Source: a bacterium
GTDB lineage: Bacteria; Vulcanimicrobiota; Xenobia; Xenobiales; Xenobiaceae
NCBI GenBank assembly: GCA_017458675.1
Contig: JAFTAM010000010.1
Span: 1 to 47,505, forward strand
Length of the DNA stretch: 47,505 nucleotides
Direction of reading: 5' to 3'
Shown: positions 1 through 47,505 of the stretch, one piece after another
Layout of the letters: every line of letters begins with the position of its first letter
Position numbering within the stretch: the first letter of the stretch is position 1
Program-made: the position numbers and the translations under genes
The notes under the pieces: generated by a model
The model's input: the letters and a program-made list of their open reading frames with translations, nothing else
Database searches by the model: none
Told to the model about the DNA's origin: nothing

Positions 1-111
1 GATGCCGGGAAGCTCTTGTTTTACCTTATTGTAAACTTCTTCGGCGGTTAAATGACAGTCGGATTCCATGACGGCGCGGCTGATAGCGGTTTTTTGTTTG
101 GTCAGGCCCAT
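1..111 (-). CDS. Fur-family regulator (PerR-like), N-terminal part, cut by window edge
   Basis: The first 37 codons of a minus-strand gene are present, starting at the ATG at 111-109 and open to the window edge. The segment contains TKQKTAISRAVMES followed by HLTAEEVYNKV. This is the usual start of Fur/PerR/Zur metalloregulators: a basic helix, then the xLTAExIY helix of the winged-helix domain. The metal-binding and dimerisation parts lie outside the window, so the subtype cannot be read directly. Divergent placement beside a rubrerythrin-containing gene, with a Fur-type palindrome between them, favours a PerR-like peroxide sensor over an iron-uptake Fur. That choice is inference. Confidence 0.75.
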   Translation of the reverse strand, partial: MGLTKQKTAISRAVMESDCHLTAEEVYNKVKQELPGI

Positions 112-175
112 AATTGCTTAACATTCTCACCTTTTCAGAAGGCATATTAAATAACGTCAAGAAACATTCAATATA

Positions 176-200
176 ATTTTTGAGAATCATTCTTAAAAAT
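176..200. promoter_or_regulatory. Fur/PerR-type operator palindrome in divergent promoter region
   Basis: A 25-bp near-perfect palindrome is centred on C188. Its core TGAGAATCATTCTTA resembles the 7-1-7 Fur-family box (TGATAATNATTATCA), and only the 182/194 pair breaks the outer symmetry. It lies between the Fur-family gene and the rubrerythrin fusion. A TATAAT hexamer follows at 206-211, so a bound repressor could block the rightward promoter and probably its own. The family assignment rests on similarity and context. Confidence 0.7.
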
Positions 201-343
201 ATTTTTATAATATTGGGGATAAACAGGCTTGCGATTGTGGGATGAAAGCTCCCGGCTGCAGAATATATATTTCCGTTTCGGCAGCAGGAAGTATTTTTCC
301 TTAAATTATAAGTCCTGAAAAAAACAAGTTGGAGGTATGTTGT

Positions 344-1771
344 TTGGATAAGACGGCTCTTTTTAAAATAAGCTACGGTTTATATGTTGTAAGCACATCC
401 CTAAACGGCAAAACTAACGGGTGCATTGTCAATACCGTAACCCAGATTACCGATTCTCCCTGCAGAATATCTCTGGCAGTCAATAAAGCCAACCTTACGC
501 CTTCAATGATCGAAGGCAGCCGGGAATTTGTTGTTTCTGTACTTTCGGAAAAGGCCGATTTTGCGATCTTTAAACATTTCGGCTTCCAGAGCGGGCGCAA
601 TGTCGATAAATTCGCCGACTATCCCTGCAGCGCGGAGAAAACGACGGGCCTGCCTTATCTGAATAACGGCTGCTGCGCCTATTTGGTCTGCAAAGTTTAT
701 AAGGTGGAAGACGTCGGAGCCCATCTGCTCTTCCTGGCCGATGTGACAGACGCACAGGTATTAAACGGCGACGCCGCTTTGACTTACGCTTATTATCATG
801 CCAACGTGAAGCCCCGTCCCGGAGCCAAGGCCGCCGCTCCCAAGGCCGAGCCCAAAAAACCGGTTCGCTGGGTCTGCAAGGTCTGCGGTTATGTGCACGA
901 GGGCCCAGAGCTGCCCGAGGACTTTGTCTGTCCTCTCTGCAGCGTCGGCGCGGAAAATTTTGCTCCCGAGTATGCCGAAGAAAAGGCGCCTGAGCTTCCG
1001 GTCCGGAAAAAGAAGACCGTCAAGCGCTGGGTCTGCACTCTGTGCGGTTATATCTATGAAGGCAAGGATCTGCCCGACGGTTATATCTGCCCGATCTGCA
1101 AGCACGGTACTGAAGTTTTTGAGTTTATCGATGTAGAGATTGACGATGACGGTTCCGATGAGGAATCGGAGGATGCAAATAAAGAGAAGGTTTCGGCTGC
1201 TGAAGCCGCGACCGATTTTGGAGGAAAGAAAATGGAATTAAAAGGTTCAAGGACTGAGAAGAATCTGCAGGAAGCTTTTGCCGGCGAGTCCCAGGCCCGC
1301 AACAAGTACAGCTACTATGCCAGCAAGGCCCGCAAGGAAGGCTATCAGCAGATCGCCAACATCTTTGAAGAGACCGCTCACAACGAGAGAGAGCACGCCG
1401 AGCTGTGGTTCAAGCACCTCCACGGCGGCGCCGTTCCCACCACGACCGTTAACCTGAAGGACGCTGCCGACGGCGAGAACTTCGAGTGGACCAACATGTA
1501 CGCCGAGTTCGCCAAAGTGGCCGACGAAGAAGGCTTCACCGAGATCGCCCGTCAGTTCCGCGCCGTAGGCGCCATTGAGAAGGCTCACGAAGAGCGCTAT
1601 CGCAAGCTGCTGGCCAACATTGAGGGCGGCATCGTCTTCTCCCGCGAGGGCGACACCGTTTGGCAGTGCCTGCAGTGCGGCAATATTGTCATCGGCAAGC
1701 AGGCTCCCGGCAAGTGCCCCGTCTGCGGTCACGATCAGTCCTACTTCCAGATCAAGGCTGAGAACTATTAA
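344..1771 (+). CDS. Flavin reductase-like / double rubredoxin / rubrerythrin fusion
   Basis: This is a 475-residue fusion likely to act in cytoplasmic peroxide and oxygen detoxification. Residues 1 to about 155 form a flavin reductase-like (FMN-binding split-barrel) domain of the Hrb type, with [12 protein letters not shown] near the start. Two short rubredoxin-like domains follow, each with paired CxxC motifs (WVCKVCGY...FVCPLC and WVCTLCGY...YICPIC). After an acidic linker comes a complete rubrerythrin: a four-helix di-iron domain ([27 protein letters not shown], a second helical pair EWTNMY...[10 protein letters not shown]) and a C-terminal rubredoxin knuckle (CLQCG...CPVCG). TTG 344 is preferred because GGAGG at 331-335 lies 8 nt upstream; an in-frame TTG at 329 would overlap that site. 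Electrons probably pass from the flavin domain through rubredoxins to the di-iron centre. A terminator follows. Confidence 0.9.
1220..1234 (+). promoter_or_regulatory. Internal ribosome binding site and ATG inside the fusion gene
   Basis: GGAGG at 1220-1224 is followed 7 nt later by an in-frame ATG at 1232. This ATG is exactly where a free-standing rubrerythrin would begin ([12 protein letters not shown]). Initiation here would give a normal-sized 179-residue rubrerythrin in addition to the full fusion. The site is seen directly; its use is inference. Confidence 0.6.
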
Positions 1772-1795
1772 TATCGGCTGACAGCAATTGAAAAG

Positions 1796-1834
1796 AAGCC
1801 CTCCGACGTTTAAGGCGTCCGGGGGCTTTTTTAT
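1796..1834 (+). terminator. Rho-independent terminator after the rubrerythrin fusion
   Basis: A GC-rich stem (AAGCCCTCCGACG paired with CGTCCGGGGGCTT, slightly imperfect) is followed by a T run at 1827-1832, 24 nt after the stop codon. Confidence 0.85.
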
Positions 1835-1835
1835 T

Positions 1836-1926
1836 GCACGCTAATCGCACGCGTATTGCACGCGTGCGATTAGCGTGTGATTAGACGGTGCAGATTCGAT
1901 CGCACGCGTGCGATTAGCGTGTGATT
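1836..1926. repeat. Palindrome plus direct repeat built on GCACGCGTGCGATTAGCGTG
   Basis: A 25-bp unit beginning GCACGCGTGCGATTAGCGTG occurs at 1858-1882 and again at 1902-1926. The inverted copy GCACGCTAATCGCACGCGT at 1836-1854 pairs with the first unit to form a long hairpin (1836-1878). The core GCACGCGTGC is itself palindromic. No protein is encoded. It lies just after the terminator and may be an extragenic palindromic element. Confidence 0.7.
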
Positions 1927-2191
1927 TGTTTGGATGTTTGCTGCTGTGAATTTTGCGAAGGGCCTTGCGGAAATAAGATTATGTTCGGGCGTTAAGCATG
2001 ACAAATATAGGCTTTATTTGATAAAGTTTTACGGAATTAAGATGTTAAATAATTATTTGTATTGCTTTGAGCATCAGATTATGCCGTATTGGCATACGGA
2101 GCGTCAAGCTCTGGAGCGCCTTAATGTATGCGGTAGGCGGTATATATTTTTTGTGTCCTCTTTCGCGTTTGGTTTGTTTAGTTTTAAACAG

Positions 2192-2281
2192 GCCGACCGA
2201 AGGGCGCGGTCCTCCGGGTCGGCTAGACAGGTGGGAGCGGTTGCTAAAGGAATTTGGCGCAGCGGCCCTCCGGAAAGGAGG
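2192..2281 (+). promoter_or_regulatory. Structured leader sequestering the Shine-Dalgarno of the small peptide gene
   Basis: Two hairpins are visible upstream of the 30-codon gene. GCCGACC (2192-2198) pairs with GGTCGGC (2217-2223). Directly before the start codon, CCTCC (2267-2271) pairs with the GGAGG Shine-Dalgarno (2277-2281) across a GGAAA loop. The ribosome binding site is therefore predicted to be closed in the folded mRNA, as is common in type I toxin messages. The pairing is read from the sequence; the control is inferred. Confidence 0.55.
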
Positions 2282-2289
2282 ACGGCACT

Positions 2290-2382
2290 ATGGAAAAATT
2301 TATAGTTATTGTAAATTTAATCGGAAGCCTGGCTTCAATTGCCGGATTCGTTTATTCCATATTTAAGGATAAAAAAAATTAA
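2290..2382 (+). CDS. Small hydrophobic peptide (30 aa), candidate type I toxin
   Basis: The ATG at 2290 sits 8 nt after a perfect GGAGG and opens a 30-codon frame ending TAA at 2382. The peptide starts MEKF and has one hydrophobic segment (about residues 4-25, rich in I, V, L, F, A and G). It ends in a charged KDKKN tail. This single-membrane-span, basic-tail layout is typical of type I toxins and other bacterial small membrane proteins. I cannot assign it to a named toxin family by sequence. A bidirectional terminator follows at once, and a good promoter points back at it from the opposite strand. It could instead be a small membrane protein with an unrelated role. Confidence 0.6.
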   Translation: MEKFIVIVNLIGSLASIAGFVYSIFKDKKN

Positions 2383-2487
2383 AACCGCCCAAAGTTTTCC
2401 CAGACCAAAGCGGTTTTAATTTTGTTCAAAAATTAAACGCGAAAAGGAAGCTTTATATGCCGTCTATCAGAAGGCGCTTCTTTTCTT
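2371..2487 (-). ncRNA. Predicted convergent antisense RNA to the small peptide gene
   Basis: A minus-strand promoter (TTGACA at 2522-2517, 17-nt spacer, TATTTT at 2499-2494) predicts a start near 2487. The transcript would carry a small hairpin (AGAAGcgcCTTCT) and end at the shared terminator hairpin followed by eight T residues (2378-2371). Its length would be about 115 nt. Its 3' half is complementary to the 3' end of the peptide message. No open frame of note is present. This arrangement matches 3'-overlapping type I antitoxins such as RatA. Confidence 0.55.
2378..2424. terminator. Bidirectional terminator shared by peptide gene and antisense RNA
   Basis: The 11-bp stem ATTAAAACCGC (2378-2388) pairs with GCGGTTTTAAT (2410-2420). 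T residues follow on both strands: 2420-2424 on plus, and 2378-2371 read on minus. Confidence 0.8.
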
Positions 2488-2493
2488 AGCTAT

Positions 2494-2522
2494 AAAATAG
2501 CTTATAATGTTGGGCTTGTCAA
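2494..2522 (-). promoter_or_regulatory. Promoter of the convergent antisense RNA
   Basis: On the minus strand there is a perfect TTGACA -35 box (2522-2517), a 17-nt spacer and TATTTT (2499-2494). No gene lies downstream except the convergent peptide locus, which is why an RNA product is predicted. Confidence 0.6.
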
Positions 2523-2573
2523 GACGCTGTCGACAGAAGACAACAAAACATGAGGCGGGCGGCTTCTAGTGAT

Positions 2574-2698
2574 TATGCCGGTTTTCTTTGTAGCTGCCGC
2601 TCTGCGCGAAGCTGTGCCCGAATCTCCGCGTACGCGTCAAATAAAACTTTTATTAAGCATGTTTGTTGAAAGCTTGTATTTGCTTAACTTGCCGCCTG
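2574..2698 (+). repeat. Dispersed hairpin repeat, copy A (subfamily 1)
   Basis: The copy starts TATGCCGGTTTTCTTTG, has a GC-rich variable middle, and continues with AAGCATG, AAAGCTTGTATTTGCTTAA and CTTGCCG. GGTTTTCTTTG pairs loosely with CAAATAAAAC to give a stem around the middle. The middle resembles copy E. It ends 3 bp before the stop codon of the lipid kinase gene. Confidence 0.75.
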
Positions 2699-2700
2699 TT

Positions 2701-3660
2701 TTATTCCGGCATAATTTGAGTCGGATAGCTTTTTCTCAAAAAGGCGGGACTGTTCAGGCTGGATTCGGGCAGGAGCATATGCTGGCTTTCCTTCAGAGCG
2801 GCGACGCTGACGGGGAGCTGGGAAAAGAGCATGCCGTCTACGCGCACCGGCGCGGTATGCCTGGAATCAACGGTGATCTTTTTGGCCTGACAGTAATATA
2901 CGCTCGTTGAACGGTTGATGTGGGCCCCGAAGAAAGCGAAAGGAGCTAAAGCTAAAAACTTGAGCTTGCTCATGTTGGAAAGTATGCAGATATCTAAAAG
3001 GCCGTCGTTGATTTTTGCTTGGGGAGCTATCTGAATCCCAGCGCAGTAGCAGCGGGAATTGGCGGCGGTAATCTGCAGAACGTCTTTAATTTCTACGGGC
3101 TTATGATCGTTAATGGAGATCGTATAGCTCTGCGGCTGAAAGTCAAATACGGAGCTCACTCCCAGCTTCAGGCCGGTAAGCCAGCGCCTGAAGCCTCTGG
3201 GTTCTTCCAGCGGCGCTTTGGACCAGACATAGGCGTCCAGGCCTATGCCGATATTTTCAATGAACAGGGGGCCGCCTTTAATCTTGCCTATATCTATGCG
3301 GCCGATTCTGCCGTTCAGAGAGGCCTGCAGACATTCCAGCGGATCGGAGGGGAGATAGAGACTGGCCGCCATATTGTTGAAGGTGCCCAGAGGCAGGATG
3401 CCCAGCACCCTTCTGGCCGCATACATGCCCTGCAGGACCTCTCGGACCGTATCGTCGCCGCCGCCGGCAAAGATAAAGCGGAAGTTTCTGGCGGCTTCCT
3501 TGGCCAGAATTACAGAGTGGCCCTGATACTGACTGATAAATACCGTACCGCCCAGCGCCTGCACGGCGTCTGAGAAATGATCTAAAAAATGTTTCCCTCT
3601 GCCGTTGCCGGCGTAGGGATTGATAATTATACAAAATTTTCCCTGCTCTTGTATACTCAC
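2701..3660 (-). CDS. Diacylglycerol kinase-family lipid kinase
   Basis: This 319-residue protein matches the DAGK catalytic family (YegS/BmrU/DgkB type), ATP-dependent kinases of lipid or related hydroxyl substrates. The N-terminal INPYAGNGRGK (residues 13-23) corresponds to the INPxSGxG element. The glycine-rich nucleotide loop reads GGGDDT (66-71) where the family consensus is GGDGT, so a glycine is replaced by aspartate. LGTFNN (91-96) matches the LGTxND loop. A C-terminal domain with VDG near residue 275 completes the normal length. The start is GTG 3660. No Shine-Dalgarno is visible, but a TATAAT box sits exactly six bases upstream. The true lipid substrate cannot be told from sequence. 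Confidence 0.85.
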   Translation of the reverse strand: MSIQEQGKFCIIINPYAGNGRGKHFLDHFSDAVQALGGTVFISQYQGHSVILAKEAARNFRFIFAGGGDDTVREVLQGMYAARRVLGILPLGTFNNMAASLYLPSDPLECLQASLNGRIGRIDIGKIKGGPLFIENIGIGLDAYVWSKAPLEEPRGFRRWLTGLKLGVSSVFDFQPQSYTISINDHKPVEIKDVLQITAANSRCYCAGIQIAPQAKINDGLLDICILSNMSKLKFLALAPFAFFGAHINRSTSVYYCQAKKITVDSRHTAPVRVDGMLFSQLPVSVAALKESQHMLLPESSLNSPAFLRKSYPTQIMPE

Positions 3661-3666
3661 AGGCTA

Positions 3667-3672
3667 ATTATA
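3667..3672 (-). promoter_or_regulatory. -10 box positioned for a leaderless lipid-kinase mRNA
   Basis: TATAAT on the minus strand occupies the -12 to -7 positions if transcription starts at the first base of GTG 3660. No ribosome binding site is visible and the -35 region is poor. A leaderless message is the simplest reading but is not proven. Confidence 0.4.
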
Positions 3673-3690
3673 GCAGAAATTAAGCTTCAG

Positions 3691-3742
3691 CGGCAAAGGC
3701 GCGGTTCTGAATTAAATTTCAAATTCTTACGCCCTTTATCAG
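3691..3742 (-). pseudogene. Decayed duplicate of the yqeG 3' end
   Basis: About 50 bp here closely match the 3' end of yqeG at 5251-5302 in the same orientation, including a shared run GGCAAAGGCGCGGT and a shared CTTACGCCCTT. Translated on the minus strand it recalls the YqeG tail (KGVR, then QNRAFA), with a small deletion and a stop. It abuts the 3' end of the ATPase pseudogene. The two copies therefore bracket that gene as direct repeats. Confidence 0.7.
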
Positions 3743-3750
3743 CCGCTCCC

Positions 3751-4974
3751 TCATATCATCCAGATCGGCACGATCAAATTGTTTTTGTCTATGGCGGATA
3801 ACTCCGGCTTCATACATAAGACCGCTCCTGTTGAGCGCGGAACGCTGGATCTGTCCAGCAGACCAAAGACTTTGACAAGATCGGTTCCCGGATTTGACGT
3901 TCTTTTGATCTCGATGGGATTCAGCACTCCGTCGCGCTCGAGAATAACGTCGATCTCTTTCATATCTTTGTCGCGGTAGTAATACATGTAAGGCTCAATT
4001 CCGCATCCGAGGTATGTCTTGGCAATTTCGGAAACCGCATAATTCTCCAGGATTGCGCCGTTCAGCGCGCCGTTTTCAAGAGTCTGAGCATTGCTCCATT
4101 TGGTAAGATGGCAGACCAGCCCGGTATCGTAGAAATACAGCTTAGGAGTTTTTACAAGACGCTTGAGAAGATTGTTTGAGTAGGGGTGAAGATAGAAAAT
4201 GAGGCCGAGAGTTTCGAGTATATTCAGCCAGTCCTTAACTTGTTTCTGATTTATGTCCGCATCGCGGGCAATCTCGGCTGCGTTGAGCATCTGACCGGTT
4301 CTGGCGGCGGCAGCGGTTATGAAACGCAGAAATTTCAGAGTATCAATAGTTTCAGACAGTTCCCTGACGTCTCTCTCAATGTATGTACTGATATAGCTGC
4401 TGTAAAAAATCCGGCTGCTGCTGATCTTGCCGCTGAGCAGCGCCGGCATTGAACCTCTGAATATGCGTTCGAATATTTCCGACGTATCAGCCTTGACTCT
4501 GTTTTTGCCTCTTTCCGACAGTTTATTTATATCAATTTCAAAAGGAGTCATGGCATTGCCGTTTATTTCGGATTGCGAGAGCGGCGTCAAAGACAGAATG
4601 GCCGCCCGGCCCGCCAGCGATTCCTGTACGCCCCGCATCATCTTAAAAATTTGAGAGCCTGTCAGCCAAAAGTCTCCTGCTTTCTGCTCCTTATCAAAAT
4701 GTATCTTGATATAGGTAAAAAGCTCGGGAGCATATTGAATTTAATCGATCAGCACCGGAGGTTTATGCAGCTGCAGAAACAGCTCAGGGTCGGTCCTGGC
4801 CAGGTATCTGTCATTCAGATCGTCAAGGGAAACGTACCTGCGATCCGTGCCTTCCATCAGTTTTGTGAGCATAGTTGTCTTGCCGACCTGTCTGGGACCG
4901 GTTACGATGACCGCCGGATATTCATTGCTAACCTGCAAAATAACTTTTTCTAGGCTGCGGCGTATATAATTCAT
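3751..4974 (-). pseudogene. DUF4143-type AAA ATPase, disrupted by a nonsense codon in Walker B
   Basis: One reading frame runs from ATG 4974 (MNYIRRSLEKVI) to 3751, about 407 codons. It is interrupted only by TAA at 4743-4741. Upstream of the stop is a Walker A motif (GPRQVGKTT). The stop falls directly after PPVLID, where family members read LIDEIQ, so the lost codon is the catalytic Walker B glutamate. The frame then resumes with IQYAPELF and WLTGSQIFKMM. The C-terminal DUF4143 nuclease-like region is complete, with LYFYDTGLVCHL, EIDVILERDG and PIEIKRT. No frameshift is needed to join the two parts. Family members are accessory ATPases of unclear role. The flanking yqeG 3'-end repeats suggest acquisition as an insertion. 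Confidence 0.85.
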
Positions 4975-5083
4975 TAAATATGTCTCTTTCGGCTGATTTG
5001 TAATACGATTACATTTTAGCCGAAGAATAGCTGACAATCAACGCTTCAAAGGTCTCTTACGGAGCCGCATTTCAAAAAAAAAC

Positions 5084-5136
5084 AGATTCTTCGCTTCCGC
5101 TCAGAATGACACGGTTTGGGGCCATCCTGAGTAGGT
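5084..5136. repeat. REP-like palindromic repeat
   Basis: This is an ATTCTTCGCT...GCTCAGAATGAC half-element (5086-5110) followed by a degenerate CATCCTGAG half. It belongs to the REP family found in most gaps of the window. Confidence 0.7.
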
Positions 5137-5237
5137 CAATGCGCTTTCTGCGAAGGAACTGTAATGTAACGTGGTATAGCTGAGAAAATTAAAAGCGCAT
5201 TACTTCTGAAGTTATAAGATAACTGCAGACAATAAAA

Positions 5238-5741
5238 CTAAACCTTGCAGGCAAAGGCGCGGTCCTGAATAAAATTCTCCAAATATCTTACGCCCTTCAT
5301 CCACCACTGCTCGTGGAATTTTTTCGGACGGATCAAAGCCGTCTGCAGGCCGCTGCGCTTGCCGGCCAATACGTCGGTGAAGAGCTGATCGCCCACCATG
5401 AGCGTTTCCGAGCTGTCCAGGGCCAGCTTTTCCAGGGCGCGGCGGATTCCCAGAGTAGAGGGCTTGCAGGCCTGGGGCACAAAGGGGATCTGCAGACGGT
5501 CGGCCACGCTCTGCAGCCGCTCGGTGATAGCGTTGGATACGATGCAGACCAGGAAGCCCAGCCTTTTGGCCGCCGCTACCCAGCGGACGACCTTTTTCTG
5601 CAGGCGGGTGTCGTTCCACTTAACCAGGGTATTATCAAAGTCCAGCAATATGCCGCGGATGCCGTTTTTCTTCAGGCGGGCCAGATCGATATCGGCTACG
5701 GACATGACCGTAAAGTTGGGAACGAACATTCTTTTCAACAT
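5238..5741 (-). CDS. yqeG: YqeG-family HAD IIIA phosphatase
   Basis: This 167-residue protein matches the YqeG family of cytoplasmic HAD-superfamily phosphatases common in Bacillota. HAD motif I is LLDFDNTLV (about residues 32-40), motif II is the serine in IVSNA, motif III is the lysine in CKPS, and motif IV is VGDQLFTDVLAG. Length is normal for the family. The start is ATG 5741. As with the lipid kinase, a TATAAT box lies six bases upstream and no Shine-Dalgarno is present. ATG 5729 (residue 5) is an alternative start. Its 3' end is duplicated at 3691-3742. Confidence 0.9.
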   Translation of the reverse strand: MLKRMFVPNFTVMSVADIDLARLKKNGIRGILLDFDNTLVKWNDTRLQKKVVRWVAAAKRLGFLVCIVSNAITERLQSVADRLQIPFVPQACKPSTLGIRRALEKLALDSSETLMVGDQLFTDVLAGKRSGLQTALIRPKKFHEQWWMKGVRYLENFIQDRAFACKV

Positions 5742-5747
5742 GACGCT

Positions 5748-5753
5748 ATTATA
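5748..5753 (-). promoter_or_regulatory. -10 box positioned for a leaderless yqeG mRNA
   Basis: TATAAT on the minus strand is exactly at -12 to -7 relative to the A of ATG 5741. The matching -35 position reads TTATTT, which is weak. The same geometry precedes the lipid kinase gene. Confidence 0.4.
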
Positions 5754-5907
5754 TCACGTCAATTTTATAAAAATAAAGCGTTAAATGAACATTTAATCAA
5801 TTTTTCTGCAAAATGTATGAGTCTGTGCAGAATATATGCCCGCTTTGCGGCATTTGAAAGGTATATAATCTGTGTGTTTTGTCTTAACTGACAGCGGATT
5901 ATTTAAA

Positions 5908-5949
5908 GTATGTATGCTTAAAGCTTGTATTCGTTTAACTTACCGGCTG
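5908..5949 (+). repeat. Dispersed hairpin repeat, copy B (3' part only)
   Basis: About 42 bp match the right end of the dispersed repeat: GTATGCTTAAAGCTTGTATT, then TTTAACTTACCGGCTG. The left hairpin part is missing. It lies in the yqeG/Sel1 intergenic region. Confidence 0.6.
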
Positions 5950-6113
5950 TGTTCACATTATGGAAAAATTTTGCAATATTCAAATAGATGTATTTACAAA
6001 GCAGCGCTTTGCGTATATATTGATAAGTGATCGGTTTGTTCGCGCTTAAAGCGGAAGGCGGATAAAAAACTTACAAAGACGCAATTATCGGCTGAGAAGG
6101 AGTGAGAAAATTT

Positions 6114-8807
6114 ATGGTTTGCGATATATTTGGCAAAAAGAAATACGCTGCAATAGTATGCGGACTGGCGCTGGCCGGGGGACTGCTCTATTACGGTTGG
6201 AGCTCTCACGCCGACGATAAAGCGGATAAAGTTCCCGATACTAAAATTCAGGCCGCTGTTGTTCAGCGCGATATCCAAAAAGAAGAAAAGCTGAAAAAGG
6301 CCGCCGAAAGCGGAGACCTTGAGGCGCAGTATCAGCTGGGAAAGTATTATTTTGAGCTTTATAAGCAAGCCGAATATAAAAGCAAAGATTACAAAATGTA
6401 CGGAGATGAAATCCTAAAATGGCTGAAAAAGCCGGCCGAAAAGGGAATGGCGGCCGCGCAGATTGAGCTTAACGAATACTATTTATATGGCTTTAATAAT
6501 TTTATTGAGGCGGCGCTGTGGCTGGATAAGGCCGTTCAGCAGAACAGTCCGAAGGCCATTTACGAGGTGGGACTCAGATACCAAAGTTTCGGCGGTTCGT
6601 GGGACAGATCCCATGATATTGTCATTACTCACGATATATATAAGGCCGTCGATTGGTGGAAAAGAGCGGCGGAACTGGGCGATGCCGACGCTCAGTATGC
6701 GCTGGGGCTTTTATATTATAAACTGTATGACGGGATAGGTTATGTTCCTTATAATTCAGAATCGGGCTTAACCTGGCAGCAGCGGAGCAGCGAAGCGGAA
6801 AAATGGCTGAAGGCGGCCGCCGCTCAGGGCCATGAGAGTGCCGCCAAGAATTTGGCGTGGCTGAAGAAATCAAAGGTCATCTATGATGAATTAAAAAAGG
6901 ACGGCAAATATTTAGAGTTTTTTAAAAATCTCGATAAGGCTAAGAGCGCTCCCGAATATGATGTTTTTGATATACGGGATTTTGAACCTGACGGCAAACG
7001 TACAGTTTTCTGCGCCGACAATACAGAGGGCGCCCTGTCTGCAGATGATGAAAAGCTTGCTTTAGAGCATTTAAAGGAAAAGGCGCAGAGCGGGAATATA
7101 GACGCTCAGTGCAAGCTGGCCGAAATGTATCTGGGAATGCGCCCTGCCGCAGCAGATATTGAGGCTATGCCTGCGTCGGAAAGAGCCGCTGAAGCTGAAC
7201 GCTGGTATGCTGCGGCAGCGGAAGGCGGCAGCAGAGAGGCCAATGAACGGCTGACAGATCTGCGCAAGCAAATGGCGCTTCTGCAGAAGGAAGAAGCGGG
7301 AACCTTAAATGCCGACGAAGAGTATGAACTCAGCGATTATTATGGTATATACGACAACGTTCTTTTTAACAGAAATAAAGATAAAGCTCAGGAATTGCTG
7401 GAAAAGGCGGCTTCGGACGGCTGCGCCGCAGCTCAGTATGACGTCGGTATAGCTTATATACGTGGGCTGAAGATAGCAGACAGTTTTACGGCGGCGGATT
7501 ATGCTGAAATCAAACCGGATATAAGCGAAGCCGAAAAATTGCTCAAAGCGGCCGCCGCTCAGGGGCATGAGGAAGCCGCAGACAGATTGGCTGAGCTCGA
7601 CAAGCTCAATAAACTTTTAGATAAGAAAGCGGAAAATAAGCTGAGCGCCGAGGATGAATACGAACTTAGCTGTATGGCTGAAACGTTTCCTTTTCTCTTA
7701 CTTATGAGCAGCGAGAAAAAGGAAAAGCTCCTTATCAGCGCGGCGGAACGCGGCTGTCCCAAGGCGTGGGACGAGTTTGTTTCCCGAGGCGACAGATGTT
7801 TAACCCGTATAGGTAAATTTGATACAGATAAACAAATTATGGCCGCTGCGCAGGAGGCTCTCGGCTATTATCGCAAAGCCGCTGCGTGGGGAAGCGCCAA
7901 GGCTAAGGAGAAGCTGGCTGAATTCGATACTCAGTCTGCAGAGCGGCAAGAAATTCAAGAACTGACTGAAAGGTTAGCCAAGGATAAGACCGACGCCGAG
8001 GCGGCCTGCCGTCTGGCCTTAATATATGCTTACAGCTATTTTAACCGCGATAGAGAAAAGGCTCTGCCTTATTTTCACGAGGCCGCTCGGTACGGCAATA
8101 CCGTGGCTTTGCAGGAACTGTATTTTCGCTCTGACAACAGAGCCAATAATTGGGAAAAAGATAAAAACTCTTGCGGTTTCAGCAGACTCGATGAAAAAGA
8201 TTTTGAGGAAAAGGAAGCGGAGCTGCTCAAAGAGGCCGATTCGGGCAGCCTTGAAGTCAAGTATAAATTAGGCTGGCTGTATTACAGTAACAGCTCCGGC
8301 TCAAACTATGAGAAAAACATAAACATAGCCTTGAAATATTGGACGGAAGCGGCCGAACAGGGACATTCCGGCGCGCAGCTTTGTTTGGGCGGTTATCATT
8401 TCAGCGAAATCGACTATACCGATCATGAAAAGTCGGAATCGGAAAAATGGCTGACCTTGGCTGCCGATAACGGAGAGGTTTATGCCAAGTATCTGCTTGC
8501 TTTGAAGATTTACTATGGCTATGATGAAGTCAATAAACGCCATGCCGATACTTCCGGCTTCGATTTGAAAAAAGCCTTCAGTCTTAGTTCCCAGGCCGCC
8601 GAGCAAGGCTGCGCCGACGCCCAGCTGCTGCTGGGCATAGCTTGCGCCAGAGGTCTCGGAGTGCAGGCTGACGCCGCCAAAGCGGAATTCTGGTACGGCA
8701 AGGCTGATCAGAACGGCAAATATGTGGCGGTGTTTTATTCCTACTTAACAAAGACGGGATTGCTTCGGTATAGGTCGATACCCGGCTTCTCGTCCAATAG
8801 GTATTAA
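6114..8807 (+). CDS. Membrane-anchored Sel1/TPR-like repeat protein
   Basis: This 897-residue protein has a single hydrophobic segment near the N-terminus (about residues 9-28, AAIVCGLALAGGLLYYG) behind a lysine-rich stretch. It probably forms a signal anchor with the rest outside the cytoplasm. The remainder is built of Sel1-like repeats, recognised by AAxxGxxxAQxxLGxxY and WxxKAAxxG patterns. Examples are AAESGDLEAQYQLGKYYF, AAELGDADAQYALGLLYY and AAEQGCADAQLLLGIACA. Such repeats serve as protein-interaction scaffolds. ATG 6114 is chosen because AGGAG at 6098-6102 lies 11 nt upstream; an in-frame GTG at 6102 would overlap it. A degenerate relative lies at 25688-27167. The specific partner is unknown. 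Confidence 0.85.
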   Translation: MVCDIFGKKKYAAIVCGLALAGGLLYYGWSSHADDKADKVPDTKIQAAVVQRDIQKEEKLKKAAESGDLEAQYQLGKYYFELYKQAEYKSKDYKMYGDEILKWLKKPAEKGMAAAQIELNEYYLYGFNNFIEAALWLDKAVQQNSPKAIYEVGLRYQSFGGSWDRSHDIVITHDIYKAVDWWKRAAELGDADAQYALGLLYYKLYDGIGYVPYNSESGLTWQQRSSEAEKWLKAAAAQGHESAAKNLAWLKKSKVIYDELKKDGKYLEFFKNLDKAKSAPEYDVFDIRDFEPDGKRTVFCADNTEGALSADDEKLALEHLKEKAQSGNIDAQCKLAEMYLGMRPAAADIEAMPASERAAEAERWYAAAAEGGSREANERLTDLRKQMALLQKEEAGTLNADEEYELSDYYGIYDNVLFNRNKDKAQELLEKAASDGCAAAQYDVGIAYIRGLKIADSFTAADYAEIKPDISEAEKLLKAAAAQGHEEAADRLAELDKLNKLLDKKAENKLSAEDEYELSCMAETFPFLLLMSSEKKEKLLISAAERGCPKAWDEFVSRGDRCLTRIGKFDTDKQIMAAAQEALGYYRKAAAWGSAKAKEKLAEFDTQSAERQEIQELTERLAKDKTDAEAACRLALIYAYSYFNRDREKALPYFHEAARYGNTVALQELYFRSDNRANNWEKDKNSCGFSRLDEKDFEEKEAELLKEADSGSLEVKYKLGWLYYSNSSGSNYEKNINIALKYWTEAAEQGHSGAQLCLGGYHFSEIDYTDHEKSESEKWLTLAADNGEVYAKYLLALKIYYGYDEVNKRHADTSGFDLKKAFSLSSQAAEQGCADAQLLLGIACARGLGVQADAAKAEFWYGKADQNGKYVAVFYSYLTKTGLLRYRSIPGFSSNRY

Positions 8808-8935
8808 ACGCTGCGAATAAGCATAAATCTGAAGCTGAGCGTAAAGGTTCTTCGCAAGCTCAGGACGGCTTCGCCGGCGGCCCAGGATGACGCCTGGTCC
8901 GCCAACCCGGGCTTTTCCTTTGTCATCCCGCGCCC

Positions 8936-9112
8936 CCCGTGTCATTCTGAGCGCAGCGAAGAATCTGTCGAATATAGATCCTTCGCCTTGGGCTCAGGAT
9001 GACACAAAGTTTGCCATTGAGAGCGCAGCAAAGAATCTGTCGAATATACTTCCTTCGCCTTAGGCCCAGGATGACACAAAGTTTGCCATTGAGAGCGCGG
9101 CAAAGAATCTAT
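8936..9112. repeat. REP-like element in a 72-bp tandem array
   Basis: A 72-bp unit starts at 8943, 9015 and 9087 (the last partial). Each unit joins a GAGCGCAGCGAAGAATCT half to a CTTCGCC...CAGGATGACA half. It is the only tandem amplification of this REP family in the window. The gap 8808-9328 otherwise holds only the repeat-derived fragment at 9127-9163. Confidence 0.75.
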
Positions 9113-9126
9113 GGCCTGCAGTAAGC

Positions 9127-9163
9127 GTCTGCCTGCTTTTTTCTGTAGAGCTTGGCGGGGCGG
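9127..9163 (-). pseudogene. Duplicate of the 3' end of the radical SAM-Nudix gene
   Basis: About 37 bp nearly match 11194-11232 in the same orientation, including the shared run CTGTAGAGCTTGGCGGGGCG. Minus-strand translation gives RPAKLYRKK, the exact C-terminus of the radical SAM-Nudix protein, but the stop codon is lost. The intact end and this copy bracket the AlbA-type gene as direct repeats. Confidence 0.7.
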
Positions 9164-9328
9164 GTGGATTTGTATTTATCATAATTCAAATCAGCATATA
9201 TGAGTTGTCATAACATGGAAGAAACTGCGATGTATGGAATATACTGCGATATATGCGGCATAACAAGAAATTCATCAAAAACAGGTAAATTTAATCAACC
9301 CCCAAAAGCATTTAATTTGGAGGCAGCA

Positions 9329-10965
9329 ATGAAGCAGAATATATTTGATTTATCCCATTTTAACAATTACCGTGAAGGGAACAGATTAGAAGTTAAAAAG
9401 GCAAATGACGGCTTGCCTAACAGTCTGTGGGATACTTATTCTTCATTTTCAAATTGCAATGGCGGCGTAATAATTCTTGGGGTTAAGGAACGTGAAGACG
9501 GAAGCTGGCATACTACTCATCTGCAGAATAAAAATAAGCTTCTTAAGGACTTTTGAATACTATAAATAATCGAAATAAAGTCAGCGTTAATTTGCTGAAG
9601 GAAGAAAATGTTGAGACTTATGAAGTTGAAGGAGATGTAATTATAGTTATTTATGTCGCAAAGGCAGATCGGGTTTATAAACCGGTTTATGTAAATAACG
9701 ACTTGTTTGGAGGTTCATTCCGCAGAGACCATGAAGGGGACTATCATTGCTCGGAAGCCGAAGTCAGAGGGATGTTGAGAGACCAGGCAGAGAAGGGAAC
9801 GGATAACAAAATTCTGCTAAATATGGACCTTGATATTTTTTATGCGGACACTGTAAAGAGCTTCCGCAGCCGTCATATAACGGTGAATCCAAACCATGTA
9901 TGGCACAGGCTTGATGATAACGCTTATCTTGAGAGAATAGGCGCGGCGTCGGTTTCAGACGTTGACGGCAAGCTGCATCCGACAGCGGCCGGGCTTCTAA
10001 TGTTTGGAGAGGAGTATAAGATCCGATATGAATTTCCGGATTATTTCCTCGATTACCGTGAAATGCTGGATCCGTCAATCAGATGGACGGACAGGCTGGA
10101 ATCAAGTTCCGGCGAGTGGTCAGGAAATCTCTTAGATTTCTTTTTCAGTATGGAAAGAAAGCTGCTGAGAGATTTAAAGAATCCGTTCAGACTGGAAGGC
10201 ATTACCCGAATAGACGAGACTCCTGTTCATAAAGCTATAAGAGAAGCTCTTGCGAATTGTATTGCCAATGCTGATTTTAATTTCCCGCGCGGAATTGTTA
10301 TATTGAAAAATCCTGATTCCATCATTATAGAAAATCCGGGAAGCATTATAACAGGCAAGGCGCAGATGCTTAAAGGGGGTATATCGGAGCCCAGAAATAA
10401 GACTGTTATGAAAATGTTTAATCTTATCCGAGTCGGTGAAAGGGCGGGAAGCGGCGTACCGGAGATATTCAGCGTATGGGATAGCGAGGGATGGATAAAT
10501 CCTATAGTAGAAGAGCTTTATCATCCGGACAGAACTATATTGAGATTATCTTTTGAAGATAAAAATAAAGATATTCAACAAAATCCGGCGATTGAATCGC
10601 CAAAGCCTGCGATTAGTGAAGATAATCCGGCGATTGAATCGCCAAAGCCTGCGATTAGTGAAGATAATCCGGCGATTGAATCGCCAAAACCGGCGATTGG
10701 TGAAGAAAAGCCGGCGATTGAAACAATAATTTCGGCGATGCTGGTACTAAACTATAATAAGCCGACAATATGCAATATTGAGAAAATTTATTCCTCAATA
10801 GAGGTGAATCAGGTTTTTGGCGTCGGCGATGTCAAGAACATATTAAATTGCTCTGATTCAACAGCAAGAGCCATAATTGCAAAATTGAGAGATGAAGTCA
10901 AGGTAATTGTTGCTGTAAAAGGACAGGGGAAAGCTAAATATCGCTTTATAAATATAAATGAGTGA
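9329..10965 (+). pseudogene. AlbA/Schlafen-type ATP-binding regulator, frameshifted
   Basis: Part one starts at ATG 9329, 5 nt after GGAGG (9319-9323), and carries the AlbA_2/Schlafen region: EGNRLEVKKANDGLPNSLWD, SFSNCNGGVIILGVKE. It ends at TGA 9554-9556. The same protein continues in the next frame from about 9553 (NTINNRNKVSVNLLK) to 10965. Restoring one G (TTTTGG for TTTTG) would rejoin them. Part two includes the HATPase_c_4-like segment (HKAIREALANCIANADF...IIIENPGSI, GERAGSGVPEIF), a repeated linker and a C-terminal winged helix (LNCSDSTARAIIAKLRD). The stop overlaps a TTG as TTGA, so reinitiation could still give two half-proteins. Confidence 0.75.
10582..10707 (+). repeat. Three 42-bp tandem repeats encoding a proline-rich linker
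   Basis: Units start at 10582, 10624 and 10666 and encode NPAIESPKPAISED or a close variant; a partial fourth unit follows. The first two are identical over most of their length. They form a flexible linker between the ATP-binding region and the C-terminal winged helix of the frameshifted AlbA-type gene. Confidence 0.85.
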
Positions 10966-11010
10966 ATCAATATAAGTGCTTACTCGGTATCTGTTTAATA
11001 TCGGGATGCG

Positions 11011-11036
11011 TTTATTCTGAGCGCAGCGAAGAATCT
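11011..11036. repeat. REP-like half-element
   Basis: A TTCTGAGCGCAGCGAAGAAT half of the window-wide REP family sits just before dispersed repeat copy C. Together the two fill the gap 10966-11201. Confidence 0.65.
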
Positions 11037-11062
11037 TTCAAATGTGTTCAGCCTGTTTTTGC

Positions 11063-11186
11063 TATGCCGGTTTTGTTTTGCACTTCGCTCCGCGACTGCG
11101 CTTCGCTCGGACGCTCGCTTCAGCGCAAAACAAAACCTTTGTAAAGCATGTCTGTTTAAAGCTTGTTTTTGTTAACTTACCGACAG
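11063..11186 (+). repeat. Dispersed hairpin repeat, copy C (subfamily 2)
   Basis: This is a full-length copy. TATGCCGGTTTTGTTTTGC opens a perfect inverted repeat closed by GCAAAACAAAACC, with a GC-rich middle. The conserved tail runs through AAGCATG and AAAGCTTGTTTTTG to TTACCGACAG. The middle matches copy D, not copies A and E. It lies next to the 3' end of the radical SAM-Nudix gene. Confidence 0.8.
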
Positions 11187-11201
11187 TGAGTCAGCGCCTG
11201 C

Positions 11202-13361
11202 TTACTTTTTCCTGTAGAGCTTGGCGGGGCGGTGGCCGGCGCCGGTTGTGAACTCTTCGGTTTCGGCCACATATTCGGCGGCCTTGCGGCGGAAGTTGGC
11301 CGGCAGGATCGAGACGTTCAGCAGAGTCTCCTGAACTTTCTGCAGGGCCGACAGAGTGAACTTTTCGGGAAGAAAGTCGAAGACGGTTTCAAAGCCGGCG
11401 GCATTGCGGCGCAGAAGGTCCAGAGCCTGAGCGATAATTTTGGCGTGGTCGAAGGCCAGCGCCCCGTTCTGCTTAATTTCAAAGACCTCCTGTCCGTTCC
11501 GGCTGCGGGCGCGGACCAGCGCGGCCTCGAGGACGGTGTCGCCGCAGCTCAGGGTCAGGCGGTATTCGTCTTCCTCGTAATCGAACTTAATGTCGAACCA
11601 TTTGGCGTCGATAGCGTCGTCTCCGCCGACGGGCCTGAGACCTTCGGCGGTCATAATGGCGGCATAGGCGCAGGAGATTATGCGCCCTCGGGGATCGCGC
11701 TTGGGGTCGCTGAAAACGCCGACGGGCAGCAGCGATTTGGCGGCCACGCCGGTTTCCTCTTCCAGCTCGCGGGCGGCGCATTCTTCCAGAGTCTCCTGAC
11801 CGCGCACGAAGCCGCCCGGCAGGGCCCAGTGATTCATAAAGGGATGTTCGCCGCGGCGGATGAGCAGCAGCGAGAGCTGTCCGTGGGGATCTCTGCGGTA
11901 GCTTTCCGCTTCATTGAGGCGCAGCCTGAGAGCGACAATGTCGGCGGCCACCGAAGGGCGCTCGTAATCGGAGAGGCGGTAGGCCGAGAGGAAGAGCTCC
12001 TCGTCGGATTTTTCGGTGCGGTTTTTGGAAATAAAGGCCTTTTTGAGCTCTTCCTTGGACCGCTGGGAATAAAAGAGGGGAATGACGCCGTTGATGAAGT
12101 CGGCGCCCCGCTCGGTCAGATAAATGCGCTCGCCGCGGATCTCCATCAGCCGGTTTTCCAGAACAAAAGCGATCTCCTCGGGGAAGTATTCCTTAAAATC
12201 GACGCCGAAGCGCTTTTTAAAGGCCGCCATATCCACAAAGGCAAAGTAGAACGAGACCGACACCATTTTGGCTATGCATTCGTCCTGGGGCAGGCGGTAG
12301 ATATCCTGCAGAGGCAGAGCCCCGCGCTCAACGGCGCTGCGGTAGCGCTCCAGGCGCTTTTCGGCCGCGCCCAGGTTGTATGACAGATAGTTGATTCCGA
12401 AGGACTGAGCGCCCAGACCCATACCTAAATAAGGCGTGCCGTTGATGACCCGGGTAGTCAGGTAGTCGCTGGTACCGCAGTCGTCTTTAACTTTGCTGAA
12501 GGTGTTTTTGCCGATATTGGCCTCATAGCCGTTCTCGGTCAGAATGCGGTGGGCGATGCGGTACTGGTACATGGCCTTGTAAATGGAAACGCCGCCAGCC
12601 TCGTATTCGATCTTGGTGCCCTTGTAGCGGTTGCGGTAGAGCGTTATATATTCGGGACCGAGACCGACTGCGTAGTGGAGGGTATTGTCAAAGTCGGCCT
12701 CCGACTGGTGGAGGAAGCCGTACATGAGATCGATGTTGAAGCGCTCGAAGCCGGCTGCGCGGATATTCTTAACCGCCCTTTCGTAAAGGCTCTGAGAGCC
12801 GTCGCGCCCCAGCTCGGCCAGGAGCTTTTCGGAGACGGTCTGCACCCCCATGCTGATGCGTCGATAGCCCATCTCATATACCGCCCGCAGCTTTTCCGGC
12901 TCGTTGGCGGCCACAAGGGGAGTGGTTTCAATACTGAAAATTACGCCAGGCTGTATATTAAAGAGCCTTTTGACCGCCTCGGTGATGCGCCGCAGGTTCT
13001 GCAAGGAGAGCTTGCAGGGCGTGCCTCCGCCTAAATCATAGCCCACGACGGGCTTATCGCCGACAATGGCCGCATACATTTCCATCTCTTTAAGCAGCAG
13101 CCCAACATATTCATCTTCGACGGATTCGTTCGTGCCTTCCAGGACCACGTATTCGCAGAAGCGGCAGCGCGACTTGCAGAAGGGAATATGTATATACAGG
13201 CTAAGCTCGTCCGCCTTGCTCCATTCCTCTTTCACAAGCTCGAGGATTTCCTGTTCATCCCTGAGCTTGTACTGCATAAAGGATTTGGGCGTAAGCGGAT
13301 AGGCGGTGTTTGCGTAGTGGTGGTAAAGCAGACCGGTTTCATAGACTTCCTGACAGTTCAT
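11202..13361 (-). CDS. Radical SAM (HemN-like) - Nudix - NrtR-like winged-helix fusion
   Basis: This 719-residue protein has three parts. Residues about 50-430 are a HemN/HemW-type radical SAM domain: YIHIPFCKSRCRFC places the 4Fe-4S cysteines at 62, 66 and 69, GGGTP is at 111-115, and SMGVQT and GLGAQSFG follow. Residues about 470-610 are a Nudix hydrolase with a complete Nudix box (G517 to V539, core RELEEETGV). The last about 85 residues (TLSALQKVQETLLN, NFRRK, GHRPAKLYRK) resemble the winged helix of NrtR-type Nudix regulators. One protein may therefore join radical SAM chemistry, nucleotide-sugar sensing or hydrolysis, and DNA binding. A consensus promoter overlapping a palindrome lies upstream. 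The radical SAM substrate is unknown; HemN-like sequence alone does not prove coproporphyrinogen oxidation. Confidence 0.85.
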   Translation of the reverse strand: MNCQEVYETGLLYHHYANTAYPLTPKSFMQYKLRDEQEILELVKEEWSKADELSLYIHIPFCKSRCRFCEYVVLEGTNESVEDEYVGLLLKEMEMYAAIVGDKPVVGYDLGGGTPCKLSLQNLRRITEAVKRLFNIQPGVIFSIETTPLVAANEPEKLRAVYEMGYRRISMGVQTVSEKLLAELGRDGSQSLYERAVKNIRAAGFERFNIDLMYGFLHQSEADFDNTLHYAVGLGPEYITLYRNRYKGTKIEYEAGGVSIYKAMYQYRIAHRILTENGYEANIGKNTFSKVKDDCGTSDYLTTRVINGTPYLGMGLGAQSFGINYLSYNLGAAEKRLERYRSAVERGALPLQDIYRLPQDECIAKMVSVSFYFAFVDMAAFKKRFGVDFKEYFPEEIAFVLENRLMEIRGERIYLTERGADFINGVIPLFYSQRSKEELKKAFISKNRTEKSDEELFLSAYRLSDYERPSVAADIVALRLRLNEAESYRRDPHGQLSLLLIRRGEHPFMNHWALPGGFVRGQETLEECAARELEEETGVAAKSLLPVGVFSDPKRDPRGRIISCAYAAIMTAEGLRPVGGDDAIDAKWFDIKFDYEEDEYRLTLSCGDTVLEAALVRARSRNGQEVFEIKQNGALAFDHAKIIAQALDLLRRNAAGFETVFDFLPEKFTLSALQKVQETLLNVSILPANFRRKAAEYVAETEEFTTGAGHRPAKLYRKK

Positions 13362-13395
13362 TCCTGCAGACCTCTCTTTGCTTTTTGTCTTTGTG

Positions 13396-13426
13396 ATAAT
13401 ATCAAATAGTTATTAACATGTCAATA
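13396..13426 (-). promoter_or_regulatory. Consensus promoter overlapping a palindrome upstream of the radical SAM-Nudix gene
   Basis: On the minus strand there is TTGACA (13424-13419), a 17-nt spacer and TATTAT (13401-13396). The palindrome TATTAACATGTCAATA (13411-13426, one mismatch pair) covers the -35 box and part of the spacer. Because the downstream protein ends in an NrtR-like DNA-binding domain, autoregulation at this site is a reasonable inference. Confidence 0.65.
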
Positions 13427-13473
13427 CTATCAATATGATAAAAACAAAAAATATTCAGAGGCCGTCGGGATGC

Positions 13474-15780
13474 TCAGGGATCGTCGTTCCAATCCATAGC
13501 GCCGCAGTCTTCGGCGTCGGAATTGAACACCCTGATACTGCTGTAGACGCGGCCTCTCCAGGTTATGCTTTTTAAACTCCAGCATTCATCAAAGCAATAG
13601 CTTCCGATGACGGCTGCGCTGTCTGGTATGACAATTTCGGTCAGGTTTTCGCAGCCGCTGAAAGCCCCGTATCCGATAGCGGCGACGCTGTCGGGAATAT
13701 TGATTTTTCTAAGGCTTTCGCAGCCGCTGAAGGCGCATGCCCCCAATTCTGTTACGCTGTCGGGAACGCTGACTTCTTCCAGGCGTTTGCAGCCGCTGAA
13801 AGCGCCATTGCCGATGCGTTTGATTCCGTCCGGTATGACGGCCTTTATGATGCTGAAATTATAATAAGCATATTCTTCGTCGGCTCTTTTAGCTGTAAAT
13901 ACAGCGTCTATGAGCGCGGCTCTGTCTTTTTCAAAGGCGTCGGCGCAGTCATATTGCCGATCTTTCCAGGAGATATTTTTCAGCCGGGGACAGTTTTCAA
14001 AGACGCCGCCGCCGATGATCTCGAGGCTGTCGGGAAGGCTGATCTCCTCGAGGCCGACACAGCCCGAGAAAGCTTGGCTGCCTATTTTGACGAGGCTGTC
14101 GGGGAGAATTATGCTTTTCAGGCTGCTGCAGCCGGCAAAGGCTTCTTCGCCGATAACGGAGATTTTGCCGTGAAGGCTGATTTCGGTCAGCGCACCGCAG
14201 CCGCTGAAGCAAGAACTGCTGATTTCAGCGACTTTTTCGGGAATGACGATGCCTGTCAGATTTTTGCAGCCGCTGAAGGCGGCAGGGCCTATCTTGGCCG
14301 TGCTGTCGGGAATGACAATGCCGGTAAGCGCGCTGCAGCCGGAGAAGGCGGAATTTCCGATGGCGGTGACGCTTTCAGGTATAACGGCCTTTGTTAAGCT
14401 GCTGCAGCCGCTGAAGGCGGAATTTCCGATAGCAGTAACGCTTTCAGGTATAACGGCTTTTGTTAAGCTGCTGCAGTTCCAGAATTTGTAGTTTTTGATC
14501 TTTTTAGTGCCGGCGGGAATAATTGCTTCCTTCAGGTTCAGATGTCTTTTCCGCTCCTGTTCCGCGGCGTATTCGGCCTGCCTGGCCGCTTCCAGAAATT
14601 TCTCTGCGCTGTCATAGCATTTGCCTCGGTAGGTTATGCGCTTTAATCTGCCGCAGCCTTCAAAAGCGTCGCCGGCAATGTCGGAAGCCCGAATTCGCTT
14701 GGGGACGTCAAGGCAGACCAGATTTCTGCAGTTTTTGAATGCGCTGCTTCCTATTTTATCGTAAAGACAGTTTGAGGGAATGACCGCGCGGACGGCTTTG
14801 GAGCCGCAGTAGGCTAAGCTGTTATAGCAGCGGTTGGCAATCAGAGCGACAGCGGCGGTTTCGGAGACAGCTTTTTCAAAGTCGCTGATATTCGCGTAAA
14901 CTTTGCCTCTCCAGCGGACGGCGGTTAAATTGAAGCAGCCTTTAAAGGCGTCTTCGCCGATCAGCCGGATATTGTCGGACACGGTGATTCTCTTCAGCTT
15001 TGTGCAGCCGCTGAAGCAGCGATTGCCGACGGCGGTTATGCTGTCGGGGAGAACAATTTCTCTCAGACTGCGGCAGCCGCTGAAGGCGCATTCTCCCAGT
15101 TCATGTACGCTGCCGGGAAGGGTAATTTCTGTCAGTCTGCGGCAGCCGCTGAAGGCGTAGGCTTCGATTATTTCAGCTTTGCCGGGAAGAATTACGCTTT
15201 TCAAGCGTCTGCATTGATAAAACAGGCATTGTGCAACATATGTCAGGCTGTTGGGAAGCACGGCCTTTGTCAGGCGGCGGCAATAGGCAAAGGCTCCGAA
15301 ATCCAGACATTTGACGGTATCGGGCAGAGAAATGCTCTTTAAACTTCTGCAGCCCTCAAAGGCTTTGTCTTTAATGTCGGTAATTCTGCCCGGCACGGTC
15401 ATATCGGTTAAGCGTACGCAGCCGCGGAACGCCTTTGAGCATATATAGGTTACTCTGAGGGGAATATCGGCGCGCCGCAGGTTTGTACAGTTTTCAAAAG
15501 CGCTCTTTCCAAGGGCGTTGACTTTCCTGGGAATTGCTATCTCAGTAAGGCTGATACAGTCCTTAAAGGCTCTGTGAAATATTTCAATGAGGCTTTCGGG
15601 CAGGCTGACGTTCTTTAAGTTTCTGCAGCCTTCAAAGGCCTCCGTGTAAATTTTAGTCAGTCCTTCGGGTATGACGGCTTCCTTTATGTCGCCGCGGCCT
15701 TTGTAAGCGCTGCAGCTGTCGGCCTTGTCGGCAATGAATGGCTCGCCGGCCGGCGTCAGCAGGGAGTGTGTTTCGGGCAT
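13474..15780 (-). CDS. BspA-type LRR protein, four WRG-type modules (768 aa)
   Basis: The protein is almost wholly about 23-residue leucine-rich repeats of the BspA/LRR_5 type (xxLxxIxLPDSLxxIGxxAFxGC). The N-cap reads FIADKADSCSAY. Cap-linker segments ITYRGKCYDSAEKF, ISWKDRQYDCADAF and the C-terminal ITWRGRVYSSIRVF divide it into four modules. It has no signal peptide, membrane span or sorting motif. ATG 15780 matches the start context of paralogues; AAAGGA lies about 14 nt upstream, so initiation may be weak. An upstream in-frame TTG (15813) would place the Shine-Dalgarno inside the coding region. Two adjacent repeats near 14330-14470 are almost identical in DNA, a sign of recent duplication. 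LRR surfaces usually bind proteins; the ligand is unknown. Confidence 0.8.
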   Translation of the reverse strand: MPETHSLLTPAGEPFIADKADSCSAYKGRGDIKEAVIPEGLTKIYTEAFEGCRNLKNVSLPESLIEIFHRAFKDCISLTEIAIPRKVNALGKSAFENCTNLRRADIPLRVTYICSKAFRGCVRLTDMTVPGRITDIKDKAFEGCRSLKSISLPDTVKCLDFGAFAYCRRLTKAVLPNSLTYVAQCLFYQCRRLKSVILPGKAEIIEAYAFSGCRRLTEITLPGSVHELGECAFSGCRSLREIVLPDSITAVGNRCFSGCTKLKRITVSDNIRLIGEDAFKGCFNLTAVRWRGKVYANISDFEKAVSETAAVALIANRCYNSLAYCGSKAVRAVIPSNCLYDKIGSSAFKNCRNLVCLDVPKRIRASDIAGDAFEGCGRLKRITYRGKCYDSAEKFLEAARQAEYAAEQERKRHLNLKEAIIPAGTKKIKNYKFWNCSSLTKAVIPESVTAIGNSAFSGCSSLTKAVIPESVTAIGNSAFSGCSALTGIVIPDSTAKIGPAAFSGCKNLTGIVIPEKVAEISSSCFSGCGALTEISLHGKISVIGEEAFAGCSSLKSIILPDSLVKIGSQAFSGCVGLEEISLPDSLEIIGGGVFENCPRLKNISWKDRQYDCADAFEKDRAALIDAVFTAKRADEEYAYYNFSIIKAVIPDGIKRIGNGAFSGCKRLEEVSVPDSVTELGACAFSGCESLRKINIPDSVAAIGYGAFSGCENLTEIVIPDSAAVIGSYCFDECWSLKSITWRGRVYSSIRVFNSDAEDCGAMDWNDDP

Positions 15781-15822
15781 GGCTTTTTTGAGATTCCTTT
15801 GTTGAATATGCAAGTATAGATT

Positions 15823-16038
15823 CTTCGCTGCGCTCAGAATGACACTAATGTGCTGCCGCCCTGAGCCGTATTTTCGGTCGTGCGTATCCGTTTTATCTGT
15901 TGTGCTGATCCGTTCAATATGCTGTCCTGATCCATTTTATTTAGCATTTTGAGCCGATCCGTTTGTCATCCTGAGCCGACAGGCGAAGGATCTATATTCC
16001 TATAGGCGTCGGATTCTTCGCTGCGCTCAGAATGACAA
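15823..16038. repeat. REP-like elements between LRR genes
   Basis: A CTTCGCTGCGCTCAGAATGA half-element lies near 15827-15846. A complete pair (TCATCCTGAGCCG, GCGAAGGATCT, then the CTTCGCTGCG half) lies at 15966-16038. The space between has degenerate GTCCTGATCC-like copies. Confidence 0.75.
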
Positions 16039-16103
16039 ATACGGTGATGTGTGTCTTCGAAACGGTCTGCCCGCCTGACGCGACAGTAACGGTCCGGCGG
16101 GTT

Positions 16104-17718
16104 TCAGTTGTCGGTCAGACCGCAGGCCCGGGCGGCTTCGTAAAAGGCCTCGGCGCTTCCGTAGGTTCGGCCGCGCCAGGTTATGCTGTTCAGGCTGACG
16201 CATCCCTCGAATATATGTGCGCCGACAGCTTTGAGGCTGTCGGGAAGGGAGAGGCTTTTCAAGCCGGTGCAGTCTTTGAAGGCCAGGGTTCCGATCACAG
16301 TGACGCCTTCGGGAATGACAATCTCTGTCAGTTTGCTGCAGCGGCTGAAGGCCATAAGGCCTATGCATTCCGTGCCTTTGGAAACGTCGGCTCTGCTGAA
16401 GCCGCGCCCCGCGTAAGCTCCCTGCTGTGAGGCCAATTCGAGTGTAATATCGGCGCTGATCAGAACTGAGGCGGCTTTTTCAAAATCGGCGGCGCAGGCA
16501 TATGTATGTCCGCGCCAGGATATGGCGGCAAGCTTGGGACAGCCGGAAAACATATCCCGCCAGGCTTCGGTCAGACGCTCCGGAAGCTTGACTGAGACCA
16601 GCGAAACGCAGTCCTTGAAGGCTTCAAAGCCGATTCTGACGACGCTGTCGGGAACGGAGAGCTCTGTCAGAGCGCTGCAGCCCTCGAAGGCCAAGCTGCC
16701 GATTTCAGCGAGGCTGTTCGGCATAATGATGTTTGTCAGGCTGCCGCAGCCTTCAAAGGCGCTTTCTCCGATGGCGGCTGCGCTGTCCGGGAGTACGATG
16801 TCCTGTAAGCTTTTGCAGTCTCTGAAGGCCGCGCGGCCGATTACGGCGGGTTGGTCGGGAATAATGGCATGAATAATGTCGCTGCCGTCATATCTGCGGT
16901 CTGTGTCGGCGCCAGCCGTCAGCGAGGCCATAACGGCGGCTTTGGAAACGGCCTTTTCAAATTCCCTGATGTCGGCATAGGTCCGGCCTCGCCAGCTTAT
17001 CGAGGTCAGATCGGGACAGCCGTCAAATACATGTTCGCCGAAAAACCGGATGCTGTCGGGAACGGCGATCTCCGTCAGGGCGCTGCAGTCTTTGAAGGCC
17101 CAGCTGCCTATGTGAACGACGCTGTCGGGAATCTGCAGACTTGTCAGGGCGCTGCAGTCTTTAAACGCGCCGTCTGCGATTTTGCTGAGGCGCGGCGGAA
17201 GGCTGACTTCTTTTAAACTGCTGCAGCCGCTGAAAGCAAAAGCGCCGATTTCAGTCAGAGCGGAGGGAAGTCTGACCTCCGTCAGAGCCCAGCATAATGC
17301 AAACGCGCCGGGGCCTATCTCTGCGAGGCGATCCGGAAAGCGGACGCCGGAAAGGCGCACGCATAGGAAGAAGGCATTGCTGCCTATAGCGCCGAGACTG
17401 TCCGGAAAGCTCAATTTCCGTCAGCCTTTGGCAGTCTGAAAAACAGCCTTCAGCGACGGTTTCGAGCCCGTCCGGAAGGACGATTCTCTCTAAATCGCAG
17501 TCGGAAAAGGCTTCTGCGCCGATAGCTTTGACGCTGCCGGGTATGGCTGCGGCTTTCAAGCGTCTGCAGCTGAGAAAGGCGCGTTCGCCGATGCTGCTTA
17601 CGCCCTCCGGTATGACGACCGCTTCAAGATCGCCGCGGTCTTCGTAAGCGCTGTTAAGGTGGGCCTTGTCGGCAATAAAGGCTTTGCCGGAGGTTTGCTC
17701 AGCGGAAATAACGGACAT
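16104..17718 (-). pseudogene. BspA-type LRR protein, three modules, frameshifted
   Basis: The start MSVISAEQTSGKAFIADKAH at ATG 17718 follows an AAAGGAG site and matches paralogues. The LRR frame is lost near 17414-17420, at CTGACGGAAATTGAGCTTTC; removing one base restores E-I-S-F-P-D and continues through 436 codons to 16104. The whole would be about 538 residues. Internal caps ISWRGRTYADIREF and ISWRGHTYACAADF and the terminal ITWRGRTYGSAEAFYEAA mark three modules. A sequencing error could give the same picture, since the lesion is a single base. Confidence 0.8.
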
Positions 17719-17750
17719 TATTTAGGCTCCTTTGTTGAATATGCAGGCAT

Positions 17751-17975
17751 AGATTCTTCGCTGCGCTCAGAATGACATGAATGAGCTGCCGCTCTGGGCC
17801 GTTTTATCTGTCGCGCTGAAATGTTTAATACGTTGTGCGGAGTCGTCTTATTGGTCATCCTGAGCCGCTCAATTTGTCATCGGGAGTTGCATCATTTGTC
17901 ATCCTGTGTCGCTCCATTTGTCATCCTGAGCCGATAAGCGAAGGATCTATATTCCTATAGGCGTCAGATTCTTCG
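17751..17975. repeat. REP-like elements between LRR genes
   Basis: A CTTCGCTGCGCTCAGAATGA half (17756-17775) lies just upstream of the frameshifted LRR gene. Several TCATCCTG(A/T)G halves and a full pair end at 17975. The full pair shares GGATCTATATTCCTATAGGC with 15966-16038, so the two gaps carry near-identical copies. Confidence 0.75.
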
Positions 17976-18057
17976 CAGTGTGATGCGGACAAAAAGGCGA
18001 GACGTGTCTGTCGGCACAGTCTGCCCGCATGACGCGAGCGCAACGGTTCGGCGGGTT

Positions 18058-21048
18058 TCAGCTGTCTGTCAGACCCCAGGCTTGGGCGGCTTCGTAAAAG
18101 GCCTCGAAGCTGCCGTAAACATTGCCCCTCCAGGTTATGCTTTTGAGCTCTCGGCACTTGTCGAAGCATCGGCTGCCTATGAAGGCGACGCTGTCCGGAA
18201 TTTTTATGCTTTTCAGATTGCTGCAGCCGCAGAAGGCCCGGCGGCAGATTCTGGCTGTGCCGTCGGGGAGATTGACAGCCGTCAGCGCTTTACAGCCGCA
18301 GAAGGCTTCTTCTCCTATGACGGAGACGCCGTCGGGAATTTGTATGCTTTTCAGATTGCTGCAGCCGCAGAAGGTTCGGCGGCATATGCCGGCAGTGCCG
18401 CTGGGGAGAATGACGGCCGTCAGAGCTTTACAGTCTCTGAAAGCTTCTTCTCCGATGACGGAGACGCCGTTCGGAATATGTATGCTTTTCAGACTGTCGC
18501 AGCCGCAGAAAGCATTGCTGCCGATACCTTTTACGTTTGGGAAAATAACGGCCTCAGTGAGACGGCTGCAGCATGCAAAGGCCTCGCTGCCGATCATGGC
18601 GGCGCTGTCGGGGATGATGACTTTAGTTAAGCAAGACCAAGCATAGGCGCTGCGCTCGGAGGCGTCTTCGGCGACAAAGCCGGAGTCGAAAAGCCCGTTT
18701 TTGGCTTTCTCAAAATCCGCGGCGCATGAATACTCCTGACCTCGCCAGAGGATGCGTTTCAGGTTTTGACATCTTTCAAATATATCGGCGCCGATATAAG
18801 CGGAGCCGTCTGCAATAGAGGCGCTTGTAAGACAGCGGCAGTTCCTGAAGGCGGAGTCTTCTATTTTAGCTGCGCTTTCGGGAATATGGATTTCGCTCAG
18901 ACTGGCGCAGCCGCAGAACGCTTCTCTGCCTATGGTCCTGAGGCCGGAGGGAAAGCTTATGCTTTTCAGGCTGCTGCATCCGGCGAAGGCCTGTTTATCA
19001 ATTTTGGCGATGCTGTCGGGAATAAGTATTTCTGTCAGACTGCTGCAGCCGCTGAATACGGCGGATTCGAGCTCGGCAAGTCCGTCGGGAAGATTGATGG
19101 CTTTCAGACTTTTGCAGTCTTTGAAGGCTTCGCCGATGATTCTTTTGACGCTGTCGGGAATATGTATGCAAGCGAGGCTGCGGCAGCTTTCAAAGGCGCT
19201 GCCGCCGATTTCGGCGGCGCCCTCGGGGATGAATGCTTCGATAAAGCTGCTCCTTGCGTAAGCGTATTCTACGGAAGCCATGACAGCGTTTAGACGCCTG
19301 TCAAGGAGCTCGGTTTTAGCTTTGACAAACTCGCCGACGCCGTTCAATATCCGCCCTCTCCAGACGATGCGCTTTAAGTCTGCGCAGCCGGCAAAGACGT
19401 CGTCGGCGATGCTTTCAATTCCGTCCGGAATTGTTATATCGGTCAGACCGCAGTTCGCGAAGGCTTTACAGCAAAGCCTTTTGAGGCTGTCGGGGAGGAT
19501 TATTTCGGTCAGACTTCGGCAGTCTGCGAAGGCTTCTTCAGCTATTTCGGTGAGGCTGTCGGGGAGAACTGCCTCGCTGAGATTGGAGCATCCCGCAAAT
19601 GCCTGCCATTCAATTCTGTCGATTCCCTGAGCGGCAGCCGCGCTTTTTAAGTTTTGGCAGTCCTGAAATGCGCGGTATCCAACGCCGGTCCAAGTGTAAG
19701 GAATGACGGCGTTCCAGGGTACGTCCCTCCTGAAATCTGTGTTTTGCAGCAGAGAGTATTCTGATACGCCGCTAAAAGTCGGACCGAATACCTTTATTTT
19801 CTCCTGTTCAAATTCGTTTGCATCTGCAAAGGTTTTGCCTCTCCAGATAATGCCTGTGAGGCAGCCGCAGCCCTCGAAGATGTTTCCGCCGATATAAATT
19901 AGAGCATCGGGAAGTTTTATGCTTTTCAGACTGGCGCAGCCGGAAAAAGCTCCTTCGCCGATTCTGCAAAGGCTGTCGGGCAGGGCGGCGGAGGCTAGGG
20001 AGCGGCAGCCGCTGAAGGCGTATTTGCCTATGCGCTCGGTCCCTTCGGGGATAATAACGCTTATTAGTGTACTGAAATCGGCATAGGCTCTGTTTTCAGA
20101 AGCCTTTTCGGCTTTGAAATCCGTATCCATAAGCGCAGTTTTGGCTTGGCTGAAGGCCTTGACGCTCGTATATGTTTTGCCTCGCCATAAAATGCTTGTC
20201 AGCTTAGGACAAGAGTCAAATACGCCCTCGCCGATAAATTCGATGCGGTTGGGAAGAACTGCGCTGCTCAGGCTACCGCAGTCTGCAAATGCGCCTGCGC
20301 CTATGGAGGAGACGTTCTGAGGAATTACGGCTCGGGTTAAGCTGCGGCAGCCGCGGAAGGCCTCGCTGCCGATGCTTCTGAGGCTGTCGGGAAATCGTAC
20401 GCCGGCCAGGGAGGCGCAGCCGCTGAAAGAGCTGTCTTCGACGCTTTCGAGGCTGTCTGGGAGTTTGACGGCGATAAGCGCGGCGCAGCCGGAGAAGGCG
20501 TGCTTTCTTACGGCGGCTATGTTTGCGGGAATATCAATTTCGCTTAAAGCGGAGCATTTCGAAAAAGCGTTTCTCCCCAGCGCTGTCAGGCTTTGCGGCA
20601 GACGGAGGCTTTTTAAGCTGCGGCAGCCGCTGAAAGCGTTATTTCCGATTGAGGCCAGACCGTTTGGCAGACGGACGGCTGTTAAGCTGACGCAGCCGGC
20701 AAAGGCGGCGCTGCCGATTGACTTGAGGCTGTCGGGCATCTTGATTTTGGTCAGCCCAGTGCATTGGGCAAAGCACTCGCTGCCGATTTTAACGGTGGAA
20801 CCCGGTATACTGACGTTTGAAAGAGCGCTGCAGCCTTTGAAAGCGCTGCTGCCGATATCCTTTACGCTGTCGGGAATGACGAGTCCGCGCAGGCTGCTGC
20901 CCGCAAAGCTTTTGCAGCCGATTCTGCCAAGATTTGGAGGAATTACGGCTTCGGTAAAGTCCTGACGCCCATTGTATGCGTTGTTAAGGTGGGCTTTGTC
21001 GGCAATAAAGGCTTTGCCGGAGTTTTGCTCTGCGGAAACATTGGGCAT
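18058..21048 (-). CDS. BspA-type LRR protein, five modules (996 aa)
   Basis: ATG 21048 (MPNVSAEQNSGKAFIADKAH) sits 8 nt after AAAGGAG. The protein is a long array of about 23-residue LRR_5 repeats. Caps ILWRGKTYTSVKAF, IIWRGKTFADANEF, IVWRGRILNGVGEF, ILWRGQEYSCAADF and the terminal ITWRGNVYGSFEAF divide it into five modules. Each internal cap is followed by a helix-like linker and a new N-cap such as ASENRAYADF. Near the C-terminus a two-repeat block (about 138 bp, roughly 18200-18500) is duplicated almost exactly. There is no signal peptide, transmembrane helix or cell-wall signal. Function is unknown beyond likely protein binding. Confidence 0.85.
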   Translation of the reverse strand: MPNVSAEQNSGKAFIADKAHLNNAYNGRQDFTEAVIPPNLGRIGCKSFAGSSLRGLVIPDSVKDIGSSAFKGCSALSNVSIPGSTVKIGSECFAQCTGLTKIKMPDSLKSIGSAAFAGCVSLTAVRLPNGLASIGNNAFSGCRSLKSLRLPQSLTALGRNAFSKCSALSEIDIPANIAAVRKHAFSGCAALIAVKLPDSLESVEDSSFSGCASLAGVRFPDSLRSIGSEAFRGCRSLTRAVIPQNVSSIGAGAFADCGSLSSAVLPNRIEFIGEGVFDSCPKLTSILWRGKTYTSVKAFSQAKTALMDTDFKAEKASENRAYADFSTLISVIIPEGTERIGKYAFSGCRSLASAALPDSLCRIGEGAFSGCASLKSIKLPDALIYIGGNIFEGCGCLTGIIWRGKTFADANEFEQEKIKVFGPTFSGVSEYSLLQNTDFRRDVPWNAVIPYTWTGVGYRAFQDCQNLKSAAAAQGIDRIEWQAFAGCSNLSEAVLPDSLTEIAEEAFADCRSLTEIILPDSLKRLCCKAFANCGLTDITIPDGIESIADDVFAGCADLKRIVWRGRILNGVGEFVKAKTELLDRRLNAVMASVEYAYARSSFIEAFIPEGAAEIGGSAFESCRSLACIHIPDSVKRIIGEAFKDCKSLKAINLPDGLAELESAVFSGCSSLTEILIPDSIAKIDKQAFAGCSSLKSISFPSGLRTIGREAFCGCASLSEIHIPESAAKIEDSAFRNCRCLTSASIADGSAYIGADIFERCQNLKRILWRGQEYSCAADFEKAKNGLFDSGFVAEDASERSAYAWSCLTKVIIPDSAAMIGSEAFACCSRLTEAVIFPNVKGIGSNAFCGCDSLKSIHIPNGVSVIGEEAFRDCKALTAVILPSGTAGICRRTFCGCSNLKSIQIPDGVSVIGEEAFCGCKALTAVNLPDGTARICRRAFCGCSNLKSIKIPDSVAFIGSRCFDKCRELKSITWRGNVYGSFEAFYEAAQAWGLTDS

Positions 21049-21079
21049 TTTTAGACTCCTTTGTTGAATATGCAAGCAA

Positions 21080-21105
21080 AGATTCTTCGCTGCGCTCAGA
21101 ATGAC
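21080..21105. repeat. REP-like half-element
   Basis: A CTTCGCTGCGCTCAGAATGA half lies directly upstream of the five-module LRR gene. A similar half plus TTGCATATTCAACAAAGGA-type leader precedes three LRR genes. The rest of the gap to 21681 shows no convincing gene. Confidence 0.75.
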
Positions 21106-21681
21106 AGCAGAGAAGGACGCAGCGCAGTAAATGCGGGGCGGATATTACGAATGTCAAGACCGTATAAACGGCAAAAAGGGCTTAAAATGGCAAACGAAAC
21201 AGACGCCCTGAGCGCGGTACGGAACAGGCGTTAAGAATGCTGAATAGGGAATGTCGGGGTCAGTGAAGTTAAAGGACGTTCATACGGACAGACAATAAAT
21301 TCATAATGATGTGACGCGGCAGCCGCTGAGAGCGCTGCCGCAGGCTGAGGCGGAGCCGTTCGGTATGCCGGCTTTATTTATACGCCGGCTGTATCTGCAG
21401 GTTCAGTTGATAAGGTCTTTGCCGACGGCGGCAGGAGGCGCGTCGGAGATGGTACGCTTTTGGCTAAAAATGTCTTAAATGATTCATTTTATTCTTTCAA
21501 TTATGCGTCTATGTTTCTGCGTGCAGAGAAATGTTCCTGCCTTCGTTTAATAAATTTCGCAAAATATGTTTAATAACTGTAAAAACGTCTAATAATCGTC
21601 ATTTTAAGTTTTCAGAAGCTTTAAATCTGCCGGTTATTAATGTTGCAGGACATTATTCGCCAACAGCAGATTAAGCCTGAA

Positions 21682-21720
21682 ATAAAAAAAGACGGCGCAG
21701 TCGCTTTACGTCCGTCTTTA
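21682..21720 (-). terminator. Rho-independent terminator of the four-module LRR gene
   Basis: Read on the minus strand, AAAGACGG (21720 side) pairs with CCGTCTTT, and a T run follows (21690-21684). Confidence 0.8.
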
Positions 21721-21798
21721 TTCCGGCAGGCTGCTTTTCCCGCGCGGCTTAACCGCGAGCGGCTGCGCCGAACCTTTGGCAAACGCGGGAAGCGCATA

Positions 21799-24700
21799 TC
21801 AGTCGAGCCAGTCTGGATAATCAGGTTCGGGATCCCATGCTTCCATAACGCCGCTGGCCTGGGCCGCTCTGTAAAAATCCTCTGGGCTGGTGTAAATATT
21901 GCCGCGGAATACTATATGCTCTAAGCTGGAGCAGCGTTCAAAGGCCTCTTTCCCGATTTCGCTCACGCTGTCGGGAATGTTTGCCGAAGTCATAGAAGAG
22001 CAGTCTGCAAATGCTTCCGCGCCTATCTTGACAAGGCTGTCCGGAAGAATAATATCTTCGAGACCTTCGCAGCATGAAAACGCGCAGTCGCCTATTTCCG
22101 AAAGGCCGTGGGGAAGTACGGCCTTTCGCAGATGCTCGCAGCCTGAAAAGGCTTTGCTTCCGATATATTTTGTGTTTTCGGGGACGGTAATTTCCGTCAG
22201 GCTTTGGCAGCCGCGGAAGGCTTCTTCGCCGATTTCGGCGAGACTGTCGGGGAGACTGATTCGCTCCAATCCGGCGCAGTCTCCAAAGGCTAAGCGGCCG
22301 ATGCGCTCCGTCCCTTGGGGCACGCCGGCGCTGATTAAGTGGTCGCAGCCCAGATAGGCGCTGTCTTCGTCGGCTCTGTCCGCGCAGAAGTTCCTGTCGA
22401 GCAGCTCGGTTTTGGCTTTATTGAATTCTTCTGGGCTTTTATATATTGTTCCCCTCCAGGAGATGCTGCAGAGATTGGGGCAATCGCTGAAAATGTCGTC
22501 GCCGATAATTTTTATGCCGTCGGGAATGATAATATCAGTCAAGCCGCACTTTGAAAAAGCCGCGCCGCCGATTCTCTCAATATCTTCAGGAATGATAATC
22601 CCGGTCAGTTTGCGGCATTCAGCGAAGGCGCAGTCTTTGATTTCGGCTAAGGACTTGGGAAGGCGGACTTTCTCCAGCTCTGTGCAGTCAAAAAAGGCAA
22701 AACCGTCAATTATTTTTAATCCGTCCGGCAGTACAGCCGCCTTCAGCTTTTCACAGGCAGAGAAGGCGGAAAAGCCGATTTCGCTCAGACTGTCGGGAAG
22801 ACTGATGCGTTCGAGGTCGGTGCATCCGTAAAATGCGGAGCTGCCGATACGCTCTGTTCCGTCGGGAACTTTTATGCCGATCAGAGAGGAACAGTGGTCA
22901 TAAGCCCATGATTCACCGGCTCTGTCGGCGCGGAAGCGTTTGTCGAGCAGTTCGGTTTTGGCCTTATAAAAGTCCGACGCGCCTTTGTATATTTTGCCTC
23001 TCCAGGCTATGCTTCCGAGTTTGGGACAGCCGTCGAAAACAGCTGCGCCGATTAGCTTCAGGCAGTCGGGGAGGCGGATTTCCGTCAGCGCGGCGCAGTC
23101 CCGGAAAGCGTCTGCGTCGATGCGGAGCAGGCTCTCCGGAAGCGCGATGCGTTTCAGATTGACGCAGCCCTTGAAGGAGCCTTCGGAGATTTCCTTTATG
23201 CTTTCCGGAAGCGTTATTTCTGTCAGTCCGACGCAGCCGGCGAAGGCCTCTTCGCCGATTCTGACCGTGCCGCCGAAGCTTATCCGCGTAAGACTGCCGC
23301 AGTTTGCAAAGGCCCGCCGGCCGATTTCAGCCTTGCCTGCGATATTCAGATTGGTTAAGCCGCCGCAGTCCGCAAACGCGCTGTCGCCTATTATGGCGGC
23401 GCTGTCGGGAATTCTTAGGCTTTTCAGGCTGCCGCAGCATCTGAAGGCTTCTTCGGGAATTTCCGTCAGGCCTTCGGGAAGCGTGATCTCCTTTAAGGCG
23501 GCGCAGCCGGCGAAGGCCATTCTGCCGATCCTTGCGGCGGCCTCGGGGATATTGACGGAGGTAAGGGCCGTGCAGCCTAAAAATGTTTTGGGTTTGATTG
23601 CGCTTATTCCGTCGGGCAGCCTGATTTCTGTCAGGGAGCGGCAGTATTTAAAGGCGCTTTCTCCGATAGCTTTCAGTCCTTCGGGCAGATTTATCTCTGT
23701 AAGGCCGGTGCAATATGCAAAGGCGCAGGTTCTGATTTCGGCGGCGCTGTCGGGAAGACTTATCCGCTCGAGGCCGCGGCAGCTTTCAAAGGCCCGCCGG
23801 CCGATGCGTTTTATGCCCTGAGGAACGCCGGCGCTGATGATATGTTCGCAGTTTAAATAGGCTTCGTTTTGGTCGGCCCGTTTGGCGCGGAAGTTTTTGT
23901 CGAGCAGCTCGGTCCTGGCCTTATAAAATTCCTCAGCGCTTTTGTAGGTTTTGCCTCTCCAGACAATTCTGTTTAAGCTGGGACATTCCGCGAATATGTC
24001 CTTTCCGACAAACTCCAGACCGTCGGAAAGTCTGACTTCGGTGAGAGAGCTGCATTTTTTAAAGGCGCTGCCGTCAATTTCGGCGACGCTGTCGGGAAGC
24101 GTCAGGCTTTTCAGAGCGCCGCATCCCATAAAGGCCCCGAAGCCTATTTCGGAAACGCTGTCAGGCAGGCTGATATGTTTCAGGCTTTCGCATCTGAAAA
24201 AAGTCCAGGAGCGGATTTTCTCAACTCCGTAGGGGACGCTGACGGCGGCGAGGCTGCTGCATTCCTTGAAGGCGCGTTCGCCGATTTCCGTAAGGCTGCC
24301 GGGGAGGGTTATTTCTGTCAGGGAGCTGCAGCCTGAGAATGCGCAGTCGTCTATTTCGGCGAGGGTTTCGGGAAGTTCAACGCTCTTCAGACTGCCGCAG
24401 TTCGCGAAGACGGCGGCTTTAATTTTGTTTACGCGGCCGGGAATAACGATTTTTTCCAAACCGCAGTAACTGAAGGCGCTGCCGTTGATATAAACGAGGC
24501 TTTCGGGGAGCTCAATGCTTTTAAGACTGACGCAGTCGTTAAAGGCGCTTGAGTTGATATGGGTTATGCTGTCGGGAAGCGCGGCGCTTTTCAGATTTTC
24601 GCACCAGCCGAAGGCGAACCTCGCGATGCATTTCAGGCTGTGCGGAAGGCTGATTTCAGCGAGGCTGCCGCATTGCACGAACGCCCCTTCGCCAATTTCG

Positions 24701-24966
24701 CTTACGCTGTCGGGAATGTTGACCGAGGTCAGATTCCAGCAGTATGCGAATGCGTATCTGCCGATTTTGACAAGACCGTCGGGGAGCCTTATTTTCTCTA
24801 AATTGCCGCACCATGCGAATGCGGATCTGCCGATTTGCGCCGTGCCCTCCGGTACGGCGGCTTCTTTAAAACCGCCGCATTCGCAATAGGCCCAGTCGGT
24901 ATGGGAGTTATCGGCTGTAAAGACGTCTGCCGCAGCCTGCAGCCAGGGGGAATTTGTTTCGGACAT
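21799..24966 (-). CDS. BspA-type LRR protein, four modules (1055 aa)
   Basis: ATG 24966 (MSETNSPWLQAAADVF) follows AAGGAG by 9 nt. A near-consensus promoter lies just upstream and a terminator downstream, so this gene is probably transcribed alone. LRR_5 repeats fill the protein. Caps IVWRGKTYKSAEEF, IAWRGKIYKGASDF and ISWRGTIYKSPEEF are each followed by a nearly constant linker (YKAKTELLDKRFRADRA and variants). They separate modules that all restart with RADxxxAYxxCxxLI. The end cap is IVFRGNIYTSPEDF, followed by a tail DPEPDYPDWLD. No secretion signal is visible. The regularity of the linkers makes this the clearest example of the module plan. Confidence 0.85.
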   Translation of the reverse strand: MSETNSPWLQAAADVFTADNSHTDWAYCECGGFKEAAVPEGTAQIGRSAFAWCGNLEKIRLPDGLVKIGRYAFAYCWNLTSVNIPDSVSEIGEGAFVQCGSLAEISLPHSLKCIARFAFGWCENLKSAALPDSITHINSSAFNDCVSLKSIELPESLVYINGSAFSYCGLEKIVIPGRVNKIKAAVFANCGSLKSVELPETLAEIDDCAFSGCSSLTEITLPGSLTEIGERAFKECSSLAAVSVPYGVEKIRSWTFFRCESLKHISLPDSVSEIGFGAFMGCGALKSLTLPDSVAEIDGSAFKKCSSLTEVRLSDGLEFVGKDIFAECPSLNRIVWRGKTYKSAEEFYKARTELLDKNFRAKRADQNEAYLNCEHIISAGVPQGIKRIGRRAFESCRGLERISLPDSAAEIRTCAFAYCTGLTEINLPEGLKAIGESAFKYCRSLTEIRLPDGISAIKPKTFLGCTALTSVNIPEAAARIGRMAFAGCAALKEITLPEGLTEIPEEAFRCCGSLKSLRIPDSAAIIGDSAFADCGGLTNLNIAGKAEIGRRAFANCGSLTRISFGGTVRIGEEAFAGCVGLTEITLPESIKEISEGSFKGCVNLKRIALPESLLRIDADAFRDCAALTEIRLPDCLKLIGAAVFDGCPKLGSIAWRGKIYKGASDFYKAKTELLDKRFRADRAGESWAYDHCSSLIGIKVPDGTERIGSSAFYGCTDLERISLPDSLSEIGFSAFSACEKLKAAVLPDGLKIIDGFAFFDCTELEKVRLPKSLAEIKDCAFAECRKLTGIIIPEDIERIGGAAFSKCGLTDIIIPDGIKIIGDDIFSDCPNLCSISWRGTIYKSPEEFNKAKTELLDRNFCADRADEDSAYLGCDHLISAGVPQGTERIGRLAFGDCAGLERISLPDSLAEIGEEAFRGCQSLTEITVPENTKYIGSKAFSGCEHLRKAVLPHGLSEIGDCAFSCCEGLEDIILPDSLVKIGAEAFADCSSMTSANIPDSVSEIGKEAFERCSSLEHIVFRGNIYTSPEDFYRAAQASGVMEAWDPEPDYPDWLD

Positions 24967-24990
24967 AGGTTGCAGCTCCTTATTTCGGTG

Positions 24991-25019
24991 ATTATAGCTC
25001 TGCTGAAATTTATTTTCAA
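24991..25019 (-). promoter_or_regulatory. Sigma-70-type promoter of the four-module LRR gene
   Basis: TTGAAA (25019-25014), a 17-nt spacer and TATAAT (24996-24991) read on the minus strand. Predicted start is near 24984, about 18 nt before the start codon and just ahead of the ribosome binding site. Confidence 0.75.
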
Positions 25020-25200
25020 CGGATTATGCGCTGTTTTTAACCAAAATATACCGTTATTTTGTTATATGTGACATTTTTAGTCAGCCAAAAAGCCAGCGGC
25101 AGGGCCTTGCCGCATTGTTTGAGTCAGTTTGACGGTCACGGATCAGAAGCTGTCAGAGGAATTACTGAACTGAGAAAAAAAGCGATTTCCGCGGCAATAC

Positions 25201-25324
25201 TGCCGGTAATTTAAGCAAAAACAGGCTTTCAGCATACATGCTTTACACAGGTTTTGTTGTGCGCTGAAGCGAGCGTCCGAGCGAAGTGCAGTCGCGGAGC
25301 GAAGTGCAAAAGAAAACTGGCATA
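25201..25324 (-). repeat. Dispersed hairpin repeat, copy D (subfamily 2)
   Basis: This is a full copy in reverse orientation. GCCGGTAATTTAAGCAAAAA begins the conserved tail, followed by AGCATACATGC, then an inverted repeat GGTTTTGTTGTGC...GCAAAAGAAAACTGGCATA around a GC-rich middle nearly identical to copy C. Confidence 0.8.
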
Positions 25325-25332
25325 GCGAACAA

Positions 25333-25457
25333 TGTCGGTAAGTTAAGCAAAAACAAGCTTTCGGCATACATGCTTAATAAAGGTTTTCTTTGACGTGTAC
25401 GCGGAGATTCGAGCGTAAGCGAGCGCGGAGCGGTAACGGCAAAGAAAACCGACATAA
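25333..25457 (-). repeat. Dispersed hairpin repeat, copy E (subfamily 1)
   Basis: Eight base pairs after copy D and in the same orientation: GTCGGTAAGTTAAGCAAAAA, then CATACATGCTTAATAAA, then the perfect inverted repeat GGTTTTCTTTG...CAAAGAAAACC. The middle resembles copy A and differs from its neighbour D. Confidence 0.8.
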
Positions 25458-25479
25458 CGAAAACAAGCAGAACAGGCTT

Positions 25480-25509
25480 TATAGATTCTTCGCTGCGCTC
25501 AGAATGACA
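25480..25509. repeat. REP-like half-element
   Basis: A CTTCGCTGCGCTCAGAATGA half follows copy E. No gene is seen between here and the Sel1 pseudogene at 25688. Confidence 0.7.
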
Positions 25510-25687
25510 AGGAAAACATATCCAAGCATTGTTAAACAAGATAATATACCTTTTTTAGCTATATTTTGCCTTAACTTTATTACATTGATTTCCGGGGTGA
25601 TATGGCGATATGTTAACAAAAACGAAGAAGACAGTTGTATATGCTTGACGAATAAGAAATAATCTGTTGCAGAGGAGCTATTTGGCT

Positions 25688-27167
25688 ATGGACGATCGAA
25701 ATTTAAATGACGGACACGCCGACAACGGAGCGGACGCTTCGGAGTCTTCTTTAGGGCGCATTCTGTTTGTCTGCTTTATTATTGCTGCCTGTGCGGCTGG
25801 TGCGGCAATATTTTATCATCGCTCAGTATCGGACTCAGAGCCTGAAGCGGCGCAGACAGTGCAGGTTCGCCAGCCGCGGCAGAGCGAATCATGCTGCTCA
25901 TGAAGACGCAGAAGGCGGCGCGGTGTCTGAAACGCTCAAAGGCTTTATAGCTGATTTTAAAGATAAGATTAATTCAGCGGTCGGGGAGAATAAGCCGGAT
26001 ACGGACAAATTGACTGCTGACGCCGAAAAGGGAGACGCTGAGGCTCAGCTTCAGTTAGGAAAAGCATATTATTCAGGCAGCGGAATAAAAAAGGATCATG
26101 AAAAAGCTTTTATGTGGCTAAAAAGGTCTGCTGAAAACGGAAATGCCGAGGCACAGCTGCTTCAAGGTTTTGTTGATTTTGAATCGGACGATAAGGCTGA
26201 GGCTGAGAAACGGTTCAGAGCTTCGGCCGATCAAGGCAATATAACGGCTCAGTATGCGCTCGGAGCTTTGTGTGAGGAGGACTTCGAAAATCATAAGAGC
26301 GACGTCGCCGAGGCTTTAAAGTGGTATCGAAAGGCTGCCGATCAGGGGTTTGCGGAAGCTCAGTGCGCTCTCGGACTGCATTATTACTGCGGCAGCGGCG
26401 TCGGCAAGGATTACGGTGAGGTTTTTAAGTGGTTTAAAAAAGCGGCCGATCAGGGCAATGACAGAGGAGAGTATCTGGTTGGCAACAGTTAAAAGCACGG
26501 GCACGGAGTGGAGCAGAATTATGCCGAAGCCTTTAAGTGGTATATGGAATCTGCAAAACAAGGCTATGCAGATGCGGAAAGCCAGGTCGCATGTTTATAT
26601 GCCACCGGCAGCGGCGTCGGGCAAAATAACGGTGAAGCCGCAGAATGGTTTAAATAAGCTGCCGAGCACGTCAATGCATACTCGCAATATACGTTGGGGC
26701 TGCTCTGCCTGACAGGCTCAGGCGTAAGACAGAGCGATACTGAAGCTTTCAAATGGTTTAAAGAAGCGGCTGAACGGGGATACGTCAAGGCGCAGTATCA
26801 GCTCGGCTGTATGTATCACCAGGGAGTCGGCGTAAAGGCGGACCTCAATGAAGCTTTTAAATGGTTAAAAACGGCGGCCTTCCAGGGAAATGCCGAGGCT
26901 CAGGAGGAAGTAGGCGAGTTTTACGAAGCCGGTGCAGGTGTGCCCAGGGATCTGAACGAGGCCTTTAAATGGTATAAAAAGGCGGCGGAGCAGGGCGTTG
27001 ACAAAGCCATGATAAGTGTTTCCAGTATGTATCTTGCAGGCGAGGGTACCGAACAGAACGAAGCGGAAGCTGTCAGGCGGCTGAAGGCAGTTCCTAAAGA
27101 CAGTGAGCTGAGGCCTTTGGCCGATCAGTTGCTTGAAGCGATAGAGGCCGCCAACAGCGGCAAATAA
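25688..27167 (+). pseudogene. Membrane-anchored Sel1-repeat protein, three disabling lesions
   Basis: ATG 25688 (MDDRNLNDGHADN) follows GAGGAG. The N-terminal part has a membrane span (about residues 30-48, ILFVCFIIAACAAGAAIF). The frame shifts by one base near 25870-25900. The Sel1 frame then runs from about 25900 to 27167, broken by in-frame TAA at 26490-26492 and again at 26655-26657. Both stops sit inside well-aligned repeats (WFK-stop-AAEHVNAYSQYTLGLL). Repeats such as AADQGFAEAQCALGLHYY and AAERGYVKAQYQLGCMYH mark at least eight Sel1 units. Three lesions make a sequencing artefact unlikely. It resembles the intact Sel1 protein at 6114-8807 in layout and sits on the strand opposite the LRR genes around it. 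Confidence 0.85.
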
Positions 27168-27187
27168 TGCGCCGCTGCTTTAACGGA

Positions 27188-27224
27188 GAGCCCCGCGCAG
27201 GCATATCCTGAGCGGGGCTCTTTT
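27188..27224 (+). terminator. Rho-independent terminator after the Sel1 pseudogene
   Basis: GAGCCCCGC (27188-27196) pairs with GCGGGGCTC (27212-27220), followed by TTTT. It also lies 3' of the converging LRR gene but lacks a T run on that strand. Confidence 0.85.
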
Positions 27225-27267
27225 AATTGTATTCCAATTTGCTTTTCTTTTCGGGCTCCTTTGACCG

Positions 27268-28506
27268 TTATTTCTGCTCAGCCGCGGCAGCGCTGGAATT
27301 GCGCAGGCTGTTGAAGGCTTTAAAGAAACCGTCCGCGTCGGCGTAGCTTTCGCCTCTGAATTTTATGGTTTTCAGATTATCGCAGCCTAAAAAAGCATCT
27401 TCGTCGATTTCGGCAATACCGTCGGGCAGGGTGACGGAAGTCAGACTGCTGCATTCGCAGAACGCTTCTTCGCCGATTTTGACGACGCTGTCGGGAACGG
27501 TTATCTCAGTAAGGGCGCCGCATTCTCCGAAAGCTCCTGCGCCGATCTCGGCCGGTCCGTTTTGAATAGTGACGCTTTTAAGATTTATGCAGCCGAAAAA
27601 GGAATAGTTACTGATTTTGGATACGCTGCCCGGTATGCATATTTCGGTAAGGCTGAGGCAGTGTTCAAAGGCGTCTGGGCCGATTTCGGCTGCGCCCTCG
27701 GGTATGTTGACGCTTTCAAGAGCGGAGCAGTTAAAGAAGGCATGATTGCCGATTTTGGTGACGCTGTCGGGAATAATGACGCTTTTAAGGCCGGTGCATA
27801 AGCAGAACAGATAATCGGCGACAACCGTGAGGTTATTGGGCAGTCTGACGCCGGTTAACTCTTTGCACGAGCGGAATGCGCTGACGCCGATACGGGTGAC
27901 GCTGTCGGGAAGATCGATGTTTTTAAGGCTGCTGCAGCCGGTGAAGGCATTGGCTTGAATTGCGCCGACGCCTTCGCGGATAGTTATATCAGTCAGAGCG
28001 CCGCAGTCTTTAAAGGCGCAGAGGTCGATGAGGCCGACCGAACCCGGTATGCTGATGCGCGTCAGTTTGCTGCATTGCGAGAAGGCCTCTGCCCCAATAT
28101 AGTTAAGGCGGGGCGGAAGCTCGATATTAGCCAGGCTGCAGCAGTTATTAAAAGCAAAATTACCAATATCTGTTACGCTGTCGGGAATTCTGACGGAGGT
28201 CAGACCGGTGCAGTCTTTGAAAGTTCCTTCGTAGATATCGACGGTGCAGGAAGGAATCTCGACGCTCTTCAGACTGATGCAGTCATAGAAGGTATACGCA
28301 CCGATAAGGCGGGCGTTGCCGTGAAGTTCGATGCTTTCCAGCCTATGGCATTTTGCGAAGGCCAGTCCGCCTATTTCCTCAACATCTTTCGGAACAGCAG
28401 CTTTTATTATATCGTTATTGCCCTCATAGGCCCTGTTGCGATGGGCGTGTTCCGCTATGAAGACGTCAGTTTCAGTCTGCGGATTTTGAGAATTTGTTTC
28501 AGACAT
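27268..28506 (-). CDS. BspA-type LRR protein, single module (412 aa)
   Basis: ATG 28506 (MSETNSQNPQTETDVF) follows AAGGAG. It has one N-cap (IAEHAHRNRAYEGNNDI), about sixteen LRR_5 repeats and one C-cap (IKFRGESYADADGF). A short tail rich in alanine and serine ends it. It shows the minimal module and shares its first residues with the 1055-residue paralogue. No signal peptide or anchor. Function unknown beyond likely protein interaction. Confidence 0.85.
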   Translation of the reverse strand: MSETNSQNPQTETDVFIAEHAHRNRAYEGNNDIIKAAVPKDVEEIGGLAFAKCHRLESIELHGNARLIGAYTFYDCISLKSVEIPSCTVDIYEGTFKDCTGLTSVRIPDSVTDIGNFAFNNCCSLANIELPPRLNYIGAEAFSQCSKLTRISIPGSVGLIDLCAFKDCGALTDITIREGVGAIQANAFTGCSSLKNIDLPDSVTRIGVSAFRSCKELTGVRLPNNLTVVADYLFCLCTGLKSVIIPDSVTKIGNHAFFNCSALESVNIPEGAAEIGPDAFEHCLSLTEICIPGSVSKISNYSFFGCINLKSVTIQNGPAEIGAGAFGECGALTEITVPDSVVKIGEEAFCECSSLTSVTLPDGIAEIDEDAFLGCDNLKTIKFRGESYADADGFFKAFNSLRNSSAAAAEQK

Positions 28507-28623
28507 AATTATTGCGCTCCTTATAGGTATAATAGGATTATGCTCCGGCCGCTCTTTCCGTCATGCGGGAACAGCGGCGCGGATTTGCCGGCCGGTCACG
28601 TTTCCTGCCCGGTTTTATGCCTG

Positions 28624-31600
28624 TCAGGCCTTCATAACGCCGCAGGCTCGGGCCGCTTTGTAAAAGGTTTCGGCGTCGGAGTAGGTACTGTTCCGGAAAA
28701 TTATCTTTTTTAAGCTGCAGCAGCCTTGGAATACGTTTTCTCCTACAGTTTCAACGCTGTCGGGAAGAGTGACGGCTTCTAATTTAATGCAGTCTTTGAA
28801 CGCTTTTTCGCCGATAGTTTCGAGATGGTCAGGGAGCTTAATTTCAGTCAGATTGGCGCATTCGCGGAAGGCTTCGTCCATTATTGCCGTTATGCTGTCA
28901 GGGAGGCTGATTTCTTTGAGTCTGTGACAGTATGCAAATAATTCTGAGCTTATGACGGTAACCTTTTTGGGTATGCTGATGCAGGTCAGGCTGAGGCAGT
29001 CTTTAAAAGCGCCGCTGCGGATATAGGCGACGCTGTTCGGAATACTGATTCTCTGTAAGCGGAGACAGTGACTGAAGGCTTTTTCCTCAATTTCTCTTAA
29101 GCTGTCGGGAAGATCGATGGCTTCCAATTTCTGACAGTAGCCAAATGCTGCTTCGCCAATGCTTTTTACTGTGTTCGGAATGGATACGTTGTTCAGTTTA
29201 ATACACAGGCAGAAGGTATTCCGGCTAATAGTTCTGATTCCGTGGGGAAGCGCTATTTCGGTGAGGCTGCAGCAGTTGGCAAATGCGCTTCCTCCGATTT
29301 TTCTGATCGTATCGGGCAGGCTGACTTCGGTAAGGCTGCAGCAGTTTTCAAAGGCGCTCGGTCCGATTTTCCTGAGTCCCTCCGGCATGTTGACGCTGAC
29401 GAGGTCTAAGCAGTTTTCGAAGGCGCTTTTGCCGATTGTATCGATACCGCGGGGAATAACAGCATTTACCAGGGAGCTGCGGTTTATGTAGGCTTCTTCC
29501 TTACAGGCTTGATCGGCTTTGAAATTCAGATCTATAAGTTCTGATTTTGCTTTGTCGAATTCATCGGCATTTGTGTATATTTTTCCGCGCCAAAGTATGC
29601 TCTTCAGGCTGTGACAGTGCGCAAAAACGCCATTGCCTATTTCTGTTACGCTGTCGGGAATAATGACGGATGTGAGAGAGCAGCCGCAGAAGGCTTGGTC
29701 GCCTATAAACGCGACGCTTTCCGGTATGCTGATTTCAGTAAGTTTTCTGCAGTGAACGAAAGCGCGCTCTCCTATGCTCTTAAGATGGCCGGAAAGGTGT
29801 ATTTTGGCCAGATTTCGGCAGTGTGCGAAGGCATTTTCACATATTCCGGCGAGGCTGTCCGGCAAAAATATTTCGGTAAGGCCGTCGCAGTCCTCGAAGG
29901 CCTGATCAAAGATGGTTTCCAGACTGTCCGGGAAATGTACCTCTGATAAACGGAAACAGTTTATGAATTTTCTGTATAAAACGGCCGTGATTCCTTTTGG
30001 AACAGTAACTTTCCTCAGGGAGGACAGGTTTCTGAATGCAATAAAGCGGTTATAGGTATAGATATTGTCGATACAGGTTATTCCATCTTCGTATTCACCA
30101 CTAATCTCTGTTTCCGTTTCCAAATATTCCGCAGCGTATTCCGTAAACTCGCCGAGGCTTGAATAGGATTTGCCGTTCAGAACGATTTCCGTTAAAAGAG
30201 GGCAGTCCTTGAACGCGTCTTTTCCCAAAATTTCAAGAGAGGACGGAAGAACAACTTTCGTAAGGCCTTTGCAGCCGGAGAAAGCGCCTTCGCCTATAAA
30301 AGTTACGCCGTCGGGCAGGATTATTTTCTTTAAGCCGCTGCAGTTTGCAAAGGCATAGCGTTCGACGGAAGTTAAACTCTGCGGCATGTTCGCTTCCTCA
30401 AGAGCGCTGCAGTCTTCGAATGCGCTGATTCCGATTTTTTCGACGCCTTCAGAAACAGTCGCTTTTTTTAAGCGGCGGCTGCCTTCAAAAGCATGATTGC
30501 CTATTGCTAAATCGTCAGTATAATCCGGGCAGGTGATAACGGCTTCGGTATAACCGGAGTCCATGCAGCATTCGTCCAGATGAGCGTCTCCGCTGAACTT
30601 TAAACTGACAAATTCCTTTAAAAATTCATTAAAGCTTGTATATATGCTGCTTTTCCAGACGACGCCTTTAAGTTTGCCGCAGTCTCCGAAAGCATCCTTG
30701 TCAATATATTCGGCGCCGTTGGGTATGATTATAAAACTCAGGTTCTCGCAGCCGTAAAATGCTATGCGGCCTATGTTTTTTAAGCTGTCGGGAAGGCTCA
30801 GTTCCGTCAGGGCGGAGCAGTTATAGAATGCGCTTACACCGATATCGCCGACGCTGTCAGGAAGAGTGACGCTTTCCAGACTGATGCAGTCATAAAAGGT
30901 TGATTTGCTAATTTCTGCAACGCCTTCGGGAATGTGTATGCTTTTCAGAGCTTTGCAGTCTATGAAGCATTTTTCGCCAATGCCGGCAAGACTTTCGGGA
31001 AGCTTGATTTCGGTTAAGCTTAAGCACTTAAAGAAGGCTCTGTCGTCTATGTATTTTATGCCTTCAGGAAGAACCGCAGTCTCCAGACTGAGGCAGAAGG
31101 CAAAGGCGCCGCTTCCGACAGAACCGCTGTCTGCCGTGAGCGCAGAATTCGGTTCTGACGCAGTTTCCTTACCGGCAGGGGCCGATTCCAAAGTAAAAAA
31201 GCCCTTCAGGCTGCGGCAGTTAAAAAACGCTTCTCTTCCGATAGAGATAACGCTGTCAGAAACAATGACATTTTTCAGGCCGGTGCAGTCATAAAAGGCG
31301 TGCTCTCCGATAACTGCGGCGCTGTCGGGAAGCCTGACGCCGGTAAGAGCGCTGCAGCCGGCGAATGCGGAATCGCTTATCGCTTTAACTCCGTCCGGTA
31401 TATCAATTTCAGTCAGGGCGCTGCAGCCCTCAAAGGCGCCGCTGCCGATAAAAGTCACGCTGTCGGGGATTTTAACGCTTTTTAAGCCTGTGCAGCCTGC
31501 AAAGGCGCGTTCACCGATAACGGTGACGCCGTCGGGAATACTGATGCAGGTTATGCCCTTGCAGTCTTCAAAGGCGCTTTTGCCGATCGATTTTATATGA

Positions 31601-32082
31601 TCGGGGATTGTGATCTCCTGCAGATAATAATGTCCCCTGAAGGCTTCGTTTTGATCTGCGCGTTCTGCGGTTACGGGGCCGCGGCTGTAATACCATACGC
31701 AAATGTCTTCGCTGATTCCGCATTTTTTCAGCACGGCGTTGAATTCAAGAAAATCGGTATAGACTTTGCCCTTGAATTTTATGCTTTCCAGGTATTCGCA
31801 GTCGGCGAAGGCCATTTTGCCGATACGTACGATGCTGTCGGGAAGCTCGGCGCTTTCCAGATATCTGCAGTGTTCGAACGCGCCTTCTCCGATATGGGCG
31901 ACGCCGTCGGGAATGGAAACGCTCTTTAAATGCCATTGACGGGCGAAGGCATATGCTCCTATTCTTTCAATACCTTGAGGTATAACAGCATAGTCGAAAC
32001 TTTCAGAAAAGAAGTCTTCAGATATGCAGCAATAAGCCTTATACAAATGCGCTTTGTCGGCGATGACGGTTTTTTTAGACAT
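28624..32082 (-). CDS. BspA-type LRR protein, five modules (1152 aa)
   Basis: ATG 32082 (MSKKTVIADKAHLYKAY) follows AAGGAG by 8 nt. This is the longest LRR protein here. Module breaks fall at IKFKGKVYTDFLEF, VVWKSSIYTSFNEF, IVLNGKSYSSLGEF, ILWRGKIYTNADEF and the terminal IIFRNSTYSDAETF. Caps are more diverged than in the paralogues, with WKS or LNG in place of WRG. One module carries a non-repeat insert (around SAPAGKETASEPNSALT). N-caps ERADQNEAF and DQACKEEAY restart modules. No export signal is visible. Confidence 0.85.
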   Translation of the reverse strand: MSKKTVIADKAHLYKAYCCISEDFFSESFDYAVIPQGIERIGAYAFARQWHLKSVSIPDGVAHIGEGAFEHCRYLESAELPDSIVRIGKMAFADCEYLESIKFKGKVYTDFLEFNAVLKKCGISEDICVWYYSRGPVTAERADQNEAFRGHYYLQEITIPDHIKSIGKSAFEDCKGITCISIPDGVTVIGERAFAGCTGLKSVKIPDSVTFIGSGAFEGCSALTEIDIPDGVKAISDSAFAGCSALTGVRLPDSAAVIGEHAFYDCTGLKNVIVSDSVISIGREAFFNCRSLKGFFTLESAPAGKETASEPNSALTADSGSVGSGAFAFCLSLETAVLPEGIKYIDDRAFFKCLSLTEIKLPESLAGIGEKCFIDCKALKSIHIPEGVAEISKSTFYDCISLESVTLPDSVGDIGVSAFYNCSALTELSLPDSLKNIGRIAFYGCENLSFIIIPNGAEYIDKDAFGDCGKLKGVVWKSSIYTSFNEFLKEFVSLKFSGDAHLDECCMDSGYTEAVITCPDYTDDLAIGNHAFEGSRRLKKATVSEGVEKIGISAFEDCSALEEANMPQSLTSVERYAFANCSGLKKIILPDGVTFIGEGAFSGCKGLTKVVLPSSLEILGKDAFKDCPLLTEIVLNGKSYSSLGEFTEYAAEYLETETEISGEYEDGITCIDNIYTYNRFIAFRNLSSLRKVTVPKGITAVLYRKFINCFRLSEVHFPDSLETIFDQAFEDCDGLTEIFLPDSLAGICENAFAHCRNLAKIHLSGHLKSIGERAFVHCRKLTEISIPESVAFIGDQAFCGCSLTSVIIPDSVTEIGNGVFAHCHSLKSILWRGKIYTNADEFDKAKSELIDLNFKADQACKEEAYINRSSLVNAVIPRGIDTIGKSAFENCLDLVSVNMPEGLRKIGPSAFENCCSLTEVSLPDTIRKIGGSAFANCCSLTEIALPHGIRTISRNTFCLCIKLNNVSIPNTVKSIGEAAFGYCQKLEAIDLPDSLREIEEKAFSHCLRLQRISIPNSVAYIRSGAFKDCLSLTCISIPKKVTVISSELFAYCHRLKEISLPDSITAIMDEAFRECANLTEIKLPDHLETIGEKAFKDCIKLEAVTLPDSVETVGENVFQGCCSLKKIIFRNSTYSDAETFYKAARACGVMKA

Positions 32083-32122
32083 AACGGCTCCTTATGGCTG
32101 TATATTAAGCTGGACGACGCAT

Positions 32123-32320
32123 CTATTCCTCAGTTTCCTCCTGCTGAATGCCCTCCTGTAAAGCCGCGGTATAAAAATCCTCGGCGTCCTCATAAACTTT
32201 GCCGCGCTCGGAATTGCGAACTGAGCTGGCCGTATCTGGAAAAACATCCTTTTCCCATAGCTTCCGTGCTGTCGGAGGAGAATGATGTTTGTTATATACA
32301 GTTTTTACGCTTTTTTGCAA
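32123..32320 (-). pseudogene. Remnant of an LRR protein C-terminus
   Basis: The end of this 65-codon frame reads RGKVYEDAEDFYTAALQEG. This matches the C-cap of the LRR family (WRGxVYxSAEAFYEAA). The upstream half has no recognisable repeats beyond a possible LPxT-like element. It lies just upstream of the 1152-residue LRR gene, without its own ribosome binding site. Confidence 0.6.
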
Positions 32321-32486
32321 ATATCCTTTAGTATACAGATGTTTTGTATGATTTCTTTTCCGCGGCTGTCCGTTCCGAGCCTGTTTCGCCGTCTTCAGCC
32401 TCGGAATTGCACAGACTGCTGCTGCAGCAACAACAGGTTAGGGGAGCGGACTTGGCCAGCTCGCTCTCATGCCGACGCTATTGCAT

Positions 32487-32555
32487 AACTCCGCAGGCTC
32501 GGGCCGCTTCTTTGCTAAGTTCTTCAGCTATTGCAAATTCTTCGTCCCGCCGTGA
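32487..32555 (-). pseudogene. Second LRR C-terminal remnant, out of frame with the gene upstream
   Basis: Minus-strand reading gives DEEFAIAEELSKEAARACGVMQ-stop (in pieces), closely matching the family ending FYKAARACGVM. It follows the 155-residue gene at 32560-33027 in a different frame, which suggests that gene lost its own C-cap by a frameshift. Confidence 0.55.
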
Positions 32556-32559
32556 GTTT

Positions 32560-33027
32560 TTACGTCTTTGGGATAATGAGGCCGGAAAGAGCCTTTTTCG
32601 GCCAATCCGGAATTCTCACGGGAACAAACGGAAACAGGCCGCCGCATGTAAATTTACACAGGTCTTTGGGCAGAATAAGAGGCTTCTGCATATCGCTTGA
32701 ACCGGTAAATTTGCACCTTTGTGAGAGTATATTGTGGTATTTGGGCCTGCAGAAATCTTCTCTGGGGCGCTCAGGCAGCACAATGGGCGTCAAAGTGGGC
32801 GATGTGCAATATGCTTGATCGCCTATCTCTGTAACATCAGGCAGCTTAATGCCCTCCGTAAGGTCCAATTCGCAATATGCTTCAGGGCCGGTCTCTGTAA
32901 GCCGCTCAGGCAGCACAATGGGCTTCAAAGAGGGCTGTGTGTAATATGCTTCAGAGCTTATCTTTGTAATTCGCTCAGGCAGCTTGACGCTCTTTAAAAT
33001 GGAAGAATCCTTATGATGCTTTTTCAT
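32560..33027 (-). CDS. Short divergent LRR-like protein (155 aa)
   Basis: ATG 33027 (MKKHHKDSSILK) follows AAAGGA by about 11 nt. Four to five imperfect repeats read VKLPERITKISSEAYYTQ, IVLPERLTETGPEAYCE and IVLPERP. These are LRR_5-like but use ERxTEIGxEAYC instead of the DSLxxIGxxAF of the other members. The last 50 residues lose the repeat pattern. The canonical ending is found just downstream in another frame. It may be an active short protein or an early stage of decay. Confidence 0.55.
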   Translation of the reverse strand: MKKHHKDSSILKSVKLPERITKISSEAYYTQPSLKPIVLPERLTETGPEAYCELDLTEGIKLPDVTEIGDQAYCTSPTLTPIVLPERPREDFCRPKYHNILSQRCKFTGSSDMQKPLILPKDLCKFTCGGLFPFVPVRIPDWPKKALSGLIIPKT

Positions 33028-33054
33028 AGTATATATGTTCCTTTCTATGCTTGC

Positions 33055-33235
33055 TTAAGCTAAGGTATCCGGGACGCCGTCTTCGCTGCCGGTTTGAACG
33101 GAGCAGCTCTTTTCATCCGCCCTGCGGAAGACGTCAAGGTCGGTGTAAACCCGGCCGCGGAAGGCGACGGTTTCCAGGCTTTCGCATAATTCGAAGGCGC
33201 TCAGGCCAGATACCGTTTTGCTCTGCGTTTGACAT
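33055..33235 (-). pseudogene. Internally deleted LRR gene: start joined to C-cap
   Basis: ATG 33235 follows AAGGAGG and begins MSNAEQN, like paralogue starts (MPNVSAEQN, MSVISAEQT). Within a few codons the frame changes to a C-terminal segment GLSAFELCESLETVAFRGRVYTDLDVF, ending TAA 33057-33055. Nearly all repeats are missing and the two parts are out of frame. This is the expected product of recombination between LRR repeats. Confidence 0.65.
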
Positions 33236-33386
33236 AGCGCTCCCTCCTTATTTTAGGGCCGGATAAAGTCTGTTCATGTCGGCAGGCCGCCGCTTCGGCG
33301 CGCTTGGCCCGAACGGACGCGGCGCGCGGTTGAAGCGGCGGTTTTGTCTGTCTGTAGGCCGAAGGCTTCGCTTCGGTCCGTCCCGG

Positions 33387-34175
33387 CTATGCGGCTCCGA
33401 TAATACGGGACTTGGCTTTTTCGAACGCCTTAGTGTCGGAGTAGGTATTGCCTCGCCATACAATACGCTTGAGGCTCTCGCATTTAGTGAAGATGTTGTC
33501 TCCGATGCTGACGACGCTGTCGGGGATAGTGATTTCTTCGAGACCGGAGCATCCGATGAAGGCGGAGTCCTCAATGTTCAGTAATCCATCGGACAGCGCG
33601 ATTCTCTTAAGAGAGCGGCAGTCTTCGAAAGATTTGCAGGTAATCGATTTGACTCCTGAGGGAATGTTGATATCGGTAAGAGATTTGCATTGAGCGAAAG
33701 CCCATTGGCCGATAAGGTTCAGATTTTCGGGGAGTCTGAGCTTTTCGATTCCACTTCCGGAGAATGCGCTGCTATCTATAATCCTGAGCCCCTCGGGCAG
33801 CTCGAGATGTTTTAAGCAGGCGGTTCCGGCGAAGGCGTAGGCGTTAATCCTGGTGACGCCGGCCGGTATGACGATGTCGGCGAGTCTCTCGCATCCATTA
33901 AATAATAAGCAGTTGATTTCGGTTAACCTGTTCGGAAGGATGACTCTTATGAGACTGATGCTGTCTTCAAAAGCGGCAGTCTCAATCTCTTCTACGCTGT
34001 TAGAGATATAAATATCTTCCAGCAGTCTGCATTTTCCGAAAGCATATTTGCCGATAGATCTTTCGCCTTCACGCACCACTACTCGCCTTAGATCATTGCG
34101 TTCATAATAGGCTCTGTCCAGGCAAGTAAATTTGGCTAGGTAAACGGACGGTTCCCTAGGTTTGTTGTTAAGCAT
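33387..34175 (-). CDS. BspA-type LRR protein, single short module (262 aa)
   Basis: ATG 34175 (MLNNKPREPSVYLAKF) follows GGAGG by about 9 nt. N-cap FTCLDRAYYERNDLRRVVV, then about nine LRR_5 repeats, then C-cap IVWRGNTYSDTKAFEKAKS. It is the first gene of the LRR block in transcription order. An extended -10 (TGGTATAAT, minus strand, 34728-34720) lies about 540 nt upstream and might serve it through a long leader. No export signal. Confidence 0.8.
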   Translation of the reverse strand: MLNNKPREPSVYLAKFTCLDRAYYERNDLRRVVVREGERSIGKYAFGKCRLLEDIYISNSVEEIETAAFEDSISLIRVILPNRLTEINCLLFNGCERLADIVIPAGVTRINAYAFAGTACLKHLELPEGLRIIDSSAFSGSGIEKLRLPENLNLIGQWAFAQCKSLTDINIPSGVKSITCKSFEDCRSLKRIALSDGLLNIEDSAFIGCSGLEEITIPDSVVSIGDNIFTKCESLKRIVWRGNTYSDTKAFEKAKSRIIGAA

Positions 34176-34941
34176 AAATAAATCCTCCGTTTTGCTTGAC
34201 TGCAGAATATGATATGTTTAGCCCGTTTGATGGGGACCTTGGCCGGACCGTCGGGGCAATCGAGAGGGGTGAACGCCTCAGTCGGCGCCGCGCCCATTTG
34301 ACGCGGACTATGGCCCGGGCGTAATGGCCGAAACGGTTCGGATGGCGCATTTACGCAGCAAAGCTGCAAAATATAAGGCAAAAGCAGATATCTGTCTGCC
34401 CGCCGTCGGTAAAAGTTATTTAGGAAGCTGCGCCTGCCGGGGCGGCGCATTTGTCAACGCGCCGTATCTGCAGCGGGCGTCTGCAGGCATTGTGTGCGGT
34501 CGGTCTGCGGCGTCTGCCATGCGCCGAATCCTCTGTCGGTACCGCCGCATGGAACGGTATCAGCTTTGCATTCGCATGGAGCGCAGGTCCGCACGCTATA
34601 TGCCCTTTAATAAGCTCATCAGCCATCCGGTCAGTTAAGACGGCGCTGCCGGCGGCATGCCGCTGCTGACTAATTAAGGAACTTGCTGAGTTTTGCTCAT
34701 AGCTAAGCAGCTTATTCGTATTATACCATATTTGCTGCACAGATTTGCATTATCAAAATGTAAATTTTACTCATATACATAAACTTTTGTGTGCGCACCG
34801 TTGTGGATTATTCTGTTTCTTCCGCCCTTCCCCTCTATTTTAAAATGAGTTTGTTTTGGCGAAAAACATTCGAAAGGCAAGAGGGTAAGCCGCCGCTTAG
34901 GTTTAAATTTAGGCAATCTTCTGAAAAAGTCTGAGGGCCGT
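34176..34941. other. Long gap without a supported gene
   Basis: A minus-strand extended -10 box (TGGTATAAT, 34728-34720) is the clearest signal. A 106-codon minus-strand frame (34420-34740) and smaller overlapping frames have no good ribosome binding site and no recognisable domain. No REP element is seen here, unlike most gaps. The sequence may hold a long leader of the LRR gene at 34175 or an unrecognised RNA. Confidence 0.4.
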
Positions 34942-35874
34942 ATGTCTGAATTTGTATCTGAAGGCGTGGGCGGCATTATCGCGGCCGCCGGTTCCCGGGC
35001 CGGCAGGCCGCTGCTGCAGGTGGGCGAGATTTCATTGGTCCGCCGCGCCGTCATCTGCTATCAGCAGGCCGGCGTCTTTCCGATTGTGGTGATTGTCGGC
35101 GGCGACAAGGCCGTCAAAAAGCATCTGGCCCCTCTGGGCGTCATTTTTCTGGAGAGCGGGGAAAATGACGAGCTTATAGACGCCGCCAAAATCGGCCTGA
35201 AATATCTCCATAATAAATGCGGGCGGGTCGTCTTTACTCCAGTCAGCGCGCCTATGTTCGCGCCTTCAACCTTGTTCGCCCTCATGCGCAGCAAAGCCGA
35301 TATAGCTGCGCCTTCCTACCGGAATAAGGGCGGCCATCCGGTGCTGATTGCCGACAGGCTCATCCCGGAAATCCTGGCCTACCAAGGGGAAGACGGTCTG
35401 CGCGGCGCCGTTCAGGCCTGCGGGAGCGGCCGGTCCTGGCTGGAGGTGGAGGACCCTGGCATTCTGGCCAGCGCCGGGGACGATGAAGCGCTCAATATGA
35501 ACCTTAAAAGGCACAACCGGTCTCTGCTGCGTCCGGTGGTCAGCCTTTCGCTGGAAGGCGAAGCCTCTTTCTTTTCCCAGCGCACCAAGCTGCTGCTCTA
35601 TCTGCTCAAAGATACGGAAAACATGCGGCAGTCCTGTAAGCTTTCGGGTATAGCTCATAGCATGGCCTGGAATATGATCAACAGGCTGGAAAAGAACCTG
35701 GGCTATAAAGTGGTGGAACGCCAGCACGGCGGCAGCTGGGGCGGCCGCACCAGCCTGACCGCCAACGGAGAAAATCTGCTTTCCGCATTCAGGGAATTTG
35801 AGCTTTATCTCAATAAAACCGCCCAGGAATACTTTAACAAGAACTTTATATGTACGCATATAATGCCTTCATAG
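34942..35874 (+). CDS. NTP-transferase-like protein fused to a ModE-type DNA-binding domain
   Basis: Residues about 8-190 follow the MobA/MocA nucleotidyltransferase fold (GGIIAAAGSRAG at the N-terminus, VVIVGGDKAVKK, then FTPVSAPMFAP). The usual LAAGxSxRMGxxK signature is degenerate: the SxRMG and lysine positions are not kept. Nucleotide transfer activity is therefore doubtful. Residues about 215-300 match the LysR-like winged helix of ModE (SQRTKLLLYLL, SGIAHSMAWNMINRLEKNLG, GGSWGGRTSLTANGENLL). It is likely a molybdenum- or cofactor-responsive regulator of the next two genes. Start ATG 34942 has only a weak GAGGG upstream. Confidence 0.8.
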   Translation: MSEFVSEGVGGIIAAAGSRAGRPLLQVGEISLVRRAVICYQQAGVFPIVVIVGGDKAVKKHLAPLGVIFLESGENDELIDAAKIGLKYLHNKCGRVVFTPVSAPMFAPSTLFALMRSKADIAAPSYRNKGGHPVLIADRLIPEILAYQGEDGLRGAVQACGSGRSWLEVEDPGILASAGDDEALNMNLKRHNRSLLRPVVSLSLEGEASFFSQRTKLLLYLLKDTENMRQSCKLSGIAHSMAWNMINRLEKNLGYKVVERQHGGSWGGRTSLTANGENLLSAFREFELYLNKTAQEYFNKNFICTHIMPS

Positions 35875-35978
35875 GCGGCAAGTGATAATTGAAAGGATTT
35901 TGCTTTTGGCTAGGACAGGGCTTATAATTTCTTAGCCATATATTTTTGTTTATATAACGGCGAAAGGTGTTCGGTCGG

Positions 35979-36620
35979 ATGGTTTCGGATTCATGCGCAA
36001 AAAAAAGCATAGGGGCCTTGGTTTTGGCTGCCGGCAAGTCGGAGCGCATGGGGGAGTTCAAGCCTCTGATGAAGCTGCGCGGGAAAACTTTAATTGAAAA
36101 TACCGTGGACAGCGTTTTGGACGGCGGCGCCGATTCAGTCACCGTGGTCGTCGGCTGCAGGGGAGACGAGCTTATCGAGCTGCTCAGCCGCCGTTGGCCC
36201 TCGGCGGTGAACTTTGTTCGGAATCCGGACTTTGCCGATACCGATATGCTCCGTTCCATTAAGCTGGGCTGCGCGGGACTGCCTGAATGCGAGGCCTTTT
36301 TTCTGTTGCCGGGAGATATGCCGGTGGTCAGGAGAGAGACCTTTCGTCTGCTTTGCCGTGAGGCTGACAGGTGCGGCGGCAGTCCCTACATTATTTTCCC
36401 CGCTCTGGAGGGGTATCGCAAGCACCCTCCGCTTATACACAGCCATTTTATAAGAGAAATTCTGCAATTTGAGGGCGGCGGCGGTCTGCGGGAATTCTGG
36501 CGGACCCAATCCGAGTACGTTAAAACCGTGGATGTCGACGATTTAGGGGTCTGGGTGGACCTGGACACCCGTAAGGATTATTTTTTCTGCAAAGCCAAGT
36601 ATGAAAATGAGGATAGATAG
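35979..36620 (+). CDS. mocA: MocA-like molybdenum cofactor cytidylyltransferase
   Basis: This 213-residue NTP transferase has an intact signature ALVLAAGKSERMGEFKPL (residues about 13-30), a FLLPGDMPVV metal-site segment, and HPPLIH as in MocA-type enzymes. MocA transfers CMP from CTP to molybdopterin to form the cytosine dinucleotide used by xanthine-oxidase-family hydroxylases. Three bases downstream begins exactly such a hydroxylase subunit. ATG 35979 is preferred because AAAGG lies 11 nt upstream; an in-frame GTG at 35967 overlaps that site. Related enzymes with other NTP-transfer roles exist, so the symbol rests partly on the neighbour. Confidence 0.75.
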   Translation: MVSDSCAKKSIGALVLAAGKSERMGEFKPLMKLRGKTLIENTVDSVLDGGADSVTVVVGCRGDELIELLSRRWPSAVNFVRNPDFADTDMLRSIKLGCAGLPECEAFFLLPGDMPVVRRETFRLLCREADRCGGSPYIIFPALEGYRKHPPLIHSHFIREILQFEGGGGLREFWRTQSEYVKTVDVDDLGVWVDLDTRKDYFFCKAKYENEDR

Positions 36621-36623
36621 AAT

Positions 36624-38747
36624 ATGCATGAGATAAGCAAATCGGTGGTCAAAAAGGATCATGAGGCCAAGGTCAGGGGAGAGAGCGTCTATGTCTGCGA
36701 CTATCCCGGCGAGGGCGTTCTGACCGGCAAAATGCTGCATTCAAAATGGGCTAAGGCCAAAATTCTGGGCGTTAAGGTTCCCGAGCTGCCCGAGGGCTAT
36801 TTTTATGTAGACGCCTCCGACGTTCCCGGCGACAACAACGTCAATATCGTTCTGGACGACACTCCCGTTTACTGCCGCGAAACCGTCGAATATATCGGCG
36901 AGCCGATCGGCATGCTCTGCGGTCCCGACGAGAAGGAAGTGGACCGTCTGCTCAAGGCCTGCGAAGTAGAGTATGAGGAACTGGAGCCCGAGCTGGATAT
37001 GCTCGCCGGCAAAACCAATTTCTTCAATTACGATTTCGGTCACGGCGACGTCGAAAAGGCCTTTAAGGAAGCCGATAAGATCTATGAGGAAGTGTTCCGG
37101 ACCGGCTATCAGGAGCAGGCCTATCTGGAGACTCAGAGCATGATGGCCGAGCCCGAGCCCGACGGCAGAATGTTCGTGCACGGCTCGATGCAGTGCGCTT
37201 TTTATGTGCACGGCGCGGTGGCCCGCGTATTGGGCTGCGGCCCCGGCGGCGTTCATATCTTCCAGGACGTAACCGGCGGCGGCTTCGGCGGCAAAGAGGC
37301 TTTCCCCTCGATTTTGGCCTGCCAGGTAGCCGTGGCCGCGCATAAGTGCCAGGCTCCGGTGCGCTGCGTCTTCGACAGGCGCGAAGACCTGGAGTTTACC
37401 TCCAAGCGCCATCCCTCGATCTGTATTTACAAGGCTGCGGTCAAGGACGGCAAGGTTACGGCCATCGACGCCGATATTATCTACAATGCCGGAGCCTACA
37501 GCACGCTTTCAGCGGTAGTGCTGCAGCGAGGTCTGATTGCTGCGATCGGTATATACAACGTCCCCAACGTCCATATTCACGGCCGGGCCGTCAAGACCAA
37601 CACCTCTCCCTGCGGCGCTTACCGAGGCTTCGGCGCTCCTCAGACCTATTTTGCCATTGAGATGTTCATGGACCATATCGCCCGGGATTTGGGGCTGGAT
37701 TCTCTGGAATTCAAGAGAGCGAATTTCGCCAAGAAGGGCGATACCACCTCAACCGGCGGAAAATACCATTTCCATGTGCCCGTTCCGGAGATGATCGAGG
37801 AAGTGGAGCAGCTCTGCGATTACAGCAAAAAGAGGAAGCTCTACGCCCAAAAGCAGACCGGCCGTTACCGCCGGGGCATCGGCATGTCTATGTATTTTCA
37901 TGGGGCCGGCTTTACGGGTTCGGGCGAGCGCGACATCATTAAGGCCAAGGCCAAGCTGCGCAAATATGCCGACGGAACTGTGGAAGTTCTGGCTTCCAAC
38001 GGTGAAATAGGCCAGGGCGTCAGGACTACCTTCCCCAAGATCGTGGCCCACGAGCTCAACATTCCTTTGGAAAAGGTCTATTACAGCCATCCCGACACCG
38101 GCCGCGTTCCCGATTCCGGCCCCACCGTGGCTTCCCGCTCGCTGATGATTGTGGGCGAGCTGCTGCGCCGCGCGGCCATTAAACTGCGCAGTATCTGGAA
38201 GGACGGCGAGGAGCAGGAGGTCGAGGACAACTTTAAAGAGCCCGACTTCATGATTCCCTTCTATCTGGACAAATTCCAGGGCGACGCCTATCCCACCTAC
38301 GCCTGGGGCGTCAACGCCATTGAGCTGGAGGTCGATACCTTTACCGGCATAAGCAAAGTGCTGGGCGCATACGCTTCCTTCGACGTGGGCACTCCCATCG
38401 ACTACAATATTGTCATGGGCCAGATGGAGGGCGGCTTCCTGCAGGGCATCGGCTACGCTTCCATTGAGAAGATGGACTACGACGCCAAAGGACGCATCCG
38501 CAACAACTCCTTCTCGGATTATCTGATCCCGACGACTAAGGATGTCACCAACTTAAAGTGCGTGCTGCATGTTCAGGAATATCCCGAAGGTCCTTACGGC
38601 GCCAAGGGCGCGGGCGAGGTGCCGCTGGTAGGCGCTCCCCCCGCTTATCTGGAGGCCATGGAGCAGGCTCTGGGCGGAACAAAGCTGTACCATGTTCCCT
38701 TCACTCCCGAGGATACCGTCGAGGCTATAGTCAAGAACGGCATTTAG
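36624..38747 (+). CDS. Xanthine dehydrogenase-family molybdenum-binding subunit
   Basis: This 707-residue protein matches the large molybdopterin subunit of xanthine oxidase-type hydroxylases. Visible elements are an N-terminal aldehyde oxidase a/b-hammerhead-like region (KDHEAKVRGESVYVCDYPGE), the cofactor loop GGGFGGKE (218-225), AYRGFGAPQ, GEIGQGVRT, and the C-terminal GAKGAGEVPLV carrying the catalytic glutamate (about 665). It starts 3 bp after the mocA-like gene, so they are probably co-transcribed. No iron-sulfur or FAD subunit is encoded nearby, so partners must lie elsewhere or the enzyme is of an unusual type. The substrate (a purine or other heterocycle) cannot be fixed from sequence. 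A terminator follows. Confidence 0.9.
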   Translation: MHEISKSVVKKDHEAKVRGESVYVCDYPGEGVLTGKMLHSKWAKAKILGVKVPELPEGYFYVDASDVPGDNNVNIVLDDTPVYCRETVEYIGEPIGMLCGPDEKEVDRLLKACEVEYEELEPELDMLAGKTNFFNYDFGHGDVEKAFKEADKIYEEVFRTGYQEQAYLETQSMMAEPEPDGRMFVHGSMQCAFYVHGAVARVLGCGPGGVHIFQDVTGGGFGGKEAFPSILACQVAVAAHKCQAPVRCVFDRREDLEFTSKRHPSICIYKAAVKDGKVTAIDADIIYNAGAYSTLSAVVLQRGLIAAIGIYNVPNVHIHGRAVKTNTSPCGAYRGFGAPQTYFAIEMFMDHIARDLGLDSLEFKRANFAKKGDTTSTGGKYHFHVPVPEMIEEVEQLCDYSKKRKLYAQKQTGRYRRGIGMSMYFHGAGFTGSGERDIIKAKAKLRKYADGTVEVLASNGEIGQGVRTTFPKIVAHELNIPLEKVYYSHPDTGRVPDSGPTVASRSLMIVGELLRRAAIKLRSIWKDGEEQEVEDNFKEPDFMIPFYLDKFQGDAYPTYAWGVNAIELEVDTFTGISKVLGAYASFDVGTPIDYNIVMGQMEGGFLQGIGYASIEKMDYDAKGRIRNNSFSDYLIPTTKDVTNLKCVLHVQEYPEGPYGAKGAGEVPLVGAPPAYLEAMEQALGGTKLYHVPFTPEDTVEAIVKNGI

Positions 38748-38765
38748 GCGTTTATCGGTGAATTA

Positions 38766-38797
38766 AGGCCGTCGGCGGCAAGCCGGCGGTTTTTTTA
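38766..38797 (+). terminator. Rho-independent terminator after the molybdenum hydroxylase gene
   Basis: GCCGTCGGC pairs with GCCGGCGGT around a short GGCAA loop, followed by seven T residues. Confidence 0.85.
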
Positions 38798-38819
38798 TCG
38801 TCCTAAGCCTCTGCGCGCC

Positions 38820-38905
38820 CAGTCATCCTGAGCCTGCGTTTCCTGTCATCCTGAGCCGTTAGGCGAAGGATCTTTGTTCGACAGATTCTGCGCTCAGAAT
38901 GACAG
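38820..38905. repeat. REP-like element
   Basis: Two TCATCCTGAGCC halves, then GCGAAGGATCT and a slightly shortened GCGCTCAGAATGACAGG half. Confidence 0.7.
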
Positions 38906-39056
38906 GCGTTTGCGTTGTCCTGAGCCTTCGGAGAATGACCGGCCGGATAATAAGAGTCTCAATTTGTTTTTTACTGCAGGCCTTCCGCTTAATTTATTGT
39001 AAACTGTAAGTAACATACTTTAAGGGTTTTGCGGAGGATTGGAAGGGAGGCGCGCC

Positions 39057-40727
39057 ATGGCTTTTAAGGTCGGCGTCGGAGAAGCGGATTTTGCGGCTCT
39101 GCGCAGGGAAAACGCATATTATGTTGATAAAAGCGAAATTATCTATGAGCTTGTAAACGACGTCAATAATAAGGTTACGCTTTTTACCAGACCCAGAAGG
39201 TTCGGCAAAACTCTGACGTTGAGTATGCTGGAGAATTTCTTCAGTATAAGAAAAGACAGCGGCGTCTTGTTTGAGGGGCTTGATATTGCCAGGCATACGG
39301 AGTTCTGCAGGGAGTGGATGAATAAGTATCCGGTGCTGTTCATTTCGTTTAAGGACGTCGAGGCCGAAGACTATGACAGCGCATACAGGATGCTTGAGAC
39401 GAAGCTGGCCGATTTATGCAAGGAGCTGGCCCCGGTATTTAAAGGCGCGGCGGTGGACGGCGACGACAGGCAGATTTTTCTGAGTCTCAAGGCTAAAAAA
39501 GCTGAAGAGGACGACGTAAAAAATTCATTAAAAACGCTTATGCGCATGCTGAGCGCGGTCTATAAAAGACAGACGGTCCTTCTTATTGACGAGTACGACG
39601 TTCCCCTTGCCAAGGCCGGCGAAAAAGGCGGCGCAGATAATAAATACTATTCCGGAATGCACGATATTGTCAGGGGCATAATGAGTACGGCCCTCAAGGA
39701 CAATGAGTTTTTAAAATTTGCCGTAATAACAGGCTGCCTCAGAATTGCTAAAGAAAGCATCTTTACCGGCGCTAATAATTTTGCATCTTATTCTGTTCTC
39801 GACGATCGCTTCAGCGGATATTTCGGTTTTTCCGAAGCGGAGGTCGAAAAGCTACTGGAGGCCGCCGACAGAAGCGAAGCGGCGGAAACAGTAAAGGATT
39901 GGTACGACGGCTATCTTTTCGGCGACAGCAGCGTTTACTGTCCCTGGGATGTGATAAATTATGTGTCTGCAATTAGTTATAAGAGCAATGCCAAGCCCAG
40001 AAACTACTGGAAAAATACCAGTCATAACGCTATTTTGCTTTCCTTTGTAAAGCGCTCCGATTTTAACGTTAAAGGCAAGTTCGAGATTCTGATGAACGGC
40101 GGAACGGTTTTGCAGACGGTTACCGACGAGCTCGCTTACGATTCTCTGTATTCTTCTGAGGATAATCTGTGGAGCGTTCTGCTGATGACCGGTTATCTCA
40201 CTAAAGCAAACGCCGACGATTGGGACGCTGTAGCCCTGAGAATTCCGAACCGGGAGATCTCCTCAATTTTCGAAGATACGGTTGTCAGATTATTTAAAGA
40301 AACCTTAGATACAAGCAAGCAGAAATCTGCGGCGGAGGCATTTTTCAGCGGCGACGCCGCCGAGGCCGGGAAAATTATTTCAGAGCTGCTTTGGAAGACG
40401 ATCAGTTATAACGATTATCACGAAAACTATTATCATGCGTTTTTGGCGGGAATCTTTGCCGGAATTGGCTGCGCGGTAGAATCGAATAAAGAAAAGGGGC
40501 TGGGAAGACCGGATATTCTGTTAAAGGACGAGGATAACCGCCGGGCTGTAATTATCGAAGCCAAGAGAGCCGCGGCGGAAGCCGATATGGATAAGGAATG
40601 CGGCGAAGCGCTCAGGCAGATTGTTTCAAAGAAATATGCGGACGGACTCGACGGCTATGAACAGGTACTGTGTTACGGAGTGGCTTTTTTCCGGAAGCAG
40701 GCTAAAGTGAAGCTGCTCGGCAGATGA
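39057..40727 (+). CDS. AAA-ATPase-like / DUF1703 (PD-(D/E)XK-type) protein
   Basis: ATG 39057 follows GGGAGG. The N-terminal AAA-ATPase-like domain has YYVDKSEII, the P-loop TRPRRFGKTLTLS (about residues 44-56) and Walker B-like VLLIDEYDVPLAKA. The C-terminal DUF1703 region has GLGRPDILL and VIIEAKRA, the D...ExK pattern of restriction-like nucleases. Length (556 residues) is usual. Members are abundant, often multicopy accessory proteins in gut anaerobes, and their role is unproven. An upstream in-frame ATG (39039) lacks a site. The next gene begins 25 bp later. Confidence 0.85.
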   Translation: MAFKVGVGEADFAALRRENAYYVDKSEIIYELVNDVNNKVTLFTRPRRFGKTLTLSMLENFFSIRKDSGVLFEGLDIARHTEFCREWMNKYPVLFISFKDVEAEDYDSAYRMLETKLADLCKELAPVFKGAAVDGDDRQIFLSLKAKKAEEDDVKNSLKTLMRMLSAVYKRQTVLLIDEYDVPLAKAGEKGGADNKYYSGMHDIVRGIMSTALKDNEFLKFAVITGCLRIAKESIFTGANNFASYSVLDDRFSGYFGFSEAEVEKLLEAADRSEAAETVKDWYDGYLFGDSSVYCPWDVINYVSAISYKSNAKPRNYWKNTSHNAILLSFVKRSDFNVKGKFEILMNGGTVLQTVTDELAYDSLYSSEDNLWSVLLMTGYLTKANADDWDAVALRIPNREISSIFEDTVVRLFKETLDTSKQKSAAEAFFSGDAAEAGKIISELLWKTISYNDYHENYYHAFLAGIFAGIGCAVESNKEKGLGRPDILLKDEDNRRAVIIEAKRAAAEADMDKECGEALRQIVSKKYADGLDGYEQVLCYGVAFFRKQAKVKLLGR

Positions 40728-40752
40728 ACGCGGCAATTTCGGAGCGGAGGCG

Positions 40753-41862
40753 ATGACTGTTTGGAATCCCTGGCACGGCTGTCACAAAATCAGTCCCGGC
40801 TGCCTCAACTGTTATGTTTACCGCCGCGATGAAAGCATAGGCAAGGACGCGAGCTTTGTCGCAAAGACCGGCGATTTTAATCTGCCCCTTAAGAAAAACC
40901 GGGCGGGCGGATACAAGCTTAAGGCCGAAGGCGGGACGGTTTATACCTGCATGACCTCGGACTTCTTCCTGGAGGAGGCCGACGCATGGCGCGGCGAATG
41001 CTGGGATATGATCCGCCGGCGGGAGGACCTGCATTTTTTTATCATTACCAAACGGATCGAGCGTTTCGAAAGATGTATGCCGGCGGACTGGGGGAGCGGC
41101 TGGGAGCATGTGACGCTCTGCAGCACCTGCGAGAACCAGGACCGCGCCGATTTCCGCCTTCCGATCCTGCTCTCTTTGCCGCTGAAACACAGACAGATCA
41201 TTTCCGAGCCCATGCTGGAGGAGATCAATATTGAAAAATATCTGCGCGGCGGTCAGATCGAGCATGTAACCTGCGGCGGCGAGTCCGGCCCCGGGGCCAG
41301 AGCCTGCGATTTCGGCTGGGTAAAGGAGCTCAGGCGTCAGTGCGTCCGCTGCGGCGTTTCTTTTACATTTAAACAGACCGGAGCCAATTTCATCAAGGAC
41401 GGCCGGACCTACCGAATCGAACGCCGCCTCCAGACGGCGCAGGCCGCCAAATCCGGTTACAGCTACGCTCCGGGAACGGGTTCGGCGGAAAAGATCAAGT
41501 ATCGCCTGCCGGAGCGCGGAGAATTGTTCGAGCGTCTTGCCAAGTCCGAATTCCGCAGCCGTTTTCACCTTACGGCCAAAGACAGGACCTATGCCGAGGA
41601 AAAGGGCCTTGACCTTATCCGCAGCCACGCGGAAGATTTTATAGAGCGGCGGCTGGCGGCGGAGAATCCCGAAAACGACGGCAGACAGACCCCGATGCGC
41701 GGCCACCCGGTATTTACGGCCCAGCACGCCGTCGCCTGCTGCTGCCGCGGCTGTCTGGAAAAATGGCACGGTATTCCTTCCGGTAAGGTATTGAATCAGG
41801 CGGAGCAAGCCTATATAGCGGATGTAATCATGGAATGGATCGCGCGGGAACTTAAGAGGTAA
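40753..41862 (+). CDS. DUF5131 - DUF4186 fusion protein
   Basis: Residues 1 to about 240 match DUF5131 (phage Gp37/Gp68 family): WNPWHGCHKISPGCLNC, with a CxxxxxxCxxC cluster (C10, C17, C20), TSDFFLEEAD, IITKRIERF, CGGESGPGARACDFGWV and FKQTG. Residues about 258-369 match DUF4186: FRSRFHLTAKDRTYAEEKG, HAEDFIERRLA, DGRQTPMRGHPVF, QHAVACCCRGCLEKWHGIP and YIADVIMEWI. DUF5131 proteins are thought to be radical SAM-like or metal-binding; their reaction is unknown. The fusion suggests the two families act on one substrate. GGAGG lies only 2 nt before the ATG, which is tight. Possibly co-transcribed with the ATPase upstream. Confidence 0.85.
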   Translation: MTVWNPWHGCHKISPGCLNCYVYRRDESIGKDASFVAKTGDFNLPLKKNRAGGYKLKAEGGTVYTCMTSDFFLEEADAWRGECWDMIRRREDLHFFIITKRIERFERCMPADWGSGWEHVTLCSTCENQDRADFRLPILLSLPLKHRQIISEPMLEEINIEKYLRGGQIEHVTCGGESGPGARACDFGWVKELRRQCVRCGVSFTFKQTGANFIKDGRTYRIERRLQTAQAAKSGYSYAPGTGSAEKIKYRLPERGELFERLAKSEFRSRFHLTAKDRTYAEEKGLDLIRSHAEDFIERRLAAENPENDGRQTPMRGHPVFTAQHAVACCCRGCLEKWHGIPSGKVLNQAEQAYIADVIMEWIARELKR

Positions 41863-41875
41863 TTTGCTTGCTGTC

Positions 41876-41992
41876 CTGAGCCTGCGTGCACCATGTAAAC
41901 TCTGAGCCTGCCAACCTGTCATCCTGAGCCGTCAGGCGAAGGATCTTTGTCAGTATCAGACGGCAGATTTATCGCTGCGATCAGAATGACAA
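41876..41992. repeat. REP-like element
   Basis: TCATCCTGAGCCG and GCGAAGGATCT, then a mutated second half TATCGCTGCGATCAGAATGA. Confidence 0.65.
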
Positions 41993-42019
41993 GGCGCAGG
42001 AAAAAAACGTATCCGCCTC

Positions 42020-42048
42020 TTGCTTTGCTGAGTATATGACGTTACAAT
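42020..42048 (+). promoter_or_regulatory. Promoter of a predicted small RNA
   Basis: TTGCTT (42020-42025), a 17-nt spacer and TACAAT (42043-42048). Downstream there is no open frame, only hairpins and a terminator. Confidence 0.6.
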
Positions 42049-42054
42049 AACAAT

Positions 42055-42183
42055 ATAAAAGGAAAGACAACTGCTGTTTGGCAACCGGCGGCTGTCTCTC
42101 AATATAAATCCCCTTTCGGGTCTTTAGTATTTAGTGAGACATCCACGCAAGCTTGCTATCCTGGTGGGTGTCTCGAGTTTTTT
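42055..42183 (+). ncRNA. Predicted small RNA converging on a small peptide gene
   Basis: The predicted transcript is about 130 nt. It has a strong first hairpin (AGACAACTGCTG paired with CGGCGGCTGTCT, loop TTTGGCAAC) and a terminator hairpin (GAGACATCCAC...GTGGGTGTCTC) ending in six T residues at 42178-42183. These T residues overlap the stop codon of the minus-strand peptide gene. Its body is antisense to the 3' untranslated region of that gene. The layout is that of a type I antitoxin RNA. Function is inferred. Confidence 0.55.
42136..42183 (+). terminator. Terminator of the predicted small RNA
   Basis: Stem GAGACATCCAC with GTGGGTGTCTC (small imperfection) plus inner pairing GCAAGCTTGC, then TTTTTT at 42178-42183. 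Confidence 0.8.
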
Positions 42184-42304
42184 ACTTATATCGACCGAAG
42201 AATCGAATATAAGCGGAAGTGATGATTGCTTTAACATACGGCAGATTGAAACCGCAGTTTAAGTTCCACAACATAAAGATAATGAAAAACAAATCTTCAG
42301 TCAT
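42182..42304 (-). CDS. Small hydrophobic peptide (40 aa), candidate type I toxin
   Basis: ATG 42304 sits 6 nt after an excellent Shine-Dalgarno (AAGGGAGGT on the minus strand, complement of 42311-42319). The 40-residue peptide begins MTEDLFFIIFMLWNLNCGF, so residues 5-15 are strongly hydrophobic. The second half is moderately hydrophobic and ends in basic RFFGRYK. An inverted repeat CTTCGAG...CTCGAAG lies just before the ribosome binding site and may control access to it. A TGCTATCAT extended -10 lies upstream near 42400. The gene faces a predicted small RNA. I do not recognise the family, and there is no sequence match to the 30-residue peptide at 2290. Confidence 0.6.
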   Translation of the reverse strand: MTEDLFFIIFMLWNLNCGFNLPYVKAIITSAYIRFFGRYK

Positions 42305-42467
42305 GGCATCACCTCCCTTCTCTTCGAGAATTTAAATAAAGACTCGAAGGAGAAAACGAGAGGCAGGGACCACCGGAACGGCAGGTATCTTTCCCAGGCT
42401 TTAATGATAGCACAAAAAGGACGCAATATAAAGCGGTATTTGCTTAAAAAAGGTGAATTATTCAGAT

Positions 42468-42655
42468 ACTTCGCTTCGCTCAGAATGACATGCGTTGTGC
42501 TATCCTGAGCCGGTAAATCTGTCATCCTGAACCTTCGGCGAAGCCTCTGCCATGCAAAAGGGCATAGATTCTTCGCTGCGCTCAGAATGACATGCGTTGT
42601 GTCGTACTGAGCCGGTAAACCTGTCATCCTGAGCCTCCGGCGAAGGATCTTTGTT
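42468..42655. repeat. REP-like elements, several copies
   Basis: Alternating CTTCGCTGCGCTCAGAATGA-type and TCATCCTGAGCC...GCGAAGGATCT-type halves fill the gap upstream of hsdM. Two segments repeat almost exactly (ATGACATGCGTTGTG near 42486 and 42587). Confidence 0.75.
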
Positions 42656-42830
42656 GTTGAACGAGTCTTTAGTGCGGGACAAATATGTCCCATGTAAAAT
42701 ATTTTCTCTTTAAAATGTTGCTTTGACGGCAGGATTTTGCCGATATATGCCGAAGAGCAAGGCCAGAAACAGAGCATTTGAGCGGCCGGGCAGGGCCGTT
42801 ATTTGCATGAGCTGAGGAGAGAGTACAGCT

Positions 42831-44396
42831 ATGGCTGACGTTAGGAAAGAACAGGAGCGCGACGAGCTTCACCGCACTATCTGGAATATGGCCAACGATC
42901 TGCGGGGATCGGTGGACGGCTGGGATTTTAAGCAGTACGTGCTGGGTATGCTGTTCTACCGCTATATTTCGGAAAATCTGGCGGCCTTTATCGACCGGGA
43001 AGAGCATGAGTCCGGGGATTGCGATTTCAGCTATGCCGCTATGAACGACGCCGAGGCGGAAGATATCAGAAACGATATCGTAGAGGTCAAGGGCTTTTTC
43101 ATGCTTCCCTCTGAGCTTTTCTGCAATGTCAGAGCTCGGGCCGGGCGGGACGAGAATCTCAACGAAACTCTGGAAAAGGTCTTTAAGAATATTGAAGCAT
43201 CGGCGCTGGGGACGCCTTCGGAACCAGCGTTCAAAGGGCTGTTTGAGGATTTGGACGTCAACAGCAACAAGCTGGGAACCACGGTGGCCAGGCGCAACGA
43301 AAAGCTGGTCAAACTTCTCAACGGCGTGGGGGAGATGAAACTCGGCGACTATCAGAACAACACCATCGACGCTTTCGGCGACGCCTACGAATTTTTGATG
43401 GGCATGTACGCCTCCAACGCCGGCAAGAGCGGAGGCGAGTATTTTACGCCCCAGGAGGTCTCCCGTCTGCTGACGCTGCTGGCGGTGGGGAGCCGAAAGG
43501 AGATCAACAAGGTTTACGATCCGGCCTGCGGCTCCGGCTCTCTGCTGCTGCAGTCGGCCAAGATTCTTGGCCCAGGTCATGTGCGTCAGGGCTTTTTCGG
43601 TCAGGAGATCAACCTGACCACTTACAACCTCTGCCGCATCAACATGTTCCTTCACGATATATCCTACGACAAATTTTCGATTAAAAACGGCGACACTTTG
43701 ACCGACCCCCAGCATTGGGACGACGAGCCATTTGAAGTGATCGTCTCTAATCCGCCCTATTCGGTAAAATGGGCCGGCAAGTCCAACCCTCTGCTGATAA
43801 ACGACGAGCGCTATTCTCCCGCCGGCGTTCTGGCCCCCGAATCCAAAGCCGATATGGCCTTCATTATGCATTCTCTGAGCTGGCTGGCCGCCAACGGCGC
43901 GGCTTCCATCGTCTGTTTCCCGGGCATCATGTACCGAGGCGGCGCCGAGCAGAAGATCCGCGCCTATTTAGTCAGAGAGAATTTTGTCGACTGCGTGATT
44001 CAGCTTCCCGCCAACCTTTTTTTCGGCACTACTATCGCCACCTGCATTATGGTTTTGAAAAGAGGCAAGACGGACAATAATGTGCTGTTTATCGACGCAT
44101 CCGGCGAATTTGTCAAAGCCACCAACAACAATAAGCTGTCCGAGGCCAACATTCAGAGGATTCTGCAAGCCTATGAAAAGAGAGAGAGCGAGGCCCATTT
44201 CTGCAGCCTGGTTCCCAACGCCGCCATCGCCGAAAACGCCTATAACCTCTCTGTCTCCGGCTACGTTGAGGCCGAAGACAAGCGTGAAAAGATCGACATC
44301 AAGGCCCTGAACGCCCAGATTAAAGAGATAGTAGCCCGGGAGGAAGAACTGAGAGCCGAAATCGACAGAATAGTCGCCATGATCGAGGGCGATTAA
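42831..44396 (+). CDS. hsdM: Type I restriction-modification DNA methyltransferase subunit HsdM
   Basis: This 521-residue protein is full length for HsdM. The N-terminal helical domain ([21 protein letters not shown]) is followed by the N6-adenine methyltransferase domain with the S-adenosylmethionine motif DPACGSG (230-236) and catalytic NPPY (307-310). [10 protein letters not shown] and [11 protein letters not shown] are also typical. It methylates adenine at the site chosen by HsdS. The start at 42831 follows GAGGAGAG. HsdS begins 1.8 kb downstream; an HsdR nuclease is not in the window. Confidence 0.95.
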
Positions 44397-44407
44397 AGCT
44401 GCGTCCG

Positions 44408-44530
44408 CAGGCAGAAGGTCATTTTATCCCGAGCCTTTGGCGAAGGAGCCGGAAGGTAGAAAGATTTGTCATCCTGAGCCTCCGGCGAAGGATCTTTAAA
44501 GCAACAAGGTTCTTCGCTGCGCTCAGAACG
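44408..44530. repeat. REP-like elements after hsdM
   Basis: A degenerate half, then TCATCCTGAGCC, GCGAAGGATCT and CTTCGCTGCGCTCAGAA. Confidence 0.7.
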
Positions 44531-44563
44531 GACTAAAGCCGAATGCCGATACGGGCAGTTGAA

Positions 44564-44735
44564 ATTCGGTGATAGTTCGGTAAAAGGTTCGGTGATTGTT
44601 CGGTAAAGATTCGGTGAAAAGTTCGGTGATCGTTCGGTAAAGATTCGGTGATAGTTCGGTGAAAAGTTCGGTGATAGTTCGGTAAAAGGTTCGGTAAAAA
44701 ATTCGGTGAAAGTTTGGTAAAAGGTTTGGCGAAAC
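44564..44735 (+). repeat. Array of fifteen 11-12 bp TTCGGT(A/G)A units upstream of the AlbA-type regulator
   Basis: Fifteen consecutive units of 11 or 12 bp start ATTCGGT or GTTCGGT (the last two are GTTTGG) and continue with A/G, A and an A/T-rich spacer. The spacing is close to one DNA helical turn. The array ends 13 bp before the ATG of the next gene and fills its promoter region. It is not a CRISPR: units are too short and there are no spacers. It looks like an operator array for cooperative protein binding, or a slippage-prone regulatory tract. Confidence 0.85.
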
Positions 44736-44748
44736 AGACGGTGTAAAT

Positions 44749-46185
44749 ATGGAGCAGCAACAGAGCAGCGAGGTTTTTTTTAGCGCAGAGTCGGAGAATA
44801 CCGAATTTAAAGTACAGCTTCCCAAAGATTCCGCTAAATATATAAAATCGGTGATTGCCTTTGCCAATACCCAGGGCGGAAGGCTGATTATTGGGGTAGA
44901 TGATAAAACCCGCAGGATTGTCGGTATTGACGGAGACGTTCTTTTTAAGACAATGGACGATATTGCCAACGCCGTTTCAGATTCGTGCGTTCCGCAGATA
45001 GTTCCCCGTATAGAGCCGAAAACCGTTGACGGTAAAAATATTATTGCGGTTACGGTTTCGCCGGGTCCTAACAGACCTTATTATCTTAAATCCAAAGGCA
45101 AAGAGAGCGGCACTTTTATCAGAACTGCCGGCACGTCCAGGCCGGCTTCTGCCGATAAAATTAAAGAGCTGGAAATGGAGGGGAGGCGCGTTTCCTGGGA
45201 CGAGCAGCTCTGTATGGGTTTTGAGGTTACGGAAAACGCCGTGCGCAAGCTTTGCGGGGACGTATTGAAATACCGTGATAAAGCGGGCCTGACTAAGTTG
45301 GCGCTTAGTGAAGCGCAGCTTGTCAGTTGGAAGCTGCTCCGCCGGAACGGGAGCTCTTTTTTGGCTTCCAACGCTTTCGCTCTTCTCGTTTCTGATGTTT
45401 TCCCATTTTCCAAAACTCAGTGCGCAGTCTTTAAAGGCGCCGACCGCGCGGTCTTTCTGGATAAACGCGAATTTTCAGGACCTGTTTATGAACAGATAGA
45501 GCAAGCCGTTAATTTTGTTATGCGCAATATTCGCCTGGGGGCCGTCGTTGAAGGAGCGATTAGGAAAGAAGCCTATGAGCTTCCCGAAGCGGCGGTGCGC
45601 GAAGCTGTCGTCAACGCTCACTGTCACCGCAGCTTTACTGAGGAATCATGCGTACAGATAGCCGTTTACGAAAACCGTTTGGAGGTAACTTCTCCGGGCG
45701 GGCTGTATAACGGTCTCACCCTCAAAGAGGCGCTCAGCGGTCACTCCAGGCTGAGAAATAAGGTTTTGGCCAACCTGCTCAACCAGATGGGCCTGGTCGA
45801 AGCCTGGGGCAGCGGCATCGGCCGCATTATCAGAGCGTCTGATGCTTACGGTTTGCCCGAGCCTGAATTTGTGGAATATGACAGTATGTTCAGGGTCAAT
45901 ATTTTTCGCAGTTCGCCTTATGAGACGCTCGACGGCAGCCGCAGGAAGAAGTCCGCGGCGGTCCGCCGCTCGGAAAACCCGCGCCTGCCTGTAAATGAGA
46001 CGCGGGGCAGAATATTAAAAATAATCGGGGACGACAACAATATTTCAGCGGCAAAGATAGCCGAGGTTCTTTCACTCTCCGTGCGCAGTGTGGAAAAGCA
46101 TTTGAGGGAGCTGCGCGAAGCCGGTCTTCTGCTCAGGCACGGTCCCGCCCGCGGCGGCTATTGGGAAATCGTCAGTTTGGATTAG
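44749..46185 (+). CDS. AlbA/Schlafen-type ATP-binding transcriptional regulator
   Basis: This 478-residue protein has an N-terminal AlbA_2 (Schlafen-like) DNA-binding region (ESENTEFKVQLPKDSAKY, VIAFANTQGGRLIIGVDD). A HATPase_c_4-like region follows (LPEAAVREAVVNAHCHRSF, RLEVTSPGGLYNG, NLLNQMGLVEAWGSGIGRII). A C-terminal winged helix comes last (KIAEVLSLSVRSVEKHLREL, RHGPARGGYWEIV). It lies between hsdM and hsdS, a usual place for such accessory regulators. No clear Shine-Dalgarno precedes ATG 44749. The repeat array immediately upstream is a natural candidate for its own binding site. The first AlbA-type gene (9329-10965) has the same overall plan. Confidence 0.85.
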   Translation: MEQQQSSEVFFSAESENTEFKVQLPKDSAKYIKSVIAFANTQGGRLIIGVDDKTRRIVGIDGDVLFKTMDDIANAVSDSCVPQIVPRIEPKTVDGKNIIAVTVSPGPNRPYYLKSKGKESGTFIRTAGTSRPASADKIKELEMEGRRVSWDEQLCMGFEVTENAVRKLCGDVLKYRDKAGLTKLALSEAQLVSWKLLRRNGSSFLASNAFALLVSDVFPFSKTQCAVFKGADRAVFLDKREFSGPVYEQIEQAVNFVMRNIRLGAVVEGAIRKEAYELPEAAVREAVVNAHCHRSFTEESCVQIAVYENRLEVTSPGGLYNGLTLKEALSGHSRLRNKVLANLLNQMGLVEAWGSGIGRIIRASDAYGLPEPEFVEYDSMFRVNIFRSSPYETLDGSRRKKSAAVRRSENPRLPVNETRGRILKIIGDDNNISAAKIAEVLSLSVRSVEKHLRELREAGLLLRHGPARGGYWEIVSLD

Positions 46186-46219
46186 ATTATCAGCGGCAAA
46201 GAAAGGCGGCGGCAAAAGG

Positions 46220-47505
46220 ATGAACAGAATAGAGGAATTATTGCATGAGCTCTGCCCAGAAGGGGTGGAATATAAGAAGCTGGGGGAAGTGGCAGACTAT
46301 ATTCGTGGCATTACTTATAAAAAAAGTGATGAATTGAATGATAATATAAACAATGGTATAGGTGTAATAAGGGCTAATAACATTTGGATTGATAAAAACA
46401 TATTAAACTTTAGTGACATTAAATATATAAAAGAATCTAAGAAAATTAAAGATGTGCATTATCTATATAAGGATGATATATTAATATGTGCTGGTAGTGG
46501 TAGCAAAGAACATATCGGTAAAGTTGCTTATATTTTTCAAGATCTGCAGTATGTTTTTGGCGGATTCATGGGTGTAATTAGAAACAAGAGCATAAAAGTA
46601 ATATTGCCTCGTTTTATTTTTCATATTTTAACTAGTGAAATATTTAGAATGTATTTAAAAAATAATTTAGATACTTCGACTATAAATAATTTAAATGCAA
46701 AACTTATGAATGATTTTCTCATTCCTGTTCCGCCTTTGCCGGTCCAGGAGGAGATTGTGCGCATCCTCGACAAATTTACCGACCTCACTACCGACCTCAC
46801 TACCGACCTCACCCGTGAACTGGCATTGCGCCGGAAGCAGTACGAATACTACCGCGATCATCTGCTGACATTTTCAACAAATGTAGCATATAAAACATTA
46901 GGTGAAATTGCCACCAGTATATATAGAGGCTCTGGCATCAAGAGAGAGGATATTACGGAGACTGGGACCCCTTGTGTAAGGTATGGTGAAATATATACTT
47001 CTTACAATATCCACTTTAATCAGTGTATTTCTCACACTGAAGTAGATAAAATTAAAAATCCGAAATATTTTTCTTCTGGAGACCTTTTATTTGCAATTAC
47101 TGGAGAAAATGTTGAAGATATCGCTAAATGTATCGCATATACGGGATCAAAAAGTTGTTTAGCAGGTGGTGATATTGTTGTATTAAAACACAATGAAAAT
47201 CCTAAATATTTAGCATATGCTTTATCAACATTTAATGCTCAAAAGCAAAAGACGAAAGGTAAAAGTAAAAATAAAGTTGTGCATTCAAGTGTTCCAGATA
47301 TTGCTAGTATAACGATTCCTGTTCCTCCGCTGCCGGTTCAGCAGCGCATTGTCAATGTGCTGGATAACTTTGAAGCGGTCTGCAGTGATCTGAAGATTGG
47401 CCTGCCGGCGGAAATAGAGGCTCGGCAGAAACAGTATGAATATTATCGCGATCTGCTCTTGACATTCACCGAAAAGGGCGCTATAACCCAGACAGACAGA
47501 CAGAC
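46220..47505 (+). CDS. hsdS: Type I restriction-modification specificity subunit HsdS, cut by window end
   Basis: The frame runs open from ATG 46220 to the window end (428 codons). Two target-recognition domains (about residues 14-170 and 218-370) are markedly AT-rich. They sit beside GC-richer conserved spacers (IPVPPLPVQEEIVRILDKF and IPVPPLPVQQRIVNVLDNF, with RRKQYEYYRD and RQKQYEYYRD). Such a base-composition contrast is usual where recognition domains are exchanged. The first spacer contains TDLT repeated three times (12-bp units, about 46778-46812), the kind of length-variable spacer known to alter site spacing in EcoR124-type enzymes. At the very end a CAGA tetranucleotide run begins. 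Confidence 0.92.
   Translation, partial: MNRIEELLHELCPEGVEYKKLGEVADYIRGITYKKSDELNDNINNGIGVIRANNIWIDKNILNFSDIKYIKESKKIKDVHYLYKDDILICAGSGSKEHIGKVAYIFQDLQYVFGGFMGVIRNKSIKVILPRFIFHILTSEIFRMYLKNNLDTSTINNLNAKLMNDFLIPVPPLPVQEEIVRILDKFTDLTTDLTTDLTRELALRRKQYEYYRDHLLTFSTNVAYKTLGEIATSIYRGSGIKREDITETGTPCVRYGEIYTSYNIHFNQCISHTEVDKIKNPKYFSSGDLLFAITGENVEDIAKCIAYTGSKSCLAGGDIVVLKHNENPKYLAYALSTFNAQKQKTKGKSKNKVVHSSVPDIASITIPVPPLPVQQRIVNVLDNFEAVCSDLKIGLPAEIEARQKQYEYYRDLLLTFTEKGAITQTDRQ
46778..46812 (+). repeat. 12-bp tandem repeat (ACCGACCTCACT) in the central HsdS spacer
   Basis: Three units encode TDLT TDLT TDLT between the two recognition domains. In EcoR124 and EcoR124/3, two or three copies of a four-residue repeat change the length of the DNA gap recognised. 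Confidence 0.9.
47489..47505 (+). repeat. CAGA tetranucleotide tract at the 3' part of hsdS (continues past window)
   Basis: Four full CAGA units plus one base reach the window end. The tract lies inside the open frame just after the second conserved helix. A tetranucleotide tract in a coding region would shift frame when its copy number changes. Its full length is not visible. Confidence 0.75.

Follow-up and report, generated by a model that had tools for sequence, protein, structure and literature searches.

In the hok/sok system the hok mRNA forms a metastable hairpin while nascent, pairs its 5' and 3' ends, and carries an overlapping frame, mok. The Ldr/Rdl and Ibs/Sib loci of E. coli are multicopy and chromosomal, and are partly arranged in tandem. 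In the AapA3 mRNA of the Helicobacter AapA/IsoA systems, successive structures involve a first anti-Shine-Dalgarno sequence (aSD1) upstream, a second (aSD2) within the open reading frame, and then an interaction between the 5' and 3' ends (PMC6733600). Modules of Clostridia like CD2517.1-RCd8 of C. difficile consist of convergent genes that overlap at their 3' ends and encode a small hydrophobic toxin (PMC6563280). Reports of type I systems are confined to Proteobacteria, Firmicutes, Tenericutes and one cyanobacterium (PMC12390103).

Here we analyze a locus in a 47,505-nt stretch of DNA from a bacterium of the Xenobiaceae, referred to below as the window. A sequence-only reading of the window had proposed that this locus resembles a type I toxin-antitoxin system, arguing from a hydrophobic peptide gene lying under a convergent antisense RNA, from an architecture in common with a second locus at position 2290, and from an adjoining restriction-modification locus. 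Comparison of the many copies of the locus gives strong support to the first of these arguments, and the other two had to be given up. We estimate a probability of roughly 75% that this multicopy family represents new type I toxin-antitoxin-like modules, controlled by RNA and encoding a putative toxin.

Copies of the module and their surroundings

Further copies of the unit of ~415 bp, measured from promoter to promoter, are present elsewhere in the window's genome (G000, 3.28 Mb in 196 contigs), with identities of 69-98%. The sequence-only reading had suggested a search for homologous peptides beside a conserved antisense RNA, and this search, by protein and RNA-model matches (the RNA-model E-values being rough), returned at least 16 copies or fragments in this genome. 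Eleven of these have intact toxin genes (the window copy, C19; C35, twice in tandem; C83; C5; C114, twice; C21; C153; C88; and C27), one is frameshifted but keeps its RNA parts (C33), two are cut by contig ends (C35c and C140), and two are antitoxin-only copies in which the antisense gene is kept without the toxin (C92 and C82). One more copy was found in a genome of the same family (G004), and the 12 intact copies aligned for comparison are therefore 11 from the window's genome and this one. Among other genomes of the phylum, no copy was found in 147 by protein search or in 146 by RNA model. The viral contigs searched contained no relative, and a phage origin was rejected on this ground. Two further RNA-model matches, C147 and C82:26411, were rejected as family copies and are ordinary terminator hairpins.

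Neighboring genes vary from copy to copy, and most copies adjoin unrelated, often housekeeping, genes. The window copy lies upstream of hsdM, and the restriction-modification adjacency that had been taken as an argument for addiction is thus specific to this copy. Kinship with the locus at position 2290 was likewise rejected, as that locus is single copy and has no match to the family RNA model.

Several other features of these regions were observed. At 2291-2383 (plus strand) the window encodes a 30-aa peptide, MEKFIVIVNLIGSLASIAGFVYSIFKDKKN, with a strong Shine-Dalgarno sequence and a nearby terminator-like hairpin; this peptide is single copy in the genome, and its matches to PF12669 (E 0.064) and phrog_4514 (E 0.0093) are weak. 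The protein encoded after hsdM (44749-46185, plus strand) has weak PADLOC pAgo/PDC-S50 matches, and four scanned ORFs of 779-1152 aa at 13474-32082 (minus strand) are BspA-type leucine-rich repeat proteins with a strong LRR_5 match. In C92 (L078), a gene for a 422-aa zinc-ribbon-like protein (6848-8116) extends into the antitoxin-only copy, its end lying within or next to the terminator hairpin. A REP-like repeat, GTCATTCTGAGCGnAGCGAAGAATCT, occurs in the window at 8941, 11011, 15818, 16011, 17751, 21080, 25483, 41965, 42464 and 42566, and a sister repeat, GTCATCCTGAGCC....GGCGAAGGATCTTTG, has four copies there; both are also found around other module copies.

The peptide gene and its coding selection

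The putative toxin ORF (42304..42182, minus strand) runs from an ATG to a TAA stop codon (42184..42182) and encodes 40 aa, MTEDLFFIIFMLWNLNCGFNLPYVKAIITSAYIRFFGRYK. It is apparent on direct reading and is retained in the 12-copy family. Its Shine-Dalgarno sequence (SD), GGGAGGTGAT (42317..42308, minus strand), contains a perfect GGAGGT 6 nt before the ATG that is invariant in all 12 copies, in agreement with the strong ribosome-binding site and hydrophobic 40-codon peptide described previously from the sequence.

Peptides of the family are 39-42 aa long, with the consensus MTEDLFxIFFxLWxLTDGFNPxYVxAxxxSAYIxxxxxYK, in which E, F, W, L, GF and SAY are invariant across copies. A strongly hydrophobic stretch of ~11 residues occupies positions 5-15, and GRAVY values computed for three peptides were 0.48-0.62, which places these peptides within the small (<60 aa), hydrophobic class of type I toxins. 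The peptide is probably membrane-active. Features that speak against a type I toxin are the length of the hydrophobic stretch, only ~11 residues, a net charge that varies among copies from -2 to +2, and a weak AlphaFold model of two helices predicted at low confidence (pLDDT 71).

The family peptides had no match in Pfam or NCBIfam at E<=1, known toxin models included, and Rfam gave no match in the window at the gathering threshold, with no hok or sok RNA recognized. Against PHROGs, the C35a peptide resembles phrog_5891 (E 0.057) and the window peptide phrog_21286 (E 0.24), neither of which has a known function; by our reading, matches this weak do not name the family.

Mean pN was 0.22 vs a mean pS of 0.53 among the 12 intact copies, and the corrected ratios were mostly 0.1-0.5. 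Frame +0 is open in 12 of 12 intact copies, none of which has an unbroken alternative frame; the single "1" in the frame count of C21 reflects the stop codon of that copy, which lies one codon earlier. As judged from this comparison of copies, purifying selection acts on the peptide. The window peptide departs from the consensus at three near-invariant sites (T16N, D17C and P21L) and is less constrained relative to C5, its nearest relative (dN/dS 0.67), and because of these departures and this ratio the window copy may be decaying or loosening.

These data bear on whether the unit could be a selfish structured repeat of the REP/MITE type, spread together with the surrounding palindromic repeats and containing an incidental ORF. 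Such an element would account for the many dispersed copies and for the GTCATTCTGAGCGnAGCGAAGAATCT repeats that flank many of them (10 occurrences in the window), but it would not be expected to show coding selection and one conserved frame; several copies also lack flanking repeats, and the repeats occur far from the module as well. We regard this explanation as highly improbable.

A predicted antisense RNA gene on the opposite strand

On the plus strand, a promoter TTGCTT-N17-TACAAT (42020..42048; -35 at 42020-42025, -10 at 42043-42048, 17-nt spacer) precedes a predicted antitoxin antisense RNA of ~130 nt (42054..42186), which is complementary to the toxin stop codon and 3'UTR. The RNA would end at a terminator hairpin (42136..42174, plus strand; arms 42136-42146 and 42164-42174) whose T run (42178-42183) overlaps the ORF stop codon. 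Promoter, RNA and terminator are those reported in the sequence-only reading, now backed by comparison of copies. The sequence thus predicts an antisense gene that has a promoter and a terminator to itself and whose RNA is complementary to the peptide mRNA, and the predicted promoters and ends make the two genes convergent with overlapping 3' ends.

Taken alone, the plus-strand promoter and terminator are weak signals: the promoter matches 8 of 12 consensus positions, the terminator loop exceeds 8 nt, and a simple consensus scan lists neither of them. The case for their reality comes from comparison. Fourteen copies keep the TTG, a spacer of 17 nt and the -10, with a mean pairwise identity of 79% in the -35, 50% in the spacer and 90% in the -10. 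Since these elements are kept in a multicopy unit whose minus-strand RNA folds better than shuffles and which has a single open frame, the locus as described goes beyond chance.

Where one strand can form a G-U pair, the opposite strand has an A-C mismatch, and the balance between the two tells which strand is structurally constrained. In the antisense RNA helices 97.1% of cells are paired, with 39 G-U vs 4 A-C cells on the plus strand, and two-sided covariation is present. The terminator helix is paired in 100% of cells on the plus strand, and in 11 of 12 copies it contains a U-G pair whose minus-strand counterpart is a C-A mismatch. It could still be proposed that there is no antisense RNA, that the plus-strand hairpin is mRNA structure or a bidirectional terminator, and that the promoter match arose by chance. 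The result of the consensus scan would agree with this proposal, as would the likeness of the mRNA 3' hairpin to ordinary terminators elsewhere in the genome (C147 and C82:26411). It is made very unlikely by the preservation of the TTG-N17 spacing and -10 in 14 copies whose spacer sequences vary freely, by U-G pairs that exist on the plus strand only, and by the retention of the unit in antitoxin-only copies.

Competing pairings in the peptide mRNA

The predicted toxin promoter (42404..42432, minus strand), found by consensus scan, combines a weak -35, TTTATA, with an extended -10, TGTGCTATCAT, and its -10 region is kept across copies. The predicted toxin mRNA is ~339 nt (42057..42395, minus strand), with estimated ends and, at its terminus, a 3' hairpin followed by TTTCCTTTT. 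This end looks like other intrinsic terminators in the same genome. Several copies have a short T run, a point against the proposed reading. Folding of the minus-strand RNA is 8.7 sd better than that of shuffled sequences, a control that does not take out the relatedness of the copies, though the slid controls given below preserve it.

Three pairings were identified in this RNA. In the first, aSD1 (CUGCCUCUCG, 42357..42366, minus strand) in the 5'UTR pairs through CUGCCUCUC with the SD in the nascent 5'UTR, with 91% of cells paired vs 58-72% in slid controls and with two-sided covariation in the hairpin. The upper stem of this hairpin is the inverted repeat CTTCGAG (42322-42328)/CTCGAAG (42343-42349), spanning 42322..42349, which the sequence-only reading had already noticed before the ribosome-binding site. 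In the second, aSD2 (CAUCACUUCC, 42215..42224, minus strand), which lies within the ORF, is paired with the SD in 99% of cells, vs 27-70% in slid controls, and 12 cells show two-sided changes; in the C35a/C35b/C83 group the SD-side sequence GUAGUUG is matched by an altered ORF side, UAACUAC or UAACUGC. In the third, the 5'UTR (5' arm 42340..42395, minus strand) pairs over a long distance with the 3'UTR (3' arm 42057..42122, minus strand), with aSD1 pairing with GAGAGACAG in the full-length RNA. This interaction comprises 43 pairs, of which six show two-sided changes, and is paired in 92.4% of cells vs 41-52% in slid controls, with 59 G-U vs 7 A-C cells on the mRNA strand. Strand-specific G-U pairing is thus found in the antisense RNA and in the mRNA, indicating from the sequence comparison that both strands encode structured RNAs.

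The first pairing is incompatible with both the second and the third, which are compatible with each other. Compensatory changes support these competing mRNA pairings, with covariation that partly rests on recent duplications, since all but one of the 12 aligned copies belong to a single genome. When transcripts of increasing length are folded, the SD lies first in aSD1 and next in aSD2, and the 5'-terminal part of the 5'-3' pairing closes only over the last ~10 nt of the transcript. In the full-length RNA the predicted probability that the SD is unpaired is at most ~0.17. The SD was still held when the antisense-covered region was blocked in silico, and mRNAs of six copies trimmed at the 5' or 3' end and folded in silico gave no SD-free form. 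Covariation and folding both point to an occluded ribosome-binding site on the primary toxin mRNA. Because nested folding ignores pseudoknots and ribosomes, an activation of the structural kind described for TimP (PMC11228461) is possible by analogy. Because the 5'UTR and the antisense RNA both pair with the 3'UTR, the 5'UTR is similar, with modest scores, to the 5' portion of the antisense RNA, and the two would therefore compete for one site.

Proposed mode of control

The anatomy of the unit, the coding selection, the strand-specific RNA structure and the covariation of all three pairings are directly visible in the copies. To these we add transcription of the two genes, toxicity of the peptide and decay of the RNA duplex, which we infer. 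The minus strand would produce an mRNA of ~340 nt for the small hydrophobic peptide, and the plus strand an antisense RNA of ~130 nt lying over its stop codon and 3'UTR. During transcription the SD would be caught by the upstream aSD1 and then by the in-ORF aSD2; upon completion of the transcript, aSD1 and the rest of the 5'UTR would pair with the 3'UTR (~43 bp), leaving the SD on aSD2. With the SD held by aSD2 and the 5'UTR paired with the 3'UTR, the full-length mRNA would thus be silent and stable. The antisense RNA, once bound to the 3'UTR, would form with it a long duplex that RNase III would probably cleave; in some copies this binding would also return aSD1 to the SD. Any mRNA that escaped its fold would be destroyed through the antisense duplex, and loss of the antisense RNA would allow the activated form of the mRNA to accumulate.

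The same switch and antisense RNA would fit equally well if the peptide were a small membrane protein under antisense control with a regulatory or stress role and without addiction or killing. Toxicity of the peptide is putative, and copies scattered among diverse chromosomal genes would not have to serve addiction. Redundant layers of silencing on a 40-aa hydrophobic peptide are less readily explained in this way, and the frameshifted C33, with its RNA parts kept, and the antitoxin-only C92 and C82 are typical of toxin-gene remnants; we consider a non-toxin role unlikely, if credible.

Comparison with known systems

Read as type I-like modules, members of this family resemble AapA/IsoA of Helicobacter (PMC6733600) as multicopy chromosomal genes for a small peptide with a cis-overlapping antisense RNA, and in the aSD1, in-ORF aSD2 and 5'-3' long-distance interaction of the full-length mRNA. 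They differ in that the databases give no likeness for the RNA and, for the peptide, only the weak PHROGs matches, the antisense RNA lies over the stop codon and 3'UTR, the SD stays in aSD2 and not in the ~43-bp 5'-3' pairing, and trimming of the 3' end does not free the SD (in silico, six copies). The metastable nascent hairpin and the silencing of full-length mRNA by 5'-3' pairing are also features of hok/sok, but here no mok-like overlapping frame was seen, the antisense RNA lies at the 3' side, and the peptide is unrelated. The convergent layout with 3'-end overlap and a small hydrophobic toxin is that of TxpA/RatA, BsrG/SR4 and CD2517.1-RCd8-like modules, from which the present family differs in having no sequence match, varied chromosomal neighbors and extensive 5'-3' pairing of the mRNA. 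Several chromosomal copies, partly in tandem (C35), recall Ldr/Rdl and Ibs/Sib, whereas the peptide, antisense placement and mRNA fold differ. As read from its sequence, the family joins the mRNA logic of hok and AapA to the layout of Gram-positive systems, in which convergent genes overlap at their 3' ends, and does so with a peptide and an RNA that show no recognized relationship to theirs. With sequences of this kind, it is described here as working like a type I system and is not assigned to a named family.

Sequence searches find type I systems only with difficulty, and the anti-SD switching of AapA3 needed genetic selection to be revealed (PMC6733600). In the present family, with its dozen copies, each regulatory helix shows compensatory changes that arose naturally, and these provide comparative evidence for co-transcriptional anti-SD switching. 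The SD was never predicted to be free, which raises the question of how such peptides are ever translated. A search of the window's genome for 16S rRNA found none, and 16S rRNA from the same order reaches at most ~81% identity to any 16S carried on a plasmid, in keeping with an unusual phylum. We tentatively suggest, as a possibility on the doubtful side, that this is a type I-like family outside the known phyla, that its activation, given no predicted SD-free form, would be unlike the 3' trimming of hok and AapA, and that the RNAs of its antitoxin-only copies may have an anti-addiction role in trans.

Follow-up and report, generated by a model that had tools for sequence, protein, structure and literature searches.

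Array of direct repeats upstream of a Schlafen-type gene

What does a long row of short direct repeats do in front of a gene that lies inside a type I restriction-modification locus? The question is raised by a stretch of 47,505 nucleotides from a bacterium of the family Xenobiaceae (contig JAFTAM010000010.1, assembly GCA_017458675.1), hereafter referred to as the window; its genes and arrays described below are located on the forward strand. The array at positions 44565–44748 is real. Thirteen exact copies of the word TTCGGTRA, each followed by 3–4 variable nucleotides, start at 44565, 44576, 44588, 44599, 44610, 44622, 44633, 44644, 44655, 44667, 44678, 44690 and 44702, spanning 44565–44709 with start-to-start steps of 11, 12, 11, 11, 12, 11, 11, 11, 12, 11, 12 and 12 bp. 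Three degenerate units, TTTGGTAA (44713), TTTGGCGA (44725) and GACGGTGT (44737), follow with the same 11/12-bp spacing as far as the ATG at 44749, so that the array ends at the start codon of the Schlafen-type gene described below. The 15 units of TTCGGT(A/G)A at 11–12 bp intervals reported in the first-pass annotation were thus recovered, or 16 if the last degenerate unit is counted, and the gap of 13 bp that had been placed between the array and the gene is not real.

The word TTCGGTRA occurs 23 times in the whole window, with 13 of these occurrences in the array, as compared to 2.25 expected and a maximum of 7 in 100 shuffles. Scores of up to 181 were obtained for the array with TRF, and the upstream region yielded z=6.5 in a 160-bp dinucleotide-shuffle test. 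No second array of this type was found in the rest of the 3.28-Mb assembly or in the 197 other genomes searched. The array is thus unique in its own genome, which suggests that its target is local.

At a mean spacing of 11.4 bp and a helical repeat of 10.5 bp per turn, each unit is rotated by approximately 31 degrees relative to the previous one; the total drift over the 13 exact units is 377 degrees and the resultant is 0.07. The sites therefore wind around the helix, and the earlier proposal that all of them face nearly the same side of the DNA does not hold. A simple scan identified no sigma-70 promoter in the array region, which makes read-through from hsdM combined with a roadblock as likely as a masked promoter. 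A search of the window against Rfam returned no RNA families. Repeats of the GAAGGATC/CTGAGC type were observed at 8949–9110 and 44420–44540, and apparently represent a dispersed REP-like element of the source genome.

The downstream protein combines an RNase-like domain with a winged helix

The gene behind the array (44749–46185) encodes 478 amino acids and is flanked by hsdM (42831–44396; TIGR00497, 1e-221) and hsdS (46220–47503; PF01420, 3e-36) of a type I restriction-modification locus. The hsdS gene runs to the contig end, and the contig ends before any hsdR. Three copies of TACCGACCTCAC (encoding TDLT) form in-frame spacer repeats at 46777–46812 within hsdS; such repeats are known between the target-recognition domains of hsdS.

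The protein displays the COG2865-like domain order, with Pfam matches over the cut-off: SLFN_AlbA_2 (PF04326, 4e-24; residues 14–133, positions 44788–45147), HATPase_c_4 (PF13749, 4e-25; residues 302–384, 45652–45900; PDB relative 3lmm) and a C-terminal winged helix (HTH_24, 3e-8; residues 416–460, 45994–46128), which was identified by Pfam, alignment and structure prediction. AlphaFold2 provided a usable model for the winged helix only (pLDDT 72–85, overall 38.5). The recognition helix, SVRSVEKHLREL, covers approximately residues 445–457 (46081–46119), and Arg446, which is position 3 in our numbering, is located near the N-terminus of this helix in the model. The nearest solved sequence relatives are winged helices of the Lrp/AsnC and ArsR/MarR types (e.g. 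PH1519, 1ri7), from which the window's winged helix differs in being fused behind the AlbA_2 and HATPase_c_4 domains.

The N-terminal domain can be aligned to mammalian Schlafens, and the residues E14, E19 and D52 align with E205, E210 and D248, the three-carboxylate RNase triad of rat SLFN13 (PMC5862951). E14 and E19 are invariant in three relatives. The gene had been annotated as an AlbA-type regulator, an identity that is not supported; in view of the alignment with the RNase triad, its product is better regarded as a probable RNase effector that carries its own DNA-binding domain.

The array word recurs in front of the winged helix in relatives

A scan of the GTDB genomes for TTCGGTRA arrays with at least one 11-bp step yielded 40 loci. 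Four of these fall in Schlafen-type genes of the window's family, all from Lachnospiraceae, and in all four the TTCGGTGAA units are intragenic, located in the linker directly before the winged helix. No Schlafen-type gene was detected by profile search at the other 36 loci, most of which resemble dispersed intergenic repeats of another kind. The closest relative identified, L108, shares 60% identity with the window protein and carries TTCGGTGAA units in its linker but no upstream array, whereas the window protein's own linker is devoid of such units. In another member (L103), the N-terminal half is very different (approximately 20–24% aligned identity), yet the winged helix, the recognition helix and the units are the same as in the window.

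Most of the matches to the array word in IMG/VR were repeats within coding sequences or intergenic arrays of an unrelated kind; no close relative of the protein was found there, and a plasmid search with the KTTQ-linker protein gave no match. Intergenic 11-bp arrays of TTCGGTGATCC were observed away from Schlafen genes in Bacteroidota (L089, L090, L095, L096, L101, L104, L105, L113), and occur several times per genome in Chitinophaga barathri. Three viral contigs in IMG/VR (L012, L014, L041) display TGTTCGGTAAC/TGTTTCGCAAC arrays with 11-bp steps upstream of a small protein gene, which could be another protein-bound repeat array.

To place the array in a wider context, we surveyed 152 distinct genes, mainly PF13749 matches in 290 genomes, for self-match at lags of 9–13 bp in the 160 bp that precede the winged helix, with z>5 relative to dinucleotide shuffles as the threshold. 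A strong linker repeat was identified in 57 of 105 testable genes, as compared to none of the 105 in either of two control segments of the coding sequence; the remaining 48 genes had no strong linker array by this test. Upstream repeats were identified by the lag 9–13 test in only 4 of 104 genes, namely the window gene, a paralog in its own genome (L064), L203 and L168. Thus, an intragenic array is the rule and an upstream cognate array the exception, and the upstream arrays that were to be looked for at other AlbA-type genes do not form a general pattern. The paralog L064 has both an upstream array and a linker repeat, with one common word, GAGTCGATAAAT. The upstream repeat words of L203 and L168 are unlike their own linker words, so that among the surveyed genes only the window gene and L064 are preceded by a clear cognate array. 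Upstream and linker arrays had been expected to complement each other among the survey genes, but did not do so (Fisher p=1). A dimer pattern scan of the 290 genomes gave matches in 15 genomes, and the reversed-pattern control gave 2 matches.

Some related genes without a linker array have other repeats nearby. Direct and inverted CGCAAAA repeats immediately precede both L059 (G000:C188) and L061 (G003) and represent a candidate operator of a different type. Three near-identical genes (L225, L226, L228) are preceded by TTGTGAAGTTT-like repeats in steps of approximately 11 bp.

The word covaries with the recognition helix

We compared the array words of 58 genes with the sequences of the encoded proteins. 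Word similarity was correlated with recognition-helix identity when N-terminal identity was controlled for (partial Mantel rho 0.303; 0 of 2,000 permutations), but not with the N-terminal part (0.007; partial −0.018). In a thinned set of 28 genes with N-terminal identities below 50%, the partial correlation between word and helix was 0.339 when the N-terminus was controlled for and 0.328 when the remainder of the winged helix was controlled for (0 of 2,000 permutations each), and the antisense control was not significant (0.073; 314 of 2,000). Among pairs whose N-terminal identity was below 0.28, the words agreed at 8 or more of 10 bases in 12 of 12 pairs with a helix identity of at least 0.6, as compared to 12% of those with a helix identity below 0.1.

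The pattern extends to individual residues. In a table of the 15 sequences of the window's helix group, which was drawn up after the pattern had been seen and ignores kinship, Arg at helix position 3 is accompanied by TTC in 11 of 11 cases (L050, L076, L084, L103, L108, L134, L203, L258, L261, L263, L269) and Thr by TTG in 4 of 4 (L132, L184, L192, L229). Covariation between linked segments could partly reflect shared descent. The divergent N-terminal half of L103, the residue-base code and the exchanges described below argue against descent alone.

Arrays and winged helices are exchanged together

The joint exchange of array and winged helix is evident from near-identical genes. Two plasmid genes, L292 from Arcobacter sp. 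and L293 from Aliarcobacter cryaerophilus, are each located just before hsdR in type I loci. Their DNA identity is 0.90–1.00 up to approximately position 1080 of the gene, drops to approximately 0.47–0.67 over the array and the winged helix, and returns to 0.93–1.00 at the start of hsdR. In L292, TTGGGTGAAAAG is paired with the helix STTAIEKHI, and in L293, AACTAGGGWRAA is paired with TVKGIEWQI; the latter pairing recurs in the unrelated L125 (TSKGIEWHI). Similarly, L256 and L257 have N-termini that are approximately 99% identical (DNA 0.92–0.98), winged helices that are 32% identical and different words. Less sharp exchanges of array and winged helix were observed in L252 and L155. The linkers of L254, L256 and L257 contain stray units resembling the words of other members, as if arrays were rebuilt after each exchange.

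Unit number also varies, which bears on the copy-number rheostat for the restriction genes that the first-pass annotation raised as a possibility. L157 and L159 are 99% identical and contain approximately 4 and at least 8 units of 12 bp, respectively. Repeat-based variation is known for type I restriction-modification systems, and both the setting and the varying unit number would suit a phase-variation or contingency repeat, where slipped-strand changes in copy number tune expression from an upstream array, or switch the frame of an 11-bp intragenic array, with no specific protein involved. Slippage in the 11-bp intragenic arrays would cause frameshifts. We nevertheless consider this explanation unlikely, in that most intragenic arrays consist of 12-bp units, for which no frame switch is possible, and the window array is heterogeneous with mixed 11/12-bp spacing, unlike a freshly slipping tract. 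In addition, slippage alone does not predict that the unit sequence tracks the recognition helix and is swapped with it. Short-sequence-repeat contingency loci and hsdS spacer repeats share with the present arrays the tandem repeats of variable copy number in restriction-modification loci, but differ in that the unit sequence of the Schlafen-type genes fits the recognition helix that they encode.

Every array in the comparison has the sense orientation, including the upstream arrays of the window and L064, and the AlbA_2 domain belongs to an RNase family with a conserved triad. Both observations would also be compatible with units that act in the mRNA, where the protein would bind or cleave its own transcript through the AlbA_2 domain or the winged helix and so regulate itself post-transcriptionally. 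This is very unlikely, since the word tracks the helix of the winged-helix domain and not the AlbA_2/HATPase part, as indicated by the partial correlations, and steps of 11/12 bp suit duplex DNA.

The DNA word is conserved in different reading frames

The linker is the usual place of the arrays, and their periods are mostly multiples of three (lag 12 in 51 of 63 arrays). The repeats might thus be nothing other than the DNA of a flexible peptide linker, in which case the window's upstream array would be a degenerate remnant. However, one and the same word is read in several frames and encodes unrelated peptides. In the helix group x-x-x-x-(V/I)-(E/D)-K, TTSGGWGAAAAG or a closely similar word is found repeatedly and is translated into LGEK, FGVK, SSEK or alternating SVK/FGE. 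In L126, a ACACCCAGAAA array with an 11-bp period runs through all three frames and encodes TQKTPRKHPENTQK; 11-bp periods likewise run through all three frames in L055, L175, L182, L240 and L256, and the Lachnospiraceae linker arrays have 10- and 11-bp steps. Periods of 10 and 11 bp rotate the reading frame, which indicates that the DNA word and not the peptide is conserved; a peptide requirement alone would not maintain such periods. The window array, with its mixed spacing, is followed directly by the start codon and has no reading frame of a winged helix behind it. Together with the helix correlation, the frame data largely refute the linker explanation, which we regard as highly improbable.

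Finally, the swapping of array and winged helix as a block and the stray units of other specificities in the linkers of L254, L256 and L257 might suggest that the repeats are recombination substrates for cassette exchange with no role in binding, but this can hardly be the case, as recombination needs a common sequence and the words differ from cassette to cassette and fit the incoming helix.

Model for autoregulation and relation to known systems

We conclude that the array is probably an autoregulatory row of sites for the winged helix of the downstream Schlafen-type protein itself. The suggestion of the first-pass annotation that the adjacent protein binds the array for autoregulation is well supported, albeit indirectly, by the recurrence of the same word with the same helix elsewhere, by their covariation and by the joint swaps. 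In our model, which is derived from sequence comparisons, each unit of 11–12 bp would be one site. The recognition helix (SVRSVEKHL) would read the TTCGGT half in the major groove, with Arg446 contacting the C:G pair at position 3, and the A-rich half would accommodate the wing in the minor groove. Protomers could then bind in large numbers side by side along the 184 bp to the start codon, as a spiral or filament. Coverage of the array would hold the Schlafen effector, which is potentially toxic, at a low level of expression until a signal causes release, and the distal hsd genes, including the downstream hsdS, might perhaps be damped as well. In other members, the self-directed array in the linker-coding DNA before the winged helix may act as a roadblock or operator within the gene.

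The arrangement of direct repeats in front of the gene for a DNA-binding protein is reminiscent of the plasmid partition systems TubR-tubC (type III) and ParR-parC (type II). In both, the protein covers a row of direct repeats that precedes its operon and acts as an autorepressor; TubR is a winged-helix protein and forms a filament on the repeats (PMC5016525). However, the window locus has hsdM and hsdS as neighbours and no TubZ or ParM cytomotive partner, and is thus neither a partition operon nor a member of these systems. In further contrast, the words vary among the Schlafen-type genes together with the helix, most arrays are intragenic, and the protein is a Schlafen-type effector.

Proteins consisting of a Schlafen RNase, a minimal histidine kinase and a winged helix have been described near BREX loci in at least 1017 taxa, and the same source cites the bacterial Schlafens of anti-phage defence as effector RNases (PMC12839542). 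Their domain order is that of the window protein; the passages retrieved from the paper make no mention of DNA repeats or self-recognition. Three genes in our set (L292, L293, L297) adjoin hsd or BREX genes. In the open-access papers searched, we found no description of arrays, intragenic operators or autoregulation for AlbA_2, COG2865 or Schlafen proteins. The proposed self-control device appears to be both widespread and undescribed.

With less confidence than for the window array itself, we lean towards the view that these genes represent a widespread family of defence effectors with an exchangeable address cassette. The cassette would consist of the winged helix and its own array, usually placed in the linker coding sequence in whatever frame fits and sometimes upstream, with one recognition specificity per paralog. 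Such a cassette would mark a gene for its own product wherever the gene is moved, and separate specificities would let paralogs avoid cross-regulation. The window contains a second, frame-shifted Schlafen-type gene (9200–10965), with AlbA_2 at 9200–9556 and HATPase_c_4, a repeat linker and a C-terminal domain at 9553–10965. Its intragenic array (10581–10722), located just before the C-terminal domain, consists of GGCGATT/TGCGATT at exact 21-bp steps, corresponding to two helical turns. This word differs from TTCGGTRA, as expected for paralogs under the model.

If correct, the model would explain the oddly repetitive linkers of many Schlafen-type effectors as regulatory sites that are conserved within the coding sequence of the gene itself, to the detriment of the peptide. 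The matched helices and DNA words would constitute a natural data set for the recognition code of winged helices. Finally, the arrays would give direct access to the question of how Schlafen effectors, which are potentially toxic, are kept off beside restriction and BREX systems.
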